Source: a virus. From it: a stretch of DNA of 64,000 bases. The notes under the pieces are model-generated. The model saw nothing but the letters and a program-made list of their open reading frames with translations, searched no databases and had not been told where the DNA came from. How positions within the stretch are numbered: position 1 is the first letter of the stretch; the number at the start of each line of letters is the position of its first letter. Location: IMG/VR virus record IMGVR_UViG_3300033273_000374, positions 126,001 to 190,000 of that record; one strand, given 5' to 3'. The translations under genes were made by a program, and so were the position numbers. Shown in pieces: positions 1 through 64,000 of this stretch.

Positions 1-153
1 CGCACCTACTGGTGGCTTATAATAGGCAGTCCATTGCTCATTGTTGGTATTATTACCATTGTACTTGTGTTTGCAGGTTTTGCCACAGTTGTAGATTGGT
101 TCATTGAAGAATTAGAAATTGAGTTTGGCTATGGTGAAGATGATGATTATTAA
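1..153 (+). CDS. Partial small membrane protein (C-terminal 50 residues)
   Basis: An open frame enters from the left edge of the window and stops at TAA 151-153. The visible part has a hydrophobic segment (WWLIIGSPLLIVGIITIVLV) that should span the membrane, then an amphipathic stretch and a very acidic tail (GYGEDDDY). The start is outside the window. It is transcribed toward the minus-strand genes. I do not recognise the family; a small phage membrane protein is all that can be said. Confidence 0.5.
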   Translation, partial: RTYWWLIIGSPLLIVGIITIVLVFAGFATVVDWFIEELEIEFGYGEDDDY

Positions 154-227
154 AAATCTACATCTCTACCATTGATGCTGTATGTACTGCCGTTAAAACC
201 TGCATCCATTTTTTCAATATCAGTCAT
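150..227 (-). CDS. Possible 25-aa ORF
   Basis: A short frame begins MTDIEKMDAGFNGSTY and ends GRDVDF. It follows the zinc-ribbon gene by 28 bases. It has no clear ribosome-binding site and overlaps the end of the plus-strand gene by four bases. The same frame stays open upstream to 353, but that part lies across the zinc-ribbon gene and is probably a shadow. Weakly supported. Confidence 0.2.
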   Translation of the reverse strand: MTDIEKMDAGFNGSTYSINGRDVDF

Positions 228-255
228 ATTTTCACTGTTTTTGCGAATGTGAGGT

Positions 256-429
256 TTAGTCTTGTTGGTTAGTGCGGACACTTTTCGTTTCAAAGTCCGT
301 TTGATATTTTCCACAATGTGGACAATACATTTTTTTAGGCTTGTAATTTTCATGACTTTTAATACTCCACCATCCTAAACAACTGTCGCAACTAAAATTC
401 CAAATGTATTCTATTGCTGCACGTATCAT
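256..429 (-). CDS. Small zinc-ribbon protein (57 aa)
   Basis: Translation from the ATG at 429 gives a 57-residue protein with two cysteine knuckles, CDSC (residues 14-17) and CPHC (36-39), separated by LGWWSIKSHENYKP. This is the pattern of short zinc-ribbon proteins that I associate with T4-like marine phages. The ATG overlaps the TGA of the preceding structural gene (ATGA at 426-429), so the two are translationally coupled. The role is unknown; zinc binding is inferred from the four cysteines. Confidence 0.7.
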   Translation of the reverse strand: MIRAAIEYIWNFSCDSCLGWWSIKSHENYKPKKMYCPHCGKYQTDFETKSVRTNQQD

Positions 430-2129
430 CTAGGCACGCCTCCGGAAAATTTTGCTTGGTTTTCAACTATGTGATGGTAGTTTGAACTTTCAGTTACATA
501 TGCATGTATGTATTCACCAGTGCTGTCGCCTGTGTTCATTGCAGTATTTGCAAGTCCATACAAAAATTCTCTGTCTCTAGCATCAAGTGCCAGTGATCCT
601 TCGATGCTGTTGATAAAACCTAGTGCATAATTTTTATCATTCATTCTATCATTGAGATATAAATCAAAGTTTGATTCAATACTTTTTTCCAATGCACACT
701 TGGCTGCTACTGTTTCCCATGCCACAACAGCATCTGTTATTGTGCTGTTTATGTTTTCTTTGCTCATTAGACTGACCAACTCATCTGTAAAAGCATCTAA
801 TTGAAGTTGAACCGCTGTGTTTTTTACAGCAGGTGCAACATACACATCTTGTGCAGCATCAATCACTGCCTGTGCAGCATTGTATAGTGCTGTGAGTTCA
901 CCTGTGGTGTATAATTCATCAATTGCTGTTTTGTAAGCATCAACTGCATCTGATATACCAATACCAGCAACAGTGCCCATTAGATCATCTAGGTAGAGGC
1001 TTCTTCCTTGGTACAAGTATACATTTGCCACAGTGTCGTTGTTATTACCAAGCACTGGGTGTGTTTCATTGCCACGTGTAGGCATAGTAGGTATCAACAG
1101 TGTGTTTAGGAAGTTTCCAAACTGTAGTGGTGTTTCAAATGCACCAAGTTCTAGATCTTGCAGATCTTGTTGTAGTTCTGCTAATGTGTTTGCTACAAGC
1201 TCGCTGTTGTTAGGAAACAGTTTGTTAAAATCAGCAATTTCTGACAACTTGGTAATTTGTATATTTGTAATTTTGAGCATGTCTTTTGTGACACGCACTG
1301 CTTCTTGGTTTGTTATTTCTGCAAGTGCTGCAATCACCTGATCGTTATACTTGGGCAGATCCAGTTGATTTATAGGAACTCCAGCAAGTCCTTGATTTAT
1401 AAGTGCTACATCAAGTTGTATCAAACTTGCAAATTCTAAGTTATTGATTGCTTGACACAGTTGACCTGGGTTGCCAAAAGTTGCTGGTCTAGTCAAATCA
1501 AATGCATTGCCTAAACCTATAAAGTCATTGGCTGTGTTTGTAAAGTTGTTGTTGAAAACAATACTGTTATACCCATTAAGTGTCATATCAATGGGGTTGT
1601 TGATTGTGTTTCCTAAGTAGTAGTGTGAACTGTTGTAGGCTGTGACATCATTTTCAGCTGGATTACTGCCAAAAAATGTGTTACTGGCTTGGCTCAATAT
1701 TGGTTGCAATATACGACTGTTTTCTACAATACCTGTTGCATTTTGAATTGCCTGTGTCATAAACAATGCATTTGTTCCAAACAATCTACTGGTATGTGCT
1801 TGCACTGCGTTGTGTAAGTGTCCAGTGCCAATGCTGGTGCTTGGTCCAGGCACCACAGTTGAGAATGCACCACTACCAAATTCTCTGTTGTTGCCAAGTG
1901 TTTGTAATGTTTCTATTAATTCTCTATCTACATCAGTGAGTGCGTCATATCCGGGTGTTCCGGGATCGCCAACATTGTCTAGCAGAACGCTGTACATTTC
2001 TAACACTTTTGCGTAGTATGTGTTGCCACTCCATTTGCCACCCACAGTAGCGCCGTAGTTGGCCAAGCCTGTTCCATTCATAATGGCAGCGGTAGCGTTA
2101 ATTCCTGTAAAACTTGGTGTCCGTATCAT
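426..2129 (-). CDS. Large virion structural protein next to PAAR
   Basis: This 567-residue protein is rich in Asn, Thr, Ala and Gly with low-complexity stretches (FNNNFTNTANDF) and long helical regions such as residues 300-325 (LAELQQDLQDLELG), typical of phage tail or fibre proteins. It has no signal peptide and no recognised catalytic motif. It is coupled by ATGA to the PAAR gene upstream and to the zinc-ribbon gene downstream. Position beside the spike-tip gene suggests a baseplate, tail-tip or fibre component. That role is inference from context and composition. Confidence 0.55.
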   Translation of the reverse strand: MIRTPSFTGINATAAIMNGTGLANYGATVGGKWSGNTYYAKVLEMYSVLLDNVGDPGTPGYDALTDVDRELIETLQTLGNNREFGSGAFSTVVPGPSTSIGTGHLHNAVQAHTSRLFGTNALFMTQAIQNATGIVENSRILQPILSQASNTFFGSNPAENDVTAYNSSHYYLGNTINNPIDMTLNGYNSIVFNNNFTNTANDFIGLGNAFDLTRPATFGNPGQLCQAINNLEFASLIQLDVALINQGLAGVPINQLDLPKYNDQVIAALAEITNQEAVRVTKDMLKITNIQITKLSEIADFNKLFPNNSELVANTLAELQQDLQDLELGAFETPLQFGNFLNTLLIPTMPTRGNETHPVLGNNNDTVANVYLYQGRSLYLDDLMGTVAGIGISDAVDAYKTAIDELYTTGELTALYNAAQAVIDAAQDVYVAPAVKNTAVQLQLDAFTDELVSLMSKENINSTITDAVVAWETVAAKCALEKSIESNFDLYLNDRMNDKNYALGFINSIEGSLALDARDREFLYGLANTAMNTGDSTGEYIHAYVTESSNYHHIVENQAKFSGGVPR

Positions 2130-2407
2130 ATCACTATTGTGTTGTTACTACCAGTGGCTCTTGCATGGCCACAGGTGTCTACATCTCCTGTTTTCAATGT
2201 TGGTATTCCATTCATAAGCACGTTGGTTTTTCCTGGAAAAGCTGCTGTTGCAGCACAGTGTATTGGAGGCTTTGGACAAGGAGGATGTGGTGTTACCTTA
2301 GTGCCTTGGCGTGCCGCTGGCCTGTTGTTGACCAATATGTTACTGTGGCCAGAAATTGCTGCGCCGCCTGCGCTGTTTACGTCTCCAATTCTAACTACTT
2401 TTGCCAT
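2126..2407 (-). CDS. PAAR-domain tail spike tip protein (gp5.4-like)
   Basis: The 93-residue protein starts MAKVVRIGDVNSAGGAAISG and carries PAAR-type repeats (NNRPAARQGTKVTPH, then NGIPTLKTGDVDTCGHARATG). Conserved His and Cys residues fit the metal-binding tip of a PAAR cone. PAAR proteins cap the central spike of contractile tails (T4 gp5.4) and lead membrane penetration. Its length is normal for the family. A late-promoter-like octamer ends four bases upstream of the ATG. It overlaps the next gene by ATGA. Confidence 0.88.
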   Translation of the reverse strand: MAKVVRIGDVNSAGGAAISGHSNILVNNRPAARQGTKVTPHPPCPKPPIHCAATAAFPGKTNVLMNGIPTLKTGDVDTCGHARATGSNNTIVI

Positions 2408-2411
2408 ACTG

Positions 2412-2419
2412 TATTTATT
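2412..2419 (-). promoter_or_regulatory. T4 late-promoter-like octamer before PAAR gene
   Basis: AATAAATA on the minus strand (seven of eight bases of the T4 late consensus TATAAATA) ends four bases before the PAAR ATG. There is no room for a normal leader with a ribosome-binding site. Confidence 0.35.
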
Positions 2420-2436
2420 GCTACCATTATATACTA

Positions 2437-2712
2437 TTATAACTTCATGTTTGTGTCAAAGCCAAATTCACCAATGCGTGTACGAATATCGTCTTGTGTA
2501 AGTTGTGCAAGTCCACTTGCGCCACCTTCTACTAACAGTTTACCATTGTGATAAATCTGTGGCATGGTACGATGTCCTTGTTCAATTAACCAGGCCCGTG
2601 ATTCTGCATCTGTTTCAATGTTGATCTCTTCATATTCAAAACCCATTGTGTCAAGTTGCTTTTTTGCTTGCACACAATATGGGCAAAAGTCTTTTGTGTA
2701 TACTGTTATCAA
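2437..2712 (-). CDS. Glutaredoxin
   Basis: The 91-residue protein has the glutaredoxin fold signature: MITVYTKDFCPYCVQAKK with the CPYC redox site at residues 10-13, the cis-proline loop TMPQIY near residue 50, and a GGASGL glutathione/terminal motif near 63. Phage glutaredoxins (T4 NrdC type) reduce ribonucleotide reductase, and nrdB/nrdA lie about 2.3 kb upstream in the same direction. Its start overlaps the stop of the amidinotransferase gene (ATGA). Confidence 0.9.
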   Translation of the reverse strand: MITVYTKDFCPYCVQAKKQLDTMGFEYEEINIETDAESRAWLIEQGHRTMPQIYHNGKLLVEGGASGLAQLTQDDIRTRIGEFGFDTNMKL

Positions 2713-3845
2713 TTGAAATAATCCTTTTGTGTACCTTCTCTATATAGGTCAAGTGTAATACAATGCAGTCCGCCGTCCCAGAAATATCTGTGCCTCCAGG
2801 GTACGTAAACAGGTTCTACTTTGTGCTTCTTTAAAAATGCGTTAACTTTTTCGTTGTTAGGATTGGCAACACAGCAATGATGTTCATCTAGCATTAAAAC
2901 ATTAACGTCAAATACTGTTTCTTCTACATATCCAACCCAATCAGATAGCCATGTTTCAACAAAGTGTGTAAACTCATCATTATCCTCTTCGCCGGCAAGC
3001 CACCATTTTCCTTTATTTTTATACTTTAATTTTGAAAATTTGTCAATCTTATGCCAACTTTGGTCTGGAAGATAACAAACATCCCAACCTGGAAATGTTT
3101 CTTTGTAATTTTGCACATCAAATAAACTTAGTATTGCACCAGGCTTTATAGGATGGAAATTGCCATCAACATGCCCCTCAAAATCATGCCAGTAAATATT
3201 AAAATTACGAAAGTATGTAGATTGCTCTATTAAATCCATTTCAATTTGGTTAACGTTTTCTGTACTTTGAACTAGTCTATTACCTACCATAAACGAACAA
3301 GAACTACTGCAAAGTCGAAAAAGTTTATAGTCCAATGCCTGTATTTCGTCCCATACATGAGGTAAAAAATAATCTTCATTATAAAAGTTTTCAACAAAAT
3401 TTTTGTAAGACGGCCAATCACCAGATCTAAAGTCAGCTATTTCATTGTACTTAAATTCAGGCCATGGCAGATTTGTCAAATCTACTGTATCTTCTTGTGC
3501 ATAATCCAACAGTGATTTGGCAATAGCAGGATGGTCGTTGTCTGTAATTAAACATTTATCGTCTAGCACAAGTTGATAATCTCTAGGCTGAAGTGGTCCT
3601 CTTGGATACCGGTGAGGATTATCAATAAATCGTTCATGAGGATCCATTTCTGGTTGTATCACTTCTACTCCAAAGTCTTGTAGTATTTTTTTATATCCTG
3701 CAAGATCTTCAAGTGTTTCTTCACAAATACGCTTTAATGGATCGCCTGCTTTATCTGGAATGCCGTTGAAAAATTCTGGAGCATAGTTGTTGCCAAGCAT
3801 GCATACCTTAAGAGGATCCCATTTGTTCCATATGTTATACTTCAT
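2709..3845 (-). CDS. Amidinotransferase-family enzyme (glycine/inosamine amidinotransferase-like)
   Basis: The 378-residue protein begins IWNKWDPLKVCMLG, like the N-terminal strand of arginine:glycine amidinotransferases. The family triad can be placed: EGHVDGNFHP at 223-231 (His-Asp) and GGLHCIT at 358-364 with the likely catalytic Cys at 362. The family moves an amidino group from arginine to an amine acceptor. The acceptor here cannot be read from sequence. The gene lies between glutaredoxin and a small alpha/beta protein and overlaps both. It is full length, so probably active. It may alter host metabolism or modify a small molecule; the role is inference. Confidence 0.75.
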   Translation of the reverse strand: MKYNIWNKWDPLKVCMLGNNYAPEFFNGIPDKAGDPLKRICEETLEDLAGYKKILQDFGVEVIQPEMDPHERFIDNPHRYPRGPLQPRDYQLVLDDKCLITDNDHPAIAKSLLDYAQEDTVDLTNLPWPEFKYNEIADFRSGDWPSYKNFVENFYNEDYFLPHVWDEIQALDYKLFRLCSSSCSFMVGNRLVQSTENVNQIEMDLIEQSTYFRNFNIYWHDFEGHVDGNFHPIKPGAILSLFDVQNYKETFPGWDVCYLPDQSWHKIDKFSKLKYKNKGKWWLAGEEDNDEFTHFVETWLSDWVGYVEETVFDVNVLMLDEHHCCVANPNNEKVNAFLKKHKVEPVYVPWRHRYFWDGGLHCITLDLYREGTQKDYFN

Positions 3846-4155
3846 CTGGGAAGTCCCTGTACAAAAAATGATCTAGACTGTCGGCATCAATATACTGTGT
3901 AAAGTGTATATGACTGTCAACTGTGTTCTTATTGTGTAACACTCGTTCCATAGCATCATCTAGGTCTTGCATGGTACGAAATTCCATGTCTATACGCCAT
4001 TCACCAATGTCTTTGCTGCGAAAGCCCAGTTTCATTCGTGTAATACGATATGCAACAAGTGTGTCCAGTGTACCAAAGAACTCTTTGATGCTAGTCAAAA
4101 AGTCATCTACATTTGCACCTTCTGCAAGGTCTGCGTATATTGTGTAGACATTCAT
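3835..4155 (-). CDS. Small ferredoxin-like-fold protein (DUF6614-like)
   Basis: This 106-residue protein has a beta-alpha-beta layout (MNVYTIYADLAEGANVDDF, then RITRMKLGFRSKDIGEWRID). The spacing RITRMKLGF...IGEWRIDMEF resembles the bacterial DUF6614 group of dimeric ferredoxin-like proteins. No catalytic residues are evident. It overlaps the amidinotransferase gene by 11 bases and the upstream gene by ATGA, suggesting co-expression. The family call is tentative and from memory. Confidence 0.5.
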   Translation of the reverse strand: MNVYTIYADLAEGANVDDFLTSIKEFFGTLDTLVAYRITRMKLGFRSKDIGEWRIDMEFRTMQDLDDAMERVLHNKNTVDSHIHFTQYIDADSLDHFLYRDFPDEV

Positions 4156-4583
4156 TTCATAGGACCTATAATTTCATATCCATCTATTTCGTGTTTGTAT
4201 TTGTGATCTTGTCCAAGTAGATACCATTTGTAACCACGTGCTTTGTATATAGCACATTCTGTTTGTAGGCTGCGAATTCCTAGTCGTGCTCTAGGGCGTT
4301 TGTAGTTCCAAGCAAACTGACATGCCTCTATGACACTGTTGTTGATGATGTAAATCATACTCCATGCAGCAAGTTGTCCTTTGTCCCAATATCCAATTAT
4401 TTCGTTACTGGGATCTTTTTCAAACTGCTCTCTATAAAATGGCCAAGCACTTTCAAACTTATGGTGCAAACAGTACTGTCTATAAATTTCCAACAACTCA
4501 TCTGCAGGCGGGTTATCAAATATCACATGTTCAGTGTCTGGTGTATAATTTGTTTTATGAAGATCTACTCTGCCATACTTCAT
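4152..4583 (-). CDS. GNAT-fold acyl or aminoacyl transferase-like protein
   Basis: From the ATG at 4583 the product is 143 residues. The core EIIGYWDKGQLAAWSMIYII, then CQFAWNYKRP and YKARGYKWYLLG, resembles the GNAT half of aminoacyl-tRNA-protein transferases (Ate1/Bpt) and FemX-like enzymes. The frame is open further upstream, to 4682, but that would overlap the neighbour by over 120 bases, so I prefer the internal start, which overlaps it by 29. No clear Shine-Dalgarno is seen. The substrate is unknown. Confidence 0.5.
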   Translation of the reverse strand: MKYGRVDLHKTNYTPDTEHVIFDNPPADELLEIYRQYCLHHKFESAWPFYREQFEKDPSNEIIGYWDKGQLAAWSMIYIINNSVIEACQFAWNYKRPRARLGIRSLQTECAIYKARGYKWYLLGQDHKYKHEIDGYEIIGPMK

Positions 4584-5046
4584 CTTTGTATTCTTGTGTA
4601 AAATTTTTGTAGTAATCTGTACCAGCAAGTTCCTCTCGTGCTCGTTCCAGTTCACTTCTACGCTGTACAAACAGTATAGCATATGTTCCTTGATTTAGCA
4701 AGACTCCGCCTACTTCTTCAGGTTCATCCGGATGGTCATCTAGTATGATATAATGTTCTGTGCTGACTGCTAGTTTACTCAAATAATCAGCACTTATAAG
4801 TTTTGGATCCATACAGAAGAGAACCACATCTTTGTCTGGAGGAAAATAACTCAGAGTCCAACGTAGTGCATCTTCTATATTCCATGGAAGTATCTTATGT
4901 ACTATAACCTTATTGTCCAACCACGCTCGTTTTGCAAATGGACATGGAGGAAACTTTGCAAATACATCGTTGGGTTTACTTAGAAATTTTAGTATCCAAT
5001 CCTCTATACTAGAGTGAAAATCCTTTGAAACTGTCTTCTGAGACAT
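4555..5046 (-). CDS. Conserved hypothetical protein downstream of nrdB
   Basis: Starting at MSQKTVSKDF (ATG at 5046) the product is 163 residues and overlaps the end of nrdB by 38 bases. It has the segment FAKFPPCPFAKRAW, a CPFA motif I associate with a gene that often follows nrdB in T4-like marine phages. Alternating strands and helices (VVLFCMDPKLISADYL, HYIILDDHPDEP) suggest an alpha/beta fold. The lone CPxxK-like site could be redox active, but there is no second cysteine. Function unknown. Confidence 0.6.
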   Translation of the reverse strand: MSQKTVSKDFHSSIEDWILKFLSKPNDVFAKFPPCPFAKRAWLDNKVIVHKILPWNIEDALRWTLSYFPPDKDVVLFCMDPKLISADYLSKLAVSTEHYIILDDHPDEPEEVGGVLLNQGTYAILFVQRRSELERAREELAGTDYYKNFTQEYKDEVWQSRSS

Positions 5047-6181
5047 CTTGTTTTGTACCACCTATGATATAACTTGAAATTTCTGTTTCTTGAGGAGCAA
5101 CTTGTACATCACCACCTGATATCCATTTTTGTGTCCACGGTAATGGATTTGCTTGTGGCACTTTGTATGCACTAGGAACACCAGCAGCAATCATGCGCTT
5201 GTTTGCAATCCATTCAATATAGTCATGCAACAGTTGTGCATTGAGTCCAATCATGCTGCCACTTGCAAACAAATAGTCTGCCCATGCCTTTTCTTGATTG
5301 ACTGCATCCACAAACATTTGAACACACTCTTCTTCTGTTTCTTCTTTGATTTGTAAAAAGTCTGGATCATCTTGTGGCAGTATTTTCAGCAATTGTTGTG
5401 TGCTGGCCAAATGCACATTTTCATCACGTGCAATAAATTTGATGATCTTGGCATTGCCTTCCATTCTTTTTAGTTCTGCAAATGCCCAACTGCATGCAAA
5501 GCTCACATAAAAACGCACACCTTCAAGGATGTTCACACTTACCAGTGTCTTCCACAACAGTTTCTTTAGTTCGTATTTGTCAACTTTGATGGTGCGAGCA
5601 ACACTGCTGAAGTTGCCATTTACTTTTTTAGTGTCATGTTCTGCACCGCTTACAACCATGTGCTCACCTTCGCCCATGAGTTCATACCAACGGCTTAGTT
5701 CTATCAGCTGGTCGTAGCAGTCTGTGATGCTGTTGGCACAATCAATGATTTCTTTTATTTCTAACATCTCATCAAAGATTTTGCTAGGGTCGCTGTAGAT
5801 GTTGCGTATGATGTGTGTATACGAACGTGAATGAATTGTTTCACTGAATGTCCAAGTGATGATCCAGTTTTCAAGTTCTGGCAAACTCACAATAGGACCA
5901 AATGCTTCTACAGGTGCACGACCTTGCACACTGTCTAATAGTATCTGTCGTTTTAGGTTACTGGTAAAGATATGCTTTTCGTGATCGGTTAATGCTTTGA
6001 AGTCAGCAGCATCACGTAGGACATCTACTTCTTCTGCACGCCAAAAGAAACCCAATTGCTTGTCAGTAAGTTTGTCAAATTGACGATACTTTAGTGTGTC
6101 ATATCTTTGGATAGCAATCTCGCCATCCAAGAATGCACGTTTGTTCAAATGGTCTTTTGCGTCAACATTAAAAACTGACAT
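5009..6181 (-). CDS. nrdB: Ribonucleotide reductase class Ia beta subunit
   Basis: The 390-residue protein has the di-iron and radical residues of aerobic class Ia NrdB. ETIHSRSY gives the Glu, the His and the tyrosyl radical Tyr in the E. coli E115/H118/Y122 spacing, and ARDENVHL gives a later ExxH pair. It makes the radical used by NrdA to turn ribonucleotides into deoxyribonucleotides. Length is normal. It starts 13 bases after the nrdA stop, so the two form an operon. The start MSVFNVDAKDH has AGGAGAATTAG just upstream. Confidence 0.95.
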   Translation of the reverse strand: MSVFNVDAKDHLNKRAFLDGEIAIQRYDTLKYRQFDKLTDKQLGFFWRAEEVDVLRDAADFKALTDHEKHIFTSNLKRQILLDSVQGRAPVEAFGPIVSLPELENWIITWTFSETIHSRSYTHIIRNIYSDPSKIFDEMLEIKEIIDCANSITDCYDQLIELSRWYELMGEGEHMVVSGAEHDTKKVNGNFSSVARTIKVDKYELKKLLWKTLVSVNILEGVRFYVSFACSWAFAELKRMEGNAKIIKFIARDENVHLASTQQLLKILPQDDPDFLQIKEETEEECVQMFVDAVNQEKAWADYLFASGSMIGLNAQLLHDYIEWIANKRMIAAGVPSAYKVPQANPLPWTQKWISGGDVQVAPQETEISSYIIGGTKQDVSEDSFKGFSL

Positions 6182-6193
6182 CTAATTCTCCTA

Positions 6194-8494
6194 CTATATT
6201 GTACAACTGTCACAGTCTTCTTCAAACTGCTCTTCGCTTGGTGCCAATAGTACAATCTGTTCACGCTCGTTGATGTCATCACCAGATCCATCATGCGTGT
6301 TAAAATAATACAACTGCTTGTGACCATATTTATAAGCAAGCAATAGGTGTTGTAACATAGCACTCATTGGGATCTTTTCATCTTCATAATGCACAGGATT
6401 GTAACTGGTGTTTACACTAATACCTTGGTCAATGTACTTTTGTAACACAGCCATGATCTTTAGATATCCTTCGGGTGATTTTTGATCCCATAACAAATCA
6501 TATTTGTTTTTTAGTCTTGGAAACCCTGGTACAACCTGCTTTAGTACACCATCTTTTGATTGCTTTACACTTACAAAACTGCGAGGTGGTTCAATGCCAT
6601 TGGTGCTGTTTGAGATCTGCGCACTTGTTTCTGCAGGCATCAGTGCCATCAGTGTGCTGTTACGAATGCCGTTTGTCTTGAGTTGTTCACGCAACCCTGC
6701 CCAATCCATGCGTTCAACATGCGGCACTAGTTCATCCACATCACGTTTGTAAGTTTGGTTAGGTGTAATACCTGCACCATACTTTGTTTCATGCACCAAT
6801 GGAATAGCACCTTGTTCTTGTGCTAGATCTGCACTGGCTTTTATCAAATAGTAACTCCATGCTTCTGCATATTTGTCAATGAGTTCCAAATTTGGATCGC
6901 CGTATGTGGTGTCATTCTTTGCTAAAAAGTATGCAAAATTTACAATACCAATGCCCAAAGGACGACGATTCATTGTGCTACGTTGTGCTGCTTTTACAGG
7001 ATAGTCCTGATATGTGAGCAATGCATCCAATCCACGCACTGCAAGTTCACAGGGCTTGGCAAAATCTTGTGGGTCTTTTATAAGTCCCCAATTGATTGCG
7101 CTGAGTGTACACAGTGCAATTTCGCCTTCTTCGTCGTTGAAGTCGTTGAGTGGCTTTGTGGGCAAGTTAATCTCGCAACACAAATTGCTTTGACGCACAG
7201 GTGCAAGTTCAGGTAAAAACGCACCATGATCATTTGCATGATCCACATTCATTAGATAGATGCGACCTGTGTTTTTGCGTTCTTCCATGAATGCACTGAA
7301 CAGCACTGCAGCCTTTACGGTCTTTTTACGGATGCTGGTTTTGCGTTCTGCTGCTTCATATAGTTCTTTGAACCGTTTTTGATCTGCAAAGAAAGCATCA
7401 TACAATCCAGGCACATCACTTGGTGAAAACAGTGTGATATCTCCGCCAGCAATTAGTCTTTCATAGAACAATTTTGAGAACTGAACTCCGTAATCCATGT
7501 GGCGTACTCTGTTGTCTTCCGTTCCTTTATTGTTTTTAAGCACAAGCAGATCTTCAACTTCGTAGTGCCAAATTGGATAGTACAGTGTGGCTGCGCCGTT
7601 TCGCACACCGCCTTGACTACATGATCTTGTAGCGGATTGAAACATCTTATAGAAGGGGATAACGCCTGTATGGTATGCATCTCCTGCTCGTATTGGCGAG
7701 CCCAACGCTCGTATTCTGCCTGCTCCGATGCCAATGCCGGCTTTTTGACTAACATATTTAACGATACTACTAGTAGTAGCATTAATACTATCCAAACTAT
7801 CATCTGTCTCAATAAGGACACACGAGGAGAACTGCTTTTGTGGAGTTCGTACACCAGCCATAACAGGAGTAGGAAGGCTGATATAGAATGTAGATATTGC
7901 GTCATAATAATCCTTCACCCAACGAAGTCGTGTTTCTTTTGGGTACTGCATAAACAGTGTTGCCGCAATGCACATGTATGCCATTTGCGGTGTTTCAAAG
8001 ATCTCACCCGTTACACGGTTCTTTACTAGATACTTTCCACGCCACTGTTCCATACCTGCATAGGTAAGGTCTTCGTCTCTATCATGCTTGATGTAACTGT
8101 TGAGCGTATTCCATTCTTCTTCGGTATACTCAGTTACTAACTCTTTTGTATAAAATCCTCTTTTGACATTTTTCTGCACTAGTGCATAAATGTGCCATGG
8201 TTCAAATTGACCATACACCATTTTGCGCAAATGGTAATTGATTAGTCTTCCAGCTACCCACTGATATCCTGGTGTTTCTTCACTGATTAGATCGGCTGCA
8301 CTTTTTATAAGTGTTTCTTGAATGTCTACTGTTGAGATACCATTGTAAAATTGCAATGAACTGCGAATCTCAACTTCACTAGCACTTACACCTGTAATCC
8401 CTTCGCAGGCGTAAAAAACTACTTTGTGTAATTTTTCTAGATCAATTGATTCTTTGTTGCCATTGCGTTTTGTAACTGTTAGTGCTTGGTTCAT
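6194..8494 (-). CDS. nrdA: Ribonucleotide reductase class Ia alpha subunit
   Basis: The 766-residue protein has an N-terminal ATP-cone (VTKRNGNKESIDLEKLHKVV), the SSC cysteine (FSSCVLIETDDSLDSI), the catalytic N-L-C-x-E motif (NLCCEINLPT) and the C-terminal thiol shuttle CDSCTI. All catalytic positions look intact. It forms the active enzyme with NrdB. GAGGAATAACA precedes the ATG. The upstream small gene overlaps its first 53 bases. The retained ATP-cone suggests allosteric activity control, which some phage enzymes have lost. Confidence 0.95.
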   Translation of the reverse strand: MNQALTVTKRNGNKESIDLEKLHKVVFYACEGITGVSASEVEIRSSLQFYNGISTVDIQETLIKSAADLISEETPGYQWVAGRLINYHLRKMVYGQFEPWHIYALVQKNVKRGFYTKELVTEYTEEEWNTLNSYIKHDRDEDLTYAGMEQWRGKYLVKNRVTGEIFETPQMAYMCIAATLFMQYPKETRLRWVKDYYDAISTFYISLPTPVMAGVRTPQKQFSSCVLIETDDSLDSINATTSSIVKYVSQKAGIGIGAGRIRALGSPIRAGDAYHTGVIPFYKMFQSATRSCSQGGVRNGAATLYYPIWHYEVEDLLVLKNNKGTEDNRVRHMDYGVQFSKLFYERLIAGGDITLFSPSDVPGLYDAFFADQKRFKELYEAAERKTSIRKKTVKAAVLFSAFMEERKNTGRIYLMNVDHANDHGAFLPELAPVRQSNLCCEINLPTKPLNDFNDEEGEIALCTLSAINWGLIKDPQDFAKPCELAVRGLDALLTYQDYPVKAAQRSTMNRRPLGIGIVNFAYFLAKNDTTYGDPNLELIDKYAEAWSYYLIKASADLAQEQGAIPLVHETKYGAGITPNQTYKRDVDELVPHVERMDWAGLREQLKTNGIRNSTLMALMPAETSAQISNSTNGIEPPRSFVSVKQSKDGVLKQVVPGFPRLKNKYDLLWDQKSPEGYLKIMAVLQKYIDQGISVNTSYNPVHYEDEKIPMSAMLQHLLLAYKYGHKQLYYFNTHDGSGDDINEREQIVLLAPSEEQFEEDCDSCTI

Positions 8495-8921
8495 TGTTAT
8501 TCCTCTTGATTAATTCTTGTGCTGCAAAACGTCTGGTCGCTTTTGTTTGTGTAAGAGTATTTACATGAACCTCTAAATCCCAATTAAGTGTATATTTTCC
8601 ATCATTGACTAGGACTAAATTGTAATCGTTACTCTTGTGTGTTCCACACACAAACTCTAATTCGCAACTGTGGTTTGTGTAGTATATAGTATACAACATT
8701 CCCAAGCCTCTGCCAATATCATCATACACATTGTCAATGATAAGTTGCCATGGGCCTGGCCATTGCTCCGATAGGGTTTGGCAATAGTATTGATTGCTTA
8801 TTGGAGCAGTATTCCAAAGTTTATTTGTTTCATAGACACATTCTTCTAGTGATAGTGTGTCTAAATGTTTGCGAAACTTTTGCCATGCAAGCAAACGTTC
8901 CTGCGTTGGTAGATTAAACAT
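8442..8921 (-). CDS. Conserved hypothetical protein upstream of nrdA
   Basis: This 159-residue protein starts MFNLPTQERLLAWQKFR and contains QWPGPWQLIIDNVYDDIGRGLGMLYTIYY. I associate this pattern with a small conserved protein of T4-like marine phages. It has no recognised catalytic motif. It ends 53 bases inside nrdA, an unusually long same-strand overlap, and starts just after the tailspike stop. Function unknown. Confidence 0.6.
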   Translation of the reverse strand: MFNLPTQERLLAWQKFRKHLDTLSLEECVYETNKLWNTAPISNQYYCQTLSEQWPGPWQLIIDNVYDDIGRGLGMLYTIYYTNHSCELEFVCGTHKSNDYNLVLVNDGKYTLNWDLEVHVNTLTQTKATRRFAAQELIKRNNNEPSTNSYKTQWQQRIN

Positions 8922-8924
8922 GTA

Positions 8925-10514
8925 TTAACGTAGTGTTCTTATTGAATAGTAAAGTGTACCACTGGTTTGATTATCAGTTGTGTAGTTAAGTGTAGTGATA
9001 TTTGATGTATTTGTCAATGAAAAAGTAACACCTACACTGCCATTGTTTTCATTAAATTCATCGTCAACAATCTGTGCAGTGCCATTGTGTGTGATACGCA
9101 ATTTGCCCTGACGTAGTTTGCTGTTGCGATCAATATAATATTCTATTTCAATGGCTGCTTCTTGTGCATTATCCGGAAAACTAATTCCAGTTGATCCTGT
9201 TGTGTTGTTATCAAGTGTTACACTCTGTCCATATCCTCTGATGTAGCCGCCAAATTTAACACCTTGTGAGTTGTCAAATGCCATACCTGCCAGGTGATTG
9301 CCGTCAACGTTAACTCTGCGTGTGGTGTTTGAATCATCTGCATCTGGCCTATCAAAATGATCGCCAATGCTGTGACTGTTGTCTACTGTGTAGTTGATAA
9401 CATGCGCTGTGGCACTGCCACTACCACTACCATTGTTTCCGCAGTCTTTGAAGTAGTTAAATGCACTGGTAAATCCAAGTCCATCATAGATGTGTATGGC
9501 ATTGTTATAGATAGCATCAAACAAACTGTTTACAACTTTCATGCCACGTGGACCATCAACACTAGGTGCACTGCCTGTTACAAACTCGCCAACTTTAAAG
9601 CCTTTAAACATGGTTTTGAAATGACATGCATTGAATACAATGTTGTCCATATCATTGTCTGCAATCACACCCACATAACTATTTTCCATGTTACAATTAA
9701 AGAATGTTACATGGTTTGTGGTATAGGTTGCACTGCTTGTAATTTTTACACTATAGTTAACATCACCTATTGAACTTGGTGTTACTGTCAATGGACCAAT
9801 AAAGTTTGTGTTACTTAACAGCACATTATCTGCTTGATCTACTATAAACACAGGAGTTGATGTTGTTGCCTTAAATGTCATGCTTTCTATAACAATGTCG
9901 CTAGGGCGTGTTGCACCACCTGTGCCTACACTGGCACCTGTTTGTTGCAAACTGTCTGCAGTTTGTGCTACCGGTGTTGAAGTACTAGCAGCTAATGCAC
10001 CTTCAATTGTGCTGCTGTCTGGACCTTCGCCTACTATTTTTGCGTATGTTGGAATGTTTATTGTGCTGAGCACTTTGTATGTGCCGGCTGGAAAATACAA
10101 TGCTCTACGCACTCTGGTTATCTGTTCGCGAGCAAACAGTTCATACAGTGCTCTGTTGATAGCGGCTGTGTCGTCTGTTGCACCATCACCTACTGCACCA
10201 AAATCACGCACGTTAGCAAAATCATCTAGTTTGTTTTGTAATGTTCTCGTTACAGGACTGTTAGCACTGGCGCCTGTTTGCGCACTAAAACCAATTTGTG
10301 AATCACTGTAGGTATAAGTGTCACTGGTTTCAATAACGCTGCTTAAACTGGTAAGGATTTCAATATTTTCTGTGGTAGGCGCATCAGTGCCGCCATTGCC
10401 AATGTATAGTTTTCTTGTGTCTACTGCTAGACCAAGTTCACCTCTTGCAAGTTGAGGTAAGTTATCACTTACACCGCTGCGATGTTGAATTCTCGAGATT
10501 TGTACTACAGCCAC
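8925..10514 (-). CDS. Tailspike with pectate-lyase-like beta-helix
   Basis: The 529-residue protein starts with a GTG codon preceded by AGGAG. The first 60 residues (ISRIQHRSGVSDNLPQLARGELGL, then TRKLYIGNGG) match a common phage fibre N-terminal attachment module. Residues about 100-130 carry DFGAVGDGATDDTAAINRAL, the start of the pectate-lyase-superfamily beta-helix, followed by strand-rich repeats to about 400 and a beta-rich C-terminal domain. Such spikes bind or cut surface polysaccharide. A late-promoter octamer lies 22 bases upstream. The substrate cannot be read from sequence. Confidence 0.85.
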   Translation of the reverse strand: MAVVQISRIQHRSGVSDNLPQLARGELGLAVDTRKLYIGNGGTDAPTTENIEILTSLSSVIETSDTYTYSDSQIGFSAQTGASANSPVTRTLQNKLDDFANVRDFGAVGDGATDDTAAINRALYELFAREQITRVRRALYFPAGTYKVLSTINIPTYAKIVGEGPDSSTIEGALAASTSTPVAQTADSLQQTGASVGTGGATRPSDIVIESMTFKATTSTPVFIVDQADNVLLSNTNFIGPLTVTPSSIGDVNYSVKITSSATYTTNHVTFFNCNMENSYVGVIADNDMDNIVFNACHFKTMFKGFKVGEFVTGSAPSVDGPRGMKVVNSLFDAIYNNAIHIYDGLGFTSAFNYFKDCGNNGSGSGSATAHVINYTVDNSHSIGDHFDRPDADDSNTTRRVNVDGNHLAGMAFDNSQGVKFGGYIRGYGQSVTLDNNTTGSTGISFPDNAQEAAIEIEYYIDRNSKLRQGKLRITHNGTAQIVDDEFNENNGSVGVTFSLTNTSNITTLNYTTDNQTSGTLYYSIRTLR

Positions 10515-10535
10515 GACTAAACTCCTATAATATAC

Positions 10536-10543
10536 TATTTATA
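10536..10543 (-). promoter_or_regulatory. T4 late promoter consensus before tailspike
   Basis: A perfect TATAAATA on the minus strand, followed by a short leader with AGGAG and the GTG start of the tailspike. This is the expected layout for a gp55-type late promoter driving a virion gene. Confidence 0.65.
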
Positions 10544-10545
10544 CG

Positions 10546-12030
10546 TTAGTTCACACTCATCACTGGAAGTTTTATAGGAGTTCCGTTTTTATACAGAGAT
10601 ACATGTTCATATAAACTTTTCAATCGCTCAGGGCCTCGCCAAATTGGCCATTTGTATTTTATTGCATGTTCATGGACTTCCAGTCGTCGGCGTATTCTTT
10701 CTTCAAAAGTAAGATCAGGATTAAGTGCGCTAGTCCAAATCATTGGATTAGGTCTTTTATTTCCTATAGGATCAAACTCTAAAACAGGAAAAGTTACTTG
10801 ATGACTATCAATCATTCTTTCCAAAGGAGTATCTGATAAAAACATCAAACTTGTACTAAGATCAATTCCGTTTATGGTACCGCTTGCAACATATTTTTGC
10901 CAGCGTGAATACATTTTTAAATTATCATGATGATCATCTAGTGTTTCTGTTAGATACCCTATGATCATTAAAAAGAAACATTTTAGACCAGTTCTTTGAA
11001 AATGTTCTAGATGATAATCTATGTCTTCGTTTGTAAACTTCTTGTCCATTTCCCAACGAATTTTGTCACTGCCTGTTTCTACACCTACATAAAACTGTTG
11101 TCCGCCAGCCTCTGCAATCATATCAAAGTAATCATCTGTGAGTTGTCTTTTGGGTTTGAAAATAAACTGTCCGCCCCATTTAAATCCTGCTTTATGATCA
11201 CTATTATATTTTGATAGTTTATCACACATGTCTCTAAAAGCCTTGAGACTCCCATTGATCAAACTATCAGTAAAATAAAACTGGTTGACTCCATAATTTT
11301 CATAATGGTGTATCATTTCGTCTGCTAGATTTTGTCCACTTCTGTATCTAAACTTGGGCCAGTATGCTGCAACATTGCAATAGGTACATTTTCTAACACA
11401 ACCTCTACTGCCAACAATATTAACTTCACGTTTAGCCTCAAAAAGATAATCGTATAGTTCAAAATTGTATTGACTGTAATCTGGAAATGCTAGACTGTTT
11501 AAATCGTTTACTTGAACTAAATTTTCTGAATTGTTAATACCTGGATGATTTACATTACCTTTAAGCAATTCAATTACAGCTTCTTCGCCCTCGCCATATA
11601 TTACATAACTACACAATTTAGACTGTAACATACTCTGACCAAAGCTGTTAACTCCCATGCCGCCTAGTACAATTTCACATTGCGGATATAGTGCTAATAC
11701 TGTTTCGCATGCCATTTTAGCAAACATATGACTGTTACCAGTGAAAACACTAATTAGAAGTCTTGTATCATTATCAACATAAGGCACTAGTTCTTTTTGT
11801 ATAAAGTCTAGTAACATTGCTGTTTCTTCATCAGTTGGTTTTCGTGTTTTTTCCCACACACCAACTAAATCATAGTATGCTTGCTTTCCTAACTGTTGAA
11901 AAAGTGTAATGTTTAAATCTAAGCACTTGACGCTATAGCCGTGACTTTGCATAACACCAGCTATAATAGCAGTGCTTATTGGTGGCCTATGCACTTCTAG
12001 TTGAGGTATTGCAATTAGAACGTTTTTCAT
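10546..12030 (-). CDS. B12-binding-domain radical SAM enzyme
   Basis: The 494-residue protein has an N-terminal Rossmann-type domain (LIAIPQLEVHRPPISTAIIAGVM, EIVLGGMGVNSFGQ) like cobalamin-binding radical SAM proteins. The 4Fe-4S site is GCVRKCTYCNV (C-x3-C-x2-C) near residue 210, and the barrel follows (FYVGVETGSDKIRWEMDKKF). Members do methylations and other radical chemistry, or act on lipids and tetrapyrroles. The His that normally binds B12 is not obvious. It is coupled by ATGA to the next gene. The substrate is unknown. Confidence 0.82.
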   Translation of the reverse strand: MKNVLIAIPQLEVHRPPISTAIIAGVMQSHGYSVKCLDLNITLFQQLGKQAYYDLVGVWEKTRKPTDEETAMLLDFIQKELVPYVDNDTRLLISVFTGNSHMFAKMACETVLALYPQCEIVLGGMGVNSFGQSMLQSKLCSYVIYGEGEEAVIELLKGNVNHPGINNSENLVQVNDLNSLAFPDYSQYNFELYDYLFEAKREVNIVGSRGCVRKCTYCNVAAYWPKFRYRSGQNLADEMIHHYENYGVNQFYFTDSLINGSLKAFRDMCDKLSKYNSDHKAGFKWGGQFIFKPKRQLTDDYFDMIAEAGGQQFYVGVETGSDKIRWEMDKKFTNEDIDYHLEHFQRTGLKCFFLMIIGYLTETLDDHHDNLKMYSRWQKYVASGTINGIDLSTSLMFLSDTPLERMIDSHQVTFPVLEFDPIGNKRPNPMIWTSALNPDLTFEERIRRRLEVHEHAIKYKWPIWRGPERLKSLYEHVSLYKNGTPIKLPVMSVN

Positions 12031-12548
12031 ATGTTAAGAAGTTTCCTAATTTTATTCATATGATGATAATGCTCTGAATAGTTACCTACAATTGTGTAAT
12101 CTGAAAAATAACTTGTATCTCGATATTCGTTTGTTTTTTGATTATTCATATCAATTATCCAATCATATGGGTTATCTTTGATTGGAAAAATCCAATGCCC
12201 ATTAAAACGTATACATGCATCGTGTATAGTCATTGACCCATGTTCAATACTTTCATATGTTAACTTGGGCAAAAGATGAACAATATCTACATCATCTATT
12301 TCAAAACGGTCAATGTGTATAACCTTATCAGCAATAATATTATTTTCTCTGTCTATAATAGTATCCCAGATTTGATTTTTACCAAATAATTTATTGTACA
12401 TACCTAAAGTAAAATTAGCATTGTCTAAATCTAAATCTATTTCTTTGTTTTCAATTATTTCAAACTCTAATTTTTTTTTATTTTGCTTGAACGTTAGTTT
12501 TGGATAAGAATAACCTTGTTCCCCGCGAGCTTCAAGATATAGTCTCAC
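12027..12548 (-). CDS. Hypothetical protein downstream of nuclease
   Basis: The 173-residue protein is strand-rich (LTFKQNKKKLEFEIIENKEIDLDLDN) and ends with a helical basic tail. It overlaps the radical SAM gene by ATGA and follows the PD-(D/E)XK gene by one base, so it belongs to that operon. Parts such as FTLGMYNKLFGKNQIWDTIID and HYHHMNKIRKLLNI suggest a soluble protein. I do not recognise the family; a substrate or partner of the radical SAM enzyme is possible but unsupported. Confidence 0.5.
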   Translation of the reverse strand: MRLYLEARGEQGYSYPKLTFKQNKKKLEFEIIENKEIDLDLDNANFTLGMYNKLFGKNQIWDTIIDRENNIIADKVIHIDRFEIDDVDIVHLLPKLTYESIEHGSMTIHDACIRFNGHWIFPIKDNPYDWIIDMNNQKTNEYRDTSYFSDYTIVGNYSEHYHHMNKIRKLLNI

Positions 12549-12549
12549 A

Positions 12550-13227
12550 TCATGCTCCGTAGTACTCGCCTACTCTAGCCCACCATTTACGTTTGTATTT
12601 AGTGAACTCCTCACCCTCAATGGTCCAAGTTTGATACTGATAATCTTTGCTACACATCAACACCACACCCTGTTGGATGTTGGTATTGTACACTTCGTTG
12701 TGTGCATCTGCGTAAGCACACAACTGTAAGAAATAATCTTCAATCCATTCTGTTTTTTTAGGCTTGTTGGTTTGTTTGAAGTCTATGATAGCAGGCTTTC
12801 CGTTGTACACACCAACACAATCTGTTGTGCCTGCATACACTTGCGGAAAGTAAAGTGGTACTTCTGTGCCCCAGTATTCACTTGCATTGCACAGTCCTTG
12901 CTCCACAATAATTGTGGCCATTTTGTGTGATTGTTGTGAGTATGGGTTGCTACCTGGTTGTCCAATCTCGCCTGTTGTGACGTAGTCTTCTAACCACTTG
13001 TGCATGCGAGTGCCGCGTCCGGCTGCTTCTGTTACAATCTCTTGTGCTTTCTTTTCGCCAACACGACGTTTCCAGTTTAGTAGTGCTTGCTTCTTTTCTT
13101 CACTTTTGGTTCTATCTAGTATTGTGGTTACACTAGGTACTGCAGCACCATCTGGCGTACTGTACAATCTTTTACCGTCAACACTCTTGCGTTTGAGTTT
13201 GTGGTAATCATATGGGGAATTGATCAT
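12550..13227 (-). CDS. PD-(D/E)XK exonuclease (Cas4/RecB-like)
   Basis: The 225-residue protein has the RecB-type nuclease layout. An early AGRGTRMHKWLEDYV helix supplies His, YAGTTDCVGVYNGKPAIIDFKQT gives the D...DxK metal site, and LQLCAYADAHNE gives the QxxxYA motif. These residues define Cas4/RecB-family exonucleases, common in T4-like marine phages and probably used in host DNA breakdown or recombination. The ATG lies only six bases after a sigma70-like -10 box, so the mRNA may be leaderless. Confidence 0.85.
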   Translation of the reverse strand: MINSPYDYHKLKRKSVDGKRLYSTPDGAAVPSVTTILDRTKSEEKKQALLNWKRRVGEKKAQEIVTEAAGRGTRMHKWLEDYVTTGEIGQPGSNPYSQQSHKMATIIVEQGLCNASEYWGTEVPLYFPQVYAGTTDCVGVYNGKPAIIDFKQTNKPKKTEWIEDYFLQLCAYADAHNEVYNTNIQQGVVLMCSKDYQYQTWTIEGEEFTKYKRKWWARVGEYYGA

Positions 13228-13233
13228 GTGTTA

Positions 13234-13262
13234 AGTATAGCACATGTACTACATGTGGTCAA
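13234..13262 (-). promoter_or_regulatory. Sigma70-like promoter with palindromic spacer
   Basis: On the minus strand TTGACC, a 17-base spacer and TATACT precede the nuclease ATG. The spacer region contains the inverted repeat CACATGT-agt-ACATGTG, well placed as an operator. The -10 to ATG distance is six bases. Confidence 0.6.
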
Positions 13263-14337
13263 GTCTAATGTCTTCTAAAAAGTCTCTAGCACGTTGTGTT
13301 AGTGCTTCCTTGCTTTGCATCATCTGTTGATTGTGTTCTAGTGCACCACCTAATTTTTGATAAACATCTATAGGATTTAATTTGGCAAGTTTTTTAAAAC
13401 TGTGAAAAGCAGCAATAACACGTTCTTCTTTATCATCAATCTCATCATAACTTTCGTCAATTACCCCGTCAAACGTTTTGAAGCCTATACTGCGTAAGTG
13501 TTGCAGTGTGTGTTTTCCACTTAGTACAATAAATGGTCGACCTGCCATCATGGGCTTTGCTGTTTTTTCTGTTACAAAAAAGCAATTATTATCTGCAATA
13601 GTTTCTCCTACCACACTGTACCAACTTGCATTCATGATTGGCATGCTAATGAATTGACTTACAAAACCCTCATCCAATTGATTTGTTGTGTTTACATAGC
13701 CACCATCTACTGTTGTAGAGTTAATAATTATTTGAGCTTCTTCATTTATGTTGTCTAAAAATTTGCTTTTGTATATACCAAAAAGGTTTACAATACAATC
13801 ATCTAATAGATTATTTGCTCGTAACATTTTAAAAAAAGTATTTCTATGGGGTTTTGGATTTCCAAGCAACACATCAGCAAGGTGCGATCTTTTGTTTGGG
13901 CCTAAGTGTGGCTGCGGCAGTATTTGTTTTTTGTTTACTTCGTGTGTTTTTACTAAATGGTAGTTGTTGTACACATATGGAACAGGCCACAAATGATCGT
14001 TTGGAGTAATACAAGCAGTAATCATGTAATCACGTTCAGTTAATGGACAATCTTTGACGTCATATGTGAGTTTGTGATCTAAATCCCCAACCCCTGGTAT
14101 GTACATTTCAAAATCTTCAAACACTATAGCTTTGTCAGGCAATGAGCTGCGATCAGCATACTGTTGATGATTGTAGTTTCTATATCTATAAAAACCTATT
14201 TTATCTGGATCAAAATATGGATGTGGATATTCGTCATCGTAGATGCTACTAAGTACACCATACTGGTTATCATTAAGGTGCGCCAAGCGCATTGCTTCAT
14301 GAAATTCAGCTGGAGTTGAAAAATTAGTAATTTGCAT
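13249..14337 (-). CDS. Glycosyltransferase-like protein, paralogue family A
   Basis: The 362-residue protein has a C-terminal signature FFVTEKTAKPMMAGRPFIVLSG, then LRSIGFKTFDGVIDESYDEIDD, repeated in two other genes here (25317-26303 and 47389-48384). The TEKT...AGRPF...G pattern resembles the nucleotide-sugar-binding half of GT10 fucosyltransferase-like enzymes. The N-terminal half differs between copies, as expected for acceptor specificity. It probably glycosylates a virion or cell-surface target. The family call is by analogy; no acceptor is known. Confidence 0.6.
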   Translation of the reverse strand: MQITNFSTPAEFHEAMRLAHLNDNQYGVLSSIYDDEYPHPYFDPDKIGFYRYRNYNHQQYADRSSLPDKAIVFEDFEMYIPGVGDLDHKLTYDVKDCPLTERDYMITACITPNDHLWPVPYVYNNYHLVKTHEVNKKQILPQPHLGPNKRSHLADVLLGNPKPHRNTFFKMLRANNLLDDCIVNLFGIYKSKFLDNINEEAQIIINSTTVDGGYVNTTNQLDEGFVSQFISMPIMNASWYSVVGETIADNNCFFVTEKTAKPMMAGRPFIVLSGKHTLQHLRSIGFKTFDGVIDESYDEIDDKEERVIAAFHSFKKLAKLNPIDVYQKLGGALEHNQQMMQSKEALTQRARDFLEDIRLDHM

Positions 14338-14349
14338 TGATAACGTTTG

Positions 14350-14709
14350 TTACCAATCAATCTTCCAGTAAAAGTATGTGCCACTAGAACTTTTTCTAGC
14401 AATGGTGTAACCTAAACCTTCAAAGTGATTGATGACTTCTTTCATTTGTTCTGTCTTGACTGCGTCTGTGATTGTGCCTTGCCAGGCTTTGTAATAGTTT
14501 AGACCATCTGTGTCATTGTCAGTCATTGGACTGCCAGTGATTGTTGTACCTTGTATTGTAACTGTGCTTGTATTGGTTATGTTAACTGTAAACACACCAC
14601 TTGCTACTGCATCTGCTACTGCAACTTCCATAATAGCAATCTGTTGTACCACAGTGTTTGTACCTTGTGCTTGTTCACGTGCGTTTGCTGCTGTTGGAAA
14701 TCTAGCCAT
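14350..14709 (-). CDS. Small virion-associated protein
   Basis: The 119-residue protein starts MARFPTAANAREQAQGTNTVVQQI, continues as a helix, then a beta-rich Thr-heavy middle (VTIQGTTITGSPM) and ends YFYWKIDW. It sits at the head of a run of structural genes. Composition and place suggest a capsid-decoration or tail accessory role, which is inference. Its start overlaps the upstream stop. Confidence 0.55.
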   Translation of the reverse strand: MARFPTAANAREQAQGTNTVVQQIAIMEVAVADAVASGVFTVNITNTSTVTIQGTTITGSPMTDNDTDGLNYYKAWQGTITDAVKTEQMKEVINHFEGLGYTIARKSSSGTYFYWKIDW

Positions 14710-15461
14710 TATGCGTTCTTCTTTGCCATCTTAGTTGCAGTTGCATACTTTACTTCTTTCCAGCGAGAACCATATCGCTCTTTAAAGTCTGCATCTGGTA
14801 ATTTCTTTTCATAGTGTTTCAATTTAGCTTTTTCAGGTTTAGTAAGTTTACGTTCGCCTGTGAGCTTGCGTGAGATGCCTTGTTGTGTTTCAAGTTCACG
14901 CTGTAGAACTTTATAGTATTTGCTTGTGATTTGATCACGTATTTTTTGATCTTCGTGTTTGATAGAACCACGTGCATCATGCACATCATTGATTGCTTTG
15001 ATCAATTTTTGTTCTAGTTCATTTCCAAAAGTCTGCACTAGTAATTGTGCTGCTTGTCCATGCTCATTTGCGTCTTCAAGTTCATCAAATTGTTTGGCAA
15101 CGTCTGCGAGGTGCTGTGAACTATATGCTTCTCCTATGCTTTCATCACGTTTGTTCATTGCACGTTTAGCCATTTGTCCTACTTTTTCTTCTGGTGGAAC
15201 ATCACCTACAGGTGCATCTGCCTCAGGTTTACCTCCTACAAATGTTACAGTTTCTGCATCAAATTGTTGTATTACATTTGCAAGTTCTGGTTCACTGTCA
15301 TACATGTCTTTGAATTTGTCATAGGTAACGTTTATGCCAGCATTTCGTAATGCATATAAAAAATCTGCCATGCTGGCAGTGCCATCCTTGCTGTTGTTTG
15401 CAACAACATCTGCTACTGCTATGATGCTTTGTACGCTGTCAACAAATTCTGTAAATTGCAT
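14709..15461 (-). CDS. Helical structural or assembly protein
   Basis: The 250-residue protein is strongly helical and charged (KVGQMAKRAMNKRDESIGEAYSSQ; ELEQKLIKAINDVHDARGS), with a basic C-terminus (RYGSRWKEVKYATATKMAKKNA). It lies in the block 14350-22747 whose members share short acidic N-termini (MQFTEF, MRLNEF, MDLNEL). A scaffold, core or baseplate-assembly role is plausible. No catalytic motif was found. Gene ends overlap by one base on both sides. Confidence 0.5.
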   Translation of the reverse strand: MQFTEFVDSVQSIIAVADVVANNSKDGTASMADFLYALRNAGINVTYDKFKDMYDSEPELANVIQQFDAETVTFVGGKPEADAPVGDVPPEEKVGQMAKRAMNKRDESIGEAYSSQHLADVAKQFDELEDANEHGQAAQLLVQTFGNELEQKLIKAINDVHDARGSIKHEDQKIRDQITSKYYKVLQRELETQQGISRKLTGERKLTKPEKAKLKHYEKKLPDADFKERYGSRWKEVKYATATKMAKKNA

Positions 15462-16237
15462 TACTCAGCCTTTTCGCGTCCCATTGGCTCTTCACCGCCT
15501 ACTGCAGCATCACTAGCAGCAAAGTCATCTTCTGGCTCTGCGTCTAATGTTGGGTCTGTGCCCATTTCTGCATCTGGTGCTGTAATTTCACCTGGCTCAT
15601 CACCCATTGGTTCTGCAGGTGTTTCGCCTACCAGTATACGACTTGCTTCGTCTACACTTGTTCTTGCTGTGCCTAAATTGTCAAGCAAACCTTGTAGTGC
15701 AGTGCTCATGCTACTGTTGAAACTGTCTGCAACGCTACTGTCCATTTCGTCACGGATAGCATCTGTAAGTGGTGGAAGATCTTCGTTGATCATTTTACCA
15801 ACATCTTCTAGCATGCCCTGAATTCTATCTACCATGTCTTTGGCTGCTAGTACAAGTTCAGCACTCTCAACTTCGCCTTCTGTGATCACGCTTTCGTCAA
15901 CTTTCTTTTTCTTAGCATCTTTGGCAGCCTTCTTCATAGGCTCCTTCTTATCACCGTCTTTGTCTAAGTCTAGGAAGTCTGGCTTGGCTTTTGCTTCTGC
16001 TAAGTGTGCTTCTAGTGCTTGTTTAGCAATGCGCAGTTCTTGAAACTGTTTGTTGTTAAATGCACGAGCGCCTTCGCGACTTTCCATTACAGCAAGGGTA
16101 TCACTTAGGTTTTTGTGTAATTTTTCTGCTTTTGATTCTGAGAGCCTGTCTACATCAATAGTATAGCCGAAGATTTTATTAGCAACTTGCATAATCTTCT
16201 TACTACTCGGTGCAGGCACCAATTCGTTAAGATCCAT
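15461..16237 (-). CDS. Acidic structural or scaffold-like protein with EF-hand-like loop
   Basis: The 258-residue protein is helical with a basic lysine patch (AAKDAKKKKVDES) and a long acidic, Pro/Glu/Asp-rich tail (GETPAEPMGDEPGEI). The segment DFLDLDKDGDKKEP, about residues 88-101, resembles an EF-hand calcium loop and is a motif I associate with T4-like marine phage virion genes. The tail composition fits a scaffold or core protein. A late-like octamer lies 28 bases upstream. The role is inference. Confidence 0.5.
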   Translation of the reverse strand: MDLNELVPAPSSKKIMQVANKIFGYTIDVDRLSESKAEKLHKNLSDTLAVMESREGARAFNNKQFQELRIAKQALEAHLAEAKAKPDFLDLDKDGDKKEPMKKAAKDAKKKKVDESVITEGEVESAELVLAAKDMVDRIQGMLEDVGKMINEDLPPLTDAIRDEMDSSVADSFNSSMSTALQGLLDNLGTARTSVDEASRILVGETPAEPMGDEPGEITAPDAEMGTDPTLDAEPEDDFAASDAAVGGEEPMGREKAE

Positions 16238-16264
16238 GGTAGATTCCTTTAATGTCTATTGTTG

Positions 16265-16272
16265 TATTTATG
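16265..16272 (-). promoter_or_regulatory. Late-promoter-like octamer
   Basis: CATAAATA on the minus strand, 28 bases upstream of the ATG at 16237, with AAAGGAA between them as ribosome-binding site. It differs from the T4 late consensus at the first base only. Confidence 0.5.
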
Positions 16273-16702
16273 TTAAATTAATTGAAAGTAGATTTGTCTG
16301 AAGTTCTGTTTTTGCATATTCTAACCGGGCAATGTCTTCACTGAGTCTGCAGTTTAGAATACTTTTACGCACTTTACTGGCTTTGCGCATACTGTGTTTA
16401 TAGAATAGGCAGTCTTCATTCAATTTACTGATGCGGAAATCTAAATCTTCTATGAGCCTTGCTGTACCATGCTGATTATTAATGCAACTGATTGCATATC
16501 CAACAGCACTTTTTTTGTAAGCAAAACTTTTGTCTTTGTACCGCCATACACCTTCACACTGTTCTATAACAATGCCATTAACTGTTATGCTCGTAGGTGT
16601 ATTGTTGTACAGTTTTACTTTTACGTTTGTGCTGTCAACTGTACGATTAAACTGTTTACTGAGACTTTTTACTAGATCTAATTTTGTAGAATAAGTCGCC
16701 AT
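16268..16702 (-). CDS. Hypothetical protein in structural block
   Basis: The product from ATG 16702 is 144 residues (MATYSTKLDLVKSLSKQF). The middle is beta-rich (VKVKLYNNTPTSITVNGIVIEQ) and the C-terminal half is helical and basic (HSMRKASKVRKSILNCRLSEDIARLEYAKTEL in two pieces). It overlaps the preceding gene by 47 bases. I do not recognise it. Confidence 0.5.
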   Translation of the reverse strand: MATYSTKLDLVKSLSKQFNRTVDSTNVKVKLYNNTPTSITVNGIVIEQCEGVWRYKDKSFAYKKSAVGYAISCINNQHGTARLIEDLDFRISKLNEDCLFYKHSMRKASKVRKSILNCRLSEDIARLEYAKTELQTNLLSINLT

Positions 16703-16877
16703 CAATTTTTTTCCTTGTTATAATTGATTTGTTCACTAAACTATTTGCTAGATTTTGTTCATATTCTGTGAGATCTCGTTTGCGCACATTAACTTCTGCT
16801 TCTATGCGCTGAAACATGTTGTGTTCATCATTGTTCACATAAACTGGAATACCAGGAAATGCTTCGTGTGCTCTCAT
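16656..16877 (-). CDS. Small hypothetical protein
   Basis: The 73-residue protein contains FPGIPVYVNNDEHNMFQRI, a helical segment (LTEYEQNLANSLVNK), then ITRKKIDGDLFYKI and a basic end. The layout resembles a small winged-helix-like protein, but this is weak. It is coupled to both neighbours by overlaps. Function unknown. Confidence 0.5.
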   Translation of the reverse strand: MRAHEAFPGIPVYVNNDEHNMFQRIEAEVNVRKRDLTEYEQNLANSLVNKSIITRKKIDGDLFYKIRSSKKSQ

Positions 16878-17338
16878 TAACTTAGTTCTACTGTTTGCCC
16901 GGGCTTGAGTGCATCTTTAGGATCTTTGGCTCCTGGTACACTACCTTTGGGCTTGATTTTTGATTTTTTAGTGGCTGGGTCAACTTCTACATCTACTTTG
17001 TCTAGATCAATTTCTACACCATCACCTGCTTCAATCTTGTTGCCCATACGTTTTGTAATTTTAATTTCTTGCTCGCTAACACCTCTTTCTAGTGCTCTTT
17101 TTAGCATTTCAATGTTTCGTCTTGCACTGACTTTGATGTCTGGATTTGCATCCCATGCTGCTTGTTCTTTATCAATTAAACTTTTGAGTACATCTGCATC
17201 GCCTTTGCCCATTTGAGCAGCACGCACTGCGTCTAGTACTTCACGCTCTGCTGCTTTGCGTTCTGGACTGTACACTGCGTTTATTTGTCTAATAGCATCA
17301 TCTATGGCTGTGTTTTCTACAAATTCATTTAGTCTCAT
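16877..17338 (-). CDS. Hypothetical protein of structural block
   Basis: The 153-residue protein starts MRLNEFVENTAIDDAIRQ and has a helical first half rich in Glu, Lys and Ala, then a short beta segment (GDGVEIDLDKVDVEVD) and a flexible Lys/Pro tail (SKIKPKGSVPGAKDP). The MRLNEF start is shared with other small proteins of this block. It overlaps neighbours at both ends. A virion or assembly role is inferred from position only. Confidence 0.5.
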   Translation of the reverse strand: MRLNEFVENTAIDDAIRQINAVYSPERKAAEREVLDAVRAAQMGKGDADVLKSLIDKEQAAWDANPDIKVSARRNIEMLKRALERGVSEQEIKITKRMGNKIEAGDGVEIDLDKVDVEVDPATKKSKIKPKGSVPGAKDPKDALKPGQTVELS

Positions 17339-17616
17339 CGGTTCAATGCCTTTACTCTACGACTTGCAGGGTTTACTCTTTTGGTTCTTTTTGCTTTACG
17401 AGCCATTCTAGCACCCATTCTTGCTTTTGTCAATTTAAGTTTGATACGTTTTTTGATGTCAGGTGCAGCAAAGCACTGTGCTGGTGTAGCAACAATGCGT
17501 CCTTTGCGTCTGCCGCTGGTGCAACGATACTTGCGCACGACTTTGTTGCCACGCTTGGCCCAAGCCATGCCCTCATTGAGGCCCAACACTTCTGGTATAA
17601 TATCACCTATTAACAT
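17335..17616 (-). CDS. Highly basic small protein
   Basis: The 93-residue protein has an acidic N-terminus (MLIGDIIPEVLGLNEGMAW) and then a very Lys/Arg-rich body (KVVRKYRCTSGRRKGRIV; RMGARMARKAKRTKRVN). A possible internal processing site separates the two. The composition suggests a nucleic-acid-binding or head-core protein. It starts five bases after a CATAAATA octamer. Confidence 0.55.
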   Translation of the reverse strand: MLIGDIIPEVLGLNEGMAWAKRGNKVVRKYRCTSGRRKGRIVATPAQCFAAPDIKKRIKLKLTKARMGARMARKAKRTKRVNPASRRVKALNR

Positions 17617-17621
17617 GTAGT

Positions 17622-17629
17622 TATTTATG
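17622..17629 (-). promoter_or_regulatory. Late-promoter-like octamer abutting start codon
   Basis: CATAAATA on the minus strand, then ACTAC and the ATG of the basic protein. If used, the mRNA would start at or next to the start codon. Confidence 0.4.
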
Positions 17630-17635
17630 GAAAAA

Positions 17636-17893
17636 CTATTTTAGTAAAACAAACACTGTGCTGCTGAGTGCTACAGCAAGTGCACCTATGATGGCTGTGG
17701 CCCAGCCTAGCAGTTGACGATTACGGAACTGGTCATTCTTTACAACCGCAGTTCTAATTTCTGCAATATCGTTGTCCTGCTTGGCCATATGTTCAATGAT
17801 ACGATCAAGTTTGTTATGCAATTGGTTGTACCTTTCTCCACACAATTCAACGTGTGCTTCAAGGCTCTCTTTTTCAATATCGGTTGTTGACAT
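17636..17893 (-). CDS. Coiled-coil protein with C-terminal membrane anchor (XhlA/holin-like)
   Basis: The 85-residue protein has a helical N-terminal 60 residues (YNQLHNKLDRIIEHMAKQD) and one C-terminal transmembrane helix (GWATAIIGALAVALSSTVFV). This coiled-coil plus tail-anchor layout is typical of XhlA-like haemolysin/holin accessory proteins. GGTGGA precedes the ATG. A lysis role is possible, but no endolysin is nearby to support it. Confidence 0.5.
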   Translation of the reverse strand: MSTTDIEKESLEAHVELCGERYNQLHNKLDRIIEHMAKQDNDIAEIRTAVVKNDQFRNRQLLGWATAIIGALAVALSSTVFVLLK

Positions 17894-17988
17894 AAGTCCA
17901 CCCTACTGGTTCGTATAATTGACGCTTGAGTGTTTTATATGTGCCTGTGTATTGCCTAGTGTGTGCCTTGTAGCATCACTATTATTTA

Positions 17989-18429
17989 TTAGGAAGTGAC
18001 CCGCATTATAAATGTGTTTTTATTTTCGCCATGTGTGGCAAACACACTGGGTTCCATGATACAGTTCTCATCTAGACCGCTGATTGCAGGTGTGTTGTGT
18101 AGTGCATCTGCCAAGAACCGTGCATTTTCTCCTAGCACACCATCTTGTTCTACACCAAATTGCCATAGCCATATGTTGTGATCAACGTTGAAAAGTTCTC
18201 TAATTACCCTGTGCTTTTCGCCAAATTTATCACTATACCTTTTGTGTATTTTGTCAATTGACCCTGTGATAGGATCTTGAATACTGTGTGGTTGTGTGTA
18301 CAAACCTACAGTCTGTACCAGTGTGTCGTAGTTTCGCTGTTGATTGCGACTTTTGCCTGCTGCACGATATTCGTTGGTGCGTGTAATATCTACCAATGTC
18401 AACAGAGCGTAAAACTCTTTAAATTCCAT
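17989..18429 (-). CDS. Hypothetical protein
   Basis: The 146-residue protein starts MEFKEFYALLTLVDITRTNE and has regular helices and strands (NIWLWQFGVEQDGVLGENARFL, ENKNTFIMRVTS). It overlaps the next gene upstream by 11 bases. About 95 bases without a gene separate it from the XhlA-like gene; that gap holds only an AATAAATA octamer near its right end. No family recognised. Confidence 0.5.
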   Translation of the reverse strand: MEFKEFYALLTLVDITRTNEYRAAGKSRNQQRNYDTLVQTVGLYTQPHSIQDPITGSIDKIHKRYSDKFGEKHRVIRELFNVDHNIWLWQFGVEQDGVLGENARFLADALHNTPAISGLDENCIMEPSVFATHGENKNTFIMRVTS

Positions 18430-18829
18430 GCAACGGATCCTCGTCTCTCAAATACAAGCCCAATTCAATCAATGCACTTTGATTCTTGCATTCTATACAA
18501 TCAACACTATTATACGACATAAACCGCAAACACTGCAACCTATTTGTGCCCATGTACACACCCCAAATCATACCATCCTCGTTCACCACAGGAGGATTGA
18601 TGTGTGGCCACATTTCGTGTGCGCCTTTGCGTTTGTAGAAACTTGTATTCCACCAGTCCGGTGTACATTTATAATATAGTAGTGGATACCATAATCCATC
18701 ATCCATTATACGTGGTAAGTCACGCCAATACCAACGGTTGTCATTGTGCCAACTCATTGGCGATAGTTGTGATAGTTCTACACTGTGTATTCCAGGATGA
18801 TCTTGCCATAGGCTTTTACAATGTGTCAT
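18419..18829 (-). CDS. Hypothetical protein
   Basis: From ATG 18829 the product is 136 residues, rich in Trp, His and Tyr (DNRWYWRDLPRIMDDGLWYP; THCKSLWQDHPG). A longer frame reaches 18874 but would start inside the terminator hairpin, so the internal start is preferred although its ribosome-binding site is weak. No family recognised. Confidence 0.45.
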   Translation of the reverse strand: MTHCKSLWQDHPGIHSVELSQLSPMSWHNDNRWYWRDLPRIMDDGLWYPLLYYKCTPDWWNTSFYKRKGAHEMWPHINPPVVNEDGMIWGVYMGTNRLQCLRFMSYNSVDCIECKNQSALIELGLYLRDEDPLHGI

Positions 18830-18850
18830 TATGTGTGTATTTAATTCATA

Positions 18851-18883
18851 AAAAAAAGCGGTGCTAAAAAACACCGCTTTTTG
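18851..18883 (-). terminator. Intrinsic terminator after structural gene pair
   Basis: AAAGCGGTG pairs with CACCGCTTT around an eight-base loop, and the minus strand then runs into a T tract. It follows the stop of 18904-19293 and likely ends the transcript of the two paralogous structural genes. Confidence 0.85.
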
Positions 18884-18903
18884 TTTAGTAATAGTAAAGT
18901 GTA

Positions 18904-19293
18904 TTAGACGATTGCGTCTGCCAATGCACTTGTTGGACCACCTTGCTCAACTGTTGCTGAACTAAGGTCGATGCTGTCAACTGTGCCTAGTGCTCGTACT
19001 GCTGCTTGAATAACAGTTGAAGCTGCAAAGTTGCCTACTGCTGTGTCTGTTGTAAGACGCTCAATGCCTACGATTTGACGTGTGTCTGAATCGTATAGTG
19101 GGCCTAGGTATACGATTGTACCAAATGTACCTAGTAATGAGTAAACCTGTGCAAGTGTGCTTGCTGGGCCTGTCTTTCCACTTACGTCTGCTAGATAATC
19201 AATTTCGAGGTATGTAATGTCTTCTGCACCTGCTCCCATTGAAACTGGGAAAGTAGGTGTTGATGTTGGGTGTACTCTTGTTAAGTCAGCCAT
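18904..19293 (-). CDS. Small virion structural protein, paralogue 1
   Basis: The 129-residue protein starts MADLTRVHPTSTPTFPVSMG and contains QIVGIERLTTDTAVGN, then QAAVRALGTVDSIDLSSA. It resembles the neighbouring 139-residue protein in length, start and the pattern (A)-x-R-x-L-(x)n-(D/S)-LSS. The gene is 21 bases from its partner, and a strong terminator follows, as expected for abundant virion proteins. A capsid-decoration or fibre role is inferred. Confidence 0.6.
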   Translation of the reverse strand: MADLTRVHPTSTPTFPVSMGAGAEDITYLEIDYLADVSGKTGPASTLAQVYSLLGTFGTIVYLGPLYDSDTRQIVGIERLTTDTAVGNFAASTVIQAAVRALGTVDSIDLSSATVEQGGPTSALADAIV

Positions 19294-19314
19294 TTTTCTA
19301 TTCCTTCTCTATTA

Positions 19315-19734
19315 TTATACTAGCTCGAAGCCAGGATCTGTTACATCGCTGCCACTGCAGTCGAGGTTGTTACCGCCAGCTGCTGTTAGTGTGCGAATTG
19401 CTGTTTGTAGTGAACTTGCTGTGTAAGCACCAGCTGGGTATAGAGCAACACTGATTTGACCACTTGTGTCACCTTCAACTTGGTACATTTCAATGTTTGC
19501 ACCACCGTTTGTGATTTTGTCAAAAATTGCTACTACACCTTCTGCTGCGTCTAGCTCGTTGCGTAGATCTTCTACGTTACCTGACACGTCTTTGATTATG
19601 ATCTTAAAGAAGTCAAGTTGTGGTCCGTTTAGGATCACTGTTTCGTCTGCTGCGATAGCGCCGCTGCCTGATGCGCCACGGTCTTGGTTAACAACACCAA
19701 ATGCTGAACCATGTGTACGGGTAATTTCCGCCAT
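19315..19734 (-). CDS. Small virion structural protein, paralogue 2
   Basis: The 139-residue protein starts MAEITRTHGSAFGVVNQDRG, is Gly/Ala/Asp-rich and ends SSLQTAIRTLTAAGG then GSDVTDPGFELV. It pairs with the next gene as a likely duplication. A CATAAATA octamer lies 45 bases upstream, and GGAGAAAGAAA is the ribosome-binding site. Late, high-level expression is likely. The precise virion location is unknown. Confidence 0.6.
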   Translation of the reverse strand: MAEITRTHGSAFGVVNQDRGASGSGAIAADETVILNGPQLDFFKIIIKDVSGNVEDLRNELDAAEGVVAIFDKITNGGANIEMYQVEGDTSGQISVALYPAGAYTASSLQTAIRTLTAAGGNNLDCSGSDVTDPGFELV

Positions 19735-19779
19735 TTTCTTTCTCCAAATGTGTGCAAATGCTTTGCATCTGCTTACATT

Positions 19780-19787
19780 TATTTATG
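19780..19787 (-). promoter_or_regulatory. Late-promoter-like octamer before structural pair
   Basis: CATAAATA on the minus strand, 45 bases before the ATG at 19734, with GGAGAAAG as ribosome-binding site in between. Confidence 0.55.
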
Positions 19788-19792
19788 ACAGT

Positions 19793-20479
19793 TTATAGGA
19801 ATTTTCGTCCAAATGCGTAACCAGCACCAAATGCTGCTGCTGCTTTTGCCACAGTTTTTACTGCACTTTTTGCAATACTGTCGCCTTTTGGACCACCACT
19901 AACTAGTCCTTGTGACACTGTTGCTGCAGCATATGGACGGAACATGTCGCTGCGGAATTTTTGGTCATGACGATTTGCATTTATCATGCGTTGAGCAACT
20001 GCTTTGCGTTCGTTGTCAGAAGCACTACCATAGTCCTGTGCAATGCGACGTGCATTTTTTAGCAGACCATTGCGAATTTGTAAATTGCGTTGCATGCTCA
20101 ACAACATCTCTCTGTCTTGTGCCTTGTTTATTTTACCGCTGGCTACCTGACGCAAATAACGTTTGAACTTGAGTTCATCCAAATACACATTGCCTGAACT
20201 TGTAAGTTTATCACCAAATTTGCTTTGATTTGTGAGTATTGCTGCAAGATTGTGCAAGTCTGTTGCACCTGTGCGCACATTTGAGAAGGTTTGATACTGC
20301 AGTGTTTTTTTTGCATAGGCTGCTGCAGCCTCGGGGTTTTCATAACGCATCTGTTGCAACATCAGCATGTGCTCAAAGAATGTGTTGGCAATGTCATACT
20401 CACTGTAACCAGTGGCATCTTTTGGATTTCGCAAGTATCTTGCTTCAGTGAGCTCTTCTCTTATAAACTCAAATGCCAT
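19793..20479 (-). CDS. Structural-block protein with hydrophobic Gly/Ala-rich C-terminus
   Basis: Starting at MAFEFIREELTEARYLRNP (ATG overlapping the previous stop as TAATG) the product is 228 residues. The N-terminal LTEARYLRNPK and helical middle (LKFKRYLRQVASGKINKAQD) are followed by a C-terminal Ala/Gly-rich hydrophobic end (AKAAAAFGAGYAFGRKFL) that could insert in a membrane. Function is unknown; it belongs to the assembly block. Confidence 0.5.
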   Translation of the reverse strand: MAFEFIREELTEARYLRNPKDATGYSEYDIANTFFEHMLMLQQMRYENPEAAAAYAKKTLQYQTFSNVRTGATDLHNLAAILTNQSKFGDKLTSSGNVYLDELKFKRYLRQVASGKINKAQDREMLLSMQRNLQIRNGLLKNARRIAQDYGSASDNERKAVAQRMINANRHDQKFRSDMFRPYAAATVSQGLVSGGPKGDSIAKSAVKTVAKAAAAFGAGYAFGRKFL

Positions 20480-21726
20480 TACCATTCCTTCTTTATGACA
20501 AAGTTATTGCGGTTGAATTCAAGTCTATCATTAAACTTTACTGCACCGCCTGCTTTGCCAACTGCTACATAACCTTCAGGATTTGTAACTTCATATCCTT
20601 GGTCAGTCTTTACAAATGTTCCCATTCCTTCAACTGTATTTAACTTCTTGATCAGCATCAATTTCAAATTGTTTATTTGTTTATACACAGTGAGTATGCT
20701 GAACAGTGTGTCTTTGTTTTCTGCAAACGAATCTTGCATGTCTTGTATTCTTTGCAATCTTGCTTGTGCTGCAGGTGACTCTTCTCCACCTTTTAACTTT
20801 GAAATTTCGCCTCGCATTTTGTTTGCAAAAAAGTCTTGTAGTCCACGCAAAAATGTGTTACTGTCTCCAACACTTTGATTTTTTCTAACAAGATTGTTTA
20901 TGTAAGGCTGGACAAACTTTTTAAAGTCTGCTTGTTGTGTAACTTTATCAAACTCAGCTTTATTTGTATTAGCCAGTGTGCTGGTAATTTGTTTTATACC
21001 ACGCTGTATGATGCTGTTTTGTTTGTCACTGAGTGTGGCACTGCCTGTTACATCTTTGTAAAATGCATCATCTACCCAAACACTTGGTGTTTTCTTAAAG
21101 CCTTTTACAGCAACACCAAAACTGCTCTTCATGTCTGCAATAGTTTCACCTTCGTATGCAGTGTGGAATATAATGCCGAGGTTGGCAGCACTCATGCGTT
21201 TTGCAACATCGCTGTCTGCAGGCACTGCATATGTAATGGTGTTTGGACGGAATGTCAAGTATTCTACACCATCAATGGTTTCGTTTTTCAAACTGTCTTT
21301 GGTGAACATCATGTCGCCCTGCACAACACCCTCAATGCCCAGTTTGCTTAATTCGTCTAAACACAAGTGCAGTTTGTCCTTGACTGGGCTCTCGCCATAT
21401 ACATCATCAATCTCTTCGTGTGTGCGTCCTAGTTTGGGTGTTGCACCAAACACACTTTTTGTGCCTACAAAAAACTTACCGCTTTCTGGATCTGTGCCAC
21501 ACACAATAGCAGGTGCACCATCCCATTTAACAGTGACTTGCTGGCTACGGTCCCCACCTTGAGCCAGCATGCCACGCACACCTTCTAGGTATGCCAGTGC
21601 TTCACGAGCACCTGTGTAACCATCATCCAACACTAAATCTTCAAGATGTGTCATATGCACATTCTTGCCTGCTTTGCTTTCTATCAGCATCCAATCTCTT
21701 AGTGTGGTAATTTCTTGTAATAACAT
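20479..21726 (-). CDS. Ligase-fold phage protein (DUF6267-like)
   Basis: The 415-residue protein has QQVTVKWDGAPAIVCGTDP near residues 62-80. KWDG matches motif I (KxDG) of the ATP-dependent ligase/capping nucleotidyltransferase superfamily. EGVVQGDMMF and LGIIFHTAYEGET could be motifs III and IIIa. I associate this protein with the DUF6267 group of T4-like marine phages. The C-terminal third is helical. A covalent nucleotidyl activity is possible but untested; the neighbours are structural genes. Confidence 0.6.
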   Translation of the reverse strand: MLLQEITTLRDWMLIESKAGKNVHMTHLEDLVLDDGYTGAREALAYLEGVRGMLAQGGDRSQQVTVKWDGAPAIVCGTDPESGKFFVGTKSVFGATPKLGRTHEEIDDVYGESPVKDKLHLCLDELSKLGIEGVVQGDMMFTKDSLKNETIDGVEYLTFRPNTITYAVPADSDVAKRMSAANLGIIFHTAYEGETIADMKSSFGVAVKGFKKTPSVWVDDAFYKDVTGSATLSDKQNSIIQRGIKQITSTLANTNKAEFDKVTQQADFKKFVQPYINNLVRKNQSVGDSNTFLRGLQDFFANKMRGEISKLKGGEESPAAQARLQRIQDMQDSFAENKDTLFSILTVYKQINNLKLMLIKKLNTVEGMGTFVKTDQGYEVTNPEGYVAVGKAGGAVKFNDRLEFNRNNFVIKKEW

Positions 21727-22502
21727 TATGCAGTCTTTTCTAGTTGTGCTACAACCGCTGCTTTTAATTTAGCATCTGCATTGATAGTTTTAAGAAGTTT
21801 TGCAACTTTAGGGCTTGCTTGTGCAGGTGCTTGTGCTTGTGCTGCTGGTTGCGCACCGGCTGCTGCAGGCTTGTCTATGCTTTGTATTGCTTTCTTGTCA
21901 ACTGCAAATATAGCACTACCAATTTTTAATTGTATTTGCTCATCGCCTTGTGCATCTTTTGTGTTGAGTGTAGCAGCATCTTTGTTTACCACTGCTTGTT
22001 TCTTTTCGCCTTTGGCATTTATGTATGTAACAGTGTCACCCACTTTAGGATCAATTGCAGGACCACTAGTGGCTACACCTGCTGCTGTTGGTTCATTGGG
22101 TTTGGGTTGTGCGCCTGCGGCAGCCGCTGCGGCTGTTCCAGCGCCTTTGTCTCCTCTGTTTACAGTTTTATAAATTGTTTCTTGGTATTTGGCTTTGATT
22201 GCACCTGTGATATAAGCATCCAGTGCTTTAGAATCATCTGGATTGCCTGTGAATGGTGGTTCATTATTTTTTGGATCAGCAAAATCTACCACTTTGTTTG
22301 TTACGTCTGTGATCAGTGCTGGTGCTTCTTTAGCATACACATCTGCGCCACGAGCCTTTAGTTGTGCCATTGCTTTTGTAACATCAGCTTTGACACCTTT
22401 GAGCACTGCAGGAACCTGCTTTAATTTTTGGTTATACTCACGGTCAAGTTTCCGAGTCGCTACATCCACATCTGCTTCTAAAATTATTTGTGAAATTTTC
22501 AT
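21726..22502 (-). CDS. Structural-block protein with SH3/KOW-like C-terminal module
   Basis: The 258-residue protein has a helical N-terminal half (VDVATRKLDREYNQKLKQVP), an Ala/Gly/Pro-rich linker (GAGTAAAAAAGAQPKPNEP), a small beta module (VGDTVTYINAKGEKKQAVV; IQLKIGSAIFAVDKKAI), a second Ala/Gln linker and a helical end. The GDTV(T)YxNxKGEKK pattern resembles SH3/KOW-like barrels. It is coupled to both neighbours. The role is unknown. Confidence 0.5.
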   Translation of the reverse strand: MKISQIILEADVDVATRKLDREYNQKLKQVPAVLKGVKADVTKAMAQLKARGADVYAKEAPALITDVTNKVVDFADPKNNEPPFTGNPDDSKALDAYITGAIKAKYQETIYKTVNRGDKGAGTAAAAAAGAQPKPNEPTAAGVATSGPAIDPKVGDTVTYINAKGEKKQAVVNKDAATLNTKDAQGDEQIQLKIGSAIFAVDKKAIQSIDKPAAAGAQPAAQAQAPAQASPKVAKLLKTINADAKLKAAVVAQLEKTA

Positions 22503-22747
22503 TTTGACTCACCTAATTTTTGTGCGCCACGCTTAAACTTTTTGGTATCACGTCCTCTGATGCTGTTGATAAGTCTGCGTTCTAAGTCGCCAGCAACTGC
22601 TTCGTCGTAGTGTTCATAAAACTCGTCAATTAAATTAATAGCACTTTCAATGATTTGACTACCACGTGATTCAAATACATGCTGTCTATCACGCTCGTGT
22701 ATCATGTTATTAAGTTCATTTAAAATACTGCGAGTTTGTTTTTTCAT
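22499..22747 (-). CDS. Small helical protein
   Basis: The 82-residue protein is highly helical and charged (SILNELNNMIHERDRQHVFE; DLERRLINSIRGRDTKKFKRG). It opens the minus-strand structural block, with a GATAAATA octamer 22 bases upstream and AGGTA before its ATG. No family recognised. Confidence 0.5.
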   Translation of the reverse strand: MKKQTRSILNELNNMIHERDRQHVFESRGSQIIESAINLIDEFYEHYDEAVAGDLERRLINSIRGRDTKKFKRGAQKLGESK

Positions 22748-22768
22748 TACCTAGCACCCGATTTAATT

Positions 22769-22776
22769 TATTTATC
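22769..22776 (-). promoter_or_regulatory. Late-promoter-like octamer
   Basis: GATAAATA on the minus strand upstream of the gene at 22747. It lies in the divergent gap between the structural block and the lipase gene. Confidence 0.45.
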
Positions 22777-22807
22777 GTTAAATACAGTATACTTGGAGGA
22801 GTAGGAG

Positions 22808-23539
22808 ATGTCAATACAAGATAACCCTGGCGGCCATTTCGCTGAATTGGCCCGTATAGCATACATGACAGAAAAAGAAAGTAGACCTATTGCTAAAAAG
22901 ATGGGATATAAGAAAACAAAACTCATCGATCAAAACGGTGCAGAGTGTCTTTTTTTAGAAAATGACGACACACTGGTGTTAGCATTCCGTGGAACAGAGC
23001 CCAAAGAGTTCTCAGATATTAAAGCAGATCTCAAAGCATGGAAGCGTAAAAGTAAAACCTGGGGCATGGTCCACGCAGGTTTTTATGAATATCTCAATAA
23101 AATTTGGGAAAGTGTGTTAAGACACATCAACTACGGCGACAGAGAAACAAAAAAATTGTATATTTGTGGACACAGTCTTGGTGGTGCAATGGCCACACTT
23201 GCTGCAAGTCGTTTGCAAGATCGTGTGATAGGATGTTACACCTATGGATCGCCACGTGTGGGTGGTCGTGTTTGGCGTAGCAAATGCACATTTGAACATC
23301 ACAGATACGTCAACAACAATGACATTGTGCCACGTGTTCCATTTTGGATTATGGGTTTTAGACACTATGGCGAATTACACTATATCAATCATTATGGTAA
23401 TATTCGTAAACTCACAGCCTGGCAGAAGTGTAAAGATCAATGGCGTGGACGATTGAGAGCATGGCAAAAGCGTGAGTTCTTTGATGGTGCTCGAGATCAC
23501 AGCATGGTTCAATACAGTAAAAAAATTAACAAGAGTTGA
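22808..23539 (+). CDS. Class 3 lipase-family hydrolase
   Basis: The 243-residue protein has LVLAFRGTEPKEFSDIKADL (oxyanion loop region) and the nucleophile elbow ICGHSLGGAMATLAASRL (GHSLGG), then CYTYGSPRVGG and NNNDIVPRVPF supplying the Asp, with HY.NHYG or RDHSMVQY as candidate catalytic His. This is the alpha/beta-hydrolase order of class 3 lipases. No signal peptide is seen, so it acts in the cytoplasm or is freed at lysis. GGAGGAGTAGGAG precedes the ATG, an unusually strong ribosome-binding region. A role in membrane-lipid breakdown is inferred. Confidence 0.85.
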   Translation: MSIQDNPGGHFAELARIAYMTEKESRPIAKKMGYKKTKLIDQNGAECLFLENDDTLVLAFRGTEPKEFSDIKADLKAWKRKSKTWGMVHAGFYEYLNKIWESVLRHINYGDRETKKLYICGHSLGGAMATLAASRLQDRVIGCYTYGSPRVGGRVWRSKCTFEHHRYVNNNDIVPRVPFWIMGFRHYGELHYINHYGNIRKLTAWQKCKDQWRGRLRAWQKREFFDGARDHSMVQYSKKINKS

Positions 23540-23547
23540 CCAAAAAT

Positions 23548-23639
23548 CTTGTTTGCCTAGTTTTGCTGTACTAAATACACTGTCATTTCAATGACACCAG
23601 GCACAAATAAAACATACTATAGGCATTTAGGCAAACAAG
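23548..23639 (+). promoter_or_regulatory. Long inverted repeat in leader of DnaE-like gene
   Basis: CTTGTTTGCCTA (23548-23559) and TAGGCAAACAAG (23628-23639) are perfect 12-base inverted arms flanking a 68-base loop that holds a second hairpin, TGTCAT-ttca-ATGACA at 23581-23596. The 3' arm ends directly at AGGCAGC-ATG, so pairing would partly mask the ribosome-binding site. A possible sigma70 promoter (ATGACA, 18 bases, TACTAT) overlaps it. Confidence 0.55.
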
Positions 23640-23646
23640 AGGCAGC

Positions 23647-25347
23647 ATGAAGTTACCAAACGATGCAGAGGCACAACTAAATCGATTACTAGGCGCATTC
23701 ATAAGGCAAATACCAGAGGCACCCGAATATCGAGAGAGACTGGTCGAAGAACTTGAGATCATACTCAAATTACGCTTCACCGATTACTTCCTAACAATTT
23801 GCGATGTACTGACGCTAACCGCGGACATTCCCCACATGACCAGAGGTTCAGCAGGGTCAAGTCTTGTGTGTTACCTATTAGGTATCACTGATGTGGATCC
23901 CATAAGATGGCAAATACCGGTTGCACGTTTCCTAAATCCTTTGAGGGATGACTTGCCAGATGTGGACATAGACTTTCCGCATTGGCAACAGGATACTGTG
24001 ATGCAAAGAGTATTTGCGAAATGGCCTGGTCGCAGTGCAAGAATCAGTAACTATGTGCTATACAAGGAGCGCAGTGCCCGTAGAGAAGCGGCACGCCGTC
24101 TTGGCGCATCTGGCAAACTCCCTCGCAATTTTAAGTATGAAGATTATGACATCGATAAGGAAGAGGCAATGAGGCTCGAAAAGAAACTACTAGGCAAAAA
24201 AAGATCAATATCAAAACACTGTGGTGGCATTGTGATACTAAAACACAAGGTGCCAAAAAGTCTAATCAACCAAGACAATCAGTTGATGCTGGACAAAAGA
24301 GAAGTAGAAGATTTAGAACATCTAAAAATAGACATACTGGCCAACAGAGGGTTGAGCCAACTGTTAGAAATAGACAGTGACACACCACTGGAAGCATATC
24401 CAGAACAAGATTTTGAAACATCACAACTGTTGTGTAGAGGTGATGTGCTAGGCGTAACGCAGGCTGAGTCCCCGGCCATGCGACGCCTGTTCCAAGCAAT
24501 ACAACCACAATCAAAAGCAGATTGTGTGTTTGCCACAGCACTGATTCGTCCTGTGGCCACAACAGGAAGACAAAAGGCAGCATTTTTTCAAGACTGGACA
24601 GAAAGCGCACTAGAAGATACCATAGTGTATGAAGATGATGCCATACACAAAATAGCAAACCTAATTGGTTGCGACATGTATGAAGCAGACATGTATCGTC
24701 GTGCATTTGCAAAACGTGACGAAGAACGTGTGATGGAATTTATGGGCAAGATGGGAGAATGTGAAGACAAAGAACAGATTATCCAAGAACTGTATGGCTT
24801 GGGTAACTTTGGGTTGTGTAGAGCACATGCTGTGAATCTTGGAAGGCTGATTTGGGCATTAGCATATCAAAAAGCACACAACCCAAAGGATTTTTGGCGT
24901 GCTGCACTCAAACACTGTGTGGGATCATACAGACGTTGGGTACACAAAACGGAAGCAAAGAATGCGGGGTGGGATCTACGTGAACTGGGTTATGAGAATG
25001 GCATCACCAGCACACCACAAGCACAGTATCGCAAACATGGTTATTGGACACAACCTGACTTTATGCCTGGTATGTTTATACAAGAAACTTGGGGCGATAG
25101 AGTAAACTTTGCAGGACTCATAGCCAATGGCAGAACATTCCGTGGTGAAAGTGGACGCTATGTTACATTTGTTACTGCAGGCATTGCCAATGGCGAGTAT
25201 GTGGACATCACAGTCAAACGTCCGTTCTCACACAAGGATCATGATGTTATTGTGGGTTCAGGTAAGATACGCATAAGCAACGGTGCACGTTACATTGAGT
25301 GTTATGATGCACAAGGTCATAGATTAGAAAAATATTTGTCAAATTGA
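23647..25347 (+). CDS. DnaE/PolC-like DNA polymerase core lacking PHP domain
   Basis: The 566-residue protein has the palm and fingers of bacterial Pol III alpha: TRGSAGSSLVCYLLGITDVDP (residues 65-85), PDVDIDF with Asp105 and Asp107 matching the catalytic pair, and HLKIDILANRG with Asp229 as the third Asp. Fingers motifs follow: GVTQAESPAMRRLF, ALIRPVATTGRQ, YEADMYRRAFAKRD, LGNFGLCRAHAVNLGRLIWA. The usual N-terminal PHP domain is absent and the tail is short, so it is about half normal size. It could be a repair or accessory polymerase, or a regulator. Plus-strand, with a structured leader. Confidence 0.75.
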   Translation: MKLPNDAEAQLNRLLGAFIRQIPEAPEYRERLVEELEIILKLRFTDYFLTICDVLTLTADIPHMTRGSAGSSLVCYLLGITDVDPIRWQIPVARFLNPLRDDLPDVDIDFPHWQQDTVMQRVFAKWPGRSARISNYVLYKERSARREAARRLGASGKLPRNFKYEDYDIDKEEAMRLEKKLLGKKRSISKHCGGIVILKHKVPKSLINQDNQLMLDKREVEDLEHLKIDILANRGLSQLLEIDSDTPLEAYPEQDFETSQLLCRGDVLGVTQAESPAMRRLFQAIQPQSKADCVFATALIRPVATTGRQKAAFFQDWTESALEDTIVYEDDAIHKIANLIGCDMYEADMYRRAFAKRDEERVMEFMGKMGECEDKEQIIQELYGLGNFGLCRAHAVNLGRLIWALAYQKAHNPKDFWRAALKHCVGSYRRWVHKTEAKNAGWDLRELGYENGITSTPQAQYRKHGYWTQPDFMPGMFIQETWGDRVNFAGLIANGRTFRGESGRYVTFVTAGIANGEYVDITVKRPFSHKDHDVIVGSGKIRISNGARYIECYDAQGHRLEKYLSN

Positions 25348-26303
25348 TCAAGTCCAAATCTAAACTGATCCATAAAACTGTCTAAATTTTCTCTAACCAG
25401 TGATAAATTTTTTTGGTGTCTATCCATATAATCCAGTTTCTTCACATTGTGATTTTCTAACAATTTACGATTAAGTTCTAGTGCATTTAAAATTCTTAGA
25501 CCCGGATGTGCTTCATATTGATAGCTGTGATCAATTACATCATCAAATACATCAAAACCTATACGTGTAAGCTGTTCTGGCATAGCATATCCACCGCAAA
25601 ATATAGGAAAACAACAACCGTGCAATGTCATTAAATATTTTTCTGTAATTATGCAACCTTTTTCCCAAAAGACAGGTTCAGTAATAATACTAAAAGTACT
25701 GGAACAAAACTTTTCACTAAAAATAGCATTCCACAATTGGGAATGAGGCTTTCCGTTGTCATACTCTGGTGGATTGGTAATTCCTTCAAAAGGTATAAAT
25801 TTTTTCTCTAAAAAACTATCAAATTTATATGGTGTTAAACGAGTGAATTCATCAATCATTATAAAGTGTTCGTTTTCTATTTCCCAACTTTGAGTATACT
25901 CAAAATCTATATGTCTATTTTGACTGAACCATGCGCTAACAAGAAGTCTATTTTCTCTACGCTTATTCATCATAACGAAACAATTTTTTTCGTCTGAATA
26001 TTCTGCTGCAGAGACATTTTTTAAGAAATCTTTACAGTTTTTTAATAAAATATACGGAATATATGTGTAAGGATATGGGAAATCTTTCCAATACAGGTAT
26101 TCCCACCACACATGCTCTACATTTACATTTTGTTTTTTGATAATTGACTCTATGCTATTGTAAGACTTGTCTATGTAAATACCTTCGTCGTTGTATTCAA
26201 TTTTAGCATCCTCCCACGACACCGGTGGTTGATGATCTATAACAAATACCCAGCCATCATTGCCTGGCTTGATTATACCATCTGCTGTATCAATTAAAAG
26301 CAT
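25317..26303 (-). CDS. Glycosyltransferase-like protein, paralogue family A
   Basis: The 328-residue protein shares the C-terminal signature of 13249-14337: GCIITEKYLMTLHGCCFPIF, then LTRIGFDVFDDVIDHSYQYE. The AGRPF element is replaced by HGCCFPIFCGG, so this copy is divergent. The N-terminal half contains FVMMNKRRENRLLVSAWF, resembling the core of the third copy (VCMNRHDKPHRRIAYSKL). It overlaps the end of the DnaE-like gene convergently by 31 bases. Likely a transferase of GT10-like fold; the acceptor is unknown. Confidence 0.6.
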   Translation of the reverse strand: MLLIDTADGIIKPGNDGWVFVIDHQPPVSWEDAKIEYNDEGIYIDKSYNSIESIIKKQNVNVEHVWWEYLYWKDFPYPYTYIPYILLKNCKDFLKNVSAAEYSDEKNCFVMMNKRRENRLLVSAWFSQNRHIDFEYTQSWEIENEHFIMIDEFTRLTPYKFDSFLEKKFIPFEGITNPPEYDNGKPHSQLWNAIFSEKFCSSTFSIITEPVFWEKGCIITEKYLMTLHGCCFPIFCGGYAMPEQLTRIGFDVFDDVIDHSYQYEAHPGLRILNALELNRKLLENHNVKKLDYMDRHQKNLSLVRENLDSFMDQFRFGLDQFDKYFSNL

Positions 26304-26308
26304 CTAAA

Positions 26309-27709
26309 CTAGCCACTTTGCTTCAATCCAGCCAACATATCTTTTAGTTTACTGCTCTGTACACTGGCTGTAATCTTGCCTACATCCTCATCACCTGCTT
26401 CAGCAACACCAGCATTGTCTTTTGACTTGATTTGTTCATAGATACTGCTTGATTGTTTCTTGAACTGTTGATATTCTTCATCCTCGCCCAAGTCTCTGAT
26501 GCGCAAACTTTCAACATCAAACTCTAAATCAATCTTTTGTCCAACACCACTTGAACTACGTGTTTTCATAAGTTGCAATTGATAGCGTCCACGTTCACGC
26601 ATTGCTCTACTTGTAAAGATACCAAACACATTGTCTGCAGTGTTGATCTTACTCAAGCCACCTGCAATCATGCTGTGATCAAATTCAATTTCTTCAACTG
26701 CACTACGATTCAACTGACTTGCTGTAACAAACACACAGTTTAATTCTTTGGCTAAGTTGCGCAGTTCTTCACTCACATACTTGTCTTTAACAAACAGGTC
26801 ATTGGGCGATACCTTGGCACTCACTGGCATGATCAAATCCAAATAGTCAATCAACAAAAAATCAATCTTCCAACCTAGTTTGATCTGCAGTTCTTTAAGG
26901 TATGCCCGTATGTCATTTACATTGCTCTGTGCTGGCATGTATTTGATCTGTAAACGGCCTGCTTTTTTGCCTACCATACGAACTTTCATTTCAACAGTGT
27001 CAAGATCTTTAAACACCTCCTTGGTTGACACATTGGTCATCATGCTGTCAATGCGCATTGCACTCAAGCCTTCTGAAAGTTCCAGTGTGAGATACACACC
27101 ATTTAACCCGCTAGTAGTCCAATTGACTGCTAGATTCTGCATGAACAAACTTTTGCCTGACCCTGATCCACCTGCAAATATATTGAGTTCACCCTTGTTC
27201 ATGCCGCCAAACAGTTTCCTATCCACTGCTGGCCACCCTGTTGAAATCTGTCCATTGTTGTCTTTGAGTGCCATAAGTCTGGCTCTTGGATCAGCAAAGT
27301 AGTCTGTGCCCATGTCTTTTGTGAGACTGATTTGTACAGCATCTTTGATGATCTTTTCAACAGGGTCGTATTCGCCTTTCTCAAGCAAGTCTGCACTTTT
27401 GAGAATGGCACGTTCTAGTTCTTGCCGCTTGGTGAATCCTTCAAACTCTGCAAGAAACCAGTCGTTGTGACTTTCAGTTACGTCTGGCACTGGCTTTAGT
27501 TCTACACCTGTCACAGCCTGCACCTGCTCTCTTGTGGGCAGTGTGCCATGATCCTTGCTGTGTGTGTCTATGAACTGTGCAGTGTCTCGCAAACTACGAT
27601 CAAAGTTGTCTACATTGAAAATGTTTTGCACCCGCACAAAGTTTTGTGCATCGTTAAGCATCATTTCTAAAAATAATTTTTGTAAGTCTGGTGTATATTC
27701 TTTTGTCAT
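26309..27709 (-). CDS. Replicative DNA helicase (DnaB/gp41-like)
   Basis: From MTKEYTPDLQKLF (ATG overlapping the previous stop as ATGA) the product is 466 residues. It has a helical N-terminal domain and a RecA-type C-terminal domain with Walker A GGSGSGKSLFMQNLA, Walker B IDFLLIDYLDLI and a ASQLNRSAVEEIEFDHSMIA motif typical of DnaB/gp41 helicases. It should unwind the fork with the gp61-like primase encoded about 2 kb upstream in the same run. Length matches T4 gp41. Confidence 0.9.
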   Translation of the reverse strand: MTKEYTPDLQKLFLEMMLNDAQNFVRVQNIFNVDNFDRSLRDTAQFIDTHSKDHGTLPTREQVQAVTGVELKPVPDVTESHNDWFLAEFEGFTKRQELERAILKSADLLEKGEYDPVEKIIKDAVQISLTKDMGTDYFADPRARLMALKDNNGQISTGWPAVDRKLFGGMNKGELNIFAGGSGSGKSLFMQNLAVNWTTSGLNGVYLTLELSEGLSAMRIDSMMTNVSTKEVFKDLDTVEMKVRMVGKKAGRLQIKYMPAQSNVNDIRAYLKELQIKLGWKIDFLLIDYLDLIMPVSAKVSPNDLFVKDKYVSEELRNLAKELNCVFVTASQLNRSAVEEIEFDHSMIAGGLSKINTADNVFGIFTSRAMRERGRYQLQLMKTRSSSGVGQKIDLEFDVESLRIRDLGEDEEYQQFKKQSSSIYEQIKSKDNAGVAEAGDEDVGKITASVQSSKLKDMLAGLKQSG

Positions 27710-28686
27710 TTCCAACCTAATTTATCAATACGATCTAAAATTTTTTCACTGTACATTTGATGTGTGAGTGGGCCCGGGTGCATATTGTCTGTGCCATAGT
27801 CTAAAAAGTAACTATCGTGCTCAATTCCACATTGTTCATCTATCAATAGAAAATTTGATTGTGTACATAGCACTGAACTAATTTCTACGTCTACATGTAT
27901 GCCTACTAGCAATAGTTCAACACCTAGTTTTTTGCAAAAGTTTTCAACTTGTCGTATAGCCCTCATTCCAACATGATGCCAATGACGATCTGATATCATT
28001 TTTTGTGTGATTATTCCTTTGAAATTTTTTGCTTCTGGTCGATCAAAAAAATGTATTCCTATGTGTTGTACACTATTACCTGTTATGTACCACGGAAGTC
28101 TATTGGTGTATGTTAATCCCCAAATAACTTTATCACCTTTTTGTAGATCTGCTCTCAGCAATTGATCACTTTGCCATTGTAAACTAGTTCTAGACTGTGC
28201 TAGATTTACAGTAGGAATATTTAGTTTGTTGCTAATAGATTTCCAATAAACTTCATCAAAATCTATAGCCTCTCCTGCTGTTGTGCTGCATCCTATAATC
28301 CATAGATTACTATCTTGTGACAATCTTGGTTTTATGGTGGGTGCATCTAGTGCTGGAGTTTTATCTATCTCAAATATGGTTTGCTGCAATGTTGATATTA
28401 TTTTACAGTAAACATAAGAAGTTTGTGCCATGCTGAATCTATCATCAACAGTTGCACCATCAGACCATACATCATCATTGGGAGAACAATAAATGATTTG
28501 AGTTGCTTTAAACAATAGATCAATTAATCCTTTAACACCAACATCAGCAATGCTGGTATATATAACTCCAATGTGATTGCGATCTATATTACTATATTCC
28601 ACTAGGTAAGCATTAGGGTCAATCTCGTGCGCACGGTCTGACAGATAATTTGTACTATCGCCAACTATCACTGTTAAATTATTCAT
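27706..28686 (-). CDS. SGNH-hydrolase-like protein (copy 1)
   Basis: From ATG 28686 (TAATG overlap with the radical SAM gene) the product is 326 residues. Residues about 130-145 read NLWIIGCSTTAGEAIDFDEV, a block I-like G-C-S start, then TVNLAQSRTSLQWQSDQLL (block II), KVIWGLTYTNRLPW (block III-like) and a C-terminal DNMHPGPLTHQM with the HPG..H pattern. It differs from the other five copies by an extra 130-residue N-terminal domain. SGNH proteins cut or move acyl groups; the substrate is unknown. Confidence 0.6.
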   Translation of the reverse strand: MNNLTVIVGDSTNYLSDRAHEIDPNAYLVEYSNIDRNHIGVIYTSIADVGVKGLIDLLFKATQIIYCSPNDDVWSDGATVDDRFSMAQTSYVYCKIISTLQQTIFEIDKTPALDAPTIKPRLSQDSNLWIIGCSTTAGEAIDFDEVYWKSISNKLNIPTVNLAQSRTSLQWQSDQLLRADLQKGDKVIWGLTYTNRLPWYITGNSVQHIGIHFFDRPEAKNFKGIITQKMISDRHWHHVGMRAIRQVENFCKKLGVELLLVGIHVDVEISSVLCTQSNFLLIDEQCGIEHDSYFLDYGTDNMHPGPLTHQMYSEKILDRIDKLGWK

Positions 28687-29570
28687 TAACATTTTCCACA
28701 GTTAAAAACGCAATAGTCATAACGTTCAGTTTGTATTGTACTATAGAATTCGTCAAAATACCTAATTTGTTCACTGAGTTTGGTTGTTGTTATGTTGTGT
28801 TTGCTACGATCATGCCACCATTTGCTTTTATAATAAAATTCATAATGAGTCATCATACAACAAGGACTATAAATTCCTCTTGAACTTATGTAGTGTTCAA
28901 CTCCAGTTTTGCATATTGGATCTATCTCAAAATCTTTTTGATTTTGTTTTTTATAAAGTTGTTGAACTGTGTCACGTGGACCTATGTATTTTGTAGGTCT
29001 TAATGGATCATCGTTCAACCAACGATCGCTTGGCTCTACTCTAAATTCGTCAATACCAAAACTGTTGGCAATCTTTCTGGTATGTTCTATATCATGTTCA
29101 TTGAAACTAAAAGGTATATACCTCCACATTGTTCTAGCTGGACCTGCAACACATTCTTCTATGCCAATTTTTATAGTGTTCCAGTCTGCATTTACTCGGT
29201 ACTGAGTAAAGTTTTCGGGTGTGCCATCAATACTAAATTTTACACTATCAATTGGGCGTAGCACTTGATTAAACTTTTGCCACCAATTGCGAGTCTTGTA
29301 ACTTCCGTTAGTAGTGATATGCATGCGATTGCATTTTTTTGTTAGCACATCAACTAGTTCTATAAACTTGCGATGATATATTGGATCACCTGTATTACCG
29401 CATAAATTAATATCGTCTACTGGTGTATCTATAAATGATTCTAATGCATCTATATCAATGTCGTTTATAGCAAAGTTTTTCTTTCCAAACCTGTCCATAA
29501 AAGTTGTGCGCTCGCATCTAGGACATGCAAGTGTACATCTGCTAGTGGGTTCAATGTGCAAACTAACCAA
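28686..29570 (-). CDS. Radical SAM/SPASM protein
   Basis: The 294-residue protein starts (TTG) VSLHIEPTSRCTLACPRCER with the CxxxCxxC cluster site at the N-terminus, continues as a partial barrel (DDINLCGNTGDPIYHRKFIEL, KFSIDGTPENFTQYR) and ends in a SPASM-like cysteine set (CKTGVEHY, SPCCMM, YDYCVFNCGKC). Such enzymes modify peptides or sugars or act as dehydrogenases. It lies between primase and an SGNH gene and overlaps both. No precursor peptide was identified. The start codon is uncertain. Confidence 0.8.
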   Translation of the reverse strand: MVSLHIEPTSRCTLACPRCERTTFMDRFGKKNFAINDIDIDALESFIDTPVDDINLCGNTGDPIYHRKFIELVDVLTKKCNRMHITTNGSYKTRNWWQKFNQVLRPIDSVKFSIDGTPENFTQYRVNADWNTIKIGIEECVAGPARTMWRYIPFSFNEHDIEHTRKIANSFGIDEFRVEPSDRWLNDDPLRPTKYIGPRDTVQQLYKKQNQKDFEIDPICKTGVEHYISSRGIYSPCCMMTHYEFYYKSKWWHDRSKHNITTTKLSEQIRYFDEFYSTIQTERYDYCVFNCGKC

Positions 29571-30528
29571 GGCGTTTTCTCAACAGATTAATTTTTAAAC
29601 TGTTTGATTGTTTTGCATCAAGTATGCTTTTGAGTGTAAACAGTTTACCATAACGCACAACAGCATCATTTACATCTTTAACATCGTTGTGCCATTCAGG
29701 AAAACTCACACTCCATCCATATTCTAATGCATCATCTATCAAACGTTGTCCTGCTCTATCTCTGTCCGGCACCAATATAACTTCTCTAGCCAATGTGTCA
29801 ATGATTTGTGCTTGTTGTTCACTGCACTGATTGCTCATTATGCCCACACCACCTATGCACATTGCATCCAACAGTCCTTCAGTGACCACACAAAACCTAG
29901 CATTAGACAACTGATTATCAATACCATACACATAGCCACTGTCATGGTTAGTAAAGTATTTGGGTCTACCTGTATCGTCTGTGGTCCTTGCACTGAATCC
30001 TATAACTTCGTTGTTCCAAGTGAAAGGCACAATGATGCGTTTCCACATGCCTGCAGGTTTGCTGTTGCTCCATAATAATTTATGCACAGGCAAACATCTG
30101 TCAACAGCATACTGTTGTATGTGTTTGGGCGCACGATCTAATGCTACCACTCCTTCTGGCAATGGTCGAGGTTTAAACTCTACAACAATAGCATCTTCGT
30201 CTGGTTCCAACAGTTCAACTGTGTCTTTGATACGCAGTGCTTCAATGTTTAGCATCTGTCGTGTGTTTTCGTCAATGCCCAACCATGTAAGCAGTTTGCG
30301 CAGTTTAAAACTGATGTGCCGGCCGGGCTGCCAGCCTGTTTTAAATCCACAGTTGAAACAGTGATAACTCACAGCATCACCATTCATTATCACACCGCCT
30401 CTGCCTCTACGATCTGTGCTTTCGCCATTGTGATGACAGCATACAGCATTAAACGAAATCCAACCACCACTGCTGGTTTTACGCTTGCCAGGCAACGCAT
30501 CAAATACACTTTGTTGTATACTATTCAT
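29563..30528 (-). CDS. DNA primase (gp61-like, zinc ribbon plus Toprim)
   Basis: The 321-residue protein has a zinc-binding N-terminus (AVCCHHNGE and HCFNCGFK, residues about 28-63) and a Toprim core: FCVVTEGLLDAMCIGG (acidic Glu) and VILVPDRDRAGQRLIDDA (DxD), as in T4 gp61 and DnaG. It makes RNA primers with the helicase. Its ATG lies six bases after a TATAAT box, so the message may be leaderless. It ends by overlapping the radical SAM gene. Confidence 0.88.
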   Translation of the reverse strand: MNSIQQSVFDALPGKRKTSSGGWISFNAVCCHHNGESTDRRGRGGVIMNGDAVSYHCFNCGFKTGWQPGRHISFKLRKLLTWLGIDENTRQMLNIEALRIKDTVELLEPDEDAIVVEFKPRPLPEGVVALDRAPKHIQQYAVDRCLPVHKLLWSNSKPAGMWKRIIVPFTWNNEVIGFSARTTDDTGRPKYFTNHDSGYVYGIDNQLSNARFCVVTEGLLDAMCIGGVGIMSNQCSEQQAQIIDTLAREVILVPDRDRAGQRLIDDALEYGWSVSFPEWHNDVKDVNDAVVRYGKLFTLKSILDAKQSNSLKINLLRKRLG

Positions 30529-31085
30529 GTGTTTATTATAGCATCTAACTCGTTTTTGATCAATTGAAAAATACGTTTGTGTCCTCGCCCATTTGGATGC
30601 AAGTGATCAGCAATGTACTGTTTTCTGTCCTGCATCAACACATCTACCATGTGTGGCACACAGTTGATATGCATGTGTTTGATACCTCGTAGTTCACAAG
30701 CATTAGAGACTATTTGTTTTGGGTACCAGTCATGCACATCTTCAATATAGTTGCTTAATTGGTTGTTTACATAATCTACTACACTTGCTGTTAGCAGACT
30801 GCCACGTTTCTTTTGTTGTATGTAGTTGAGATGCTCCCAACAACCTGTGTGGTTATTGTACCAACTGTTGCGATTGGGATGTGACCACCCAAACAGCACC
30901 ACATCATCTGATTGTATCTGGTGTTGCGTTTCGCAAAAATGTAGTGCTATCCATGGATTACTGGCACTGCTCTGACTGTGCTGTACAAAATCATAACCAT
31001 AATGGTCAGCGGCTATAAGCCCATAACAGGTAGTGGCTTCTTCTCCTAGGCTTACACTGCAACCATATTGATGTATAGTAGGCAT
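30525..31085 (-). CDS. SGNH-hydrolase-like protein (copy 2)
   Basis: The 186-residue protein starts IHQYGCSVSLGEEATTCYG (block I-like), has SQSSASNPWIALHF (block II), DDVVLFGWSHPNRNSWYNNH (the family W-x3-R-x-x-W motif) and ends DHLHPNGRGHKRIFQLI with the catalytic-type HPN..GH. The block I serine is in GCSVS, where other copies have GCSFTYG. It overlaps the primase by four bases. Confidence 0.68.
   Translation of the reverse strand: MPTIHQYGCSVSLGEEATTCYGLIAADHYGYDFVQHSQSSASNPWIALHFCETQHQIQSDDVVLFGWSHPNRNSWYNNHTGCWEHLNYIQQKKRGSLLTASVVDYVNNQLSNYIEDVHDWYPKQIVSNACELRGIKHMHINCVPHMVDVLMQDRKQYIADHLHPNGRGHKRIFQLIKNELDAIINT
30535..30563 (-). promoter_or_regulatory. Sigma70-like promoter of primase
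   Basis: TTGATC, 17 bases, TATAAT on the minus strand; AAACAC then the primase ATG. The -10 to ATG gap is six bases, as in the nuclease promoter, where TAACAC precedes ATG. Confidence 0.6.
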
Positions 31086-31768
31086 CAGTATCTATCCACA
31101 CAGTAACCATCATACCAGTGTTGATCCTGAATCCAGGTGTGGTTGCGTACTTTTTCCTCTGCAGCAGCAAACTCTAATCTTGTCTTATCATCAACTTCTA
31201 GTTCAGGTAAAACATAATCCAAATAGTTTATGTGCTGTTGTGGTGTTGGATGGTAGTCATCATCAAATGCTGCATTGTGCCAATCACCTTTATAGATGAT
31301 GTTGTGTACACTGGGTCTAATTGTTTGTAGTGTCTTTGCATATGTTTGTGTTGGATCATGAAACAACTGTATCTCTTGATCACTGTCAAAGATATTTAAA
31401 TCAATCATGCTTAAAAAATAATATTCACACCCAATACCTTCTAGTATAAGTTTTGCTGCGTGTATGTTAGCACAATCTCTAATAAAACTGCCATAGGTAT
31501 CTACGATTGTAGCACCAGGTGTTTGCCACGATCCATCACTATAACTGTCTTCTCTATCACGTGATGTCCACATAACAATCACAGTGTCGTCAGCTGAAAT
31601 AGTGTGCCTTGCATCACATTCTGCAATGCTCCACAGTATAAAACTATTGCCACCACCACCTTTTCCAAAGTTGTAGTATTGATCAAACTGAGGTGCTAGA
31701 GCATCTGCCCATGTGGGCCACTTGTAGCGTGTAAAACTACAACCAAATGTAAACAATCTGCCATGCAT
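31085..31768 (-). CDS. SGNH-hydrolase-like protein (copy 3)
   Basis: The 227-residue protein starts LFTFGCSFTRYKWPTWADAL (GCSFT, block I), then YNFGKGGGGNSFILWSI (block II Gly and Asn), DTVIVMWTSRDREDSYSDG (WTS..RE) and DDDYHPTPQQHINYLD (HP..H). It is the closest in layout to copies 4 to 6. A terminator and a small-gene operon lie just upstream. Confidence 0.72.
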   Translation of the reverse strand: MHGRLFTFGCSFTRYKWPTWADALAPQFDQYYNFGKGGGGNSFILWSIAECDARHTISADDTVIVMWTSRDREDSYSDGSWQTPGATIVDTYGSFIRDCANIHAAKLILEGIGCEYYFLSMIDLNIFDSDQEIQLFHDPTQTYAKTLQTIRPSVHNIIYKGDWHNAAFDDDYHPTPQQHINYLDYVLPELEVDDKTRLEFAAAEEKVRNHTWIQDQHWYDGYCVDRY

Positions 31769-31784
31769 ACATTTAATTATACCT

Positions 31785-31814
31785 AAAAAAAAGCAGGCAA
31801 ATAAAATGCCTGCT
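31785..31814 (-). terminator. Intrinsic terminator of the small-protein operon
   Basis: AGCAGGCA pairs perfectly with TGCCTGCT around a seven-base loop, followed on the minus strand by eight T. It closes the transcription unit that runs from the promoter at 32586-32614. Confidence 0.9.
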
Positions 31815-31828
31815 CATCTTTACCGACT

Positions 31829-31885
31829 TTACTTTTTTGTTTTACGAGTAAAAAACTCTACTTCTTCGTCTGTGTAAGGATACAT
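31829..31885 (-). CDS. Micro-ORF (18 aa)
   Basis: MYPYTDEEVEFFTRKTKK is read from an ATG that overlaps the stop of the 32-aa gene as TGATG, and it ends just before the operon terminator. Coupling and position support translation. Too short for a family call. Confidence 0.4.
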   Translation of the reverse strand: MYPYTDEEVEFFTRKTKK

Positions 31886-31983
31886 CACACTGTGCCTGCT
31901 ATTAACACCGGTAGCAATAGATATCCTGCTTGAATTCCAAACAGTATACTACAACCTAATGCTGCTTTAAGTACATTCATCAT
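31885..31983 (-). CDS. Small hydrophobic membrane peptide (32 aa)
   Basis: The frame MMNVLKAALGCSILFGIQAG, then YLLLPVLIAGTV, is one transmembrane helix. GGTTGGAGACACT precedes the ATG, which overlaps the upstream stop as ATGATG. It is the fourth of five small genes between one promoter and one terminator. Function unknown; a membrane-active or regulatory peptide is possible. Confidence 0.5.
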   Translation of the reverse strand: MMNVLKAALGCSILFGIQAGYLLLPVLIAGTV

Positions 31984-32108
31984 AGTGTCTCCAACCTTTT
32001 TGCTTCTGCATGGTAACCAAGACGAATAAGTTCCGCTGCTGCCTTAGCACGGCCTGCTCGTCCTAGCATTTCCCAAAATTTATTTGCACATTTTGTTACT
32101 GTTTGCAT
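31980..32108 (-). CDS. Small basic helical protein (42 aa)
   Basis: The product MQTVTKCANKFWEMLGRAGR, then AKAAAELIRLGYHAEAKRLETL, is an amphipathic basic helix pair recalling short alphaproteobacterial DUF1127-type proteins. AGGTGGA precedes the ATG and its stop overlaps the next start. The family comparison is tentative. Confidence 0.5.
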   Translation of the reverse strand: MQTVTKCANKFWEMLGRAGRAKAAAELIRLGYHAEAKRLETL

Positions 32109-32109
32109 T

Positions 32110-32244
32110 TTATATCCACCTTTTTGTATCATATGAATAACGCTTCATAATTTCTTCTACGTCATATGTGTTTTTTGCATATTGTAGTTCTTTTTCCATT
32201 GGAGTCATTGTTATTTTTTTCCAAAGTTTTTTAATGTTACACAT
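32110..32244 (-). CDS. Small protein, DUF3563-like (44 aa)
   Basis: Starting MCNIKKLWKKITMTPMEKEL, the protein ends with a helix YAKNTYDVEEIMKRYSYDT. A basic short N-terminus plus E-x-x-L-x-x-A-x-(D)-x-x-(E)-x-x-(M)-x-R recalls the bacterial DUF3563 group. GCAGGAG lies upstream. A longer frame to 32316 would run into the upstream gene and is not preferred. Confidence 0.5.
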   Translation of the reverse strand: MCNIKKLWKKITMTPMEKELQYAKNTYDVEEIMKRYSYDTKRWI

Positions 32245-32407
32245 TATAATCAACTCCTGCAACCAGTGGGTGTTTGTCCAAGATTTCACTGTATGCTTGT
32301 TGCCATTGATCGCCATATTCTATGCGATACCAGTCTTCAACATGTTTGCTACGGTCTGGTTGTGATCCAAAAACCGTCTGTAGATCATCAAACAACTTTG
32401 CAGTCAT
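32237..32407 (-). CDS. Small hypothetical protein (56 aa), first gene after structured leader
   Basis: From ATG 32407 with AGGAGAACAAAA upstream, the product starts MTAKLFDDLQTVFGSQPDRS and has a Trp-rich helical body (HVEDWYRIEYGDQWQQAYSE). The frame is open to 32614 but the extension runs through the structured RNA and is not credible as protein. It heads the small-gene operon. Confidence 0.55.
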   Translation of the reverse strand: MTAKLFDDLQTVFGSQPDRSKHVEDWYRIEYGDQWQQAYSEILDKHPLVAGVDYNV

Positions 32408-32429
32408 TTTTGTTCTCCTATTAGTTTTT

Positions 32430-32582
32430 AGATGCTTGAGGAAAGCAATACCGCGGTCTCTTCCGCCGTCTCCACGATGCCTGTTTGCAGCACCACTTGT
32501 AAGGCATGGGATATGCCCTGGTCTTTCCCAGTGCCACTCATTTTTTCTGAGCTGAGGTCGCTCTGTGCAATGCACAATGTTA
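32430..32582 (-). ncRNA. Candidate structured leader RNA or small RNA
   Basis: This stretch is visibly richer in G and C than its surroundings and packs short hairpins end to end on the minus strand: 32564-32576 (TGTGC/GCACA), 32549-32563 (GAGC/GCTC), 32518-32531 (CTGG/CCAG), 32503-32517 (GGCAT/ATGCC), 32467-32476 (CGT/ACG), 32453-32466 (GCGG/CCGC) and 32434-32446 (GCTT/AAGC). The last loop contains TCCT, able to pair with AGGA of the following ribosome-binding site. A promoter lies directly upstream. No known riboswitch class was recognised. It may be a cis regulator or a free small RNA. Confidence 0.6.
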
Positions 32583-32585
32583 TTT

Positions 32586-32614
32586 ATAATACAATAAGTA
32601 GAAATTGTTGTCAA
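32586..32614 (-). promoter_or_regulatory. Overlapping sigma70 and late-type promoter of structured RNA
   Basis: TTGACA, 17 bases, TATTAT on the minus strand. The sequence around and after the -10 also gives a perfect TATAAATA at 32581-32588, so the unit could be read both early by host polymerase and late. Confidence 0.65.
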
Positions 32615-32644
32615 TGATTAGATGTGCGTTAAAATAACGCAATG

Positions 32645-33349
32645 CTAAGCCAGTATCTTAGCGTCAATGTAAGGTATCATCTGTTCAACAAACAATTCAT
32701 GTCCACGTTCATTTGGGTGTTCGCCTCCGGCAAACACACTATCTCCATGTTGTGATCTTAACCAGTCGTGCATGTTGTTGTTACCCATAAATGTGTTATC
32801 AAATTTTGGATATACAACAGGGCTTAGGTCACCTTCATAACCTTTTGTTGGAGGAAGTGCATTGAATTGTACATAACGTGCACCATACTGTTTTAACAAT
32901 GCATTGGTGCTCATGCGAAGTGTAACGTCCCATTGCCTCTGATGTCCCAAACTGTGTTTGATCCATTCAACCACACTGTTTCTAAAACAAGCATCACCAG
33001 GATGTGGATTGTCATTGAATCTTACAAAGCCTGAATGAACCCAACGGTCTTCGTCATCATGATACCAACTCATTCTATCTATGCTGGTCCATGCAACTGC
33101 TATAAACAAATCTTCTCGTGGTGTAGGATTTTGTTGTATGTATTCGCATACAGTTTGCCATATGTATGTGTTACTACCACTGGGCTGGCCTCTGTTGTCA
33201 TAGGTTGCACCATAGTGCTGCGCCAGACGTCCAAGCCACACATGCTGTTCTCTGTAACTAATATTTTCGTGATGTTGATCCCAAGTTGCGTTGGGTGCAA
33301 CAAGTTCGCTGCCGTAGGTAAAACTGCAGCCTATACCTATTATGTGCAT
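32645..33349 (-). CDS. SGNH-hydrolase-like protein (copy 4)
   Basis: The 234-residue protein starts HIIGIGCSFTYGSELVAPNA (GCSFTYG block I), then NRGQPSGSNTYIWQTV (block II with Gly and Asn), DLFIAVAWTSIDRMSWYHDD (WTS..R) and FAGGEHPNERGHELFVEQMI (HP..GH). These give the Ser, Gly, Asn and His expected of SGNH enzymes. It overlaps the structural gene upstream by TAATG. No signal peptide. Confidence 0.75.
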   Translation of the reverse strand: MHIIGIGCSFTYGSELVAPNATWDQHHENISYREQHVWLGRLAQHYGATYDNRGQPSGSNTYIWQTVCEYIQQNPTPREDLFIAVAWTSIDRMSWYHDDEDRWVHSGFVRFNDNPHPGDACFRNSVVEWIKHSLGHQRQWDVTLRMSTNALLKQYGARYVQFNALPPTKGYEGDLSPVVYPKFDNTFMGNNNMHDWLRSQHGDSVFAGGEHPNERGHELFVEQMIPYIDAKILA

Positions 33350-34107
33350 TATGACCTGTAAAGTATTTTGCTTAGTGTTCCTGTGGTAGTAGATCTAACA
33401 AAACGCACTGCGCTGTATACACCATTGAATACTTGTATATCACTGTCTTCTTGTGCAGTGTATGTAACAGTTCTCAACACTGTCCAGTCATCGTTGTTAA
33501 GTCCTTGTGTTTGTGGACTTAGACTGACCTGTATCTGTAGTGTGCCTGTGAACGCACTTGAAAAATAAATCTGTGCTGTGTGAGTGGCATCATTGCGATT
33601 GATATATGGATCCAAGTAGATAGCATCGCCAGTATCGCCGCCATCAAATTCTTCTGTGGTGCTTGCACTAAACAATGGATAAACACCTTCGTTTAATTCC
33701 AGTGTTCCGTTTGCACCATAGTTGTCATCTGCATAAGCAGGATTTGTTATGCCTTCGCCGTCTGTGATTTTGATTCCATATGTGTAATACTTGGCATCCA
33801 AGTTTAATAGATCACTCTCGAGAAACCTTACTCTGCCCACACCTTTTGCTGCATCAACACTTTCAATGGTTTTGCTGAGTAATGTTGTGCCTTGATCTTT
33901 ATCCGTAAGTGTCAACACTGCGGTTTTGCCTAATATGCTGGTTGCTTTGTTGTTTCTGTTTTTGAACTGTATTCTCACAGTTTGATCTACGCCTCTGTAG
34001 ATTTTTACGTTGGGAGTAAAGTACATGGTCAAGGTATTACCCACCCTTTCATCAGTTGTTACAGCCACAAGATTTTGTGTGTATAAGTAAGTATTAATAA
34101 CGTTCAT
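33349..34107 (-). CDS. Beta-rich virion protein (BppU-like N-terminal domain)
   Basis: From ATG 34107 the product is 252 residues. It opens with MNVINTYLYTQNLVAVTTDE, then VKIYRGVDQTVRIQFKNRNN and KTAVLTLTDKDQGTTLL, resembling baseplate upper-protein or fibre N-terminal domains. The C-terminal half resembles a carbohydrate- or fibre-type beta domain (AQIYFSSAFTGTLQIQVSLS; SAVRFVRSTTTGTLSKI). The longer frame to 34137 starts before a perfect TATAAATA and is rejected. A baseplate or fibre role is inferred. Confidence 0.6.
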   Translation of the reverse strand: MNVINTYLYTQNLVAVTTDERVGNTLTMYFTPNVKIYRGVDQTVRIQFKNRNNKATSILGKTAVLTLTDKDQGTTLLSKTIESVDAAKGVGRVRFLESDLLNLDAKYYTYGIKITDGEGITNPAYADDNYGANGTLELNEGVYPLFSASTTEEFDGGDTGDAIYLDPYINRNDATHTAQIYFSSAFTGTLQIQVSLSPQTQGLNNDDWTVLRTVTYTAQEDSDIQVFNGVYSAVRFVRSTTTGTLSKILYRS

Positions 34108-34111
34108 AACG

Positions 34112-34119
34112 TATTTATA
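34112..34119 (-). promoter_or_regulatory. T4 late promoter consensus abutting start codon
   Basis: Perfect TATAAATA on the minus strand, then CGTT and the ATG at 34107. No ribosome-binding site fits between. Confidence 0.5.
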
Positions 34120-34128
34120 AGAAGACTG

Positions 34129-34503
34129 ATGAGCCAATACGCAGAAGAAACATTTGAAAAATATCCCTTTTTAAGTTTAGTCACATACGGCGGTAATGAA
34201 TACATAGGCATAATACAAAACCAAGACGATACTGTACTCAGCATTTATGATTACAGTCGCATTAAAAGTGATGAAGCAAAAAATCTTTTTTTAGAATTAG
34301 GTGAACAATGGTGGTGGGAAAGCAATAGAATGATCCCCATTAATCTTTTTCTCAAAAGAGAATGGGATGTTTTTACCACGGTGTTGTTAACACTTAATGT
34401 AAAAGATTGCAACGTTGTATATGGCGGCACTGTAAGCATCAGCGATCTGGCAAAAAAAAGAAGCAAAAGACGCAACATACAATTGGTAAGGAAACCTAAA
34501 TGA
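34129..34503 (+). CDS. Conserved hypothetical protein
   Basis: The 124-residue protein (MSQYAEETFEKYPFLSLVTY) has a small beta-barrel-like start (YGGNEYIGIIQNQDDTVLSIYDY), a Trp-rich helix (GEQWWWESNRMIPINLFL) and a basic tail (DLAKKRSKRRNIQLVRKPK). The IQNQDDTVLSIYDY part looks Sm/Hfq-like in length, but the match is weak. I associate this layout with T4-like marine phages. Coupled by ATGA to the next gene. Confidence 0.55.
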   Translation: MSQYAEETFEKYPFLSLVTYGGNEYIGIIQNQDDTVLSIYDYSRIKSDEAKNLFLELGEQWWWESNRMIPINLFLKREWDVFTTVLLTLNVKDCNVVYGGTVSISDLAKKRSKRRNIQLVRKPK

Positions 34504-34850
34504 TAGATTTTTTTCTAGCACTTGTTATAAAGCACTTCATTGTGGACCTTGGTATGCAACCATATCTAGGCAAACGTCAGAAACAGAACTATATCAGTGA
34601 TGCACATCAACACTATATGGAACATTTCTTAGGCACACTGATAGTGTGTATTTTCTTTATCAATCCTGTATTTGCCTTTGCGGCTGCCACATTAGACTAT
34701 CTAGCACACTGGCACGTAGATTTTGCTAAACATCGTATTAACAATTGGTTAGAATTAAGACCTAGGTCATACACATGGTGGTGGACAAATGTTGGTGATC
34801 AAATAGCACACATAGTCACATACTACGCACTTGTTAGAATATTCATGTGA
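34500..34850 (+). CDS. Membrane protein, DUF3307-like
   Basis: The 116-residue protein has IDFFLALVIKHFIVDLGMQPYLG, conserved histidines (DAHQHYMEHFLG, LAHWHVDFAKH) and two or three hydrophobic segments (TLIVCIFFINPVFAFAAA). Histidine-rich DUF3307-type inner-membrane proteins share this arrangement. Function is unknown. It ends 35 bases from the convergent minus-strand gene. Confidence 0.6.
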   Translation: MIDFFLALVIKHFIVDLGMQPYLGKRQKQNYISDAHQHYMEHFLGTLIVCIFFINPVFAFAAATLDYLAHWHVDFAKHRINNWLELRPRSYTWWWTNVGDQIAHIVTYYALVRIFM

Positions 34851-34884
34851 GTGTATGGATTTTATTAAAAAAATCACGCTATTG

Positions 34885-35457
34885 TTATTTTTTTTCTATT
34901 TCTTCAATAAGGTTCATGTGAACAACTACTAATTGCGAATAGGCTATGGAATGCGACTTCTTAAAAAAGTATGTGTCATCTGTGGGACGTTGCCAAACAC
35001 TTGCTCCAACAGTGGCCCAATCTTTTCCACGTAGGTGTGCTTTGCCTGGGCGTATCACTGCAAGCAACATGGCCATTCTTGCCACACTGTCAGGACGCAT
35101 GTTTGCCACAAGATCATAATGATTGCCTATGTGTATGATTTGCTCGCAGTATTCTCTGTCAGTCCACAGTCTACTCCAATTGGGTTCTGTGTGCATTAGA
35201 TCAATCAAATGCAATTCATCACGCACATGCTCATACATACTAACGTTTAGCAAGTCTAGTTTAAAATAGCCTAATTCTTCTGCATGTTCGTGTTCAAGTG
35301 TGGCAATGCCATCCATTGCTGCAGGAATATCTGTAAAGTACACGCCGGTGTTGTGTTGACGACCAGTGTTTAGTCTTGCAGGTGTACCATGTATGTGTTT
35401 TAGCACACTGGTGCGATCTGCAAAATCTATATCAATATCAGGATTTGTCTTTACCAT
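34885..35457 (-). CDS. Minimal DnaE-palm-like protein (190 aa)
   Basis: Starting at MVKTNPDIDIDFADRTSVLK (ATG 35457, 7-base overlap with the previous gene) the product keeps the Pol III alpha catalytic motifs in a very small frame: PDIDIDF (Asp7, Asp9), RQHNTGVYFTDIP (the HxxGV element), GYFKLDLLNV (Asp68 as third Asp), IRPGKAHLRGK and FFKKSHSIAYSQLVVV (the fingers KSHxxxY helix). Most of the palm insert and all other domains are missing. It could be an inactive regulator, a minimal nucleotidyltransferase or a partner of the 566-residue DnaE-like protein. The longer frame to 35523 overlaps the upstream gene and lacks family support. Confidence 0.65.
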   Translation of the reverse strand: MVKTNPDIDIDFADRTSVLKHIHGTPARLNTGRQHNTGVYFTDIPAAMDGIATLEHEHAEELGYFKLDLLNVSMYEHVRDELHLIDLMHTEPNWSRLWTDREYCEQIIHIGNHYDLVANMRPDSVARMAMLLAVIRPGKAHLRGKDWATVGASVWQRPTDDTYFFKKSHSIAYSQLVVVHMNLIEEIEKK

Positions 35458-35660
35458 AGTTGCAAAGTCTTTCCATTTCCTGCTATAATCATAACACACG
35501 TTACAATGTGTAACACTATCCAAAATGTCCTAGCCCATAAAGCACGTTTTACATCTCGTTGAGTGATAGGCAAAAACTCAGGTTTGTCATCGTCAGTGAG
35601 TCCAATTGGCATGCCAACAGTTCTTGCCCACCATTTTAGCCAACGGCGTTGGCCACTCAT
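35451..35660 (-). CDS. Small membrane protein
   Basis: The 69-residue protein has a basic Trp-rich N-terminus (MSGQRRWLKWWARTVGMPIG) and one hydrophobic segment (FWIVLHIVTCVMIIAGNG). It links the MazG-like gene to the minimal DnaE gene through short overlaps. Function unknown. Confidence 0.5.
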   Translation of the reverse strand: MSGQRRWLKWWARTVGMPIGLTDDDKPEFLPITQRDVKRALWARTFWIVLHIVTCVMIIAGNGKTLQLW

Positions 35661-36001
35661 TTACTGATATACCCTCGTCTAATCAGCCTGTCTCTTTTGT
35701 ATTCTGCTAATCTGTTTGGTTCCTGTTCGTCTAAGAAGTCTTCTGCAATGAGAATATCCATCAAACATTTTACGTCTGCTGCTTCTTCGTGGATGTCCTG
35801 CATCTGCTTGTTACCAGCACCGTGCCTTAGAACTTTACTGCAACGCTGAACTAGTTCGCCACATTCTTCCATCAGTATAACAAGTAGCTTTTCCAAATCA
35901 ATGCCTTCATAGGGAACATTGTAGTTGTCCTTGTATACTTTGTGTCCCAGTCCATCATATTGCCACAGTCTACGATCAGGGTCAATTTGATTTCGTCTCA
36001 T
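35657..36001 (-). CDS. MazG-like nucleotide pyrophosphohydrolase
   Basis: The 114-residue protein has the all-alpha NTP-PPase metal motifs: LMEECGELVQRCSKVLRHG (ExxE) near residues 40-60 and HEEAADVKCLMDILI (E-x-x-D) near 75-90. Phage MazG-like enzymes cut (d)NTPs or alarmones; which one cannot be told here. It overlaps both neighbours by four bases. Confidence 0.75.
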   Translation of the reverse strand: MRRNQIDPDRRLWQYDGLGHKVYKDNYNVPYEGIDLEKLLVILMEECGELVQRCSKVLRHGAGNKQMQDIHEEAADVKCLMDILIAEDFLDEQEPNRLAEYKRDRLIRRGYISK

Positions 36002-36411
36002 TTCAATTTGCCTTTTTCACGCATTTCTGCACGTATCTTAGTTGCACTTATATCATGTATTATAGCACCTAAATCGTGTTCTGTAAAGGTATATCCTACC
36101 CCTCTGCCATAACTGATATCCACAATGTTAGGCACCTGCTTTATGATATATTCTTCGTTATAGGTATAACCTGCTTTTTCAAGTCCATCTCTGATGCCAT
36201 GATATACATCATCAAAGTGAAATGGATTGTCATCTTGTGCGGCTGTACGACCACCGCTGGCATCCTCGCCAACAATGCCGCCCACGTCTCTGACCATGAT
36301 GCAAACTTGACCAGTTTCTGCAAGTGCTCTTTTGAATAATTCTGTGTGTCCATCATGCCATGGCTGCCAACGGCCTAGCATTTGTGTGGTAGGTTTTTTC
36401 CAATCAAACAT
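35998..36411 (-). CDS. Nucleotidyltransferase of the cytidylyltransferase/NMNAT superfamily
   Basis: The 137-residue protein has MLGRWQPWHDGHTELFKRAL with the H-x-G-H motif (HDGH) near residue 19 and the C-terminal ISATKIRAEMREKGKL (the ISxTxxR motif). Both define the NMNAT/cytidylyltransferase fold. It may adenylylate NMN or activate a sugar or lipid head group. The neighbouring kinase and MazG genes do not decide the substrate. Confidence 0.75.
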   Translation of the reverse strand: MFDWKKPTTQMLGRWQPWHDGHTELFKRALAETGQVCIMVRDVGGIVGEDASGGRTAAQDDNPFHFDDVYHGIRDGLEKAGYTYNEEYIIKQVPNIVDISYGRGVGYTFTEHDLGAIIHDISATKIRAEMREKGKLK

Positions 36412-36456
36412 TTTATTTCCTTTGTTAACTTGACATTTTTACCCTACAAATACGCA

Positions 36457-36606
36457 CTAGTCTTCCTTTTGTGATGCTAGTTCAGCAAACCTTTTTGCAA
36501 TGGTTCTCAATACTTCAGCATCAATATTAGCAGCACCCCAATGTTCAACGCTATGTGCGATGCTATTTAATTTTTTTAACATTTCGTTGTCTGTCATTTC
36601 CATCAT
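36457..36606 (-). CDS. Small hypothetical protein (49 aa)
   Basis: MMEMTDNEMLKKLNSIAHSV, then EHWGAANIDAEVLRTIAKRF, is a helical acidic protein whose ATG overlaps the TGA of gcvH (ATGA). Coupling and helical periodicity support it as real. No family recognised. Confidence 0.5.
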   Translation of the reverse strand: MMEMTDNEMLKKLNSIAHSVEHWGAANIDAEVLRTIAKRFAELASQKED

Positions 36607-36968
36607 GCAATGAACTCTCGATACTGTTCTTCGGTCATTAGTGCGTCCATATCATCCCAATTGTCTGGAACCATTTTAAAGAACCAGCCATTATCAAGTG
36701 GTTCACGGTTGACTAGTTCTGGATCATCTATCAACAATGGATTTACTTCTACAATTGTTCCAGCAATAGGACAGTAAACATCACTTGCTGCCTTGACACT
36801 TTCAACAACTGCACAGTCAGCATTTGCACCAAAGCTACTGTCAACTGGAGGTAGGTCAACAAAAACAATATCTCCCAACTGATTGACAGCATACTCCGAT
36901 ATTCCAACTATGAGAACATCATCTTCTCTTCGTAACCATTCATGTTCGTCTGTGTATCTTATTGTCAT
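36603..36968 (-). CDS. gcvH: Glycine cleavage system H protein (lipoyl carrier)
   Basis: The 121-residue protein follows GcvH along its length: YTDEHEWLRREDDVLIVGIS at the start, YAVNQLGDIVFVDLP, then the lipoylation site AVVESVKAASDVYCPIAGTI with Lys59 in ESVKAASD, and ELVNREPLDNGWFFKM near the end. GcvH shuttles the aminomethyl group between the P, T and L proteins. No P, T or L gene lies in this window, so it would work with host enzymes or supply lipoyl groups. It is full length with intact motif, so probably functional. Confidence 0.92.
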   Translation of the reverse strand: MTIRYTDEHEWLRREDDVLIVGISEYAVNQLGDIVFVDLPPVDSSFGANADCAVVESVKAASDVYCPIAGTIVEVNPLLIDDPELVNREPLDNGWFFKMVPDNWDDMDALMTEEQYREFIA

Positions 36969-37267
36969 TAATAAACACCTTGCTTTTTTAGTCTATTGTA
37001 TAAACTTTTAAGTTTGTCCAGTTCTGGATGTTTTTGCACCCACATGCCAGTGTCAGGAATAAAAATTTCTTTAAAGAATTTATCCATTACCTCATGCCCA
37101 GTGGCAATACTGGGTATCACTTGGTCTGCTAGTGCATCAAACTCTGCATCAGTAATGATGCTGTCATTGTCAAATTCATATGCATATGCAGCAAGAGCAA
37201 GACGTATTCTAATACGTCGTTGCTTGTCAACTGCGGCTTGTAGTTCACTTGGTATAGGAGGGCCCAT
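36968..37267 (-). CDS. Small helical protein resembling NAD-ligase N-terminal helix pair
   Basis: The 99-residue protein contains AYAYEFDNDSIITDAEFDAL, which echoes the NAD-dependent DNA ligase N-terminal pattern (Y-x-x-D-x-P-x-x-D-x-E-Y-D). There is no nucleotidyltransferase domain, so it is not a ligase. It is coupled to gcvH and the P-loop kinase. The role is unknown. Confidence 0.5.
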   Translation of the reverse strand: MGPPIPSELQAAVDKQRRIRIRLALAAYAYEFDNDSIITDAEFDALADQVIPSIATGHEVMDKFFKEIFIPDTGMWVQKHPELDKLKSLYNRLKKQGVY

Positions 37268-37689
37268 TATTGATTACGCTCCATCCAGGTTTGGACAACA
37301 GGCATCAATTGTTCGTGTGTGTCATTAAACCATGCACTAACATGATAATCACAGTGCGGAGGTTGTTCAAACATTTTGTTAGTATCTTCAAAGCGGCCTT
37401 CTCTAATTGTGTCCATCCACACAGTAAAGTCTGGTGCAAATTCTGTTCTTGCTGCTTCTGTAGGACACACAAAGTCTGCTATAGCAATTTTACCTGCCAT
37501 CACCACACCATCTGACAGATAACGCATACGCAATGCTTGGCGCATACGTCCTTCAGTTGAGAAATCCCAATCGTCGTAACGTTCTCTCACCTGATCAGCG
37601 TTGATCCATACACCACCAATTAATTTGGCAAATGGTTCTGCAAGTGTGCTTTTGCCGCTGCCGGGCAATCCAAAAATTAATATTTTCAT
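37267..37689 (-). CDS. P-loop kinase, adenylylsulfate-kinase-like
   Basis: The 140-residue protein begins MKILIFGLPGSGKSTLAEPF with Walker A GLPGSGKS at residues 7-14, then WINADQVRERYDDWDFSTEG and IAIADFVCPTEAAR, the order seen in APS kinases (CysC) and related small-molecule kinases. It is somewhat shorter than CysC. It might serve the sulfotransferase-like genes of this phage by making PAPS, but this is a guess from fold and neighbours. Confidence 0.7.
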   Translation of the reverse strand: MKILIFGLPGSGKSTLAEPFAKLIGGVWINADQVRERYDDWDFSTEGRMRQALRMRYLSDGVVMAGKIAIADFVCPTEAARTEFAPDFTVWMDTIREGRFEDTNKMFEQPPHCDYHVSAWFNDTHEQLMPVVQTWMERNQ

Positions 37690-37691
37690 TA

Positions 37692-38549
37692 CTATTCCTC
37701 GTCTCTAGTTGCTCGAACTGGTTTATAATTTAACATGTTGTGTGGATATTCGTTTTCCCATATCTCTATTTCATAACCAAGGTACTGCTCAACTAAATTA
37801 TCTAGATATCCTTGTTGATATAAACAGAAATTACTAATGTCCATGTCTGAATTGGAAATAAAACATTTCATTGCACGTTCAACTTCAATCTTGGACTGTA
37901 TTACCTGTTGCTTTCGATTTATAAAATCTTGCCAACGATGTTCAATGTCATAAGAATATTCTTTACCTAAATCTGCCAATAATCGTATTAGATTGTGCTT
38001 GAAATTTTCGTAGTTGTAGAACCATTCAAAATTAAATTTGTGATCAATTGTAAATTGTTTATAGTGTACTTCTTGGCTTTGTAAATTTCCATTCAATGGA
38101 CGGAAACCTAATTTAAACATTTCTCTAAATCCTGGAACACCATTATCTTTAAAGATGTTTACTTGAGATTCTAATCCTGATGTAACTAAATCATGCCATG
38201 ATTTATTCTTAATTATTGGCAATATATCATCAAAGTCTTTAACATCTAATAGATTTAAGCCAAATTCACCTGCAGCGTGATGTACGTGCCAATTCAAAAA
38301 ATAAAGATCCGTTGGTTTAAGATGTATATAACACCAAACGTGTGTGATATTAGATTCTAAAGTTGGGTTTGGGTGTGCATGTCTAACAAGTTTTTCAAAA
38401 TTTCTGTTTGCATGTGCTCCTATAGTCTCACCTTTATCATTGTCATGATAAAAATCAAAATCAGGTGATGTTCCGCTGCTGACACTTAAACATCTAGCTA
38501 AAAAATGACCATGTGTTCCGCCTCTAAAAAGTAAAATAGGTAACGTCAT
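37692..38549 (-). CDS. Sulfotransferase-like P-loop protein
   Basis: From ATG 38549 (ATGA overlap) the product is 285 residues. It opens MTLPILLFRGGTHGHFLARC, where RGGTHGHFLARCL could replace the sulfotransferase PAPS loop (R-S-G-T-T-x-L). The rest is helical with Trp/His-rich segments (THVWCYIHLKPTDLYFLNWH). The match is weak. It lies next to the P-loop kinase. The longer frame to 38582 overlaps the zinc-finger gene and is not preferred. Confidence 0.45.
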   Translation of the reverse strand: MTLPILLFRGGTHGHFLARCLSVSSGTSPDFDFYHDNDKGETIGAHANRNFEKLVRHAHPNPTLESNITHVWCYIHLKPTDLYFLNWHVHHAAGEFGLNLLDVKDFDDILPIIKNKSWHDLVTSGLESQVNIFKDNGVPGFREMFKLGFRPLNGNLQSQEVHYKQFTIDHKFNFEWFYNYENFKHNLIRLLADLGKEYSYDIEHRWQDFINRKQQVIQSKIEVERAMKCFISNSDMDISNFCLYQQGYLDNLVEQYLGYEIEIWENEYPHNMLNYKPVRATRDEE

Positions 38550-39277
38550 AATCCTGCTTCCTTGAGTATGTGCTTGACCCATTCTGTGTCAGCATAGTAA
38601 TCTACAAACCTACGCTTCCAGTAATCTGGATCTATGTATGGAAATACCAGTTCAATTTGTTCGGTACTGAGTTTATCTAATACACCAATACCTGTATCGC
38701 AATTGTAAACGACCCAACTACTTATGCGTCCTGTGGTTATGTCATGCACAATACGATTGGGGCTAGCATATAAAAAGTAATGATTAAACACACTTTCTTT
38801 TTGTTCTGCCCAAGCAGTCATTGTTTTCAGACTGCGTTCTAGTGCATCTTGTGTTGCTTCTTTGCGCAAGTGTTCAAACAAGTATTCTTGATATAGTGCA
38901 TCCTTGCACCAATGGTCTAATTTTTTGTTTTGCTTTATAACCCAGTCAATGAACTTGGCGGTGTTTATAGCACGTATGTTGACCATGTGCCTACCAAACT
39001 TTACAAACGCATTGTAGTATGGACTTTCGCAAAAGTCTTTGTAGTTTTTTAGTTTGGCGCTGCCTTGTGTTAGTTCATAGAAACGCAAATAAGCAGTCAT
39101 GCCCAATTTGACACCTGCTTCATTTTCCTGTTGCGCACGTCGCTTGGGCTCGCACAGGTGTGCTGCAAGAGTACTTTCCTTGCGATATCCTTTTCCGCAA
39201 TATTGGCATGTGTAGTCTAGATTTTGCATTTTATGATTTATTATAGCATGTTTGATGATGCTTGTAAAGTCATTCAT
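38546..39277 (-). CDS. C2H2-like zinc-finger protein of T4-like marine phages
   Basis: The protein contains YTCQYCGKGYRKESTLAAHLC, a Cys-Cys...His-Cys finger, followed by about 200 helical residues (GMTAYLRFYELTQGSAKLKN; YNAFVKFGRHMVNIRAINTA). I associate this architecture with a conserved gene beside the replication genes of marine T4-like phages. Two starts are possible: ATG 39277, coupled by ATGA to the upstream gene, or ATG 39229 (MQNLDYTCQYC), just downstream of a TATAAT box. A DNA-binding or transcription role is plausible. Confidence 0.6.
   Translation of the reverse strand: MNDFTSIIKHAIINHKMQNLDYTCQYCGKGYRKESTLAAHLCEPKRRAQQENEAGVKLGMTAYLRFYELTQGSAKLKNYKDFCESPYYNAFVKFGRHMVNIRAINTAKFIDWVIKQNKKLDHWCKDALYQEYLFEHLRKEATQDALERSLKTMTAWAEQKESVFNHYFLYASPNRIVHDITTGRISSWVVYNCDTGIGVLDKLSTEQIELVFPYIDPDYWKRRFVDYYADTEWVKHILKEAGL
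39240..39268 (-). promoter_or_regulatory. Sigma70-like promoter before zinc-finger gene
   Basis: TTTACA, 17 bases, TATAAT on the minus strand, ten bases before the internal ATG at 39229. If used, the message would have almost no leader. Confidence 0.45.
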
Positions 39278-39753
39278 AATTTGCCATCATTGCCATGCAA
39301 TTGGTCTAGTGCTTTTATATCTTTTTCTGTGTATTGTGTACACAACCAGTCCAACTCATCACTTTTGGCTGTAGGGTGCATCTTTTTTATGTACTTGCGT
39401 ACCTTGTTGGTATTGCTTTTGTCTTTCTTTTTGTGTGCCACCCATTGATGAAACTGCTTGCCCATGCCTGGACTCACAGTGCATAACAATTGCCATACTA
39501 GTTTAGGATGTTTTGCCAGTTCAAAGTACTGTGTGTTCACACGTTGATTTGTAGCCATCAAGTAGTATGCAGCAAGATCGTTGCTGCCTTTTACAATGCT
39601 CATGTATCTGTTGAGCAAGAATGGAGACACAGTCTTTTGCTGTTCGGGTGTGAGTCTGTCATAGAAACCATAGTCTTTTGCATCCAGTGCATTCAGTATG
39701 GCATTGAGTGGAACTTTGTCAGTCAAAATGCACACCTCCGGTTGTGATGTCAT
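39274..39753 (-). CDS. Putative clamp-loader small subunit (gp62-like)
   Basis: The 159-residue helical protein has DYGFYDRLTPEQQKTVSPFL, then LNRYMSIVKGSNDLAAYYLM and QFHQWVAHKKKDKSNTNKV. The order (F-x-x-L-(x)n-F-L-x-R-x-x-S ... W-x-x-K-K-K) resembles T4-type gp62. In T4, gp62 works with gp44 to load the clamp. No gp44 or clamp gene is adjacent here. A TTG start at 39726 would reduce the 35-base overlap with the neighbour. Confidence 0.45.
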   Translation of the reverse strand: MTSQPEVCILTDKVPLNAILNALDAKDYGFYDRLTPEQQKTVSPFLLNRYMSIVKGSNDLAAYYLMATNQRVNTQYFELAKHPKLVWQLLCTVSPGMGKQFHQWVAHKKKDKSNTNKVRKYIKKMHPTAKSDELDWLCTQYTEKDIKALDQLHGNDGKL

Positions 39754-40036
39754 TTACAAAGTATAACTTGAACATGTTGGCATCGTCAATATTTTCAAAC
39801 TCTAACAATAGCCAATGTTTGAGTGGACCTTTTCTTGTGGCACTATACAACTCCATTTTCCTTGCAACACGCTCTGCTAGTTGAGGTCTTGCACGAAAGT
39901 ATGCTTCTACACGTGATGCTAGTGCGTTTATGGCATCATAATCAGGATCACTGTTGGGTGTGATCCTGAACATAAATGTGCGATGTTCTTTTTGAACTAT
40001 TGCTTTACCATGCTTTGGTGATGTCCACAATTTCAT
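39719..40036 (-). CDS. Hypothetical protein
   Basis: The 105-residue protein starts MKLWTSPKHGKAIVQKEHRT and looks ferredoxin-like, with WLLLEFENIDDANMFKLYF near the end. It overlaps both neighbours (35 and 32 bases). No catalytic motif was recognised. Its place among replication genes suggests a small regulator, without direct support. Confidence 0.5.
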   Translation of the reverse strand: MKLWTSPKHGKAIVQKEHRTFMFRITPNSDPDYDAINALASRVEAYFRARPQLAERVARKMELYSATRKGPLKHWLLLEFENIDDANMFKLYFVNDITTGGVHFD

Positions 40037-40505
40037 TCTGCCTGTTTATTTCTTTGGCTGCAAACACTACTCTAGGTTTGTCACAAGTTTCAATGGGTAT
40101 AGCAAGTATCTGTCCTTGCTTGAGTTTAGGAAAATACCATTTCACATCACTGTATAAGTCTACAATGCGTATGGGCAAGTAGTCATGCATCTTACTACTC
40201 AATGGATTAAAACTGAATGCTTTGAATCCTCTGTCGTTGAGACTGCTGAGATTGAGCATTTCTAAATCGCCAACTTCACGCTCGCCAATGAGAATCTTCC
40301 AATCTATGGGCAAACGTATGAGATGTCCTGCAACATCAATAACAGCAGCAGGACTGTTAAAACTTTCTAAAAAGATCAGTGGAATAAAAAAGTAATCTGG
40401 ATTGTTGCTGTCGCTGTTGTCTAACACTGCAAAACGCAAGTCATCAACTTCGTCTGGCAGTTCGTTCATTTCAAACGCTGTATCATCTAGTGTAAGTATT
40501 CTCAT
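40005..40505 (-). CDS. Hypothetical protein
   Basis: The 166-residue protein starts MRILTLDDTAFEMNELPDEV and is strand-rich with hydrophobic repeats (YFFIPLIFLESFNSPAAVID; KQGQILAIPIETCDKPRVVF). No family recognised. It overlaps the next gene by four bases. Confidence 0.5.
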   Translation of the reverse strand: MRILTLDDTAFEMNELPDEVDDLRFAVLDNSDSNNPDYFFIPLIFLESFNSPAAVIDVAGHLIRLPIDWKILIGEREVGDLEMLNLSSLNDRGFKAFSFNPLSSKMHDYLPIRIVDLYSDVKWYFPKLKQGQILAIPIETCDKPRVVFAAKEINRQNEIVDITKAW

Positions 40506-40807
40506 TCATGTTCTCCGCCAGGACCACGTCCGTTATATCCTTTAAGAAAATTAAAACTTTCAGGTGCACGTTGAGCAGTAGCAAAGGTGCCTACTGTAAC
40601 CACTATGCCTGCAATTAGAAGTATGTGAGTTACCACACTTATGCCCCACAGTGTCCAACTGCCTACACTGAATGCAAACACTAGACACCACATCCATGCA
40701 AGCACTTGTAATACAAGATGTCTTACTTGTAAATCGTTGATATTCTTCAGTGGATTGTGTTGATAATTCATTACACCATTCCACGAATCATTGATAAATT
40801 GTCTCAT
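40502..40807 (-). CDS. Small membrane protein
   Basis: The 101-residue protein has two predicted transmembrane helices (LVLQVLAWMWCLVFAFSVG and LWGISVVTHILLIAGIVV), a short basic loop and a soluble end with NGRGPGGEHE. It lies directly after uvsW and is coupled to the next gene. Function unknown. Confidence 0.55.
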   Translation of the reverse strand: MRQFINDSWNGVMNYQHNPLKNINDLQVRHLVLQVLAWMWCLVFAFSVGSWTLWGISVVTHILLIAGIVVTVGTFATAQRAPESFNFLKGYNGRGPGGEHE

Positions 40808-40808
40808 G

Positions 40809-42266
40809 TTAACTCCAGTCTATTTTTTCAACCTTGAACGGGTAGTTTGCTTCTTTGTAGAAAGCCTTACGTTTGGTAAGGTGCCTTTTGGCAAATCTGC
40901 AGGTGCTTGTGATGTCCCAGATTTGGACGAAATCTTTGTCATGTGCCTTGCGAATTCCACGCCCGATACTTTGGATGACCCTAACAAAGCTCTTGCCAGG
41001 CTCAAGTAGTACAAGATTGAATATCCTAGGGATGTTAATACCAACAGCGGCAACACCATAAGTAGCAATAATAACTTTATCGCTAGATTCAGCAACTTCA
41101 TCATACTGTTCTTTCCTGTCTGCAGCCTTGGTACTGCCACTCACAAACACACTGTTTGCTATGCGCCTTTGCAGTTCTTTGCCTGCATTCACTCTATCAA
41201 CCAGTATCAGTGTATTGCCACTTTGCACAATTTGATTGACCATGCTGGCAATGTAGTCCAGTCGTTTCTCATCATCTAACAAATACTTCAATTCGCTTTG
41301 ATAGTTCTGATGCTCTTTTAAGTCTATTAATTGTAGCACATTCACTTCGCAATTTGCAAGAACTCCTTTGTCCTGCAGTTCTTTTGCACTGATTTGATTG
41401 ACAACAGGACCAATGCTGCACGTGAGTGCTACACTTTCAAACTTCTCTTTGGGTATGGTTCCTGTAAGTCCCCAACGTATGGGTATATGACTCATCACAC
41501 CTGTGAGCAGTGTCTTTAGTGCATCTGCTTTGGCTTGGTGCACCTCATCAATCATTATGCACACCACATCTTCCAAAAACTCTTGTATGGTTATTTCAGC
41601 AACTTGGTTCTTGGTGTTCTTCAGCAGCACATTCAAACTCTGCCAAGTGCATATGGTGTGAGTACGTCCAAATTCTTTTCTGTCACCAAAGAACACACCC
41701 ACATCCAGTCCCATATTGATATAGTCTGCTTCTGTTTGTGTTACAAGGCTTTTGTTGGGTACTACAATTATGGTGCGTCCATGTACTTCACAACGTTCGC
41801 TGAGTGCGGCAGTCATCAGTGTCTTGCCTGCACCTGTGGCTACTTCTTGTATGCACTGTGGATTTTCCACAAACTTGTTTATGGTTTCAATTTGATAATC
41901 ACGTAGCACAATTGGTTCGCCTGCAACAGGATGCCCTTTGGGCCATGTGCGATCTGCATATGTGTTTGCATCCACAGGCTGTAATGGATAGTCAATGGTG
42001 TATTCACGTGTGTCATTGAGGCTGGGCTCATAGCCTGCACTCACTAGTATGGGCAGTATTTCAGGCAACAGGTTGATATAGGTGCTGCCGCCCATTTGAA
42101 AGTATGCTTGTTTGCCATCCCAACGTCCAAGACGCACTGCTGGCATGTAACGTGCACCAGGAATCTCATACTTGAACTGGTTGCTTAACTTGCGACGTGT
42201 GTCCAAGTCTAAACCTTCAATCTTTACGTTTACTTCGTCCTTAACGTGTAGTATGCAAGGTTTCAT
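40809..42266 (-). CDS. uvsW: UvsW-like DNA/RNA helicase
   Basis: The 485-residue SF2 helicase begins with a UvsW-type N-terminal domain (YMPAVRLGRWDGKQAYFQMG) and has Walker A EVATGAGKTLMTAAL, the DExH box IMIDEVHQAKAD, motif III GLTGTIPKEKF and motif VI QSIGRGIRKAHDKD. T4 UvsW unwinds branched DNA and R-loops and controls the switch from origin- to recombination-dependent replication. Length fits. It overlaps the upstream SGNH gene by 26 bases. Confidence 0.9.
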   Translation of the reverse strand: MKPCILHVKDEVNVKIEGLDLDTRRKLSNQFKYEIPGARYMPAVRLGRWDGKQAYFQMGGSTYINLLPEILPILVSAGYEPSLNDTREYTIDYPLQPVDANTYADRTWPKGHPVAGEPIVLRDYQIETINKFVENPQCIQEVATGAGKTLMTAALSERCEVHGRTIIVVPNKSLVTQTEADYINMGLDVGVFFGDRKEFGRTHTICTWQSLNVLLKNTKNQVAEITIQEFLEDVVCIMIDEVHQAKADALKTLLTGVMSHIPIRWGLTGTIPKEKFESVALTCSIGPVVNQISAKELQDKGVLANCEVNVLQLIDLKEHQNYQSELKYLLDDEKRLDYIASMVNQIVQSGNTLILVDRVNAGKELQRRIANSVFVSGSTKAADRKEQYDEVAESSDKVIIATYGVAAVGINIPRIFNLVLLEPGKSFVRVIQSIGRGIRKAHDKDFVQIWDITSTCRFAKRHLTKRKAFYKEANYPFKVEKIDWS

Positions 42267-42879
42267 ACCAATCCTTCATTTCTTTTCCATATGCTAAGTT
42301 AGCATTATCCAGTGGATGTCCGTCTTTACCAAATGCAAAGTTATTGTTTTGTGCGTATTGCGTTAATCCAATAAGTTCGTTGTTGGGCATAAACCAATGA
42401 TTCCAATCTATAGGATATAGTATATTGTCTTTGCTATAAGTTTGGTTTGGATTCCGGCCGGTATGTTTATCTCTAAAAATTTCGTAATCTGAACAACAAA
42501 ATATATAATCTACACCATTATCTTTACACAAACTTTGCATTAAATAGATGTTTCTCCAAGTTTGATCTTTGATATAGGTTTCGTTGCCACCTATACCAGC
42601 ATACCATTCTTTTCGAAAATTAGAAATTTCTGGGTCATTGTCAGTGTACACATCTAGTTTAAAGTGCGGACTGAAATCAGCTCTGTTAGGAAAAGTCCAC
42701 ATAACAATAACTCTTTCAAAATTTTGGTTGCACAGATATTTGTAAAGCATGGTCCCATTAGCATCACCAACTTGAGCCAAACATACAGCATCTCTATCTA
42801 TCTGCTTCCACCATGTATTGCCTTCCGAATCAAGTTCGGTTCCGTTACTAAAACTATCTCCCAGTATTAATGTGTGCAT
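42241..42879 (-). CDS. SGNH-hydrolase-like protein (copy 5)
   Basis: The 212-residue protein starts MHTLILGDSFSNGTELDSEG (GDSFSNG block I), has AQVGDANGTMLYKYL (block II), ERVIVMWTFPNRADF (W-T-x-x-x-R) and ends FGKDGHPLDNANLAYGKEM, where HPL replaces HPN and the usual GH is lost. It overlaps copy 6 by 26 bases, so the two are adjacent tandem paralogues. Confidence 0.7.
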   Translation of the reverse strand: MHTLILGDSFSNGTELDSEGNTWWKQIDRDAVCLAQVGDANGTMLYKYLCNQNFERVIVMWTFPNRADFSPHFKLDVYTDNDPEISNFRKEWYAGIGGNETYIKDQTWRNIYLMQSLCKDNGVDYIFCCSDYEIFRDKHTGRNPNQTYSKDNILYPIDWNHWFMPNNELIGLTQYAQNNNFAFGKDGHPLDNANLAYGKEMKDWYETLHTTR

Positions 42880-43522
42880 GAATTGCCTCTGCTATCCGTT
42901 GATGTCCTAGTTCTAACGGATGACCGCCTGGTCCTTTGGGTGCATCTCCCATTATTTCTACCATTGAAGTATCGGGCCATCCTACAAACGCTGCGATATC
43001 TATCATAGAAATAAGGTCATCTGCTTTGTGATCCAATGTATGTATTAGATTCAAATTGTCAAATGTATTTACAAATCTATACTCAACATTGTTTTGTTTT
43101 AAAAAACTTTGCAACAATACAACCTGTCTCACCCAGTTGCGAAATTCATACACAACTTCACTGTGCAAGGTTAGCCAACGTGCTATGCCTGGCCTATCAA
43201 CATCTTTTGCTTGATCCGGGTGCAACCAATAAGCAAGTTCTGAACATCCAGGCCATATGGTAAATGCACCATGCATGTCATTGAACTCTTGTCTGCCGCA
43301 ACTGGTCCAACCTACCACAACTAGATCTGGATCATGTTCAATAACAGCATTAATTGTGCGCTTTACAAAAAAATGATTGCTAGTGCCTCTGCGGCCTTCA
43401 TTGATGACTTTGTAGCCCAATTGCTTGCCTAGCACATGCGGCCATGCATTATTACGATCTTCTAGTTCTTCACCATACGTGAAACTATCGCCTACTGTGT
43501 ATAACTTTTTCATAATATCCAT
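42854..43522 (-). CDS. SGNH-hydrolase-like protein (copy 6)
   Basis: The 222-residue protein contains KLYTVGDSFTYGEELEDRNN (GDSFTYG block I), VINEGRRGTSNHFFVKRTI (block II), LVVVGWTSCGRQEFND (WTS..R) and GGHPLELGHQRIAEAI (HPLELGH). All four SGNH blocks are present. The start may be the ATG at 43522 or the one three codons later. The hairpin array lies directly upstream, and a TACAAT box with TAGACT 17 bases before it could be its promoter. Confidence 0.75.
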   Translation of the reverse strand: MDIMKKLYTVGDSFTYGEELEDRNNAWPHVLGKQLGYKVINEGRRGTSNHFFVKRTINAVIEHDPDLVVVGWTSCGRQEFNDMHGAFTIWPGCSELAYWLHPDQAKDVDRPGIARWLTLHSEVVYEFRNWVRQVVLLQSFLKQNNVEYRFVNTFDNLNLIHTLDHKADDLISMIDIAAFVGWPDTSMVEIMGDAPKGPGGHPLELGHQRIAEAIHAHINTGR

Positions 43523-43535
43523 TGTAGCATAAAAT

Positions 43536-43728
43536 GAGTGGCTAGTCTATTTCTAAACTAGCCACTCTGTGTACAGTCGTGATTGGAGGAGAGAGGAGAG
43601 AGGAGCTCACGACTGCAAACCGTTAAATTTTTGTGTTAGCCATAAGTAGCTTGGGTGAGTAGGGGGAAATTAATCCCCCTACCCGTTTCATCACAGTCCT
43701 CGTGGAAGAAGAGAGAGGGGAGGACTGT
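43536..43728. ncRNA. Array of four perfect hairpins; candidate regulatory RNA
   Basis: Four uninterrupted stems lie in this 219-base gene-free gap: 43536-43567 (11 bp, GAGTGGCTAGT/ACTAGCCACTC), 43574-43615 (9 bp, CAGTCGTGA/TCACGACTG, 24-base loop), 43659-43682 (9 bp, GTAGGGGGA/TCCCCCTAC) and 43693-43728 (9 bp, ACAGTCCTC/GAGGACTGT, 18-base loop). Hairpins 2 and 4 share CAGTC...GACTG stems and have all-purine plus-strand loops rich in GGA and GAGA. In minus-sense RNA, the likely sense as 3' region of the AAA ATPase gene, those loops are polypyrimidine. None is followed by a good T tract, so these are not simple terminators. Confidence 0.6.
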
Positions 43729-43741
43729 AAATGAACTCTTG

Positions 43742-44656
43742 TTATGTCATCTTCATACAGGTTGTTTCTGCAAGTTTTTTCCAGTTGCTAGATATCCTCT
43801 TAAGGTCTGCAAGTTTGAGTGCCATACGCAAACTCATCTCACGAAACCTCTCAGGCTGGTCTTGCATAAAATTAATTATCTCTTGTTCTTCTTCCTTGCT
43901 AAAATTATATCCTTCAAACAAGTCTCCTTTGCGAGCAATTTGCTTGATGCGTAACAGTTTATCACGCATCGTGTCCAATGTAAGGTCTACATAGTGCGCA
44001 CGACTCATTAGTGCTTCTAAGTGATCCTGTAACCTTTTGCTTTTTACATTCTCAAACTTGATGTTGGTGACAAAGCAAGCACTGCCCTTGAATACAAATG
44101 AATCAGGGATTCCTTCATTGCGTAATTTTACACTGTCCGCATTCCAGAAGATCTTACGCTTCTTTCCGCTGTCCAGTGCTGCTTTAAGTATGTTCAATGA
44201 CAAGTCGTCCATTAGGACACTATCACAGTCATCAAACACCACCACGTTACCTTTACCACTGTATTCGTAAAGTTTGGCATACAATCCAAGTGCAGTCATT
44301 GCACCTTTGACAACTTCAAACGGACGCTTTTGATTTGCTATATCACCAAAAATGTTTTGCCGTTCTAACGTGGTCATTACACCATAACTTTTACCAACGC
44401 CCGGTGGCCCGGTAACAATCATTGCACGGATGTCACCTGCCTGCAAACTAGCAGTCATGGTATTCAAGATCTCGAAACGCTCTTCAATTTCTTGCATCCG
44501 TGTTTCTTCATCTACTAAATCATTTGCATTGGCATTTGGTAAGCCAATAATTTTACACTCAATACCTTTTTTATACAAACGTGTCTGAGCAGCCTTTACA
44601 GCGGCTTGTGTTTTGTAGCTCTTCTCAACACCTTTGTTATCTACCAGTTTAAACAT
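43742..44656 (-). CDS. AAA+ ATPase
   Basis: From ATG 44656, with TTGGAG seven bases upstream of the codon region, the product is 304 residues. Walker A is VTGPPGVGKSYG (about 83-91) and Walker B is VVVFDDCDSVLMDD. It continues with a sensor region (ACFVTNIKFENVKSKRLQDH) and a helical lid. It resembles small AAA proteins common in marine myophages; the target is unknown. The first of the AGGTTGACA-type promoters lies upstream. Confidence 0.8.
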   Translation of the reverse strand: MFKLVDNKGVEKSYKTQAAVKAAQTRLYKKGIECKIIGLPNANANDLVDEETRMQEIEERFEILNTMTASLQAGDIRAMIVTGPPGVGKSYGVMTTLERQNIFGDIANQKRPFEVVKGAMTALGLYAKLYEYSGKGNVVVFDDCDSVLMDDLSLNILKAALDSGKKRKIFWNADSVKLRNEGIPDSFVFKGSACFVTNIKFENVKSKRLQDHLEALMSRAHYVDLTLDTMRDKLLRIKQIARKGDLFEGYNFSKEEEQEIINFMQDQPERFREMSLRMALKLADLKRISSNWKKLAETTCMKMT

Positions 44657-44686
44657 CTCTCGCTCCAACTGTTTAAATTTTAATTT

Positions 44687-44714
44687 ATAATAGCATCTTT
44701 TACAGATGTGTCAA
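44687..44714 (-). promoter_or_regulatory. AGGTTGACA-type promoter 1 (AAA ATPase)
   Basis: AGG-TTGACA, 16 bases ending in TGC, TATTAT on the minus strand. Member of a five-copy set with the same 16-base spacer and the same GC-TATTRT core. Confidence 0.75.
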
Positions 44715-44720
44715 CCTAAT

Positions 44721-45077
44721 TTATGCACGACCTGTAAGATAACGTGGTCCTGTCCATGCAACAGTGTAACCACCGTCTAAGATATTACCACGTGGAGCGT
44801 TTCTTGCTGGCGCATTAAAACCAGCTGGTTTAAGGATATCACCTTTATTAAACTTTTTGTCATTGTCTGTGGCAACAACAAAACCCCAAACACTACCACC
44901 ATTGCGGTTGGTAATTTTAATGTATTTGGAACCTTTGGTGTATCCAAGCTCTGAATCAAAATCTGCAACTCTTTGAACATCACGATCGCTAAGTTTGTTT
45001 GTTTTGGAACACTTTTTGATCCAGTTAATGTAATCAGCTACGATATCGTTTAACAGTTGATCAATTTGCTGTTGCAT
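44721..45077 (-). CDS. Hypothetical early protein (118 aa)
   Basis: The start at ATG 45077 is set by the ribosome-binding site GGAGAGAGGAA and by the promoter at 45110-45137; the longer frame to 45278 would run through that promoter. The product starts MQQQIDQLLNDIVADYINWI and has a beta-rich second half (GSKYIKITNRNGGSVWGFVV) ending GYTVAWTGPRYLTGRA. No family recognised. The GA-rich ribosome-binding site is complementary to loops of the nearby hairpin array. Confidence 0.6.
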   Translation of the reverse strand: MQQQIDQLLNDIVADYINWIKKCSKTNKLSDRDVQRVADFDSELGYTKGSKYIKITNRNGGSVWGFVVATDNDKKFNKGDILKPAGFNAPARNAPRGNILDGGYTVAWTGPRYLTGRA

Positions 45078-45109
45078 TTCCTCTCTCCATGCATTTATCT
45101 TATACATAC

Positions 45110-45137
45110 ATAATAGCAAATTGTGCCAATTAGTCAA
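45110..45137 (-). promoter_or_regulatory. AGGTTGACA-type promoter 2
   Basis: AGG-TTGACT, 16 bases ending in TTTGC, TATTAT on the minus strand, upstream of the gene at 45077. Confidence 0.75.
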
Positions 45138-45288
45138 CCTCTTTTTTTGGTTTTTTCTTATTTTTTCCCCAGGCACTGGTATAAACTTCTTCGCTACGTG
45201 CACCTGGTTCGCACACAGTGATTTTACCACCTTTGGCAAGATACTCTTTAACAGCAGCTTCGTAATCTTCGCGTTCATTTTTATCCAT
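45130..45288 (-). CDS. Small acidic/basic hypothetical protein (52 aa)
   Basis: From ATG 45288 with AGGAGAAAAACC upstream the product starts MDKNEREDYEAAVKEYLAKG, then KITVCEPGARSEEVYTSAWG and a Lys-rich tail (KNKKKPKKEVD). A longer GTG-started frame reaches 45438 but overlaps the 43-aa gene and is not preferred. Its 3' end overlaps promoter 2. Confidence 0.6.
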   Translation of the reverse strand: MDKNEREDYEAAVKEYLAKGGKITVCEPGARSEEVYTSAWGKNKKKPKKEVD

Positions 45289-45299
45289 TGGTTTTTCTC

Positions 45300-45431
45300 C
45301 TAGTGTTTTCCGGTACGAACAGGCAATCCCTGATTCATATAGTCGTTGCGCACCGACAAAATCTGTGCTGGTGTCATGTATTCCCACACCAGCAGTTTGC
45401 CGTCTGGCATTGCTATTTCTAACCAATACAT
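45300..45431 (-). CDS. Small hypothetical protein (43 aa)
   Basis: A separate frame starts at ATG 45431 with AAGGAGTG upstream and ends at TAG 45300-45302. It reads MYWLEIAMPDGKLLVWEYMT, then PAQILSVRNDYMNQGLPVRT. It is the first gene behind promoter 3 and is followed 11 bases later by the 52-aa gene. The GKLLVWEYMTPAQI pattern looks like genuine coding sequence. Function unknown. Confidence 0.6.
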   Translation of the reverse strand: MYWLEIAMPDGKLLVWEYMTPAQILSVRNDYMNQGLPVRTGKH

Positions 45432-45461
45432 TACACACTCCTTGTTTGTTTAACTATACAT

Positions 45462-45489
45462 ACAATAGCATAAATTGCTAGACTGTCAA
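45462..45489 (-). promoter_or_regulatory. AGGTTGACA-type promoter 3
   Basis: TTGACA, 16 bases, TATTGT then ATGTATAG on the minus strand, before the 43-aa and 52-aa genes. The AGG upstream of the -35 is not kept in this copy. Confidence 0.75.
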
Positions 45490-45492
45490 TCT

Positions 45493-45834
45493 TTATGAAC
45501 CAGCAATCATTCTAAAACTGCCATCTTCTTGTAAACGGAAACCTTCAACAAACACATGCCAGTCACCGCAATGACGTTTGGCTGATTGGAAAACTGATTC
45601 TGCTGCTCTCCAAAAACCTTCTACAGTGTTTTCATGAGTGAAGTGGCTGAACTCACATTCTTGCATGTTCTCGTCAAATGCACGATATGTAATGCGATAA
45701 CATTCACGCTCTTCGTCAACAACCTTATCGCTGAGGTTAACAATCTCTTCGTCAAACATGCTCCAGCGAGTCTCAAATCCTAACTCGTTGCGCTTGTTGT
45801 CTAAGTCTTCGATAACTGCGTATAAGTTGTTCAT
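45493..45834 (-). CDS. Hypothetical early protein (113 aa)
   Basis: The product starts MNNLYAVIEDLDNKRNELGF and is mixed alpha/beta (ERECYRITYRAFDENMQECE; GDWHVFVEGFRLQEDGSFRM). The ribosome-binding site is CGGAGAGAGAA, very like that of the gene at 45077. No family recognised. It sits between promoters 3 and 4. Confidence 0.6.
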   Translation of the reverse strand: MNNLYAVIEDLDNKRNELGFETRWSMFDEEIVNLSDKVVDEERECYRITYRAFDENMQECEFSHFTHENTVEGFWRAAESVFQSAKRHCGDWHVFVEGFRLQEDGSFRMIAGS

Positions 45835-45861
45835 TTCTCTCTCCGTTTTTTAACTATACAC

Positions 45862-45889
45862 ATATTAGCATGTATGTGTATACTGTCAA
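45862..45889 (-). promoter_or_regulatory. AGGTTGACA-type promoter 4
   Basis: AGG-TTGACA, 16 bases, TAATAT on the minus strand, followed by ACGGAGAGAG and the ATG at 45834. Confidence 0.75.
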
Positions 45890-46023
45890 CCTAATAAATG
45901 CATTTTTTTGAAACTTTTTTTTCTGCTACTATATCATGTATCAAAAACATTGTTTAGATTGAGAAAACCTACAATATTGTGTAGATAACTTTTTTTTATT
46001 TTTTTTTGCCTTTTTGTAGGATA

Positions 46024-46215
46024 TTATACCAGTAAAAATGCTAGAATACCCGCAACAACCACATATGGCATCAACTTCCAGCCCAATCTAAAACCAGCTA
46101 TTATTACTGCAACAACAACACCAATGGTAAAGCCCATTGCTAATAGGTGCAGTATCAAATCCATTTTGTCATACACTAGCTCAAATGTGCCTTGATCACT
46201 TACTTGGAATTCCAT
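46024..46215 (-). CDS. Small two-helix membrane protein
   Basis: The C-terminal part has two transmembrane helices (LLAMGFTIGVVVAVIIAGF and LMPYVVVAGILAFLLV). The upstream part (MEFQVSDQGTFELVYDKMDL) overlaps the SWIM-finger gene by 20 bases; a start at MDLILHLL (46164) would avoid the overlap. A 190-base gene-poor stretch follows, holding promoter 4 and several long T/A runs but no clear terminator. Confidence 0.5.
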   Translation of the reverse strand: MEFQVSDQGTFELVYDKMDLILHLLAMGFTIGVVVAVIIAGFRLGWKLMPYVVVAGILAFLLV

Positions 46216-46396
46216 CTTCAAACCTTCCTTCTACACTCTTGATGTGTTTGCATTTGCGACGTGCAACACAGTTACAATCAAACCCGCTATCTAGCATGGT
46301 AACAGTGTACACATCGCCCTTGCTGCCTGTTACAGGCCATTGCACACCCACAAATGGGTGTCCTTTTGTATTTACTATCTCACTAGGGTGAGCCAT
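46196..46396 (-). CDS. Small SWIM-type zinc-finger protein (66 aa)
   Basis: The protein starts MAHPSEIVNTKGHPFVGVQW and has FDCNCVARRKCKHIKSVEGR at residues 39-58, giving C-x-C-(x5)-C-x-H, the SWIM zinc-finger pattern used for nucleic-acid or protein binding. Almost the whole protein is strand, strand, finger. It overlaps the next gene by one base. A DNA-binding role is inferred. Confidence 0.65.
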   Translation of the reverse strand: MAHPSEIVNTKGHPFVGVQWPVTGSKGDVYTVTMLDSGFDCNCVARRKCKHIKSVEGRFEDGIPSK

Positions 46397-46554
46397 TAAG
46401 CAGTAACCTTGCCAACAACAACACCAGCACCGTTAATTTTACCGAGAAAGTTAATGTGTGAATTGAACTGCTGAGCCAACACATTCATGTCTGCAGTTTT
46501 TCTAATTTTGCGCATTGCATCTAATGCGTTTTGCAATTCTACTGAATAAGTCAT
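46396..46554 (-). CDS. Small hypothetical protein (52 aa)
   Basis: From ATG 46554 the product starts MTYSVELQNALDAMRKIRKT and ends FLGKINGAGVVVGKVTA. AGAGAGAATAA lies before the ATG, another GA-rich ribosome-binding site. The frame is open to 46611 but that runs through promoter 5. No family recognised. Confidence 0.55.
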   Translation of the reverse strand: MTYSVELQNALDAMRKIRKTADMNVLAQQFNSHINFLGKINGAGVVVGKVTA

Positions 46555-46591
46555 TGCTTTATTCTCTCTACTGTTTTTTTCCAACATATAT

Positions 46592-46619
46592 ACAATAGCA
46601 CAACAACACATGTTGTCAA
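46592..46619 (-). promoter_or_regulatory. AGGTTGACA-type promoter 5
   Basis: AGG-TTGACA, 16 bases ending in GTGC, TATTGT then ATATATG on the minus strand, before the gene at 46554. It lies back to back with the late octamer of the HNH gene. Confidence 0.75.
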
Positions 46620-46627
46620 CCTAATTT

Positions 46628-46635
46628 TATAAATA
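46628..46635 (+). promoter_or_regulatory. T4 late promoter consensus before HNH gene
   Basis: Perfect TATAAATA on the plus strand, then a leader with ACAGGAG and the ATG at 46654. Confidence 0.55.
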
Positions 46636-46653
46636 TTTTTACAGGAGCCTTCA

Positions 46654-47163
46654 ATGACCGATGTGCTTGTACTCAACGCAGACGCACAACCATTAAACTA
46701 TCTCCCCCTCAGCGCCGTGTCTTGGCGCGATGCCATACAGCAGATATGGCTAGATAAATGTACAGTATTGGAATATTATGATGATTGGGTTGTGAGTTCA
46801 CCAAGCACAGATTTTCAAGTGCCTGCAATAATAATGATGAAAGAATTCTTTCGACGGCATAGTCATCCAAGATTCAGCAAACTTAACTGCCATATCCGAG
46901 ACTTATATTCCTGCCAATACTGTAACACACAACAATCACACCGAGAACTAACACTAGACCATGTACTGCCACGTTCACATGGAGGTCGCACATCATGGAC
47001 AAACATAGTCACAGCCTGTAAGCCTTGCAACCTAGCAAAAGGTAACAAACTAACTCCTTTGCCCAACATCAAGCCATATAGACCAAGTTATTATGAATTA
47101 GTTGAAAAGCGCAAACAGTTTGACTTTAGTATACGTCACGACAGTTGGCGTCAGTTTATTTAG
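46654..47163 (+). CDS. HNH endonuclease
   Basis: The 169-residue protein starts VLVLNADAQPLNYLPLSAVS, an N-terminal domain usual for this HNH group, and has the zinc-bound HNH core YSCQYC...ELTLDHVLPRSHGG...NIVTACKPCNLAKGN (C-x2-C, DHV, N, C-x2-C, N). Members are found in bacteria and phages, as freestanding nucleases or homing-type enzymes. No intron or neighbouring split gene is seen. It converges with the next gene. Confidence 0.85.
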   Translation: MTDVLVLNADAQPLNYLPLSAVSWRDAIQQIWLDKCTVLEYYDDWVVSSPSTDFQVPAIIMMKEFFRRHSHPRFSKLNCHIRDLYSCQYCNTQQSHRELTLDHVLPRSHGGRTSWTNIVTACKPCNLAKGNKLTPLPNIKPYRPSYYELVEKRKQFDFSIRHDSWRQFI

Positions 47164-47359
47164 AAAAATACTTTTCTAACATTTCTAACACATCATCATA
47201 ATGTGCAATTTCCATGATTTCTTTTTCCATAGCGTCAATAATGTCTGGATGCTCGCCAATACCAGTGCTACTGTTTAGATATACTTCAACGTTGGCTTTG
47301 TGTTTGTCAACATGCCCCTGTGCATGTGAACGCAGTGCTTCTAATAATATTTCACGCAT
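47156..47359 (-). CDS. Small helical protein (67 aa)
   Basis: The protein starts MREILLEALRSHAQGHVDKH and continues KANVEVYLNSSTGIGEHPDI, then acidic helices ending LEMLEKYFSK. I associate this sequence type with short conserved genes of T4-like marine phages. Isolated minus-strand gene between two plus-strand genes. Function unknown. Confidence 0.6.
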   Translation of the reverse strand: MREILLEALRSHAQGHVDKHKANVEVYLNSSTGIGEHPDIIDAMEKEIMEIAHYDDVLEMLEKYFSK

Positions 47360-47388
47360 GGTTTACTCCTGACTAAGTATGTTTACTT

Positions 47389-48384
47389 ATGTTTAACCTC
47401 GAAGTTAAAAAGTTTTTTCCTAACAGTTATGTAGACAGCAATGCACTGGACTACCCATGGACACCAGCTGGCTGGCCAGTAAAACTGCCTAGCAAAAATG
47501 AATGTCGTTTTGAGCAACCTGACTTTTATGTGGTGCTAAACTTGCAAGACATGCTCACACAGGACACAGACGGTATTGTTGAATTGCGTACAATACACAA
47601 TCATTTTGCAGGTTGGGCAGACCTAAGCAGAGTTATAGTGTGTGTCTGGCCGCAGCGGATCAAATACATCTGGCCAGAAGACAGTGTACAGATTGTTGAA
47701 TTCAGCACACATCAATATGCTACTTGGCAACAGTACAAAGACAACGAAGATCTGCTGCGTGAAACATTTGACTTGAGTCAAAAAGATTGGCACTATAATT
47801 TTGTGTGCATGAACAGACACGACAAACCTCATCGCCGCATAGCGTATAGCAAGTTGCGAGCATATGGCATGGCTGGTAACTGTAGTCTGCAAAGTAAAGG
47901 ATTTCAATTGGCATACCCTAACAAACCATTTAAAGATTATGAAGCAGAATATGATAACTTGGCTAACCTGTTGAGTTTGGATACTAACCTAAACAGCGCA
48001 TTGTTCAACATCATAACAGAATCACAATATGCTGAACAGTATGGAATTGTCAGCGAAAAAACTTTCAATGCAATAGTTGCTGGACAACCTTTTGCTGTAA
48101 TAGGACATCAGTTAGCACTTGAAGACATCAAGTGCTTGGGTTTTGTAACCTATGACAATGTGTTTGATGAGGAGTATGATCATGCTGACAATACAAGCAG
48201 GATTGATTATTTAATAAACAGACATCCTAAACTGATACAGTCTCGTATGCACATAGATGATATGTGGAAGGTATACGACTACTGTGAAGAAAGAATACGT
48301 TTCAATAGAGATTATTTTTTCAATGAGTTTGGACCCAACATGTTAGACAGCTTTCAAAAACAACTGTTAGAGATTTGGCACTAG
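47389..48384 (+). CDS. Glycosyltransferase-like protein, paralogue family A
   Basis: The 331-residue protein has the same C-terminal signature as 13249-14337: YGIVSEKTFNAIVAGQPFAV, then LEDIKCLGFVTYDNVFDEEY, with D(E/H)xYD. The central part (DWHYNFVCMNRHDKPHRRIA) matches the second copy. The predicted fold is GT-B with a nucleotide-sugar site at SEKT...AGQPF. It opens the glycan cluster and converges with a GT-A gene, overlapping by 18 bases. The acceptor is unknown. Confidence 0.62.
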   Translation: MFNLEVKKFFPNSYVDSNALDYPWTPAGWPVKLPSKNECRFEQPDFYVVLNLQDMLTQDTDGIVELRTIHNHFAGWADLSRVIVCVWPQRIKYIWPEDSVQIVEFSTHQYATWQQYKDNEDLLRETFDLSQKDWHYNFVCMNRHDKPHRRIAYSKLRAYGMAGNCSLQSKGFQLAYPNKPFKDYEAEYDNLANLLSLDTNLNSALFNIITESQYAEQYGIVSEKTFNAIVAGQPFAVIGHQLALEDIKCLGFVTYDNVFDEEYDHADNTSRIDYLINRHPKLIQSRMHIDDMWKVYDYCEERIRFNRDYFFNEFGPNMLDSFQKQLLEIWH

Positions 48385-49128
48385 ACTGTGCTGTTTCCAA
48401 AAGTCTGTATTTGTAGGGGTTGGACGTCCATGAAACACAACTATACTGGTGTTAGGCGTTAGTATCCATGGTTGTGTTGGTTCATGATACATGTTGTCTT
48501 CAGCAGGCCACGAGCCATCATTTGCTAGTCCTGTTCCGCTTTTAATTAGCCCGCCTCTGAACACTTCCCATTTGAAACTCATTGCCCACTCGTTAGGCCA
48601 CCAAGTATATTCTTTGCCTTTAATGGCATGCGTAACAAAGTCTTGATCGCCTCTGAACTTGCGTATGTTCTCAACTCTGTTGCTTGTAAATTGTTCCCAA
48701 ATGTATCTGTGTTGTGCAGTGTTCCAGCGCATCACACTGCTATTGCACACAGTGTATTTTGGTATCCATTTGCGATTGAAGTCTTGACAAATGCAAAATT
48801 TGTTGGTGTATTCAAAAAACTTGTCCATGTTACCAACAATAACAGTATCCATGTCTAGGTACAGCACATCACCTTGTATAGGAAAGTCTGGACTGAATTG
48901 GTACATCTTATACCACCAGTATCTACTGGGTGTGTCTACTTCTGGCCAATTGGGCAATGCCACAGTTTGTATTGGCCTGTCTACAAAATAAGGATTGTGT
49001 ACATCATCTGTGAGTATGGTCAAACGAAATGGCTTGGACAAATGTTTATTCAATCCAAGCCATAGGTTTTCTACATAAATTTCAGGTGGGTATTTTGGAC
49101 CTACTGCAACGCCTACAACGTTGATCAT
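48367..49128 (-). CDS. GT-A glycosyltransferase (GT8-like)
   Basis: The 253-residue protein has FRLTILTDDVHNPYFVDRP, then YKMYQFSPDFPIQGDVLYLDMDTVIVGN with the DxD metal site (DMD), and VCNSSVMRWNT and KFRGDQDFVTHAI, typical of GT8-type enzymes that use UDP-sugars. It ends with VVFHGRPTP, a metal-binding His. No membrane segment. It is coupled by ATGA to the cupin gene. Confidence 0.78.
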   Translation of the reverse strand: MINVVGVAVGPKYPPEIYVENLWLGLNKHLSKPFRLTILTDDVHNPYFVDRPIQTVALPNWPEVDTPSRYWWYKMYQFSPDFPIQGDVLYLDMDTVIVGNMDKFFEYTNKFCICQDFNRKWIPKYTVCNSSVMRWNTAQHRYIWEQFTSNRVENIRKFRGDQDFVTHAIKGKEYTWWPNEWAMSFKWEVFRGGLIKSGTGLANDGSWPAEDNMYHEPTQPWILTPNTSIVVFHGRPTPTNTDFWKQHSLVPNL

Positions 49129-49505
49129 CCTCTTAGAACTTGTTTTTTACCTACACCACTGCCCACTGTGCGACGTTCAATGTCGTTGTGACTAAACTCT
49201 GCCCAGTACAGTTCAAATGCTACACCATCTTCTACACCTTCAAATTGATGCACAAGGCCAGGTTTGACTTGTGTGAAGTCTCCAGCTTCTAGAATGGTTT
49301 CGTCAACAAGTCCTTCTTGATCTGCTGTTTGCCACACTCGCACAATCATCTTTCCTGACTCTACAAAAAAACCATTCCATTTGTGTTTGTGATAGTGTTC
49401 GCTACACTTGTAGCCGGCTAGATACTCAATGCGATGAAACTCTAGCACACCGTTTGCGTGGATCAATTCTGTTTGTCCCCATATCTTGCCAGCACGAATG
49501 CCCAT
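49125..49505 (-). CDS. Cupin-domain protein (sugar isomerase/epimerase-like)
   Basis: The 126-residue protein is a single cupin barrel. LAGYKCSEHYHKHKWNGFFV supplies the H-x-H(x)n residues and KPGLVHQFEGVEDGVAFELY the second motif. Similar cupins form the C-terminal half of mannose-1-P guanylyltransferases or act as sugar isomerases. It sits between a glycosyltransferase and the histone-like gene. Confidence 0.7.
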   Translation of the reverse strand: MGIRAGKIWGQTELIHANGVLEFHRIEYLAGYKCSEHYHKHKWNGFFVESGKMIVRVWQTADQEGLVDETILEAGDFTQVKPGLVHQFEGVEDGVAFELYWAEFSHNDIERRTVGSGVGKKQVLRG

Positions 49506-49570
49506 TAGTTTTTCTCCTTACAATTATCAAAATGCCATCTCTTCATCTGTGGCAATCCTCCTGCCTTCAT
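49505..49570 (-). CDS. Micro-ORF with zinc-ribbon-like tail (21 aa)
   Basis: MKAGGLPQMKRWHFDNCKEK fills the gap between two genes exactly, with TAATG overlaps at both ends. The M-K-R-W-H-F-D-N-C string resembles the DNA-binding tail of phage zinc/homing-type proteins. It may be a relic or a real micro-protein. Confidence 0.4.
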   Translation of the reverse strand: MKAGGLPQMKRWHFDNCKEKN

Positions 49571-49746
49571 TACATGCTGTTCTTTTTTTCTTGAATTTCT
49601 GCACGACGTGTTTTGGCAAGTTTGCCCATTTCGCCTAGTGCTTTTCTAGCACGAGCAGCCGCAGCTTTTACACCTTTGGTTTCAAATGCTTCTGATTCTT
49701 TGATGTATGCTTCATACTGTTCTACAATACTGTCATGTGTTGACAT
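49570..49746 (-). CDS. Histone H1-like (Hc1-type) small DNA-binding protein (58 aa)
   Basis: The product starts MSTHDSIVEQYEAYIKESEA and continues FETKGVKAAAARARKALGEM, GKLAKTRRAEIQEKKNSM. A helix, then a G-x-x-A-A-A-x-R-x-R-K-x-L segment and a basic QEKKN end match the short bacterial histone-H1-like (Hc1) pattern. Such proteins bind and compact DNA. AAGGAGAATTAAA precedes the ATG, and the promoter upstream is a perfect TTGACA-17-TATAAT. It could act on host nucleoid or phage DNA. Family call by motif memory. Confidence 0.65.
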   Translation of the reverse strand: MSTHDSIVEQYEAYIKESEAFETKGVKAAAARARKALGEMGKLAKTRRAEIQEKKNSM

Positions 49747-49768
49747 TTTAATTCTCCTTAATGTCTTT

Positions 49769-49797
49769 ATTATACAGATTTATATATTATCTGTCAA
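49769..49797 (-). promoter_or_regulatory. Consensus sigma70 promoter of histone-like gene
   Basis: TTGACA, 17 bases, TATAAT on the minus strand: both hexamers match the consensus and the spacer is ideal. It is the strongest host-type promoter seen in the window. The spacer also contains a TATAAATC late-like element. Confidence 0.8.
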
Positions 49798-50572
49798 ATC
49801 TTTCAATATCCAATTCTGATAATTGTTCGCTTGGCCCTTTCCAAATCTCAATTATGTGCGCAGGTTCATCTGTGTCGTTGCATCCTTGATGCCATGTGCC
49901 TGCTGGAATGTCCACAGGATTCTCAATACTTAGTGTTTGGTGTTGCGCACCATTATAAGGATCACTAGTGGTGTTGGTTAAAATATATGCATTGCCACTC
50001 ACAAGATTCCAAGTTTCGCTTCTGTGCTTGTGTCTTTGCATGCTGAGTTTGCTATGTGGTGCAATTACAAGTTCTTTAACTTTAAATCCTTCGCCTTTGT
50101 ATAGATCGCGATAGTGTCCCCAACTGCGTTGTGTAGTTGGTGCACGCCATTCTTTTAATATCCAACTGCTTGAATTCTTTTTGTCTTTGCCGCCTACACC
50201 AAAAACAAATTCAACTCTGCTGTCATTTTGATATGCACTTTGTTCAGGTGTGTTATCACTACCTCTGTCACCACCATTTGCAAATATGATGTGTTTTGCA
50301 CCTAAAGTTTGTGCTTTGAATATTGCACCTGATGCACTTCCGTCACTGTCATCAAAGTCTGCAACCACACGATTGACCATACGCAAATTTTTTACAATAC
50401 TTGCTCTTTCATGGATGGGCATAAAACTGCGTCCTTTTTTACGAGCAAGCCATGCATCGCTATTGAGTGCTACCCAAAGTTCATCTCCCAATTGTGCGGC
50501 TGCTTCAAAGTAGGCAATATGGCCACTGTGCAATGGATCAAAGCCACCACTGACCAAAACTATTTTTTTCAT
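49787..50572 (-). CDS. Fused cytidylyltransferase and sugar-isomerase cupin
   Basis: The 261-residue protein joins two domains. Residues 1-140 are an RfaE2/TagD-type nucleotidyltransferase (VLVSGGFDPLHSGHIAYFEA with HSGH; ALNSDAWLARKKGRSFMPIHER). Residues 150-261 are a cupin like the C-terminal half of mannose-6-phosphate isomerase/ManC (KVKELVIAPHSKLSMQRHKHRSETW; VDIPAGTWHQGCN). It probably activates a phosphorylated sugar or glycerol for surface glycan synthesis. A perfect late octamer lies 31 bases upstream. Confidence 0.82.
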   Translation of the reverse strand: MKKIVLVSGGFDPLHSGHIAYFEAAAQLGDELWVALNSDAWLARKKGRSFMPIHERASIVKNLRMVNRVVADFDDSDGSASGAIFKAQTLGAKHIIFANGGDRGSDNTPEQSAYQNDSRVEFVFGVGGKDKKNSSSWILKEWRAPTTQRSWGHYRDLYKGEGFKVKELVIAPHSKLSMQRHKHRSETWNLVSGNAYILTNTTSDPYNGAQHQTLSIENPVDIPAGTWHQGCNDTDEPAHIIEIWKGPSEQLSELDIERFDR

Positions 50573-50583
50573 GAATTACCTCA

Positions 50584-50591
50584 GATAAATA
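50584..50591 (+). promoter_or_regulatory. Late-promoter-like octamer before GT gene
   Basis: GATAAATA on the plus strand, 33 bases before the ATG at 50625, with CAAGGATT as ribosome-binding region. It faces a minus-strand late octamer 11 bases away. Confidence 0.45.
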
Positions 50592-50602
50592 TATGCGCAC
50601 AT

Positions 50603-50610
50603 TATTTATA
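50603..50610 (-). promoter_or_regulatory. T4 late promoter consensus before cytidylyltransferase-cupin gene
   Basis: Perfect TATAAATA on the minus strand, 30 bases upstream of the ATG at 50572, with GAGGTAATT near the start. Confidence 0.55.
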
Positions 50611-50624
50611 CCAAGGATTTATCA

Positions 50625-51314
50625 ATGAACAATATTTACGTTGGCTGGGACAGCCGAGAAGATATTGCCTATCAAGTATGTGAACATTCAATTTACAGAC
50701 GCACATACAAAGAGTTTTTAAATGTTATTCCTCTCAAACAAAGTGAACTACGTGAACAAAAACTCTACTGGCGTGAAATAGACAAACTTGCATCAACAGA
50801 ATTTACATTCACACGCTTTCTTGTTCCATATCTAAACAACTACAAAGGACTAGCAGTTTTTTGTGACAGTGACATGGTGTTCCTAACAGATGCCTATCAC
50901 TTGTTTGAAAATGGATTCAAAGATAGTAGCAAAGCAGTTTGGGTAGTGAAACACGACTACAATCCGCCCGAAGGACTCAAAATGGATGGACAGATGCAAT
51001 TGCAATATCCACGCAAAAACTGGAGCAGTTTTATGATTTTCAATTGCGAACATCCTAGTTGTAAAAACTTGGATTTAGAAACTGTTAATACAGAGACTGG
51101 TGCATACTTGCACAGATTTGAATGGTGTGCAGACGAAGAAATTGGTGAACTAGGTTGCGAATGGAATTGGCTAGTAGGACACTATAAAGAACCCAAAGAC
51201 GGTATTCCTAAGGTGCTGCATTACACAGAAGGCGGGCCATGGTTTGAAAACATGCGTGATTGTGAATACGATCATGTGTGGAAAAAAGAAGTCATTAACC
51301 TGTACAGCTCATGA
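50625..51314 (+). CDS. GT-A glycosyltransferase
   Basis: The 229-residue protein starts NIYVGWDSREDIAYQVCEHS and has TRFLVPYLNNYKGLAVFCDSDMVFLTDAYHL split by the DxD site (DSD), then NWSSFMIFNCEHPSC and PKVLHYTEGGPWFENM with a metal-binding His. This matches short phage and bacterial glycosyltransferases that act early in glycan assembly. It starts a three-gene plus-strand operon with sulfotransferase and GT61 genes. Confidence 0.82.
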   Translation: MNNIYVGWDSREDIAYQVCEHSIYRRTYKEFLNVIPLKQSELREQKLYWREIDKLASTEFTFTRFLVPYLNNYKGLAVFCDSDMVFLTDAYHLFENGFKDSSKAVWVVKHDYNPPEGLKMDGQMQLQYPRKNWSSFMIFNCEHPSCKNLDLETVNTETGAYLHRFEWCADEEIGELGCEWNWLVGHYKEPKDGIPKVLHYTEGGPWFENMRDCEYDHVWKKEVINLYSS

Positions 51315-52048
51315 GTAATTATTACTTTCATCACAAATACAATCTTGGGTACATCATTATAGCAAAAAATTCTAGCACCAGTATAACTCCGTATCTAGAA
51401 CAGGCTGGATTTGAAATTATACTGCCTGAAGATATTCCTACTAATATAGAAGACTTACCATTTTTTTATATCTTACGCAATCCAATTGACCGGTTTTGTA
51501 GTGGCATAGTTGAAACATATTGCAACAGTGCTGATGCATATGGTACAAGCATGACTGAACAAGCACTGTTTGCGATGAGTAATAGTAGTCAACAAGAGTT
51601 TTGTTTTAATTTATTGATGAGATTGGTTCCATACAATAGCCAAAATCGACTGGCTGAGAATAACAAACCTGTAAATGAAGGACTAGGGTATGAGTACGAT
51701 GTCCACACTGAGTTGCAAACTAAAAGTTTAAGACATACACAAAATGATAAAATAGCAAGAGTAGTTCCTATTAGTATAAAGTTGACCAGTGAAATCCCGC
51801 AAATATTTTTTGAACAAACAAAACATACCTCAAAGCAAAGTTTATTAACTACGCCTGTAAAACATTCTAATCAAAGTCTAGATGGCAAGAAACGTATGAA
51901 CGATAATATGAAAGCAATACTAGTTGCCAACAGAGAAAACGAATGTATGAAAAACATATGGCATTATTTAAAACCAGATATTGATCATTGGAATGAATGT
52001 ATTAAATTGCGGTATATGCAGCAGCACCATATGAGTGAGGCAATATGA
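51311..52048 (+). CDS. Sulfotransferase-family protein
   Basis: The 245-residue protein has GYIIIAKNSSTSITPYLEQA, where K-N-S-S-T-S replaces the 5' PAPS loop (K-x-G-(S/G)-T-S), and DLPFFYILRNPIDRFCSGIV, the 3' phosphate-binding R-x-P-x-x-R-x-x-S region. These two sites define carbohydrate-type sulfotransferases. It is coupled by ATGA on both sides. It would sulfate a surface glycan or lipid if PAPS is available. Confidence 0.75.
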   Translation: MSNYYFHHKYNLGYIIIAKNSSTSITPYLEQAGFEIILPEDIPTNIEDLPFFYILRNPIDRFCSGIVETYCNSADAYGTSMTEQALFAMSNSSQQEFCFNLLMRLVPYNSQNRLAENNKPVNEGLGYEYDVHTELQTKSLRHTQNDKIARVVPISIKLTSEIPQIFFEQTKHTSKQSLLTTPVKHSNQSLDGKKRMNDNMKAILVANRENECMKNIWHYLKPDIDHWNECIKLRYMQQHHMSEAI

Positions 52049-53082
52049 TACGCGAGTATATGAAAAATAGCATAGTTCGTATGCAAAATTGTCAGATACT
52101 TGATCTTGGCCGTGTGGGTCAAGAAGTTTTTGTCATAGGTGGCGAAAAGATTATACCAGGTAGTTTGAGCAAAAATGCAAAATCAATTATTGACAGTCTG
52201 CCTGCAGCAGACAAATTATTATGCGATTGCAAAGGCATACGACTGGGTCCTGTGTATTACTGGTACACTGTGCCATTGTTCAATTACTATCATCTAATAT
52301 TAGACGGGCTAGGACAACTAAGCCATTACTTTGACCTTAAAAGAGAAATACCTGATTTAAAGTTAGTGCTTAATCAAAGCCCTAAAAAACTTGCTACTCA
52401 TCCTCCATTTGTCACAGAGTTGCTGGACCTATTTGAAATAGACTACGAATTTACAGATGAAAAAATCATGTACGACACAGTGTTCTTCGGGGATACACTC
52501 AATCAGGATGATCGAGGCAAAAGAGTTACTCCAGCAGACAGACAATATGAACTACTACACGAATTAATTGATAGAGCAAAAAATACTGCAACTGCACCAC
52601 AACATGAACGTGTATATCTCAGCAGACGTGCCCACGCTAATCTCATGAACAATCGCAAAGACATAATAGGCGAGGACAATACAGTAAAACGTGGACTAGT
52701 AAATGAGGATGAAGTTGTAGAAATACTCACAGAGTTAGGCTATGCAGAGGTGTTTGGTGAAAACTATACACTTGCAGAAAAGATTGTGCTTTTCTCTGGA
52801 ATGAAAAAATACATCAGTGCAGCAGGTGCAGGTGTAACCAACATACTGTGGACCATGCCTAACAGTGTGAGTGTAGGAGGTATTCACACTCCGGGATTTC
52901 CTTTTCCTAGCAATGATCACAGTCGTCACATATGTTGTAATAAAAAATATGTAAATGCCAATATCAACTGTTACAAAGGTAAAGTTGAGTTTGTTGATCC
53001 TGCAGCAGGTGCAAAAAACTACAACAATCCGTGGTATATTAACAACCTTGTAGCCTTTAGAAAATGGGCAGAAACAATATAA
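52045..53082 (+). CDS. GT61-family glycosyltransferase (DUF563-like)
   Basis: The 345-residue protein shows the GT61 layout: YWYTVPLFNYYHLILDGLGQ near residues 70-90, DLKLVLNQSPKK, then ERVYLSRRAHANLMNNRKDI (the R/SR motif), VNEDEVVEILTELGYAEVF and YISAAGAGVTNILWTMPNSV. The last block is the nucleotide-sugar-binding GAGLTN-type loop. It is the last gene of the plus-strand operon. Confidence 0.82.
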   Translation: MIREYMKNSIVRMQNCQILDLGRVGQEVFVIGGEKIIPGSLSKNAKSIIDSLPAADKLLCDCKGIRLGPVYYWYTVPLFNYYHLILDGLGQLSHYFDLKREIPDLKLVLNQSPKKLATHPPFVTELLDLFEIDYEFTDEKIMYDTVFFGDTLNQDDRGKRVTPADRQYELLHELIDRAKNTATAPQHERVYLSRRAHANLMNNRKDIIGEDNTVKRGLVNEDEVVEILTELGYAEVFGENYTLAEKIVLFSGMKKYISAAGAGVTNILWTMPNSVSVGGIHTPGFPFPSNDHSRHICCNKKYVNANINCYKGKVEFVDPAAGAKNYNNPWYINNLVAFRKWAETI

Positions 53083-53085
53083 ATA
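53078..53085 (+). promoter_or_regulatory. T4 late promoter consensus
   Basis: Perfect TATAAATA on the plus strand, overlapping the stop of the GT61 gene and ending four bases before the ATG of the 50-aa ORF. Confidence 0.4.
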
Positions 53086-53089
53086 CTAC

Positions 53090-53242
53090 ATGCGACTGAA
53101 AGAATTTGAACTAAAACACAGGTTCAGTAAAACCAAAAGCAGACGCGGCAAGAAGTTACGCATCAAAGATGATGTAACTAAGCACAACACAAATAGTAAG
53201 GCCGATGCTCAGTCTGGCCAGGCATCTTCTCAACCTTCCTGA
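53090..53242 (+). CDS. Possible small basic protein (50 aa)
   Basis: MRLKEFELKHRFSKTKSRRG, then KKLRIKDDVTKHNTNSKADA, ends in a Ser/Gln-rich tail. The MRLKEF start recalls MRLNEF at 17338. It overlaps the convergent methyltransferase gene by 65 bases and has no ribosome-binding site, but a perfect late octamer abuts its ATG. Confidence 0.35.
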   Translation: MRLKEFELKHRFSKTKSRRGKKLRIKDDVTKHNTNSKADAQSGQASSQPS

Positions 53243-53855
53243 ACAACTCACATGCACTTTCGTAAAATAAGGCTTCAGTGTAGCCGGTATCCATGGTCCA
53301 TTTATGTCCTTTTTTGTCTCGTTCTGTGGGTACTTCAAACAATATGGTTTTGGCTTTGGATTGGAAATCTTTGAGTAATCGAGACATATTCATATACTTT
53401 TCTGTGCGATTGTACAAATGATGTATCACATTAAACACAGTCATAAAGTCATAGCGACTATCTTCTTTGACCCAATTTTCTAAATTTGTGTGTTTGAATG
53501 TTGCTAATTCAACACCGTGTCTTGCTTTGATACTTTCGCATACACCCAGGTATTCTTGGTTATAGTCAACACCTACAGCAGGTATGCCAAGTTCTTGTGC
53601 AACTTTAAAAACATAATAACCTAGATTGCTACCAAAGTCTGCATAACTTGCAGGCTCTACCTCATTGAACACACGTTCAAAATCAGCACTTTTTATTTTG
53701 GTGTCTACCCATGGACGCAACGGCCCTGGATTGTTTATAGGTGTAACAAGTTCGTCTGTGATGTCATAGTTTTGATAACCACGCACTTGTGTTACACCAC
53801 TGTCATGTCCGCCAAAGTTAATGCTTTCTATGTCTGCACGTTCTAACACTTTCAT
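53178..53855 (-). CDS. SAM-dependent methyltransferase
   Basis: The 225-residue protein has a class I methyltransferase core: YADFGSNLGYYVFKVAQELG (motif I, D-x-G-x-N-x-G), IPAVGVDYNQEYLGVCESIK (motif II), SRYDFMTVFNVIHHLYNR (motif IV) and TILFEVPTERDKKGHKWT. It is coupled by ATGA to the kinase-like gene. It likely methylates a sugar or other small molecule of the glycan cluster. Confidence 0.8.
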   Translation of the reverse strand: MKVLERADIESINFGGHDSGVTQVRGYQNYDITDELVTPINNPGPLRPWVDTKIKSADFERVFNEVEPASYADFGSNLGYYVFKVAQELGIPAVGVDYNQEYLGVCESIKARHGVELATFKHTNLENWVKEDSRYDFMTVFNVIHHLYNRTEKYMNMSRLLKDFQSKAKTILFEVPTERDKKGHKWTMDTGYTEALFYESACELFRKVEKMPGQTEHRPYYLCCA

Positions 53856-54925
53856 GCTATATAGTCCCTAAGTTTTTTCCATGTCATGTAATCTGTCCAG
53901 TCACTCTTGCCAAAATCTTCGTAAATCTTTTTTGTAAGATCCCATTGTAGTATATGTGGCAACATGTATTCTTTGATGTCATTGAGCACACTAGGTCCTA
54001 ATTGTATGTTACTGCTCCAAAGATCTGCATTTGTGTCATGTCGTTTGTTTGTTTTACAATACCAATATTCACAATGAAACAAAAACTGCAATTGCAAAAA
54101 GTCACTGTTGGCATGTATGAGATTCTTCTTTGCATTTATAAGCTCAGATGATACTTCAGGTACATCCCAATTCATTTCTGCTGGCCATCGATATTGCTCC
54201 ACATGCACTATTCCTGCACCACCGTAGTCTACCCATTTGAGTTGACCTCTTGTGTTTTGCATGTAGTTTTTACCATTGCTATACCCTAGATCCCAAAAAC
54301 AACATCCTAAGTTTTTCAATAGCCAATAATTTAAATCAGCAATCTCTCTTAAATTCCTACGCCAGATGCTTATGTCATTGCTGGCATCTGTGTATAGTTC
54401 GTTGTTGTCATTGAGCAATCTATAGTGCATGTCGCCTTTGACTATCATTTGATCCAACAAGCCATGCGGTTTTTGTTTGCGTTGTGTTATCTTTTGTAGA
54501 TTGTTAAAATACAAAACACTGTTAAAGTTATATACTTGTGCATACGGACTCAGAGCTTTTACAATATAATGATATGGAACTCCTTTGCGTCTTTCATTTT
54601 CAAGGTATTTGGTGCACACATAGGTGTTCCCATCTTTTCCTGCTCCAATACGTTGTTCTACTCGGTAGCCGTGCAGTGCAACAATTTGATCTCCATTTTC
54701 GCCTCTTTCTCGAGCAACTTTGTAAGGTTGCATGGTATCAATCATTTGTGCCACTAGTCTTGGTTTGTCAAGGTTGGCTTGAATCTGATTTATTAAAAGT
54801 TCGTTAGCATGTGCATTTTTTAAAACTTTGTTTATGCCCGGTACATTTTCTATACGGTCATAAGGTTTCACATCGTTGTCGTAGGCACTGTCACCAACTA
54901 TCAATTTTTTTGTTTTAAATGCCAC
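53852..54925 (-). CDS. Protein/sugar-kinase-like protein
   Basis: Starting at the GTG at 54925 with GGAGACAA upstream, the product is about 357 residues. GYRVEQRIGAGKDGNTYVCT is a glycine-rich loop, YHYIVKAL has the VAIK-type Lys, CCFWDLGYSNGKNYM replaces HRD-x-x-x-x-N, and LKWVDYGGAGI replaces DFG. These four blocks define the kinase-like fold of APH and LPS-core kinases. The DLGYSN form is unusual, so activity is uncertain. It overlaps the KpsC-like gene by 11 bases. Confidence 0.68.
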   Translation of the reverse strand: MAFKTKKLIVGDSAYDNDVKPYDRIENVPGINKVLKNAHANELLINQIQANLDKPRLVAQMIDTMQPYKVARERGENGDQIVALHGYRVEQRIGAGKDGNTYVCTKYLENERRKGVPYHYIVKALSPYAQVYNFNSVLYFNNLQKITQRKQKPHGLLDQMIVKGDMHYRLLNDNNELYTDASNDISIWRRNLREIADLNYWLLKNLGCCFWDLGYSNGKNYMQNTRGQLKWVDYGGAGIVHVEQYRWPAEMNWDVPEVSSELINAKKNLIHANSDFLQLQFLFHCEYWYCKTNKRHDTNADLWSSNIQLGPSVLNDIKEYMLPHILQWDLTKKIYEDFGKSDWTDYMTWKKLRDYIA

Positions 54926-55814
54926 CAAGTTGTCTCCTTAGTATTGTGTTCCATGCTACGCCATTATGCCTCTCTTTTTCATTGAATTGACAATAACTCA
55001 ACCAAAAGAATAAATTTTTCCTGTTGGGTTCCACATCCAATATGTGTGATTTTTGTATTTGTTTAAAGTTGAATGATATAGGAGCACATGGATTGTGATT
55101 TGTAGTGACCACTGGTATGCCTTGTCGTGTGGCTTCTATGGTAACCATGCTGTTGTATGCAACAACAGCACATGCAGCATCTAGGTCTTCTTGCAGTGGG
55201 CAATCTTCTGGATGCATGTCTCTGCCTATTAGATTACCCAATTTGTCTACAATTGGATCCAATGGCTTTTGTCGCACTTTGATAAGATGATGTTTGTCTT
55301 CAGGAAGCACACTGTGCAATGCTGACAGTGTTTTTTGTAACCAATCCTGTGCACCAAAATACCAACTGATTGCATTTGTTGGAGGCAGTACCAAGATACG
55401 ATCTCCACGCTGTGCTGCAGTCTTCCATTCAAGCACAGGGTTGTTGCCTTTGAAATGACTTTTCCAACGCAGATTGTCAGCAGGCATAATTTTATTCATG
55501 GTATGACCATTAACAGTCATACGCAACCAGCCTTTGCCATTGTAGCCACTGTTAAAATATGAATGGTCCATGTATAGTCGTTGTATACCTTGACTTGCAG
55601 CACTTTTCATTATCAATCCTGTGCCACGTAGTATACCCAAACTACACACCATGTCTATTCCACTAGGTATTCCGTTCTGCCTAAAATCTCGCAGATTCCT
55701 ACATTCTGCACTGTAACCTGTACCTGATTCGTTTATACTTTGGGCAAAGCGTCTTACTATGTCAGTGGTTAATTTTCTGTCTGTGTCGTAACATATAACA
55801 CGTTTAACTGCCAT
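54915..55814 (-). CDS. KpsC/KpsS-like capsule-polysaccharide protein, family B
   Basis: The 299-residue protein has RILVLPPTNAISWYFGAQDW, then HLIKVRQKPLDPIVDKLGNL and CAVVAYNSMVTIEATRQGIP followed by VVT. The H(x)nRxKP site and the (Y/S)NSxxxIEA-x-x-x-GIPVV block are those of capsule beta-Kdo-transferase-like (KpsC/KpsS) proteins. Two relatives lie at 56553-57347 and 61413-62267. It should move sugar residues onto a surface glycan or lipid. Confidence 0.68.
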   Translation of the reverse strand: MAVKRVICYDTDRKLTTDIVRRFAQSINESGTGYSAECRNLRDFRQNGIPSGIDMVCSLGILRGTGLIMKSAASQGIQRLYMDHSYFNSGYNGKGWLRMTVNGHTMNKIMPADNLRWKSHFKGNNPVLEWKTAAQRGDRILVLPPTNAISWYFGAQDWLQKTLSALHSVLPEDKHHLIKVRQKPLDPIVDKLGNLIGRDMHPEDCPLQEDLDAACAVVAYNSMVTIEATRQGIPVVTTNHNPCAPISFNFKQIQKSHILDVEPNRKNLFFWLSYCQFNEKERHNGVAWNTILRRQLGGI

Positions 55815-56565
55815 TGCGTTGCACCATTGCCTCTATTGTGTCATTGCCGCCTAGCACAGGTTCAAGTTCTGCACTGCTTTTTGTAGCAAACCAGTTGAGT
55901 ACACCATGCTGTGGTCCAAATACGTCTACAGTGTTGTGTTTGTGATTTCTTGGATTGTATGTTGCAACTGGAAACCAATAAACATTATACTGGTGTTTTG
56001 TCAAAAAGTCAAACACTGTTTGATAGTTTTTTTCGTCTTGCATTTCTATCAACATACTAGGTTGATAATAGGTGATAGTTCCGCTGGCTCCTTGTAAAAC
56101 TTCTGGTTCCATGCCTTCAACATCTATTTTTAAAAAGTCTACGCTAGGAAAACCTTTGATATAGTCTAGTGGAACTACAACCACATCGTTGCCAGATGAC
56201 ATTCTAGTTTTACCATAGTCAAACTGTGTACCTCCATGATAAGTATCACTGCCCAGTGCCATGCGATTAAGTGATACATTTTTACAACCAGTTTCTGCAC
56301 AGTTTTTGACAAGCAAATCAAAATTGTGTTCATCAGGTTCAAATGCTATTACACTTTGTACATGTTTGCTGACAGGTATAGCATGTGTGCCTATGTTCGC
56401 ACCAATATCAATCACAAAACTGTTCTTGTCTGTGTATTCTATTATAAGATCAATTTCTGATTGGCAATATTCACCATAGTGTTTTAAACTGCGTCCTATT
56501 GTAGGATCGTCACTGTGTATGTACATGTTGCCATTAATTGTGTTTACACGTTCTACTGCAAGCAT
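55804..56565 (-). CDS. FkbM-family methyltransferase
   Basis: The 253-residue protein has the FkbM pattern: NSFVIDIGANIGTHAIPVSK (motif I), VIAFEPDEHNFDLLVKNCAE, NVSLNRMALGSDTYHGG and PSVDFLKIDVEGMEPEVLQG (KIDVEG, the family hallmark). These enzymes O-methylate sugars and other metabolites. It overlaps both neighbours by about a dozen bases. Confidence 0.9.
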   Translation of the reverse strand: MLAVERVNTINGNMYIHSDDPTIGRSLKHYGEYCQSEIDLIIEYTDKNSFVIDIGANIGTHAIPVSKHVQSVIAFEPDEHNFDLLVKNCAETGCKNVSLNRMALGSDTYHGGTQFDYGKTRMSSGNDVVVVPLDYIKGFPSVDFLKIDVEGMEPEVLQGASGTITYYQPSMLIEMQDEKNYQTVFDFLTKHQYNVYWFPVATYNPRNHKHNTVDVFGPQHGVLNWFATKSSAELEPVLGGNDTIEAMVQRNGS

Positions 56566-57347
56566 TCTCGAGCCAATCCTGATTCTATTTCTTCATGTGT
56601 AAATTGACTATAAGCCAAATTAGACAACCATTGATGTGTGTGGCCACGTACCAAGTTTTCAATATCTGCACATTGTGTAATACTTATGTCTGCTGCAAAA
56701 CTCTGTGGATGACACATGGTAGGTATGCCCAAAAGTTGTGCTTCAACAGCGACTAGACTACACAGTGTAACAACACAGTGTGTGTTTTGTGCTTGATGTG
56801 CAAATGGCACATCAGCAACTGTTGGTCCGCTCGTTCCTCTGGCTCTTGGTTTATAACGTACTTCAATTGGTCTGTCTGTGTGTTGCTGTAATTGTTTTAT
56901 AGTTTGTTTTACCCAAGTCTTGACATCCATATCTGTGTACCAGCGTGTCATTGTTTCACTGCTGGGGCAAACTAATATTTTATCACCTGTACCATATGGT
57001 TTGGGTGTTACCTTCCAACGTTCAAATCTATCACTGGGCCAGTCTTGTATACGTTTGTAATGCAAACTGTTACGACTAACACGCCACATAAAATCTTCAC
57101 AAAGTCCATATCTGTTGTGATATGGCATGTCCCAAAAATACCAATCAACATTATTTTTTGTTAGATAACGTATGGTCTGTTCGTTGTATAACATTCCCCA
57201 AAAATGACTAGGCTCTAATGCAGGATTGTTTCTATCTCCTGGTGTACAATTGGGCCAGCCGCGTTTGATGCTGTCCATTACCCAGTTACTCTTGCTGCCT
57301 TGTTTAGGACTGTAGTAAATATTAATAGCTGGCACTTGTATGATCAC
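56553..57347 (-). CDS. KpsC/KpsS-like protein, family B
   Basis: The 264-residue protein has GDKILVCPSSETMTRWYTDM, then PIEVRYKPRARGTSGPTVAD and HCVVTLCSLVAVEAQLLGIP followed by TMCHPQSFAA. These align with the other two family B genes. The end HQWLSNLAYSQFTHEEIESG matches FWLSYCQFNEKERHNG and AWLNRLCYTEWYADEID in its relatives. Likely a glycan-assembly transferase. Confidence 0.65.
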   Translation of the reverse strand: MIIQVPAINIYYSPKQGSKSNWVMDSIKRGWPNCTPGDRNNPALEPSHFWGMLYNEQTIRYLTKNNVDWYFWDMPYHNRYGLCEDFMWRVSRNSLHYKRIQDWPSDRFERWKVTPKPYGTGDKILVCPSSETMTRWYTDMDVKTWVKQTIKQLQQHTDRPIEVRYKPRARGTSGPTVADVPFAHQAQNTHCVVTLCSLVAVEAQLLGIPTMCHPQSFAADISITQCADIENLVRGHTHQWLSNLAYSQFTHEEIESGLARECLQ

Positions 57348-58137
57348 GTTGTCGAGTGTCTACATTATCTGCACTGTATTCACTGCGTAAATCTTCTACT
57401 ACATCATTTACATAACGTCCTTGGAACGGAATCTGAAACGGTGCATCTTTGGTTTTGGTGTAGGCTGTTACAATACTAACATTGTGCGCTTTGCCATCTC
57501 TGTTGTGTAATTGATCATATGCACGTTCTAATTCACTGAGTGGTGCACGTGGTTTCTTCTGTTCGTAGTAAGCCCAACTGTCCAGTGTAACAGGACAATC
57601 AATGTACTTGCCTGTGTTTTGTGCAAGCCACATAAACTTCCATTGATATCCATTTGCTGCAACAATATCACGGAACAAGTCTGGATGAAAACTGTAAAAG
57701 CAATGATTAAACCACGGAGCAAACGGAAGCACATTAATCATTGTGCCGCCAACTTTGCAAAGGTTATGCATGTTTTCAAACACTGTGCGTTGATCAAAAA
57801 TGTGTTCGCCAGTGCCGTTGTTTGTAACGTAATCAAATTGTGTTGTGTAGTTATACTTGTCTTTTAGAATAAAGTTGAGATCCATAGCAACAGCACGAAG
57901 TTCTGTGTTGATGTCAATGGCTAGATAATCACCAAAGCCAAGATCCTCAAAGTATTCCCAAACGTATTGTGTAGGTTTGCGGTGTTGTTTACCACTGACA
58001 CTTGCACAGTGATCTAGCCAAACTTCGCTGTATCTAAAACGCTGATTACCCCATTCTACCACTGTTGCCCCAGGAGTAAAATTACCTTGTCTTGATAGTG
58101 TAGCAGTTGCTAACTGCATTATGTTATTGAAAGCCAT
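57322..58137 (-). CDS. Methyltransferase-like protein
   Basis: The 271-residue protein has a class I-like core: GATVVEWGNQRFRYSEVWLD, DYLAIDINTELRAVAMDLNF, FDYVTNNGTGEHIFDQRTVF and CKVGGTMINVLPFAPWFNHC. The acidic residue after motif I is in YLAIDIN. The motif I glycine string is replaced, so SAM binding is probable but not certain. It overlaps the family B gene by 26 bases and the next gene by TAATG. Confidence 0.68.
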   Translation of the reverse strand: MAFNNIMQLATATLSRQGNFTPGATVVEWGNQRFRYSEVWLDHCASVSGKQHRKPTQYVWEYFEDLGFGDYLAIDINTELRAVAMDLNFILKDKYNYTTQFDYVTNNGTGEHIFDQRTVFENMHNLCKVGGTMINVLPFAPWFNHCFYSFHPDLFRDIVAANGYQWKFMWLAQNTGKYIDCPVTLDSWAYYEQKKPRAPLSELERAYDQLHNRDGKAHNVSIVTAYTKTKDAPFQIPFQGRYVNDVVEDLRSEYSADNVDTRQRDHTSASY

Positions 58138-59378
58138 TAGTCTACCTTTTTGAAATGATAATACTCACGTTTGCCACTTGGTCTTGCTTGACCATGATCA
58201 ATGATTTCAAACTTACCTGGTCTTGTAAATGCACGAACCATTGCCTCGGTGTGTTGTTGATTGTTAGGACGATTCTCAAGTTTCTGTGTTTCATGTACTA
58301 CCACTCCACCAGGCACAAGAAGTTCATGGTAAGCATCTACAATTTGTTCTTCGGTTAGCCCACCAAAGTCACGTAGTTGGATGCTTACTGCAAGACTCAG
58401 TACAATATCATAGTAGTCAGTTGCTTTAAACTTCATATAGTCATTGAATGTGCCTGCGTACCATTTTACATTGGCTGGCTTTTTATCATCACGTAATTTT
58501 ACAAAAGGTTCAACACCTGTTGCTTTTGCAACATGTGGTGCCATAAGTTTTGTGATGAAACCATCATTGCATCCAATATCAATCAGTTGTGCACCGCCAT
58601 CCCATTGTTGTGCTAGTTCAACAAGTTTCATACGTTGTACTCTATCTTCAGCATCTTCAATGCCATAACGCTTTTGATACTTGTTCCATTCTTTAACTAC
58701 TTTTTCTGGTGGTTGTGTAAACATTGTCATATTATCCCATATTTCTCGAGGGTTACCTTTGCGTAACTCTTTGAACTTAGACTTGTCAGTAAGTTTAGCC
58801 ATGAGCTCACTTTCCCAACTTTGTCTAGGATCATCTAGACAAATGTGTAGTGCTTGTCTAAAGTCATCCTTGTTATAAAAACTGTATAGGTATTCTAACC
58901 TATCACTTAATCTTTCGTGTGCTAAACTGTTTATTGGACACGACATCTCAAAGTCTATCAAACTTATTTCGCCATCCTGTATACAAAAGTTACTTAGCGG
59001 AAACTTTGCGAAGTCTTTTGATTTGCTGTTTGGATCCATACCCGGATAAAAATACATTATGTTAGCAAGTTCTAGTTCATCTGCTATTCTATCAATTTGA
59101 TCATGATACTTGGTTAATGTGTGTTCATGCCAGGTGTGGAATAGACTTTCACCAACCTCAGTCATTGCTAGACTAAGATCAGACTCATCTGCACCTATCA
59201 TGTTAGGAAAATGTAGTTTCCCTTGTAATCTTTGCAAACAAGTTGTTTCTCGTAACCAACAATCGTATATGCTACCACGAGCAGGTTTTACACTTTTTTT
59301 ATTTCTAGTGCTGTAACTTTTTACAACATGCTCGCCTGTCATAAAACACCAACTGGCTTTGCCCATAGTATACTGCAT
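58137..59378 (-). CDS. Fused LPS-kinase-like and methyltransferase protein
   Basis: The 413-residue protein joins an N-terminal kinase-like domain and a C-terminal methyltransferase. The first half has GEHVVKSY and LRETTCLQRLQGKLHFPNMI, then SLAMTEVGESL and NFCIQDGEISLIDFEMSCPI, like Kdo/heptose kinases with LIDFE as DFG-type Asp. Residues about 255-400 have AQLIDIGCNDGFITKLMAPH (motif I), TGVEPFVKLRDD and YYDIVLSLAVSIQLRD (motif IV). Phosphorylation and methylation of one glycan is the obvious idea. It is coupled by TAATG on both sides. Confidence 0.72.
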   Translation of the reverse strand: MQYTMGKASWCFMTGEHVVKSYSTRNKKSVKPARGSIYDCWLRETTCLQRLQGKLHFPNMIGADESDLSLAMTEVGESLFHTWHEHTLTKYHDQIDRIADELELANIMYFYPGMDPNSKSKDFAKFPLSNFCIQDGEISLIDFEMSCPINSLAHERLSDRLEYLYSFYNKDDFRQALHICLDDPRQSWESELMAKLTDKSKFKELRKGNPREIWDNMTMFTQPPEKVVKEWNKYQKRYGIEDAEDRVQRMKLVELAQQWDGGAQLIDIGCNDGFITKLMAPHVAKATGVEPFVKLRDDKKPANVKWYAGTFNDYMKFKATDYYDIVLSLAVSIQLRDFGGLTEEQIVDAYHELLVPGGVVVHETQKLENRPNNQQHTEAMVRAFTRPGKFEIIDHGQARPSGKREYYHFKKVD

Positions 59379-59725
59379 TAGTTTTCACACTTTGTTATAT
59401 TCTTCTTAAATATTTTATCAAATAATATTGCAAGAACCATAGCACCTATGCCTGTCACCAAATGTTCTCCTATAAAATGTTCTGCATGTATTAGTGCGTC
59501 AGCGATTGCTGTAAATGCACCAGTTAGGAAGATGCCTAACCATTGGTTTTTCCATGGAAGAAAACTTGCAGCAAACATAGCAACACCAGTTAATATTCCT
59601 GTCTTGCTTGCTGTAAGGGCGTGACCCCAGTTGAGGACAGACAAGTCACCTTGAACCATACACACCATACACGCTGTCCATGCTTCTCCAAATTTTTCTA
59701 CTAATACTTTGAGTCTTTGTTTCAT
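59378..59725 (-). CDS. Membrane protein with four hydrophobic segments
   Basis: The 115-residue protein has hydrophobic runs at about 40-55 (TGILTGVAMFAASFLPW), 60-80 (LGIFLTGAFTAIADALI) and 85-105 (LVTGIGAMVLAILFDKI). The N-terminal 30 residues are amphipathic. I do not recognise it; a small glycan-export or holin-like role is speculative. Confidence 0.55.
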   Translation of the reverse strand: MKQRLKVLVEKFGEAWTACMVCMVQGDLSVLNWGHALTASKTGILTGVAMFAASFLPWKNQWLGIFLTGAFTAIADALIHAEHFIGEHLVTGIGAMVLAILFDKIFKKNITKCEN

Positions 59726-59735
59726 TTGTTTTATA

Positions 59736-60506
59736 TTACTTTTTAATTTCTTTTACTTTCCACATGCGACCATTGCCGTTGAATTCACCAATGATGTTGA
59801 TGCTACGGCGGCGCATGGTTGGAGCAATTCGAGGTGTCACACCATGCACACTGTCTTTTACATTTAGGAACATGCAAAAGTTGTTTGCTTCGTAAGGCAC
59901 TTCAAAATGTGGCACATGCAAATGGTCATCCACTTGACGTCCTAGACTTTTGTTTACTTGTGTAATCTCACCTGTTGCACGATGCACTGTAAAGTTGCCT
60001 CCTGGTGCAGTATCTCCAGGTTGTCGCATGTATAGCAACCCTGCATATATTTCAACAGGATTATCCACATGTGGTGTGCGAGTGGTGCCTGTTTGATCCA
60101 CAGGCTCATGCACCACAAACTGACAGTCTGCTACATACTGTCCACTGTTGTCTACATCACGTGGCGTTACACTACCTTGTAACAGGTTGTGTAAGAACTC
60201 ATCGCCATAGGTGCTACTGATGTTGGGTGCAAACAATTCAACACAGGCTTTGAAATATGCTGCACTGGTGTGATAAGCAAAGAAGTCTTGCCAAATTGCA
60301 GGAGGTGCTTGTTGCACACACTCTTTCATTTTGTAACGATAGGTAATGCCTCCATCGTGCGGTGTTGTGCTGGTAACAAGTTCCATAGGAAATGTTTCAC
60401 ACAATTCACGGTAACGGTTTTCAGGTAGTGCACCTTCAACACACACATACGGATAAGGATCAGTGTGAACTTGTTTTACATTTTGTATGCAACTCAAGTC
60501 TTCCAT
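59736..60506 (-). CDS. 2-oxoglutarate/Fe(II) oxygenase-like protein
   Basis: The 256-residue protein has RTPHVDNPVEIYAGLLYMRQ with the H-x-D iron site (HVD), GGNFTVHRATG, then CMFLNVKDSVHGVTPRIAP with the distal His and the Arg that binds 2-oxoglutarate (VHGVTPR). These define the 2OG-Fe(II) dioxygenase fold. The start MEDLSCIQNVKQVHTDPYPY and mid-length match phage and cyanobacterial hydroxylases. It may hydroxylate a sugar or a protein side chain. Confidence 0.8.
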   Translation of the reverse strand: MEDLSCIQNVKQVHTDPYPYVCVEGALPENRYRELCETFPMELVTSTTPHDGGITYRYKMKECVQQAPPAIWQDFFAYHTSAAYFKACVELFAPNISSTYGDEFLHNLLQGSVTPRDVDNSGQYVADCQFVVHEPVDQTGTTRTPHVDNPVEIYAGLLYMRQPGDTAPGGNFTVHRATGEITQVNKSLGRQVDDHLHVPHFEVPYEANNFCMFLNVKDSVHGVTPRIAPTMRRRSINIIGEFNGNGRMWKVKEIKK

Positions 60507-61399
60507 TTTTTTATTCCTTCTGATTTTTGCTGTTGTGCTGCATCATATTCGTGTGGGTTTTTCAACTTTTCAGCACGTATTTGTGCTTTGGTAACATCTC
60601 TTACATCTTGCCACCATGCATTGTTTTGAAAGTGAACATTGCCACCTTGTATGTCGCCTTTCAAACTTTTGCCTACTTCTTTGCGGAATCCTTTGAGATG
60701 GTCCATATACTGTCCTAGCACACTGTTGATAAAGATATGTCCACTAGCACTAGGACTACCTAGGTCATTGAACTGTACACCCATGCTTTTAAAATCTTCT
60801 ACCAGTTCACCAAATATGAAACTGTCATGTGATTCTGCATGTTCAAAAATGTCATCACTTTCGTATATCCAACGCCACTGTTCCATAAACTGCTCAAACT
60901 GTGGATGGTTGCGATTGAACATCATCCAACCACATTCTGGCCATGTCTTGCGACCCAAGTATGTGGCAAGTTGATTTTCACTTGGAGCAATCTCATGCAA
61001 AAATTCTATGGGCATAGGAGTGTGTGTTCTTACATCTCCATCACACCACATGAACACATCTGTGCCGCATGTTTTTGCAAAGTGCCACAGTGCAAATGTT
61101 TTGTTTGCAAATCTACTAGCATCCCACAAAAAACTTTTTTTACTTTTGTCTTTGTTATAACCATGTGCGTGTGGATTGTCTTTGTGTCTGTGCTGCCATG
61201 CTTTGAGATCTGGCAGTGTTGAGGCTTGATCTAACACAGTGATGGTGTCTGCATTTGCAGTGTCTGGTTCATGATCCTCTGCATATATTGTAAGAGGAAC
61301 ACTTTTTGGCCAATTGTTTAGATACCCATTGATAAACTGTTGACCGTATTTCTTGTATCCTGTTTGGTGCCAGGAGGTAAATACTGATAATGTGCGCAT
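60494..61399 (-). CDS. GT-A-like glycosyltransferase
   Basis: From ATG 61399 the product is 301 residues (MRTLSVFTSWHQTGYKKYGQ). It has LTIYAEDHEPD, SRFANKTFALWHFAKTCGTD and FMWCDGDVRTHTPM with the DxD site (DGD), then LATYLGRKTWPECGWMMFNR and AESHDSFIFGELVED. The order is that of retaining GT-A enzymes. A longer ATG at 61414 shares two bases with the ATG of the divergent gene. It overlaps the oxygenase gene by 13 bases. Confidence 0.72.
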   Translation of the reverse strand: MRTLSVFTSWHQTGYKKYGQQFINGYLNNWPKSVPLTIYAEDHEPDTANADTITVLDQASTLPDLKAWQHRHKDNPHAHGYNKDKSKKSFLWDASRFANKTFALWHFAKTCGTDVFMWCDGDVRTHTPMPIEFLHEIAPSENQLATYLGRKTWPECGWMMFNRNHPQFEQFMEQWRWIYESDDIFEHAESHDSFIFGELVEDFKSMGVQFNDLGSPSASGHIFINSVLGQYMDHLKGFRKEVGKSLKGDIQGGNVHFQNNAWWQDVRDVTKAQIRAEKLKNPHEYDAAQQQKSEGIKKWKT

Positions 61400-61412
61400 A
61401 TAATTATTTAGC

Positions 61413-62267
61413 ATGAATATAAGTCACTTCCCAAATAATTTGCCAGGCAACGCAGACATGGTGTATCCACAGGTGTTGGATGCCATGCGCAGCACTGATA
61501 CAGTTGTAGAAAATGATATGGATGCAGATGCTGCACTCATATGGAGTGTGTTATGGTTTGGACGTATGAGTGCTAACAAAAGAGTTTGGGATCATTATAG
61601 AGCACAAAACAAACCAGTGTTTGTTATAGAGGTTGGCGGTCTGCGTCGCAACAAAACTTGGAAGTTAGGCATCAACGGCATCAACAGAGATGCAGACTTT
61701 GCACTAGAAGATGATATGCCCGATGATCGCACACAAAAATTAGGTATAGAATTACAACCATGGAAGCAAGATGGCGAGTATGTGCTTGTGTGTGGACAGC
61801 ACGGACACAGTCAACAATGGGTCAACATGCCCGACATGGACACCTACTATCGCAATACCATTATTGAAATACGCAAACACACTGAAAAACCTATTGTAGT
61901 TCGTAGTCATCCTCGTTACAGAGAAGGATTACATTGGGCCTGTGATATGAATTGGTACAAAGAGCAAGAAGTCACATGGAATATACCAAAGCACATTCAG
62001 CAAACCTATGATAGTTTTGATCTAGAACACATGCTCAAACACACATACTTTACAGTGAGTCACAGTAGCAATGCTGGCATAAACAGTATAATACAAGGTG
62101 TGCCAAGTGTGGTCAGTGAAAGCAGTCTAGCATACGAAGTGGGATCTAACAGTGGCAGTTCATTGAACAGACCCAATAGACAAGCATGGTTAAATCGTTT
62201 GTGCTACACTGAATGGTACGCAGACGAAATAGATACACAATGGCATAGAATTAGAAATTGTGTATAG
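61413..62267 (+). CDS. KpsC/KpsS-like protein, family B
   Basis: The 284-residue protein has GEYVLVCGQHGHSQQWVNMP, PIVVRSHPRYREGLHWACDM (the H-P-R site) and TVSHSSNAGINSIIQGVPSV followed by VSESSLAYEVGS. The last block is the family core, and R-x-x-WLN-x-LCYTEW follows. It is the only plus-strand family B gene and lies directly before the porin gene. Confidence 0.68.
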   Translation: MNISHFPNNLPGNADMVYPQVLDAMRSTDTVVENDMDADAALIWSVLWFGRMSANKRVWDHYRAQNKPVFVIEVGGLRRNKTWKLGINGINRDADFALEDDMPDDRTQKLGIELQPWKQDGEYVLVCGQHGHSQQWVNMPDMDTYYRNTIIEIRKHTEKPIVVRSHPRYREGLHWACDMNWYKEQEVTWNIPKHIQQTYDSFDLEHMLKHTYFTVSHSSNAGINSIIQGVPSVVSESSLAYEVGSNSGSSLNRPNRQAWLNRLCYTEWYADEIDTQWHRIRNCV

Positions 62268-62279
62268 ACGTTTTACCGT

Positions 62280-62287
62280 CATAAATA
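62280..62287 (+). promoter_or_regulatory. Late-promoter-like octamer before porin
   Basis: CATAAATA on the plus strand, 83 bases upstream of the porin ATG. The leader then holds the hairpin AGAGCA-aatg-TGCTCT, the palindrome ACCAATTGGT and AAAGGAAG as ribosome-binding site. Confidence 0.5.
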
Positions 62288-62369
62288 CCATAGAGCAAAT
62301 GTGCTCTGATTGAAAGGATAGGTTAAAAGCCTACAACCAATTGGTTAAACCAAAGGAAGAAATTCAAAA

Positions 62370-63308
62370 ATGTTAAATAAATCACTTGCAACTGCGGTTG
62401 CACTAGTCTGCATTGCTGGCGCGGCACATGCAGAAACAGTAGCTCCTGTTGACAGCCTAGAGGTATCCCCTTTCGGTCGAGCTCGCACATATGTAGAAGT
62501 TGACTCTAGAGATGGAGTTGATCCAATTGTTGATTCAGGTAGTTCACGCATTGGTCTTAAAGCTAAAGGTCAAAGCGGTGCTATTGGCATCTTTGGTGAA
62601 GTAAGTGCAAACTTAAACCTAAACGGTGGCAACAATGTAACAACACGCATGGGTTATGCTGGTGTCTCATTAGAAAAGTTAGGTAGTCTAAGCATAGGTA
62701 GACAGCAAGGTGTACAAGATAGTTTCACCGATAATGCAGACATCTTCACAGGTGCAGGCAACAATGCTGCACAACAAATGGGCTTCTACGCAAATCAAAG
62801 CATCAAATACACTAACGAAATTGGTGGCATAAGTGTTGCTGCTCTTGCAGGAATGGACGATGACGATTCAGGTAACGAAACAGTTGATCGTTACGAAGTA
62901 GGCGTTGGTGCTTTTGGCTTTGCTGTTTCTATGGGCCAGGACGAAGGTGCTGATACTTCATACTACGGTATTGGTTATGGAAACAAGTTTGGCAAGGTCA
63001 GTGTAGCAGCAAGTTACACAATTGCTGACGCCAACGACGGTGGAAGTTTTGAAGATATCGTAATGTTCAACAGTGACGAGACAACCGCTGTAACACGCGG
63101 CATTGAAGTTGCTGCAGGTTTTGATCTATCGGATAAACTTACAGTGCTTGGTGGTTACAACCTAACAGATGCTGATGGCGATGAAGGTGTTGCTGTTGGT
63201 GAGTTAAAATATGGACTTGGCAAGAAAGCATTTGCATTTGCCAATGTTGAATACGATCTTGATGCAAGTGAGTATGTAACTAGAACAGGTCTACAAATTA
63301 ACTTTTAA
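62370..63308 (+). CDS. Outer-membrane porin
   Basis: The 312-residue protein has a clear signal peptide (MLNKSLATAVALVCIAGAAH, then A/ETVAP cleavage) and alternating amphipathic strands through the mature chain (SRIGLKAKGQSGAIGIFGEV; MGYAGVSLEKLGSLSIGRQQ), a loop with NADIFTGAGNNAAQQMG, and a C-terminal Phe (YVTRTGLQINF). GFxG-type porin features and the strand pattern fit the general Gram-negative trimeric porin family. A phage late-type octamer lies upstream and a strong terminator downstream, so it looks like a regulated phage gene. It may replace or block host porins. Confidence 0.85.
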   Translation: MLNKSLATAVALVCIAGAAHAETVAPVDSLEVSPFGRARTYVEVDSRDGVDPIVDSGSSRIGLKAKGQSGAIGIFGEVSANLNLNGGNNVTTRMGYAGVSLEKLGSLSIGRQQGVQDSFTDNADIFTGAGNNAAQQMGFYANQSIKYTNEIGGISVAALAGMDDDDSGNETVDRYEVGVGAFGFAVSMGQDEGADTSYYGIGYGNKFGKVSVAASYTIADANDGGSFEDIVMFNSDETTAVTRGIEVAAGFDLSDKLTVLGGYNLTDADGDEGVAVGELKYGLGKKAFAFANVEYDLDASEYVTRTGLQINF

Positions 63309-63329
63309 TAGGCTCTTAACTATACAATG

Positions 63330-63358
63330 AAAAAAGCAGCGGAAACGCTGCTTTTTTT
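63330..63358. terminator. Strong bidirectional intrinsic terminator
   Basis: AAAAAAGCAGCG and CGCTGCTTTTTT form a perfect stem with a GAAA tetraloop, ending in T tracts on both strands. It ends the porin message and the convergent methyltransferase message. Confidence 0.92.
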
Positions 63359-64000
63359 ATGAGTGGTGTCTGTAATCAAACACTTCGCCATCTAACCATT
63401 TTGTTATAAGTCCGTTGTCTGTGAGATAACCTATGCGTGTTACAATTTCACTCATATTCTCACTGAGCAATCCAAGTTCATCCAACTGATACCAAGTGCT
63501 GGCATAGTCTACAGGGTCTTGATTTTTGTAACAAATTACTTCTATATAATCTTCAAACGCAGGCTTTTTGAAATATGCATCTGCACAATCAAATCCGTTG
63601 AGTGCTAACAAATATATCAACTGCGAAAGTGTAAAAGTAGAATATTGGTTTGCAAATGTATAGTTCTTAAACTTGTGATGCATAACATTAACAGTGCTGG
63701 GCACACAAAGATATAACATGCTGTTTACAGCCATTTGCTTGCTTATAGCACCTAACAGTTTAAGTGGACTGTGTGCATACTGTAATGTATCATGACACCA
63801 TACAACATCAAATTTGCGTTCACTAAAAGGCAATCTGTCTGTGGTGTTGAAGTCATGCTTGACCAGCATTATGTTTTTGTTGTTAGCAGGTTGTTTAGGT
63901 TTTGTATCTAGTCCAACACATTTGATGTTGAGTGGTTGTGGATTTTCTAAATCACCATCTGTAGCATTAGCCCACCAATCTAGATCTAATCCTTCGCCAC
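63357..64000 (-). CDS. SAM-dependent methyltransferase, partial at right edge
   Basis: The frame runs off the window with GEGLDLDWWANATDGDLENP, the end of a motif I region, then IKCVGLDTKP, MLVKHDFNTTDRLPFSERKF, DVVWCHDTLQYAHSPLKLL (motif IV/post-I) and SMLYLCVPSTVNVMHHKF. These show a class I methyltransferase whose N-terminus lies beyond the window. An internal ATG at 63869 would remove motif I and is probably not the start. It may act on a sugar of the adjacent cluster. Confidence 0.75.
   Translation of the reverse strand, partial: GEGLDLDWWANATDGDLENPQPLNIKCVGLDTKPKQPANNKNIMLVKHDFNTTDRLPFSERKFDVVWCHDTLQYAHSPLKLLGAISKQMAVNSMLYLCVPSTVNVMHHKFKNYTFANQYSTFTLSQLIYLLALNGFDCADAYFKKPAFEDYIEVICYKNQDPVDYASTWYQLDELGLLSENMSEIVTRIGYLTDNGLITKWLDGEVFDYRHHS

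Follow-up and report, generated by a model that had tools for sequence, protein, structure and literature searches.

T4 provides the textbook phage replisome, which contains one family B polymerase. We asked why a T4-like virus would also encode a DNA polymerase of the C family. The question was raised by a stretch of 64,000 nucleotides (hereafter, the window; positions 126001–190000 of a 202,913-bp virus record) containing an open reading frame of 566 codons with an ATG start. An earlier note, made from the window alone, had described its product as a DnaE core lacking the PHP domain, with catalytic residues D105, D107 and D229, in a T4-like phage that would also use a family B polymerase (PolB). 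Pfam matches, alignment, a structure match and a PolB gene elsewhere in the record all agreed with this description. The features discussed are listed in Table 1.

The 566-aa protein matched PF07733 (DNA_pol3_alpha; E = 5e-43, 147.9 bits against a gathering cut-off of 23.9) and the finger model PF17657 (E = 2e-13, 50.2 bits against a gathering cut-off of 22) and no other Pfam model, PHP included. Its best PHROG was the phage DnaE family phrog_405 (3e-63). In the alignment, D105, D107 and D229 corresponded to D401, D403 and D555 of E. coli DnaE, while G67/S68, R94, K227 and R351/R352 corresponded to G363/S364, R390, K553 and R709/R710, the residues that contact dNTP in Pol III alpha structures. 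The catalytic Asp and Arg/Lys set showed no variation among 46 diverse members of the single-chain family. In addition, the finger motif aligned as EDD in place of the QEQ of ordinary DnaE, a change that could alter activity.

We compared an AlphaFold2 model with Pol III alpha, as the earlier note had proposed. The model, which was built on an alignment of 46 relatives (pLDDT 83.8, pTM 0.82; residues 302–326 poorly modelled) and superseded an earlier one with a pLDDT of 72, aligned with 3e0d, the ternary complex of Taq Pol III alpha, across 516 of its 566 residues (Z 24.1, rmsd 3.8 Å, chain residues 304–1126) and 5lew over 436 residues (Z 25.8, rmsd 3.9). The protein is thereby predicted to have a Pol beta-like palm folded as in Pol III alpha, along with thumb, fingers and OB fold. 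Relative to the Taq enzyme, it lacked the roughly 300 N-terminal residues of the PHP domain as well as the tau-binding tail, and the chain stopped after the OB fold, at the position of Taq residue 1126. The "short tail" described previously is an OB fold; residues 482–566 matched SSB/PriB-type OB folds with Z of about 9 and about 7.5, the latter modest alone, and also fell on the Pol III alpha OB region of 3e0d. The HhH and beta-clamp-binding elements of DnaE sit between the fingers and the OB fold, and this stretch comprised only about 55 residues in the 566-aa protein. The protein has no proofreading domain of its own.

We then considered whether so short a protein is a complete gene product. 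In the relatives examined, the gene opened with an equivalent ATG and an in-frame stop lay between a few and about 50 codons upstream, indicating that no PHP domain was missed; a wrong start or an overlooked upstream PHP domain was ruled out on these grounds. Among viral contigs, all complete proteins at ≥41% identity were 543–578 aa long, and matches at ≤30% identity were mostly DnaEs of 900–1200 aa, with a few shortened by contig ends or frame breaks; by sequence, the single-chain family is sharply set off from other DnaEs. The family was present in more than 100 viral contigs, and its carriers are a widespread, globally spread, uncultured lineage of aquatic giant phages. A pattern-based scan of bacterial genome contigs, which is a weak search, returned no relatives. 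The median dN/dS was 0.075 across 1565 pairs (simple Nei–Gojobori counts), indicating strong purifying selection. Moreover, the polymerase retained 83–85% identity in contigs whose adjoining genes dropped to 43–60%, a level close to that of the gp41 helicase. The dN/dS value and the constant length exclude a decaying fragment. The earlier note had allowed that the protein might be a normal polymerase split with another part elsewhere; this did not hold, as the protein is complete from palm to OB fold, and the halves of a different Pol III alpha, which is indeed split and present in the record, overlap its parts rather than supply a missing one. Thus, the product of this gene is a conserved C-family catalytic core that is complete in a single chain and devoid of PHP and tau-binding domains; its activity is predicted.

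These results also bear on the idea of a decoy, or of a protein without catalytic activity, that would redirect the host replisome by binding host clamp, tau or gp41; the earlier note had suggested a decoy for clamp or tau. Such a protein is possible in principle, and the change from QEQ to EDD in the fingers would suit it. However, the tau-binding domain is absent and the catalytic Asp and Arg/Lys residues are invariant in the 46 members, which makes a decoy unlikely, and strong purifying selection also speaks against such a protein. We consider this explanation very improbable.

Table 1. Location of the polymerase gene, its motifs and associated genes in the window or in the whole record
Feature	Location	Strand	Evidence
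Single-chain PHP-less DnaE-type DNA polymerase, 566 aa	window 23647..25347	+	Pfam, PHROG, AlphaFold, structure match
D105-x-D107 codons, first two catalytic Asp (PDVDIDF)	window 23959..23967	+	aligned to E. coli DnaE D401/D403; invariant, n = 46
D229 codon, third catalytic Asp (HLKIDIL)	window 24331..24333	+	aligned to E. coli DnaE D555; invariant
C-terminal OB fold, residues 482–566	window 25090..25344	+	SSB/PriB-type OB matches and Pol III alpha OB region
Class 3 lipase-like protein	window 22808..23539	+	PF01764 2.5e-25
328-aa protein	window 25317..26303	-	no Pfam match
gp41-type replicative helicase, conserved neighbour	window 26309..27715	-	phrog_19 5e-70; T4 gp41 2e-26
Radical SAM-like protein	window 28686..29570	-	phrog_21308 3e-23; tblastn matches in 24 loci
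DnaG/gp61-like primase, same replication cluster	window 29563..30528	-	phrog_47 4e-35; Toprim_2 5e-5; TIGR01391 dnaG 5e-12
Split Pol III alpha C-half, about 190 aa (PDIDIDF and FKLDLLN motifs)	window 34885..35457	-	phmmer to Phosso XYS97594 5e-54; phrog_11778 7e-54
UvsW-like helicase	window 40809..42266	-	Pfam ResIII 5e-18, UvsW_N 0.0014
Sliding clamp	record 34812..35543		homology to Phosso gene annotated as clamp
T4-type PolB (gp43), 886 aa	record 36556..39216	-	exonuclease and polymerase motifs
Clamp loader ATPase	record 80332..81249		
Split Pol III alpha N-half, outside the window	record 83827..84354	-	

The record is T4-like, with homologues of gp43, gp41, gp44, UvsX, gp55, DexA and UvsW. 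The search for gp43 and a sliding clamp that the earlier note had recommended located both, together with a clamp loader. The PolB is complete, and its closest named relatives come from Sinorhizobium phage Phosso (51%) and Agrobacterium phage Atu_ph07 (48%); its C-terminal peptide, NTFDTLFSF, was spotted by eye. As the PolB has both exonuclease and polymerase motifs and is accompanied by a clamp and clamp loader, gp43 is the evident main replicase. Meanwhile, no PHP domain was detectable anywhere in the 202,913-bp record, in a search whose control was positive in 14/14 known genomes.

The PolB is not the only other polymerase in this record. According to Iyer et al. (2021), jumbo phages of the T4-type "group 2.2", Atu_ph07 among them, possess PolB together with a minimal Pol III alpha made up of two proteins encoded far apart; the authors suggested that strand synthesis or repair may be shared between the split enzyme and PolB (PMC7824862). 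The N-half and C-half are 177 aa and 191 aa in Phosso and Atu_ph07, and no single-chain protein was detected in these split-only phages. Both halves occur in the present record, distinct from the 566-aa protein; i.e., the lineage encodes three polymerases, two of which belong to the C family. The earlier observation of a second polymerase of a different family was right as to a C-family enzyme beside PolB, but the 566-aa protein is not the only C-family polymerase in the record. The split form (phrog_11127 and phrog_11778) resembles the single chain as a PHP-less reduced core beside a T4-type PolB in the same record and lineage; it differs in comprising two chains, whereas the 566-aa chain has a thumb, full fingers, an OB fold and the equivalents of R390, R709 and R710. 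In the alignment, the split form had no finger helix bearing R709/R710 and carried Glu in place of R390. Because these equivalents are kept in the single chain and lost or replaced in the split form, the single chain is the more complete enzyme by residue content.

Next, co-occurrence was assessed across records. The split C-half was found in 16/20 records carrying the single-chain gene; the other four comprised two short contigs and two diverged members (the 484-kb uncultured huge phage LR756508 and the 178-kb record G009). Each of the four largest records had a further polymerase in addition to the single-chain protein. This was PolB in the present record, in the 338-kb record G007 and in LR756508, and a Pol III alpha in 483-aa and 906-aa frames in G009. 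The adjoining G009 frames (55730–58246) correspond to the N-terminal and C-terminal portions of Pol III alpha and apparently represent a long form split in two. G007 repeated the combination of PolB, single chain and both split halves, and recurrence in this separate record makes a chimeric assembly unlikely. PolB was absent from 12 contigs of 31–178 kb and from shorter contigs; all of these are fragments, and so this absence is uninformative.

The gene neighbourhood links the polymerase to the replication fork genes. A gp41 gene lay within 2.8 kb of the polymerase gene in 102/119 non-redundant loci, being downstream and convergent in 72 and upstream and co-directional in 30. In nearly all of the 17 loci without a nearby gp41, the relevant flank was cut off or short. 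In some contigs, primase, gp41 and polymerase were consecutive on one strand. This linkage is consistent with a shared role, though adjacency need not mean one.

Linkage to the helicase and primase genes, together with replisome-level conservation, would also be expected of a main replicase for one strand (e.g., the lagging strand), the remaining synthesis being left to gp43 and the split Pol III. However, T4 gp43 by itself copies both strands, and the 566-aa protein has neither a tau-binding nor a proofreading domain. In addition, judged by eye, it has no C-terminal peptide resembling the PolB end. We regard a one-strand replicase as improbable, even though Iyer et al. considered for the split enzyme that the strands may be divided between polymerases, or that it serves in repair (PMC7824862).

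We examined ancestry to ask from which bacterial enzyme the single chain might derive. In a tree of 32 sequences, the single-chain family received 100% support and was placed next to DnaE2 (SH-aLRT 89.9, UFBoot 80) on long branches; an earlier, smaller tree had grouped it with DnaE2 at UFBoot 86. Among NCBIfam models, error-prone DnaE2 ranked first in 5/7 members and third and fourth in the other two, all far below cut-off; the 566-aa protein scored 179 bits against the top-ranked DnaE2 model NF004225, the cut-off of which is 939. For the LR756508 protein, DnaE1 scored above DnaE2. The nearest bacterial kin may therefore be the error-prone DnaE2, as weakly suggested by sequence comparison, and this affinity is only a hint because the branches are long and long-branch attraction could produce it.

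DnaE2 consists of a C-family core and an OB fold, with no tau-binding tail. The 566-aa protein is similar to DnaE2 (ImuC) in this layout and, for most members, in the tree and the NCBIfam ranking. It differs in that DnaE2 is about 1050 aa long, with a PHP domain and mutasome partners, neither of which was seen for the 566-aa protein. DnaE2 usually acts with ImuA/ImuB or other mutasome proteins (PMC12926913). Single-sequence searches of the 203-kb record, which may be incomplete, found no homologue of DinB, UmuC, UmuD or ImuB, i.e., no Y-family partner. The Gluconobacter oxydans plasmid pGOX1 (2541–4919) carries a shortened DnaE2: the error-prone DNA polymerase annotated there has just 792 aa, and nothing PHP-like was seen upstream of it.

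These data permit a polymerase descended from DnaE2 that has lost PHP and, when induced by damage, performs translesion synthesis or repair off the fork with UvsX, outside normal replication. The grouping in both trees, the NCBIfam ranking, the lack of exonuclease and PHP domains, and UvsX in the record are all in keeping with it. Nevertheless, the score far below the DnaE2 cut-off, the mutasome homologues missing from a record that may be incomplete, and the constant gp41 linkage with gp41-like conservation, which suggest a core role, weigh on the other side. We consider such an off-fork enzyme a candidate to be kept in view, but on balance unlikely.

The single chain shares the fold, Asp triad and dNTP-binding residues with DnaE1/DnaE3 (E. 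coli and Taq Pol III alpha); however, it is half their size, without PHP and tau-binding domains, with HhH reduced or missing and with EDD for QEQ. Full-length phage DnaE (phrog_405; Streptomyces, Mycobacterium and Pbunavirus phages, jumbo group 3.2) is likewise a phage-encoded C-family polymerase and presumably serves as the phage's own replicase, but it is about 950–1180 aa in the examples compared and at most about 30% identical to the 566-aa protein. By comparison, the LR756508 protein, of about 570 aa, is PHP-less, 39% identical over 95% and encoded in a genome with PolB, and is a distant member of the same family; it differs in that no split Pol III C-half was found in its record and gp41 is not adjacent. 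No relative of this protein turned up among viral contigs in a single-sequence scan. Its gene has neighbours resembling elongation factor G and TnpB/Cas12f (17238–19283 and 21116–22438).

Taken together, we propose that the 566-aa protein is a putative active, low-processivity, non-proofreading accessory DNA polymerase working at the gp41 helicase/primase fork or immediately behind it, with a probability of roughly 55%. The active-site set, complete and invariant in 46 members, and the Pol III alpha fold over 516 of 566 residues argue for this role, as do the dN/dS of 0.075, the gp41-like conservation and the gp41 adjacency in two orientations. Accessory status is suggested because the protein is an additional enzyme in all four largest records and gp43 is the evident main replicase; the lean to the error-prone DnaE2 was also counted in its favour. 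Meanwhile, the EDD finger motif, the weakness of the DnaE2 affinity, LR756508 without an adjacent gp41, and the absence of Y-family, UmuD and ImuB homologues from the searches were counted against it. The accessory, repair or translesion function named in the earlier note fits the possible DnaE2 affinity and the finding that each of the four largest records encodes another polymerase as well; the decoy that the note also named was not supported.

If the accessory reading is correct, the polymerase would bind duplex and dNTP as in DnaE, with the palm Asp triad holding two metals, Arg/Lys on the triphosphate and the OB fold holding the single-stranded template. It would extend primers, or bypass or restart stalled ends, over a short stretch and then pass the end to the proofreading, clamp-bound gp43. 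Eukaryotic Pol alpha and B. subtilis DnaE make the first DNA on primers. By analogy, one could imagine a fork with three polymerases, in which the PHP-less DnaE, with helicase and primase, lays the first DNA on each primer, gp43 takes over and a third task falls to the split Pol III; we offer this arrangement tentatively and think it rather doubtful.

Jumbo phages that have a reduced Pol III alpha in addition to PolB are already known from the literature, with the enzyme in its split form. Marine jumbo phages with PF07733 genes have also been noted before, without single-chain detail (PMC9123017). The single-chain PHP-less family, its coexistence with the split form and its gp41 link were not found in the open-access papers searched. 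The lineage keeps a T4-type system and adds an unrelated bacterial-type polymerase by the helicase gene, besides the known split form. A natural minimal Pol III alpha core of <600 residues, without PHP and tau domains, is useful for asking what the core alone does. Furthermore, the division of labour between polymerases becomes testable in a phage, as does the question of why one virus has two or even three DNA polymerases.

Three further genes accompany this cluster. The class 3 lipase-like gene lies directly upstream of the polymerase gene and is syntenic in 41 loci. Some relatives have the gene for the 328-aa protein inserted between the polymerase and gp41 genes, and others lack it; the site resembles a spot for mobile or variable cargo. 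Finally, the radical SAM-like gene is located between the primase and helicase genes.

Follow-up and report, generated by a model that had tools for sequence, protein, structure and literature searches.

A short phage protein, probably the C-terminal piece of a minimal DNA polymerase III alpha encoded in two parts

Family C polymerases, split and intact, and the locus analysed here

The closest described system comes from the group 2.2 jumbo phages, in which Iyer et al. 2021 (PMC7824862) recognised, by computational analysis, a split minimal DNA polymerase III alpha (Pol III alpha). These authors, whose reading of the pair agrees with ours, suggested that the split enzyme serves the synthesis of one strand or repair, and noted that no other Pol III domains are present in the phages that have it. 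A limited literature search yielded no further papers on the split enzyme.

The bacterial DnaE, or Pol III alpha, with known structures from Taq (2hpi/3e0d), E. coli (2hnh) and mycobacteria (5lew), has the same fold and the same order of catalytic elements as the phage pair. Unlike bacterial DnaE, the split pair has neither the PHP domain nor the C-terminal domains, it retains little of the thumb and a portion of the fingers, and the break between the two phage chains falls between RFL and PDxDxDF. The DnaE of some cyanobacteria is also encoded by two genes, and its halves bear the pieces of a split intein and are spliced into the full DnaE. The phage enzyme resembles the split cyanobacterial DnaE in consisting of two separate genes, but there is no extra sequence at the phage junction and no intein-like sequence at the ends of the halves.

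The window, that is, the whole stretch of 64,000 nucleotides that was analysed, covers bases 126001-190000 of a 202,913-base (202.9-kb) virus record and encodes, at 34885..35457 on the minus strand, a 190-aa protein. This protein is a new case of the already described split minimal Pol III alpha; very probably, it forms the C-terminal half of a minimal family C enzyme, a two-subunit Pol III alpha, in a T4-like phage of the jumbo type. As in the group 2.2 jumbo phages (PMC7824862; PHROGs 11127 and 11778 for the N and C halves, respectively), the two halves are encoded by stand-alone, far-apart genes, the N half corresponding to the NTP-binding part and the C half to the metal- and template-binding part, beside a family B polymerase. 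The features of the split form are all found here, namely, a stand-alone C half of the ~190-215 aa class, a distant N half with GRGS and a family B polymerase. Unlike the phages of PMC7824862, the phage in the window has, as do its marine relatives, a further protein, a one-chain relative of Pol III alpha of 566 aa; the absence of other Pol III domains is a co-occurrence remark of that paper rather than a property of the enzyme, and it does not extend to this genome. A marine clade that combines PolB and the split enzyme with a PHP-less Pol III alpha in one chain is apparently new, the presence of both forms in some marine phages being absent from the published description. In addition to this co-existence, the present analysis goes beyond PMC7824862 in the residue-level tiling of the halves by models, the invariance of residues in a large set and the gene neighbourhoods.

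The two halves and the DnaE catalytic core

The C half, assigned from its match to phrog_11778, the structural model and the invariant residues, is predicted to comprise the latter part of the palm, in which the metal-binding aspartates lie, and shortened fingers. The DnaE signatures to which the earlier note drew attention are indeed present, in order, in the translation of the intact open reading frame (ORF): PDIDIDF at residues 6-12, HNTGVYF at 35-41, FKLDLL at 65-70, RPGK at 136-139 and KSHSIAY at 167-173. The start codon, at 35457, shares ATGGTAA with the stop codon of a 69-aa ORF that lies upstream (35451..35660, minus strand), an overlap that fits translational coupling and supports the C-half start; in the named phages, the genes that precede the C half bear no evident likeness to this ORF.

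Searches of Pfam with the C half give no match even at an E-value of 10, and phmmer against the PDB sequences returns chance matches alone, so that a plain look at the sequence would label it an orphan. The phrog_11778 profile matches the protein over its full length (E 5.6e-54), and further matches come from 66 annotated phage records and from over 500 IMG/VR stretches. The protein is thus short but conserved rather than a remnant, and the split form turns out to be very widespread among environmental phages. The identity to the C halves of the 12 named phages compared is 27-46%, and the ORFs of C-half relatives are 166-233 aa long. The possibility of a frameshifted remnant is further dispelled by the reading frame, which is intact in 118 non-redundant relatives. 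The halves are under purifying selection (dN/dS 0.08-0.14), with a dN/dS of 0.14 between the 190-aa protein and its closest relative and 0.08-0.12 for other pairs of halves. Among the annotated homologs, the database entry for Atu_ph07 gp074 (L052:4004-4579) looks truncated: the annotated start of this C half, L052:4085, falls downstream of DxDxD, which an in-frame ATG at L052:4004 would take in.

A search of the whole record with phrog_405, a phage DnaE profile, points to 4 places, namely, the 566-aa protein, the 190-aa protein, which is matched as two pieces, and a third gene, matched at 83851-84060 on the minus strand. This third gene (G000:C1:83827-84354, minus strand, outside the window) encodes a 175-aa protein that matches phrog_11127 (E 3.5e-44) and is the candidate N half of the split Pol III alpha, 77 kb away from the C half in the same phage record; it was invisible to the earlier note because it lies outside the window. 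The N half carries, in its C-terminal part, the GRGS half of the DnaE palm and terminates in ...NNIVWGVGRGSSVASYVLYLIGVHKIDSMYYDLDIEEFLR, that is, ...DIEEFLR. Its last ~79 residues (96-174) align with residues 376-454 of Taq Pol III alpha, and after this end point DnaE continues through a loop into PDxDxDF, which is the start of the 190-aa protein. The evident partner of the C half is this N half, in place of the 566-aa protein.

Structural models point in the same direction. The AlphaFold2 models, built with alignments of the record's own proteins and the sequences of related loci, have mean pLDDT values of 94.9 for the C half, which taken alone is predicted to adopt the DnaE fold, and 90.6 for the N half. 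The C-half model (residues 1-190) superimposes on residues 415-808 of 5lew and 457-838 of Taq Pol III alpha (VIA-align Z 9.8-9.9, the latter value for Taq; 187-188 residues aligned). The N-half model matches from after residues 1-75 onward, with residues 76-175 on 306-413 of 5lew (Z 11.9) and 75-175 on 294-455 of Taq (Z 10.0); the first unrelated rows in the structural alignments have Z of 4.0 and 2.9. In these models, the two halves tile the DnaE catalytic core, abutting without overlap. Profile comparison with full-length phage DnaE by hhalign gives E-values of 2.4e-7 and 6.4e-7 for the C and N halves, respectively. The motifs of the 190-aa protein, which the earlier note had read as DnaE catalytic motifs, are thus placed on the DnaE palm and fingers. 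The palm GS motif and the acidic residues of the pair occupy the DnaE positions in the hhalign alignments, the structures and the invariant columns alike, that is, the pair has the catalytic fold of family C (DnaE/PolC).

Invariant across 118 non-redundant C halves are D7, D9, D11, H35, G38, K66, D68, L70, R136, P137 and K139, and across 88 N halves, R106, E110, G141 and G143-R-G-S146; the finger and active-site motifs RPxK and FKKSHxxxY are retained in the C halves nearly without exception. The invariance of DxDxD, FKxxHxxxY and GRGS is partly built in, as these motifs partly served as search patterns, but that of K66-x-D68 (KxD) and RPxK is no selection effect because they were absent from the patterns. 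Counted in alignment columns, DxDxD and the conserved H are separated by 24 residues in the C half vs ~104 in phage DnaE, and RPxK and the later H by 33 vs ~117 residues. Going by the domain map of E. coli DnaE, we take the first loss to be that of the thumb and the second that of part of the fingers. Full DnaE and PolC possess PHP, thumb and C-terminal domains; the 190 + 175 aa of the split pair leave no room for them, and the spacing shows the losses. No separate PHP domain was found in the window's record or in the four others searched.

The halves occur together. Each of the 12 named jumbo phage records tested that has a C half (PA5oct, Phosso, Atu_ph07, GAP32, 121Q, RaK2, Vibrio 2.275.O, Munch, SCTP-2, XacN1, Slicko01 and RAS14) encodes a family B polymerase and exactly one N half, at a distance of 11-224 kb; the window's record likewise combines the C half with a single N half and with a family B polymerase of 886 aa (Pfam DNA_pol_B, 3.6e-30). 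The 12 IMG/VR records without an N half are fragments of 15-99 kb and hence uninformative on co-occurrence. The distances among N halves and among C halves correlate (mirror-tree r 0.906), which is also expected from shared phage descent, so this correlation is a sign of co-descent alone. No fusion of the N and C halves was found in 350 loci, apart from a one-chain protein of the uncultured phage LR756508, which consists of 575 aa, matches both half-profiles in order and is encoded together with a family B polymerase in a genome from which the split pair is absent.

The one-chain relative in the same genome

The 566-aa protein (23647..25347, plus strand), located where the earlier note had put the larger protein, is a one-chain, PHP-less relative of Pol III alpha (Pfam DNA_pol3_alpha, 5.3e-43; DNA_pol3_finger, 2.3e-13). 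The presence of two family C polymerase relatives in one genome led the earlier note to propose that the 190-aa protein arose by duplication and shrinkage of this gene. The phylogeny of both proteins is incompatible with such a relationship. The split and one-chain forms belong to separate clades: the 566-aa protein clusters with the single-chain LR756508 protein (support 98.8/100), apart from the split proteins, which are separated by a branch with 100/100 support. Over the shared core, the 566-aa protein is 18% identical to the record's split pair, which in turn is 49% identical to the PA5oct pair; the one-chain proteins show on average 30% identity to phage DnaEs. Furthermore, the frames of the 190-aa protein and its relatives are intact across many contigs, with the dN/dS of 0.14 given above. 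The tree and the conservation accordingly reject an origin of the 190-aa protein from a local, decayed duplicate of the 566-aa gene, and we assign such an origin practically no probability.

Relatives of the 566-aa protein are detectable in at least 90 IMG/VR stretches and are common in marine contigs. Of the 15 longer contigs carrying such a relative, 9 also encode the C half, roughly 7-11 kb away, so the co-existence of the one-chain and split forms is a clade-level trait. In the fragments with the 566-aa relative, the matches to the N half come from the relative's own palm alone; given the spacing in the window's record, the N half would fall beyond the ends of the two longest of these fragments. 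The proximity of the two genes in the same marine clade is what could speak for a second proposal, in which the 190-aa protein would act as a regulator paired with the 566-aa one. This proposal did not hold up: none of the 12 jumbo phage records with the split pair encodes a close relative of the 566-aa protein (the weak match among them is Slicko01's own N half alone), but all contain the C half along with the N half, and we consider a regulatory role of this kind highly unlikely. A third suggestion, that of a minimal nucleotidyltransferase, comes close; the protein is very probably one of two halves, with the N half encoded separately.

Genomic setting and putative activity of the pair

The N and C halves sit in separate gene blocks. 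On the C-half side, the window encodes a DNA primase (29563..30528, minus strand; phrog_47, E 3.8e-35) and a DnaB/gp41-like replicative helicase (26309..27715, minus strand; phrog_19, E 4.8e-70). A gp41-type helicase is encoded within 5 kb of the C half in 68 of 127 loci, and in several named phages, the primase and the helicase lie downstream of the C half. N halves adjoin a GroES-like gene in 87 of 93 loci, and a gp44-type clamp loader is encoded near the N half in 71 of the 93.

We infer the physical assembly of the pair, its catalysis and the exact step that it serves along the following lines. The N half would supply the GxGRGS triphosphate-binding element, and the C half the metal-binding aspartates (DxDxD and KxD) as well as the shortened fingers with RPxK and H..Y; the halves would join non-covalently, without splicing, to form a pol-beta-type nucleotidyltransferase active site. 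Because it lacks the PHP domain, most of the thumb, some of the fingers and all that follows them, the pair is predicted to be weakly processive and reliant on the phage replisome, namely, the primase, the gp41-type helicase and the clamp loader. It might work beside the family B polymerase, for example, in primer extension, gap filling or repair.

The loss of the thumb and part of the fingers (24 vs ~104 and 33 vs ~117 residues) could, however, have abolished templated polymerase activity and left some other nucleotidyltransferase or a structural factor. The assembled pair would then copy no DNA, being either a nucleotidyltransferase for other substrates (short primers, end tailing) or a non-catalytic replisome factor, and the family B polymerase already encoded in the genome is in line with this reading. 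We nevertheless regard it as rather improbable, given that RPxK and FKKSHxxxY persist nearly unaltered and that the genes lie within replication blocks.

A further proposal is that the marine clade runs three DNA polymerases side by side, namely, a gp43-like family B polymerase, the thumb-less Pol III alpha of two subunits and the PHP-less one of a single chain, and that the two family C enzymes have different jobs; on this proposal we are evenly divided. With the short protein identified and its missing partner named, the pair is open to direct expression and testing, and the question is raised whether a family C active site can be rebuilt from two unjoined chains without a thumb or PHP domain.

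A possible third component is the convergent neighbour of the C half, a member of the phrog_11637 family (34129..34503, plus strand; E 6.7e-32). In 123 of 127 loci, a phrog_11637 gene is found near the C half on the opposite strand, and linkage this tight suggests that its function is connected to that of the split polymerase. The gene order in the window, namely, C half, phrog_11637 gene, further genes, primase and helicase, is the order in several named phages. Three of the neighbours (30525-31085, 31085-31768 and 32645-33349, all on the minus strand) display GCSFT or HPxxxGH-like signatures and are weakly similar to GDSL lipases or DUF6071; similar genes are present near the C half in other contigs. 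On the other side, the minus strand encodes a glycine cleavage H protein (36603-36968; Pfam GCV_H, 5.3e-40), a C2H2-like zinc finger protein of phrog_11058 (38546-39277) and a member of phrog_11758 (39274-39753); the region upstream of the C half holds families similar to the latter two in over 100 of the 127 loci.

Follow-up and report, generated by a model that had tools for sequence, protein, structure and literature searches.

The Locus and Its Predicted Transcript

The stretch of DNA analysed here (the window, 64,000 nucleotides) comprises bases 126001–190000 of a 202,913-bp virus record. It encodes an NrdC.10-like AAA ATPase of 304 aa (43742..44656, minus strand; phrog_1250, E 5e-78), the T4-group homologues of which are annotated nrdC.10, and a neighboring gene specifies a UvsW-like helicase whose closest counterparts belong to Sinorhizobium phage Phosso and Agrobacterium phage Atu_ph07. 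A promoter of the form TTGACA-16-TATTAT with TG (44687..44714, minus strand; 11 of 12 consensus matches) is predicted ahead of the ATPase gene, and the putative transcription start deduced from its position would leave a leader of about 24 nt, next to the ribosome-binding site (RBS) UUGGAGCGAGAG (44657..44668, minus strand). In the region 44687–46619 (minus strand), a series of small genes is found in which every gene is preceded by a separate extended -10 promoter (TTGACA-16-TG-TATTAT type) and some have a TATAGTTAAA-like transcript start in common; the arrangement resembles an early-gene array.

The gene on the other side, SGNH, is also encoded by the minus strand (ATG at 43513) and, used as a probe, retrieved one relative only. 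Its predicted promoter (TAGACT-17-TACAAT with TG, 43521..43549, minus strand) has the -35 element inside the 3' arm of the hairpin H1 described below and the -10 element TACAAT about 7 nt ahead of the ATG. The SGNH mRNA may be leaderless, and a comparable spacing occurs in the relatives L005 and L009.

The gap between the two genes is occupied by four hairpins, given here on the minus strand, whose uninterrupted stems of 11, 9, 9, and 9 bp agree with a preliminary description of this DNA. H1 (43536..43567; stem 43536–43546/43557–43567) has 11 bp, or 14 if it is extended with a G.U pair; no other convincing terminator-like site exists on this strand between the ATPase and SGNH genes. H2 (43574..43615; stem 43574–43582/43607–43615, 9 bp) and H4 (43693..43728; stem 43693–43701/43720–43728, 9 bp) have loops that contain CUCUCUCCUCCAA (43583–43595) and CUCUCUCUUCUUCC (43704–43717), respectively. 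H3 (43659..43682; stem 43659–43667/43674–43682, 9 bp) is structural, with a G/C stem and a UUAAUU loop that is not anti-RBS; a similar hairpin occurs in two relatives (L002, L004). The mirror repeat and the purine loops that had been noted on the plus strand were likewise found. In the 5' to 3' direction of the minus strand, the ATPase stop codon is followed by H4 (CU loop), H3, H2 (CU loop), H1, and finally the SGNH gene. Across the 203-kb genome, a long, near-pure CU loop on a perfect stem of 9–11 bp was found only in H2 and H4, the remaining entries of the scan having mixed loops or shorter stems. The Rfam 15 covariance models gave no match in the window and tRNAs only in eight relatives.

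As minus-sense RNA the array has a folding energy of -93.5 kcal/mol, while shuffled sequences average -56.7 (z -7.9, with no shuffle equalling it); the plus-sense fold is weak (z -2.9). Since the ATPase gene has a promoter of its own, H1 is terminator-like and the better-folding strand is the coding strand, the array is most simply read as the 3'UTR of the ATPase mRNA. The free-standing antisense RNA that had been envisaged is thus retained as regards its anti-RBS loops but not as regards its independence.

Conservation of the Stems and Loops

Among 47 viral contigs with close ATPase relatives, inspected immediately 3' of the stop codon, most of the closer relatives have a hairpin with a CU-rich loop followed by a terminator-like hairpin. 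An alignment of 13 H2+H1 regions yields a consensus of 24 pairs, of which 18 show changes on both sides, so that conservation in related phages, a check which the preliminary description had called for, is borne out. Cells of the alignment pair in 94.4% of cases, compared with 75.4% in column shuffles and 29–46% with a slid partner. None of 500 shuffles attained the covariation score of 0.587 (shuffles, 0.241); the structure was derived from the same sequences and the slide control thus favors it, the two-sided changes being independent of that. Several positions contain U-G (one of them in 11 of the 13 sequences), which pairs in the minus-sense RNA only. In L002 and L004 the H2 and H4 seeds are identical to those of the window although the stems differ. 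A further arrangement is found in a 275-kb virus record (G057, the same as L293), in which the ATPase leader contains GAGGGC and three tandem hairpins follow the ATPase stop codon, with differing stems and near-identical CGCCCUCA-type loops complementary to GAGGGC RBSs, a site that also serves other genes of this virus. Three tRNA genes lie upstream at this locus.

Complementarity of the 3'UTR to the ATPase Leader

When leaders are set beside 3'UTRs, the loop proves not to be a fixed anti-Shine-Dalgarno (anti-SD) sequence; it often complements the ATPase leader of the very phage that carries it. In the window, the own leader (UUGGAG-C-GAGAG) and the H2 loop can form a duplex of 11 bp that is interrupted by a single bulged C (-16.9 kcal/mol). 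Perfect own matches in relatives extend over 12 nt (UAACGGAGUAUC/GAUACUCCGUUA in L121; UGUUGAAAGGCU in L116), 11 nt (UGCUGUGGGAG with CUCCCACAGCA in L041; ACAGGAGUUCA/UGAACUCCUGU in L113; AGGAGUAACUA with UAGUUACUCCU in L020), 10 nt (GGAGGAGCAA with UUGCUCCUCC in L005/6/7/15; UAGGAGCUAA in L069), or 8 nt (GUGGGAGG with CCUCCCAC in L034). A profile search enlarged the ATPase set to about 145 relatives; it supplied the matches of UAACGGAGUAUC, UGUUGAAAGGCU, ACAGGAGUUCA, and UAGGAGCUAA listed above and added own matches of 10 nt each for AGGAGCAUUC and GAGCUAGACA.

The relationship was evaluated by permutation with one representative per cluster (86, 58, and 39 representatives at protein-identity cuts of 95, 85, and 75%). 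The longest Watson-Crick own match has a mean of 7.3–7.4 nt, compared with 5.6–5.9 nt when leaders and 3'UTRs are swapped among phages (7.4 vs. 5.6–5.8 nt at the 85 and 75% cuts), and the own-match mean was reached by none of 20,000 permutations (z 12.4, 10.7, and 9.3 at the three cuts); duplex energies concur (z -10.7, -9.5, and -8.9). Because swapping preserves the composition of both leaders and UTRs, generic SD/anti-SD resemblance cannot account for the signal. Some leaders depend on a start codon that was picked partly by SD score, a choice blind to the 3'UTR. For 204 other genes of the same loci no signal was obtained (own 4.99, swapped 4.86), and own matches of at least 8 nt occur in 2% of these genes compared with 41% for the ATPase. 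A sliding segment confines the signal to roughly positions -30 to 0 relative to the start of the ATPase gene (7.1 vs. 5.7), with none at -80 to -46 or within the ATPase coding sequence, and the leader of the next gene shows no pairing signal with the ATPase 3'UTR (5.5 vs. 5.3, P 0.11). The paired stretch is the SD itself and frequently reaches to 1–3 nt from the start codon. On the 3' side, the matched stretch tends to be located in loops: across 40 loci it is more often unpaired (0.64) than the remaining 3'UTR sequence (0.43; Wilcoxon p 4e-5).

When all leaders of a contig are compared, the own leader gives the longest match in L113 (499 leaders), L021 (225), L005 (61), L015 (70), and L121 (36), and ranks second of 231 in L077, but it is not the best match in L008, L024, and G057. 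Not every phage shows the relationship: the own match is 6 nt or less in about a third of the 58 representatives, and the four T4-group/Vibrio homologues (L058–L061) have no such element. In the whole genome of the window phage, two other genes with a long own match were found and neither resembles a second instance; one match begins at the stop codon and involves an AT-rich leader, and the other lies within the coding sequence of a neighboring fiber gene. On the L008 contig (G004), a gene for a protein of 1781 aa (22411–27756, plus strand) has a leader, GUAUCUGGAGGA, that is perfectly complementary over 12 nt to loop plus stem arm of the ATPase 3'UTR.

These data bear on two explanations that do not involve pairing between RNA segments. 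The window loops are almost pure CU runs, one of them a mirror repeat, and could be conceived as a loading site for Rho or another protein or, on the plus strand, as triplex DNA or a CsrA sponge. This is very unlikely, as relatives have mixed sequences in place of the CU run (UUGCUCCUU, UGAACUCCUGU, UUCGCUCCU, CGCCCUCA), in which nothing but the match to the respective own leader is retained. The CsrA sponge or ribosome decoy which had been offered as the plus-strand option is disfavored by the weak plus-sense fold, by U-G wobbles that fit the minus strand only and by the replacement of the purine run in relatives; a CsrA sponge shows GGA in the loops of the transcribed strand, and the better-folding, coding-sense RNA shows CU loops instead. 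Mobile or invertible units, too, can consist of a gene between inverted repeats, and short DNA repeats serving as recombination sites or element ends would produce complementarity at both gene ends with no RNA interaction. We regard this as hardly credible: the 5' copy is located on the SD region, the 3' side may carry two or three copies (H2 and H4 in the window, three in G057), each in a loop, the stems covary with U-G pairs where tested, and the annotated flanking genes include no transposase or invertase.

Neighboring and Distant Genes as Possible Targets

The proposal that the CU-rich loops of the minus-sense RNA are complementary to RBSs holds in principle; the neighboring genes then named are the weaker targets, and the ATPase gene itself, whose RBS is the target with evolutionary support, had been missed. 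The RBS GGAGAGAGGA of the gene at 45077 (45078..45089, minus strand) matches the H2 loop over 10 bp and GGAGAGAG of the gene at 45834 (45835..45845, minus strand) over 8 bp. Both matches exist but are not significant alone, since a CU-rich loop is expected to find a 10-nt leader match: after dinucleotide shuffling, 79% of H2 loops still match some gene leader over 10 nt. The targets at 45077, 45834, and 46554 are accordingly no better than shuffle expectation, or weak. In the comparison with shuffled sequence that had been named as a check, matches of 10 nt therefore fail, and those of 13 and 14 nt exceed expectation; the conserved own-leader complementarity is significant in the permutations described above.

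The two longer matches concern distant genes. The H2 loop is a perfect 13-nt complement of the RBS UUGGAGGAGAGAG of an SNase-like nuclease (153 aa, genome 124745–125206), and the H4 loop matches, without mismatch over 14 nt, the RBS GGAAGAAGAGAGAG belonging to the gene for a 674-aa protein (genome 108890–110914). Dinucleotide-shuffled loops reach 13 nt in 1.8% of cases (P ~0.018) and 14 nt in 0.5% (P ~0.005), and these are the sole loop matches longer than 10 nt in the genome. The 674-aa protein, which matched no family, reads as outer-membrane-like with a signal-peptide-like start. The leader of this gene is predicted to form a 7-bp hairpin that has GGAAGAAGAGAGAG in its loop, so that a loop-loop contact with H4 would be possible.

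An alternative worth weighing, though the less probable one, is accordingly a 3'UTR-derived sRNA hub acting mainly in trans, with loops directed at other genes of the phage (here the nuclease via H2 and the 674-aa protein via H4) and the own gene as just one of several targets. Apart from the length of these two matches and the exposed position of the second target, the unchanged seeds of L002 and L004 speak for it, as do two other leaders with matches of 10–11 nt in the L077 phage. Autoregulation itself is weakened in the window by the bulged C within the own match and by the rank of the ATPase leader, 10th of 284 for the H2/H4 loops, two other genes matching better. The SNase leaders of seven other phages carrying both genes have no long match to their own ATPase 3'UTR, and the nuclease and 674-aa protein are for this reason suggested as lineage-specific rather than conserved targets. 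Chance matches also gather in GA-rich leaders, where 29–38% of the sites of shuffled loops fall. Shuffled loops find just as many long complementary sites at RBSs, where GA-rich sequence collects anyway; only match length and co-variation across phages, not site number, were counted as evidence.

Further complementary leaders were observed. Three small consecutive genes at genome 105844–106722 (L054:5844–6722, plus strand), two of which have membrane-segment starts, possess GA-rich leaders complementary to H2/H4, with 10-nt matches in the first and third. The two L077 leaders (contig G043, 137068–139817) belong to genes near the SNase gene, match the ATPase 3'UTR loop over 10 and 11 nt, and represent possible trans targets.

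Comparison with Known Systems

The closest counterpart is the icaR mRNA of Staphylococcus aureus, in which a C-rich motif of the 3'UTR (UCCCCUG) pairs with the SD region of the same gene, in cis or in trans, repressing translation and creating an RNase III site (PMC3868564), an interaction that its authors termed a singular example (PMC3868564). The ATPase 3'UTR resembles it in having a motif complementary to the SD of its own mRNA, across relatives according to the permutations and over 11 bp plus a bulge in the window, and compensatory changes of motif and SD that would keep the pairing are seen as natural co-variation between clades. In contrast to icaR, which is one bacterial gene, the ATPase is a phage gene with dedicated hairpin loops in up to three copies, and motif and SD co-vary across many clades.

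OppZ and CarZ of Vibrio cholerae are 3'UTR-derived sRNAs that base-pair with their own transcript and inhibit translation (PMC7398697); they are released by RNase E and have targets inside operons, OppZ being Hfq-dependent (PMC7398697). As in these sRNAs, the element lies between the stop codon of the target gene and a terminator (here stop codon, loop hairpin, terminator-like hairpin), but the ATPase gene appears monocistronic. Tandem hairpins with constant anti-SD loops and diverging stems are also characteristic of the NfeR1/alpha-r14 and cuckoo sRNAs of alphaproteobacteria, host sRNAs that are free-standing, have an invariant CCUCCUCCC loop, and act on many targets in trans (PMC10746234, PMC3927594). 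The window array shares the tandem anti-SD hairpins but is not a member of this group, because it lies in a 3'UTR and lacks the invariant CCUCCUCCC; the loops are CUCCUCUCUCC-like or clade-specific, following the leader of the gene that carries them. By description, the C-rich loops of the RNAIII type in S. aureus are likewise anti-SD loops aimed at RBSs, RNAIII being a stand-alone trans-acting RNA and the present element a 3'UTR. In the open-licence papers searched, an incomplete set, no phage precedent for a gene-specific anti-RBS RNA was found. By analogy, the array would function like the icaR 5'-3' UTR switch and the 3'UTR-derived autoregulatory sRNAs.

Proposed Mechanism and Implications

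The strand sense, the covarying stems and a complementarity between own leader and own 3'UTR that co-varies over many phage clades emerge directly from the computations. On this basis, the ATPase 3'UTR probably pairs through its anti-RBS loops with the leader of its own gene, in cis or as a 3'UTR-derived sRNA, and represses translation. The ATPase gene would be transcribed from its own early-type promoter into an mRNA of about 1.1 kb, starting with the leader of about 24 nt and ending near H1; the loops of its 3'UTR (H2 and, more weakly, H4) are complementary to the SD region. Pairing of leader and loop within one mRNA, or of a 3'UTR fragment with other copies, would block 30S binding and limit ATPase synthesis, and the build-up of full-length transcript would damp further synthesis. 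That this RNA is made, ends at H1 and pairs in the cell we infer from its sequence features, which are compatible with either a fold-back in cis or a 3' fragment acting in trans.

Repression is deduced from geometry and from icaR, OppZ, and CarZ: the pairing covers the SD, often to a few bases before the start codon, and should therefore block initiation. Sequence data give pairing potential and not its sign, and a real 5'-3' pairing might instead stabilize or circularize the mRNA or aid ribosome recycling with no repression. We consider this improbable, since pairing over the SD, often to within 1–3 nt of the start codon, should keep the 30S subunit off the mRNA and the same geometry in icaR represses translation and recruits RNase III (PMC3868564).

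Beyond autoregulation, it may tentatively be proposed, at a likelihood well short of even, that the array is a multi-address regulator with several loops, each fitting the RBS of a different phage gene: H2 would address the own ATPase and the nuclease, and H4, by loop-loop contact, the outer-membrane-like protein. If so, transcription of one early gene would shut down or time several others.

Few cases of bacterial 5'-3' UTR pairing as a translational switch are available so far. In this one gene family of large phages, nature has provided double mutants of motif and RBS by the tens, so that the mechanism is directly testable and its logic (why the ATPase, whether in cis or in trans, why one loop or three) can be read from evolution. 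If the repression proposed here is real, a gene-specific anti-RBS RNA would join the ways in which phages time their genes.
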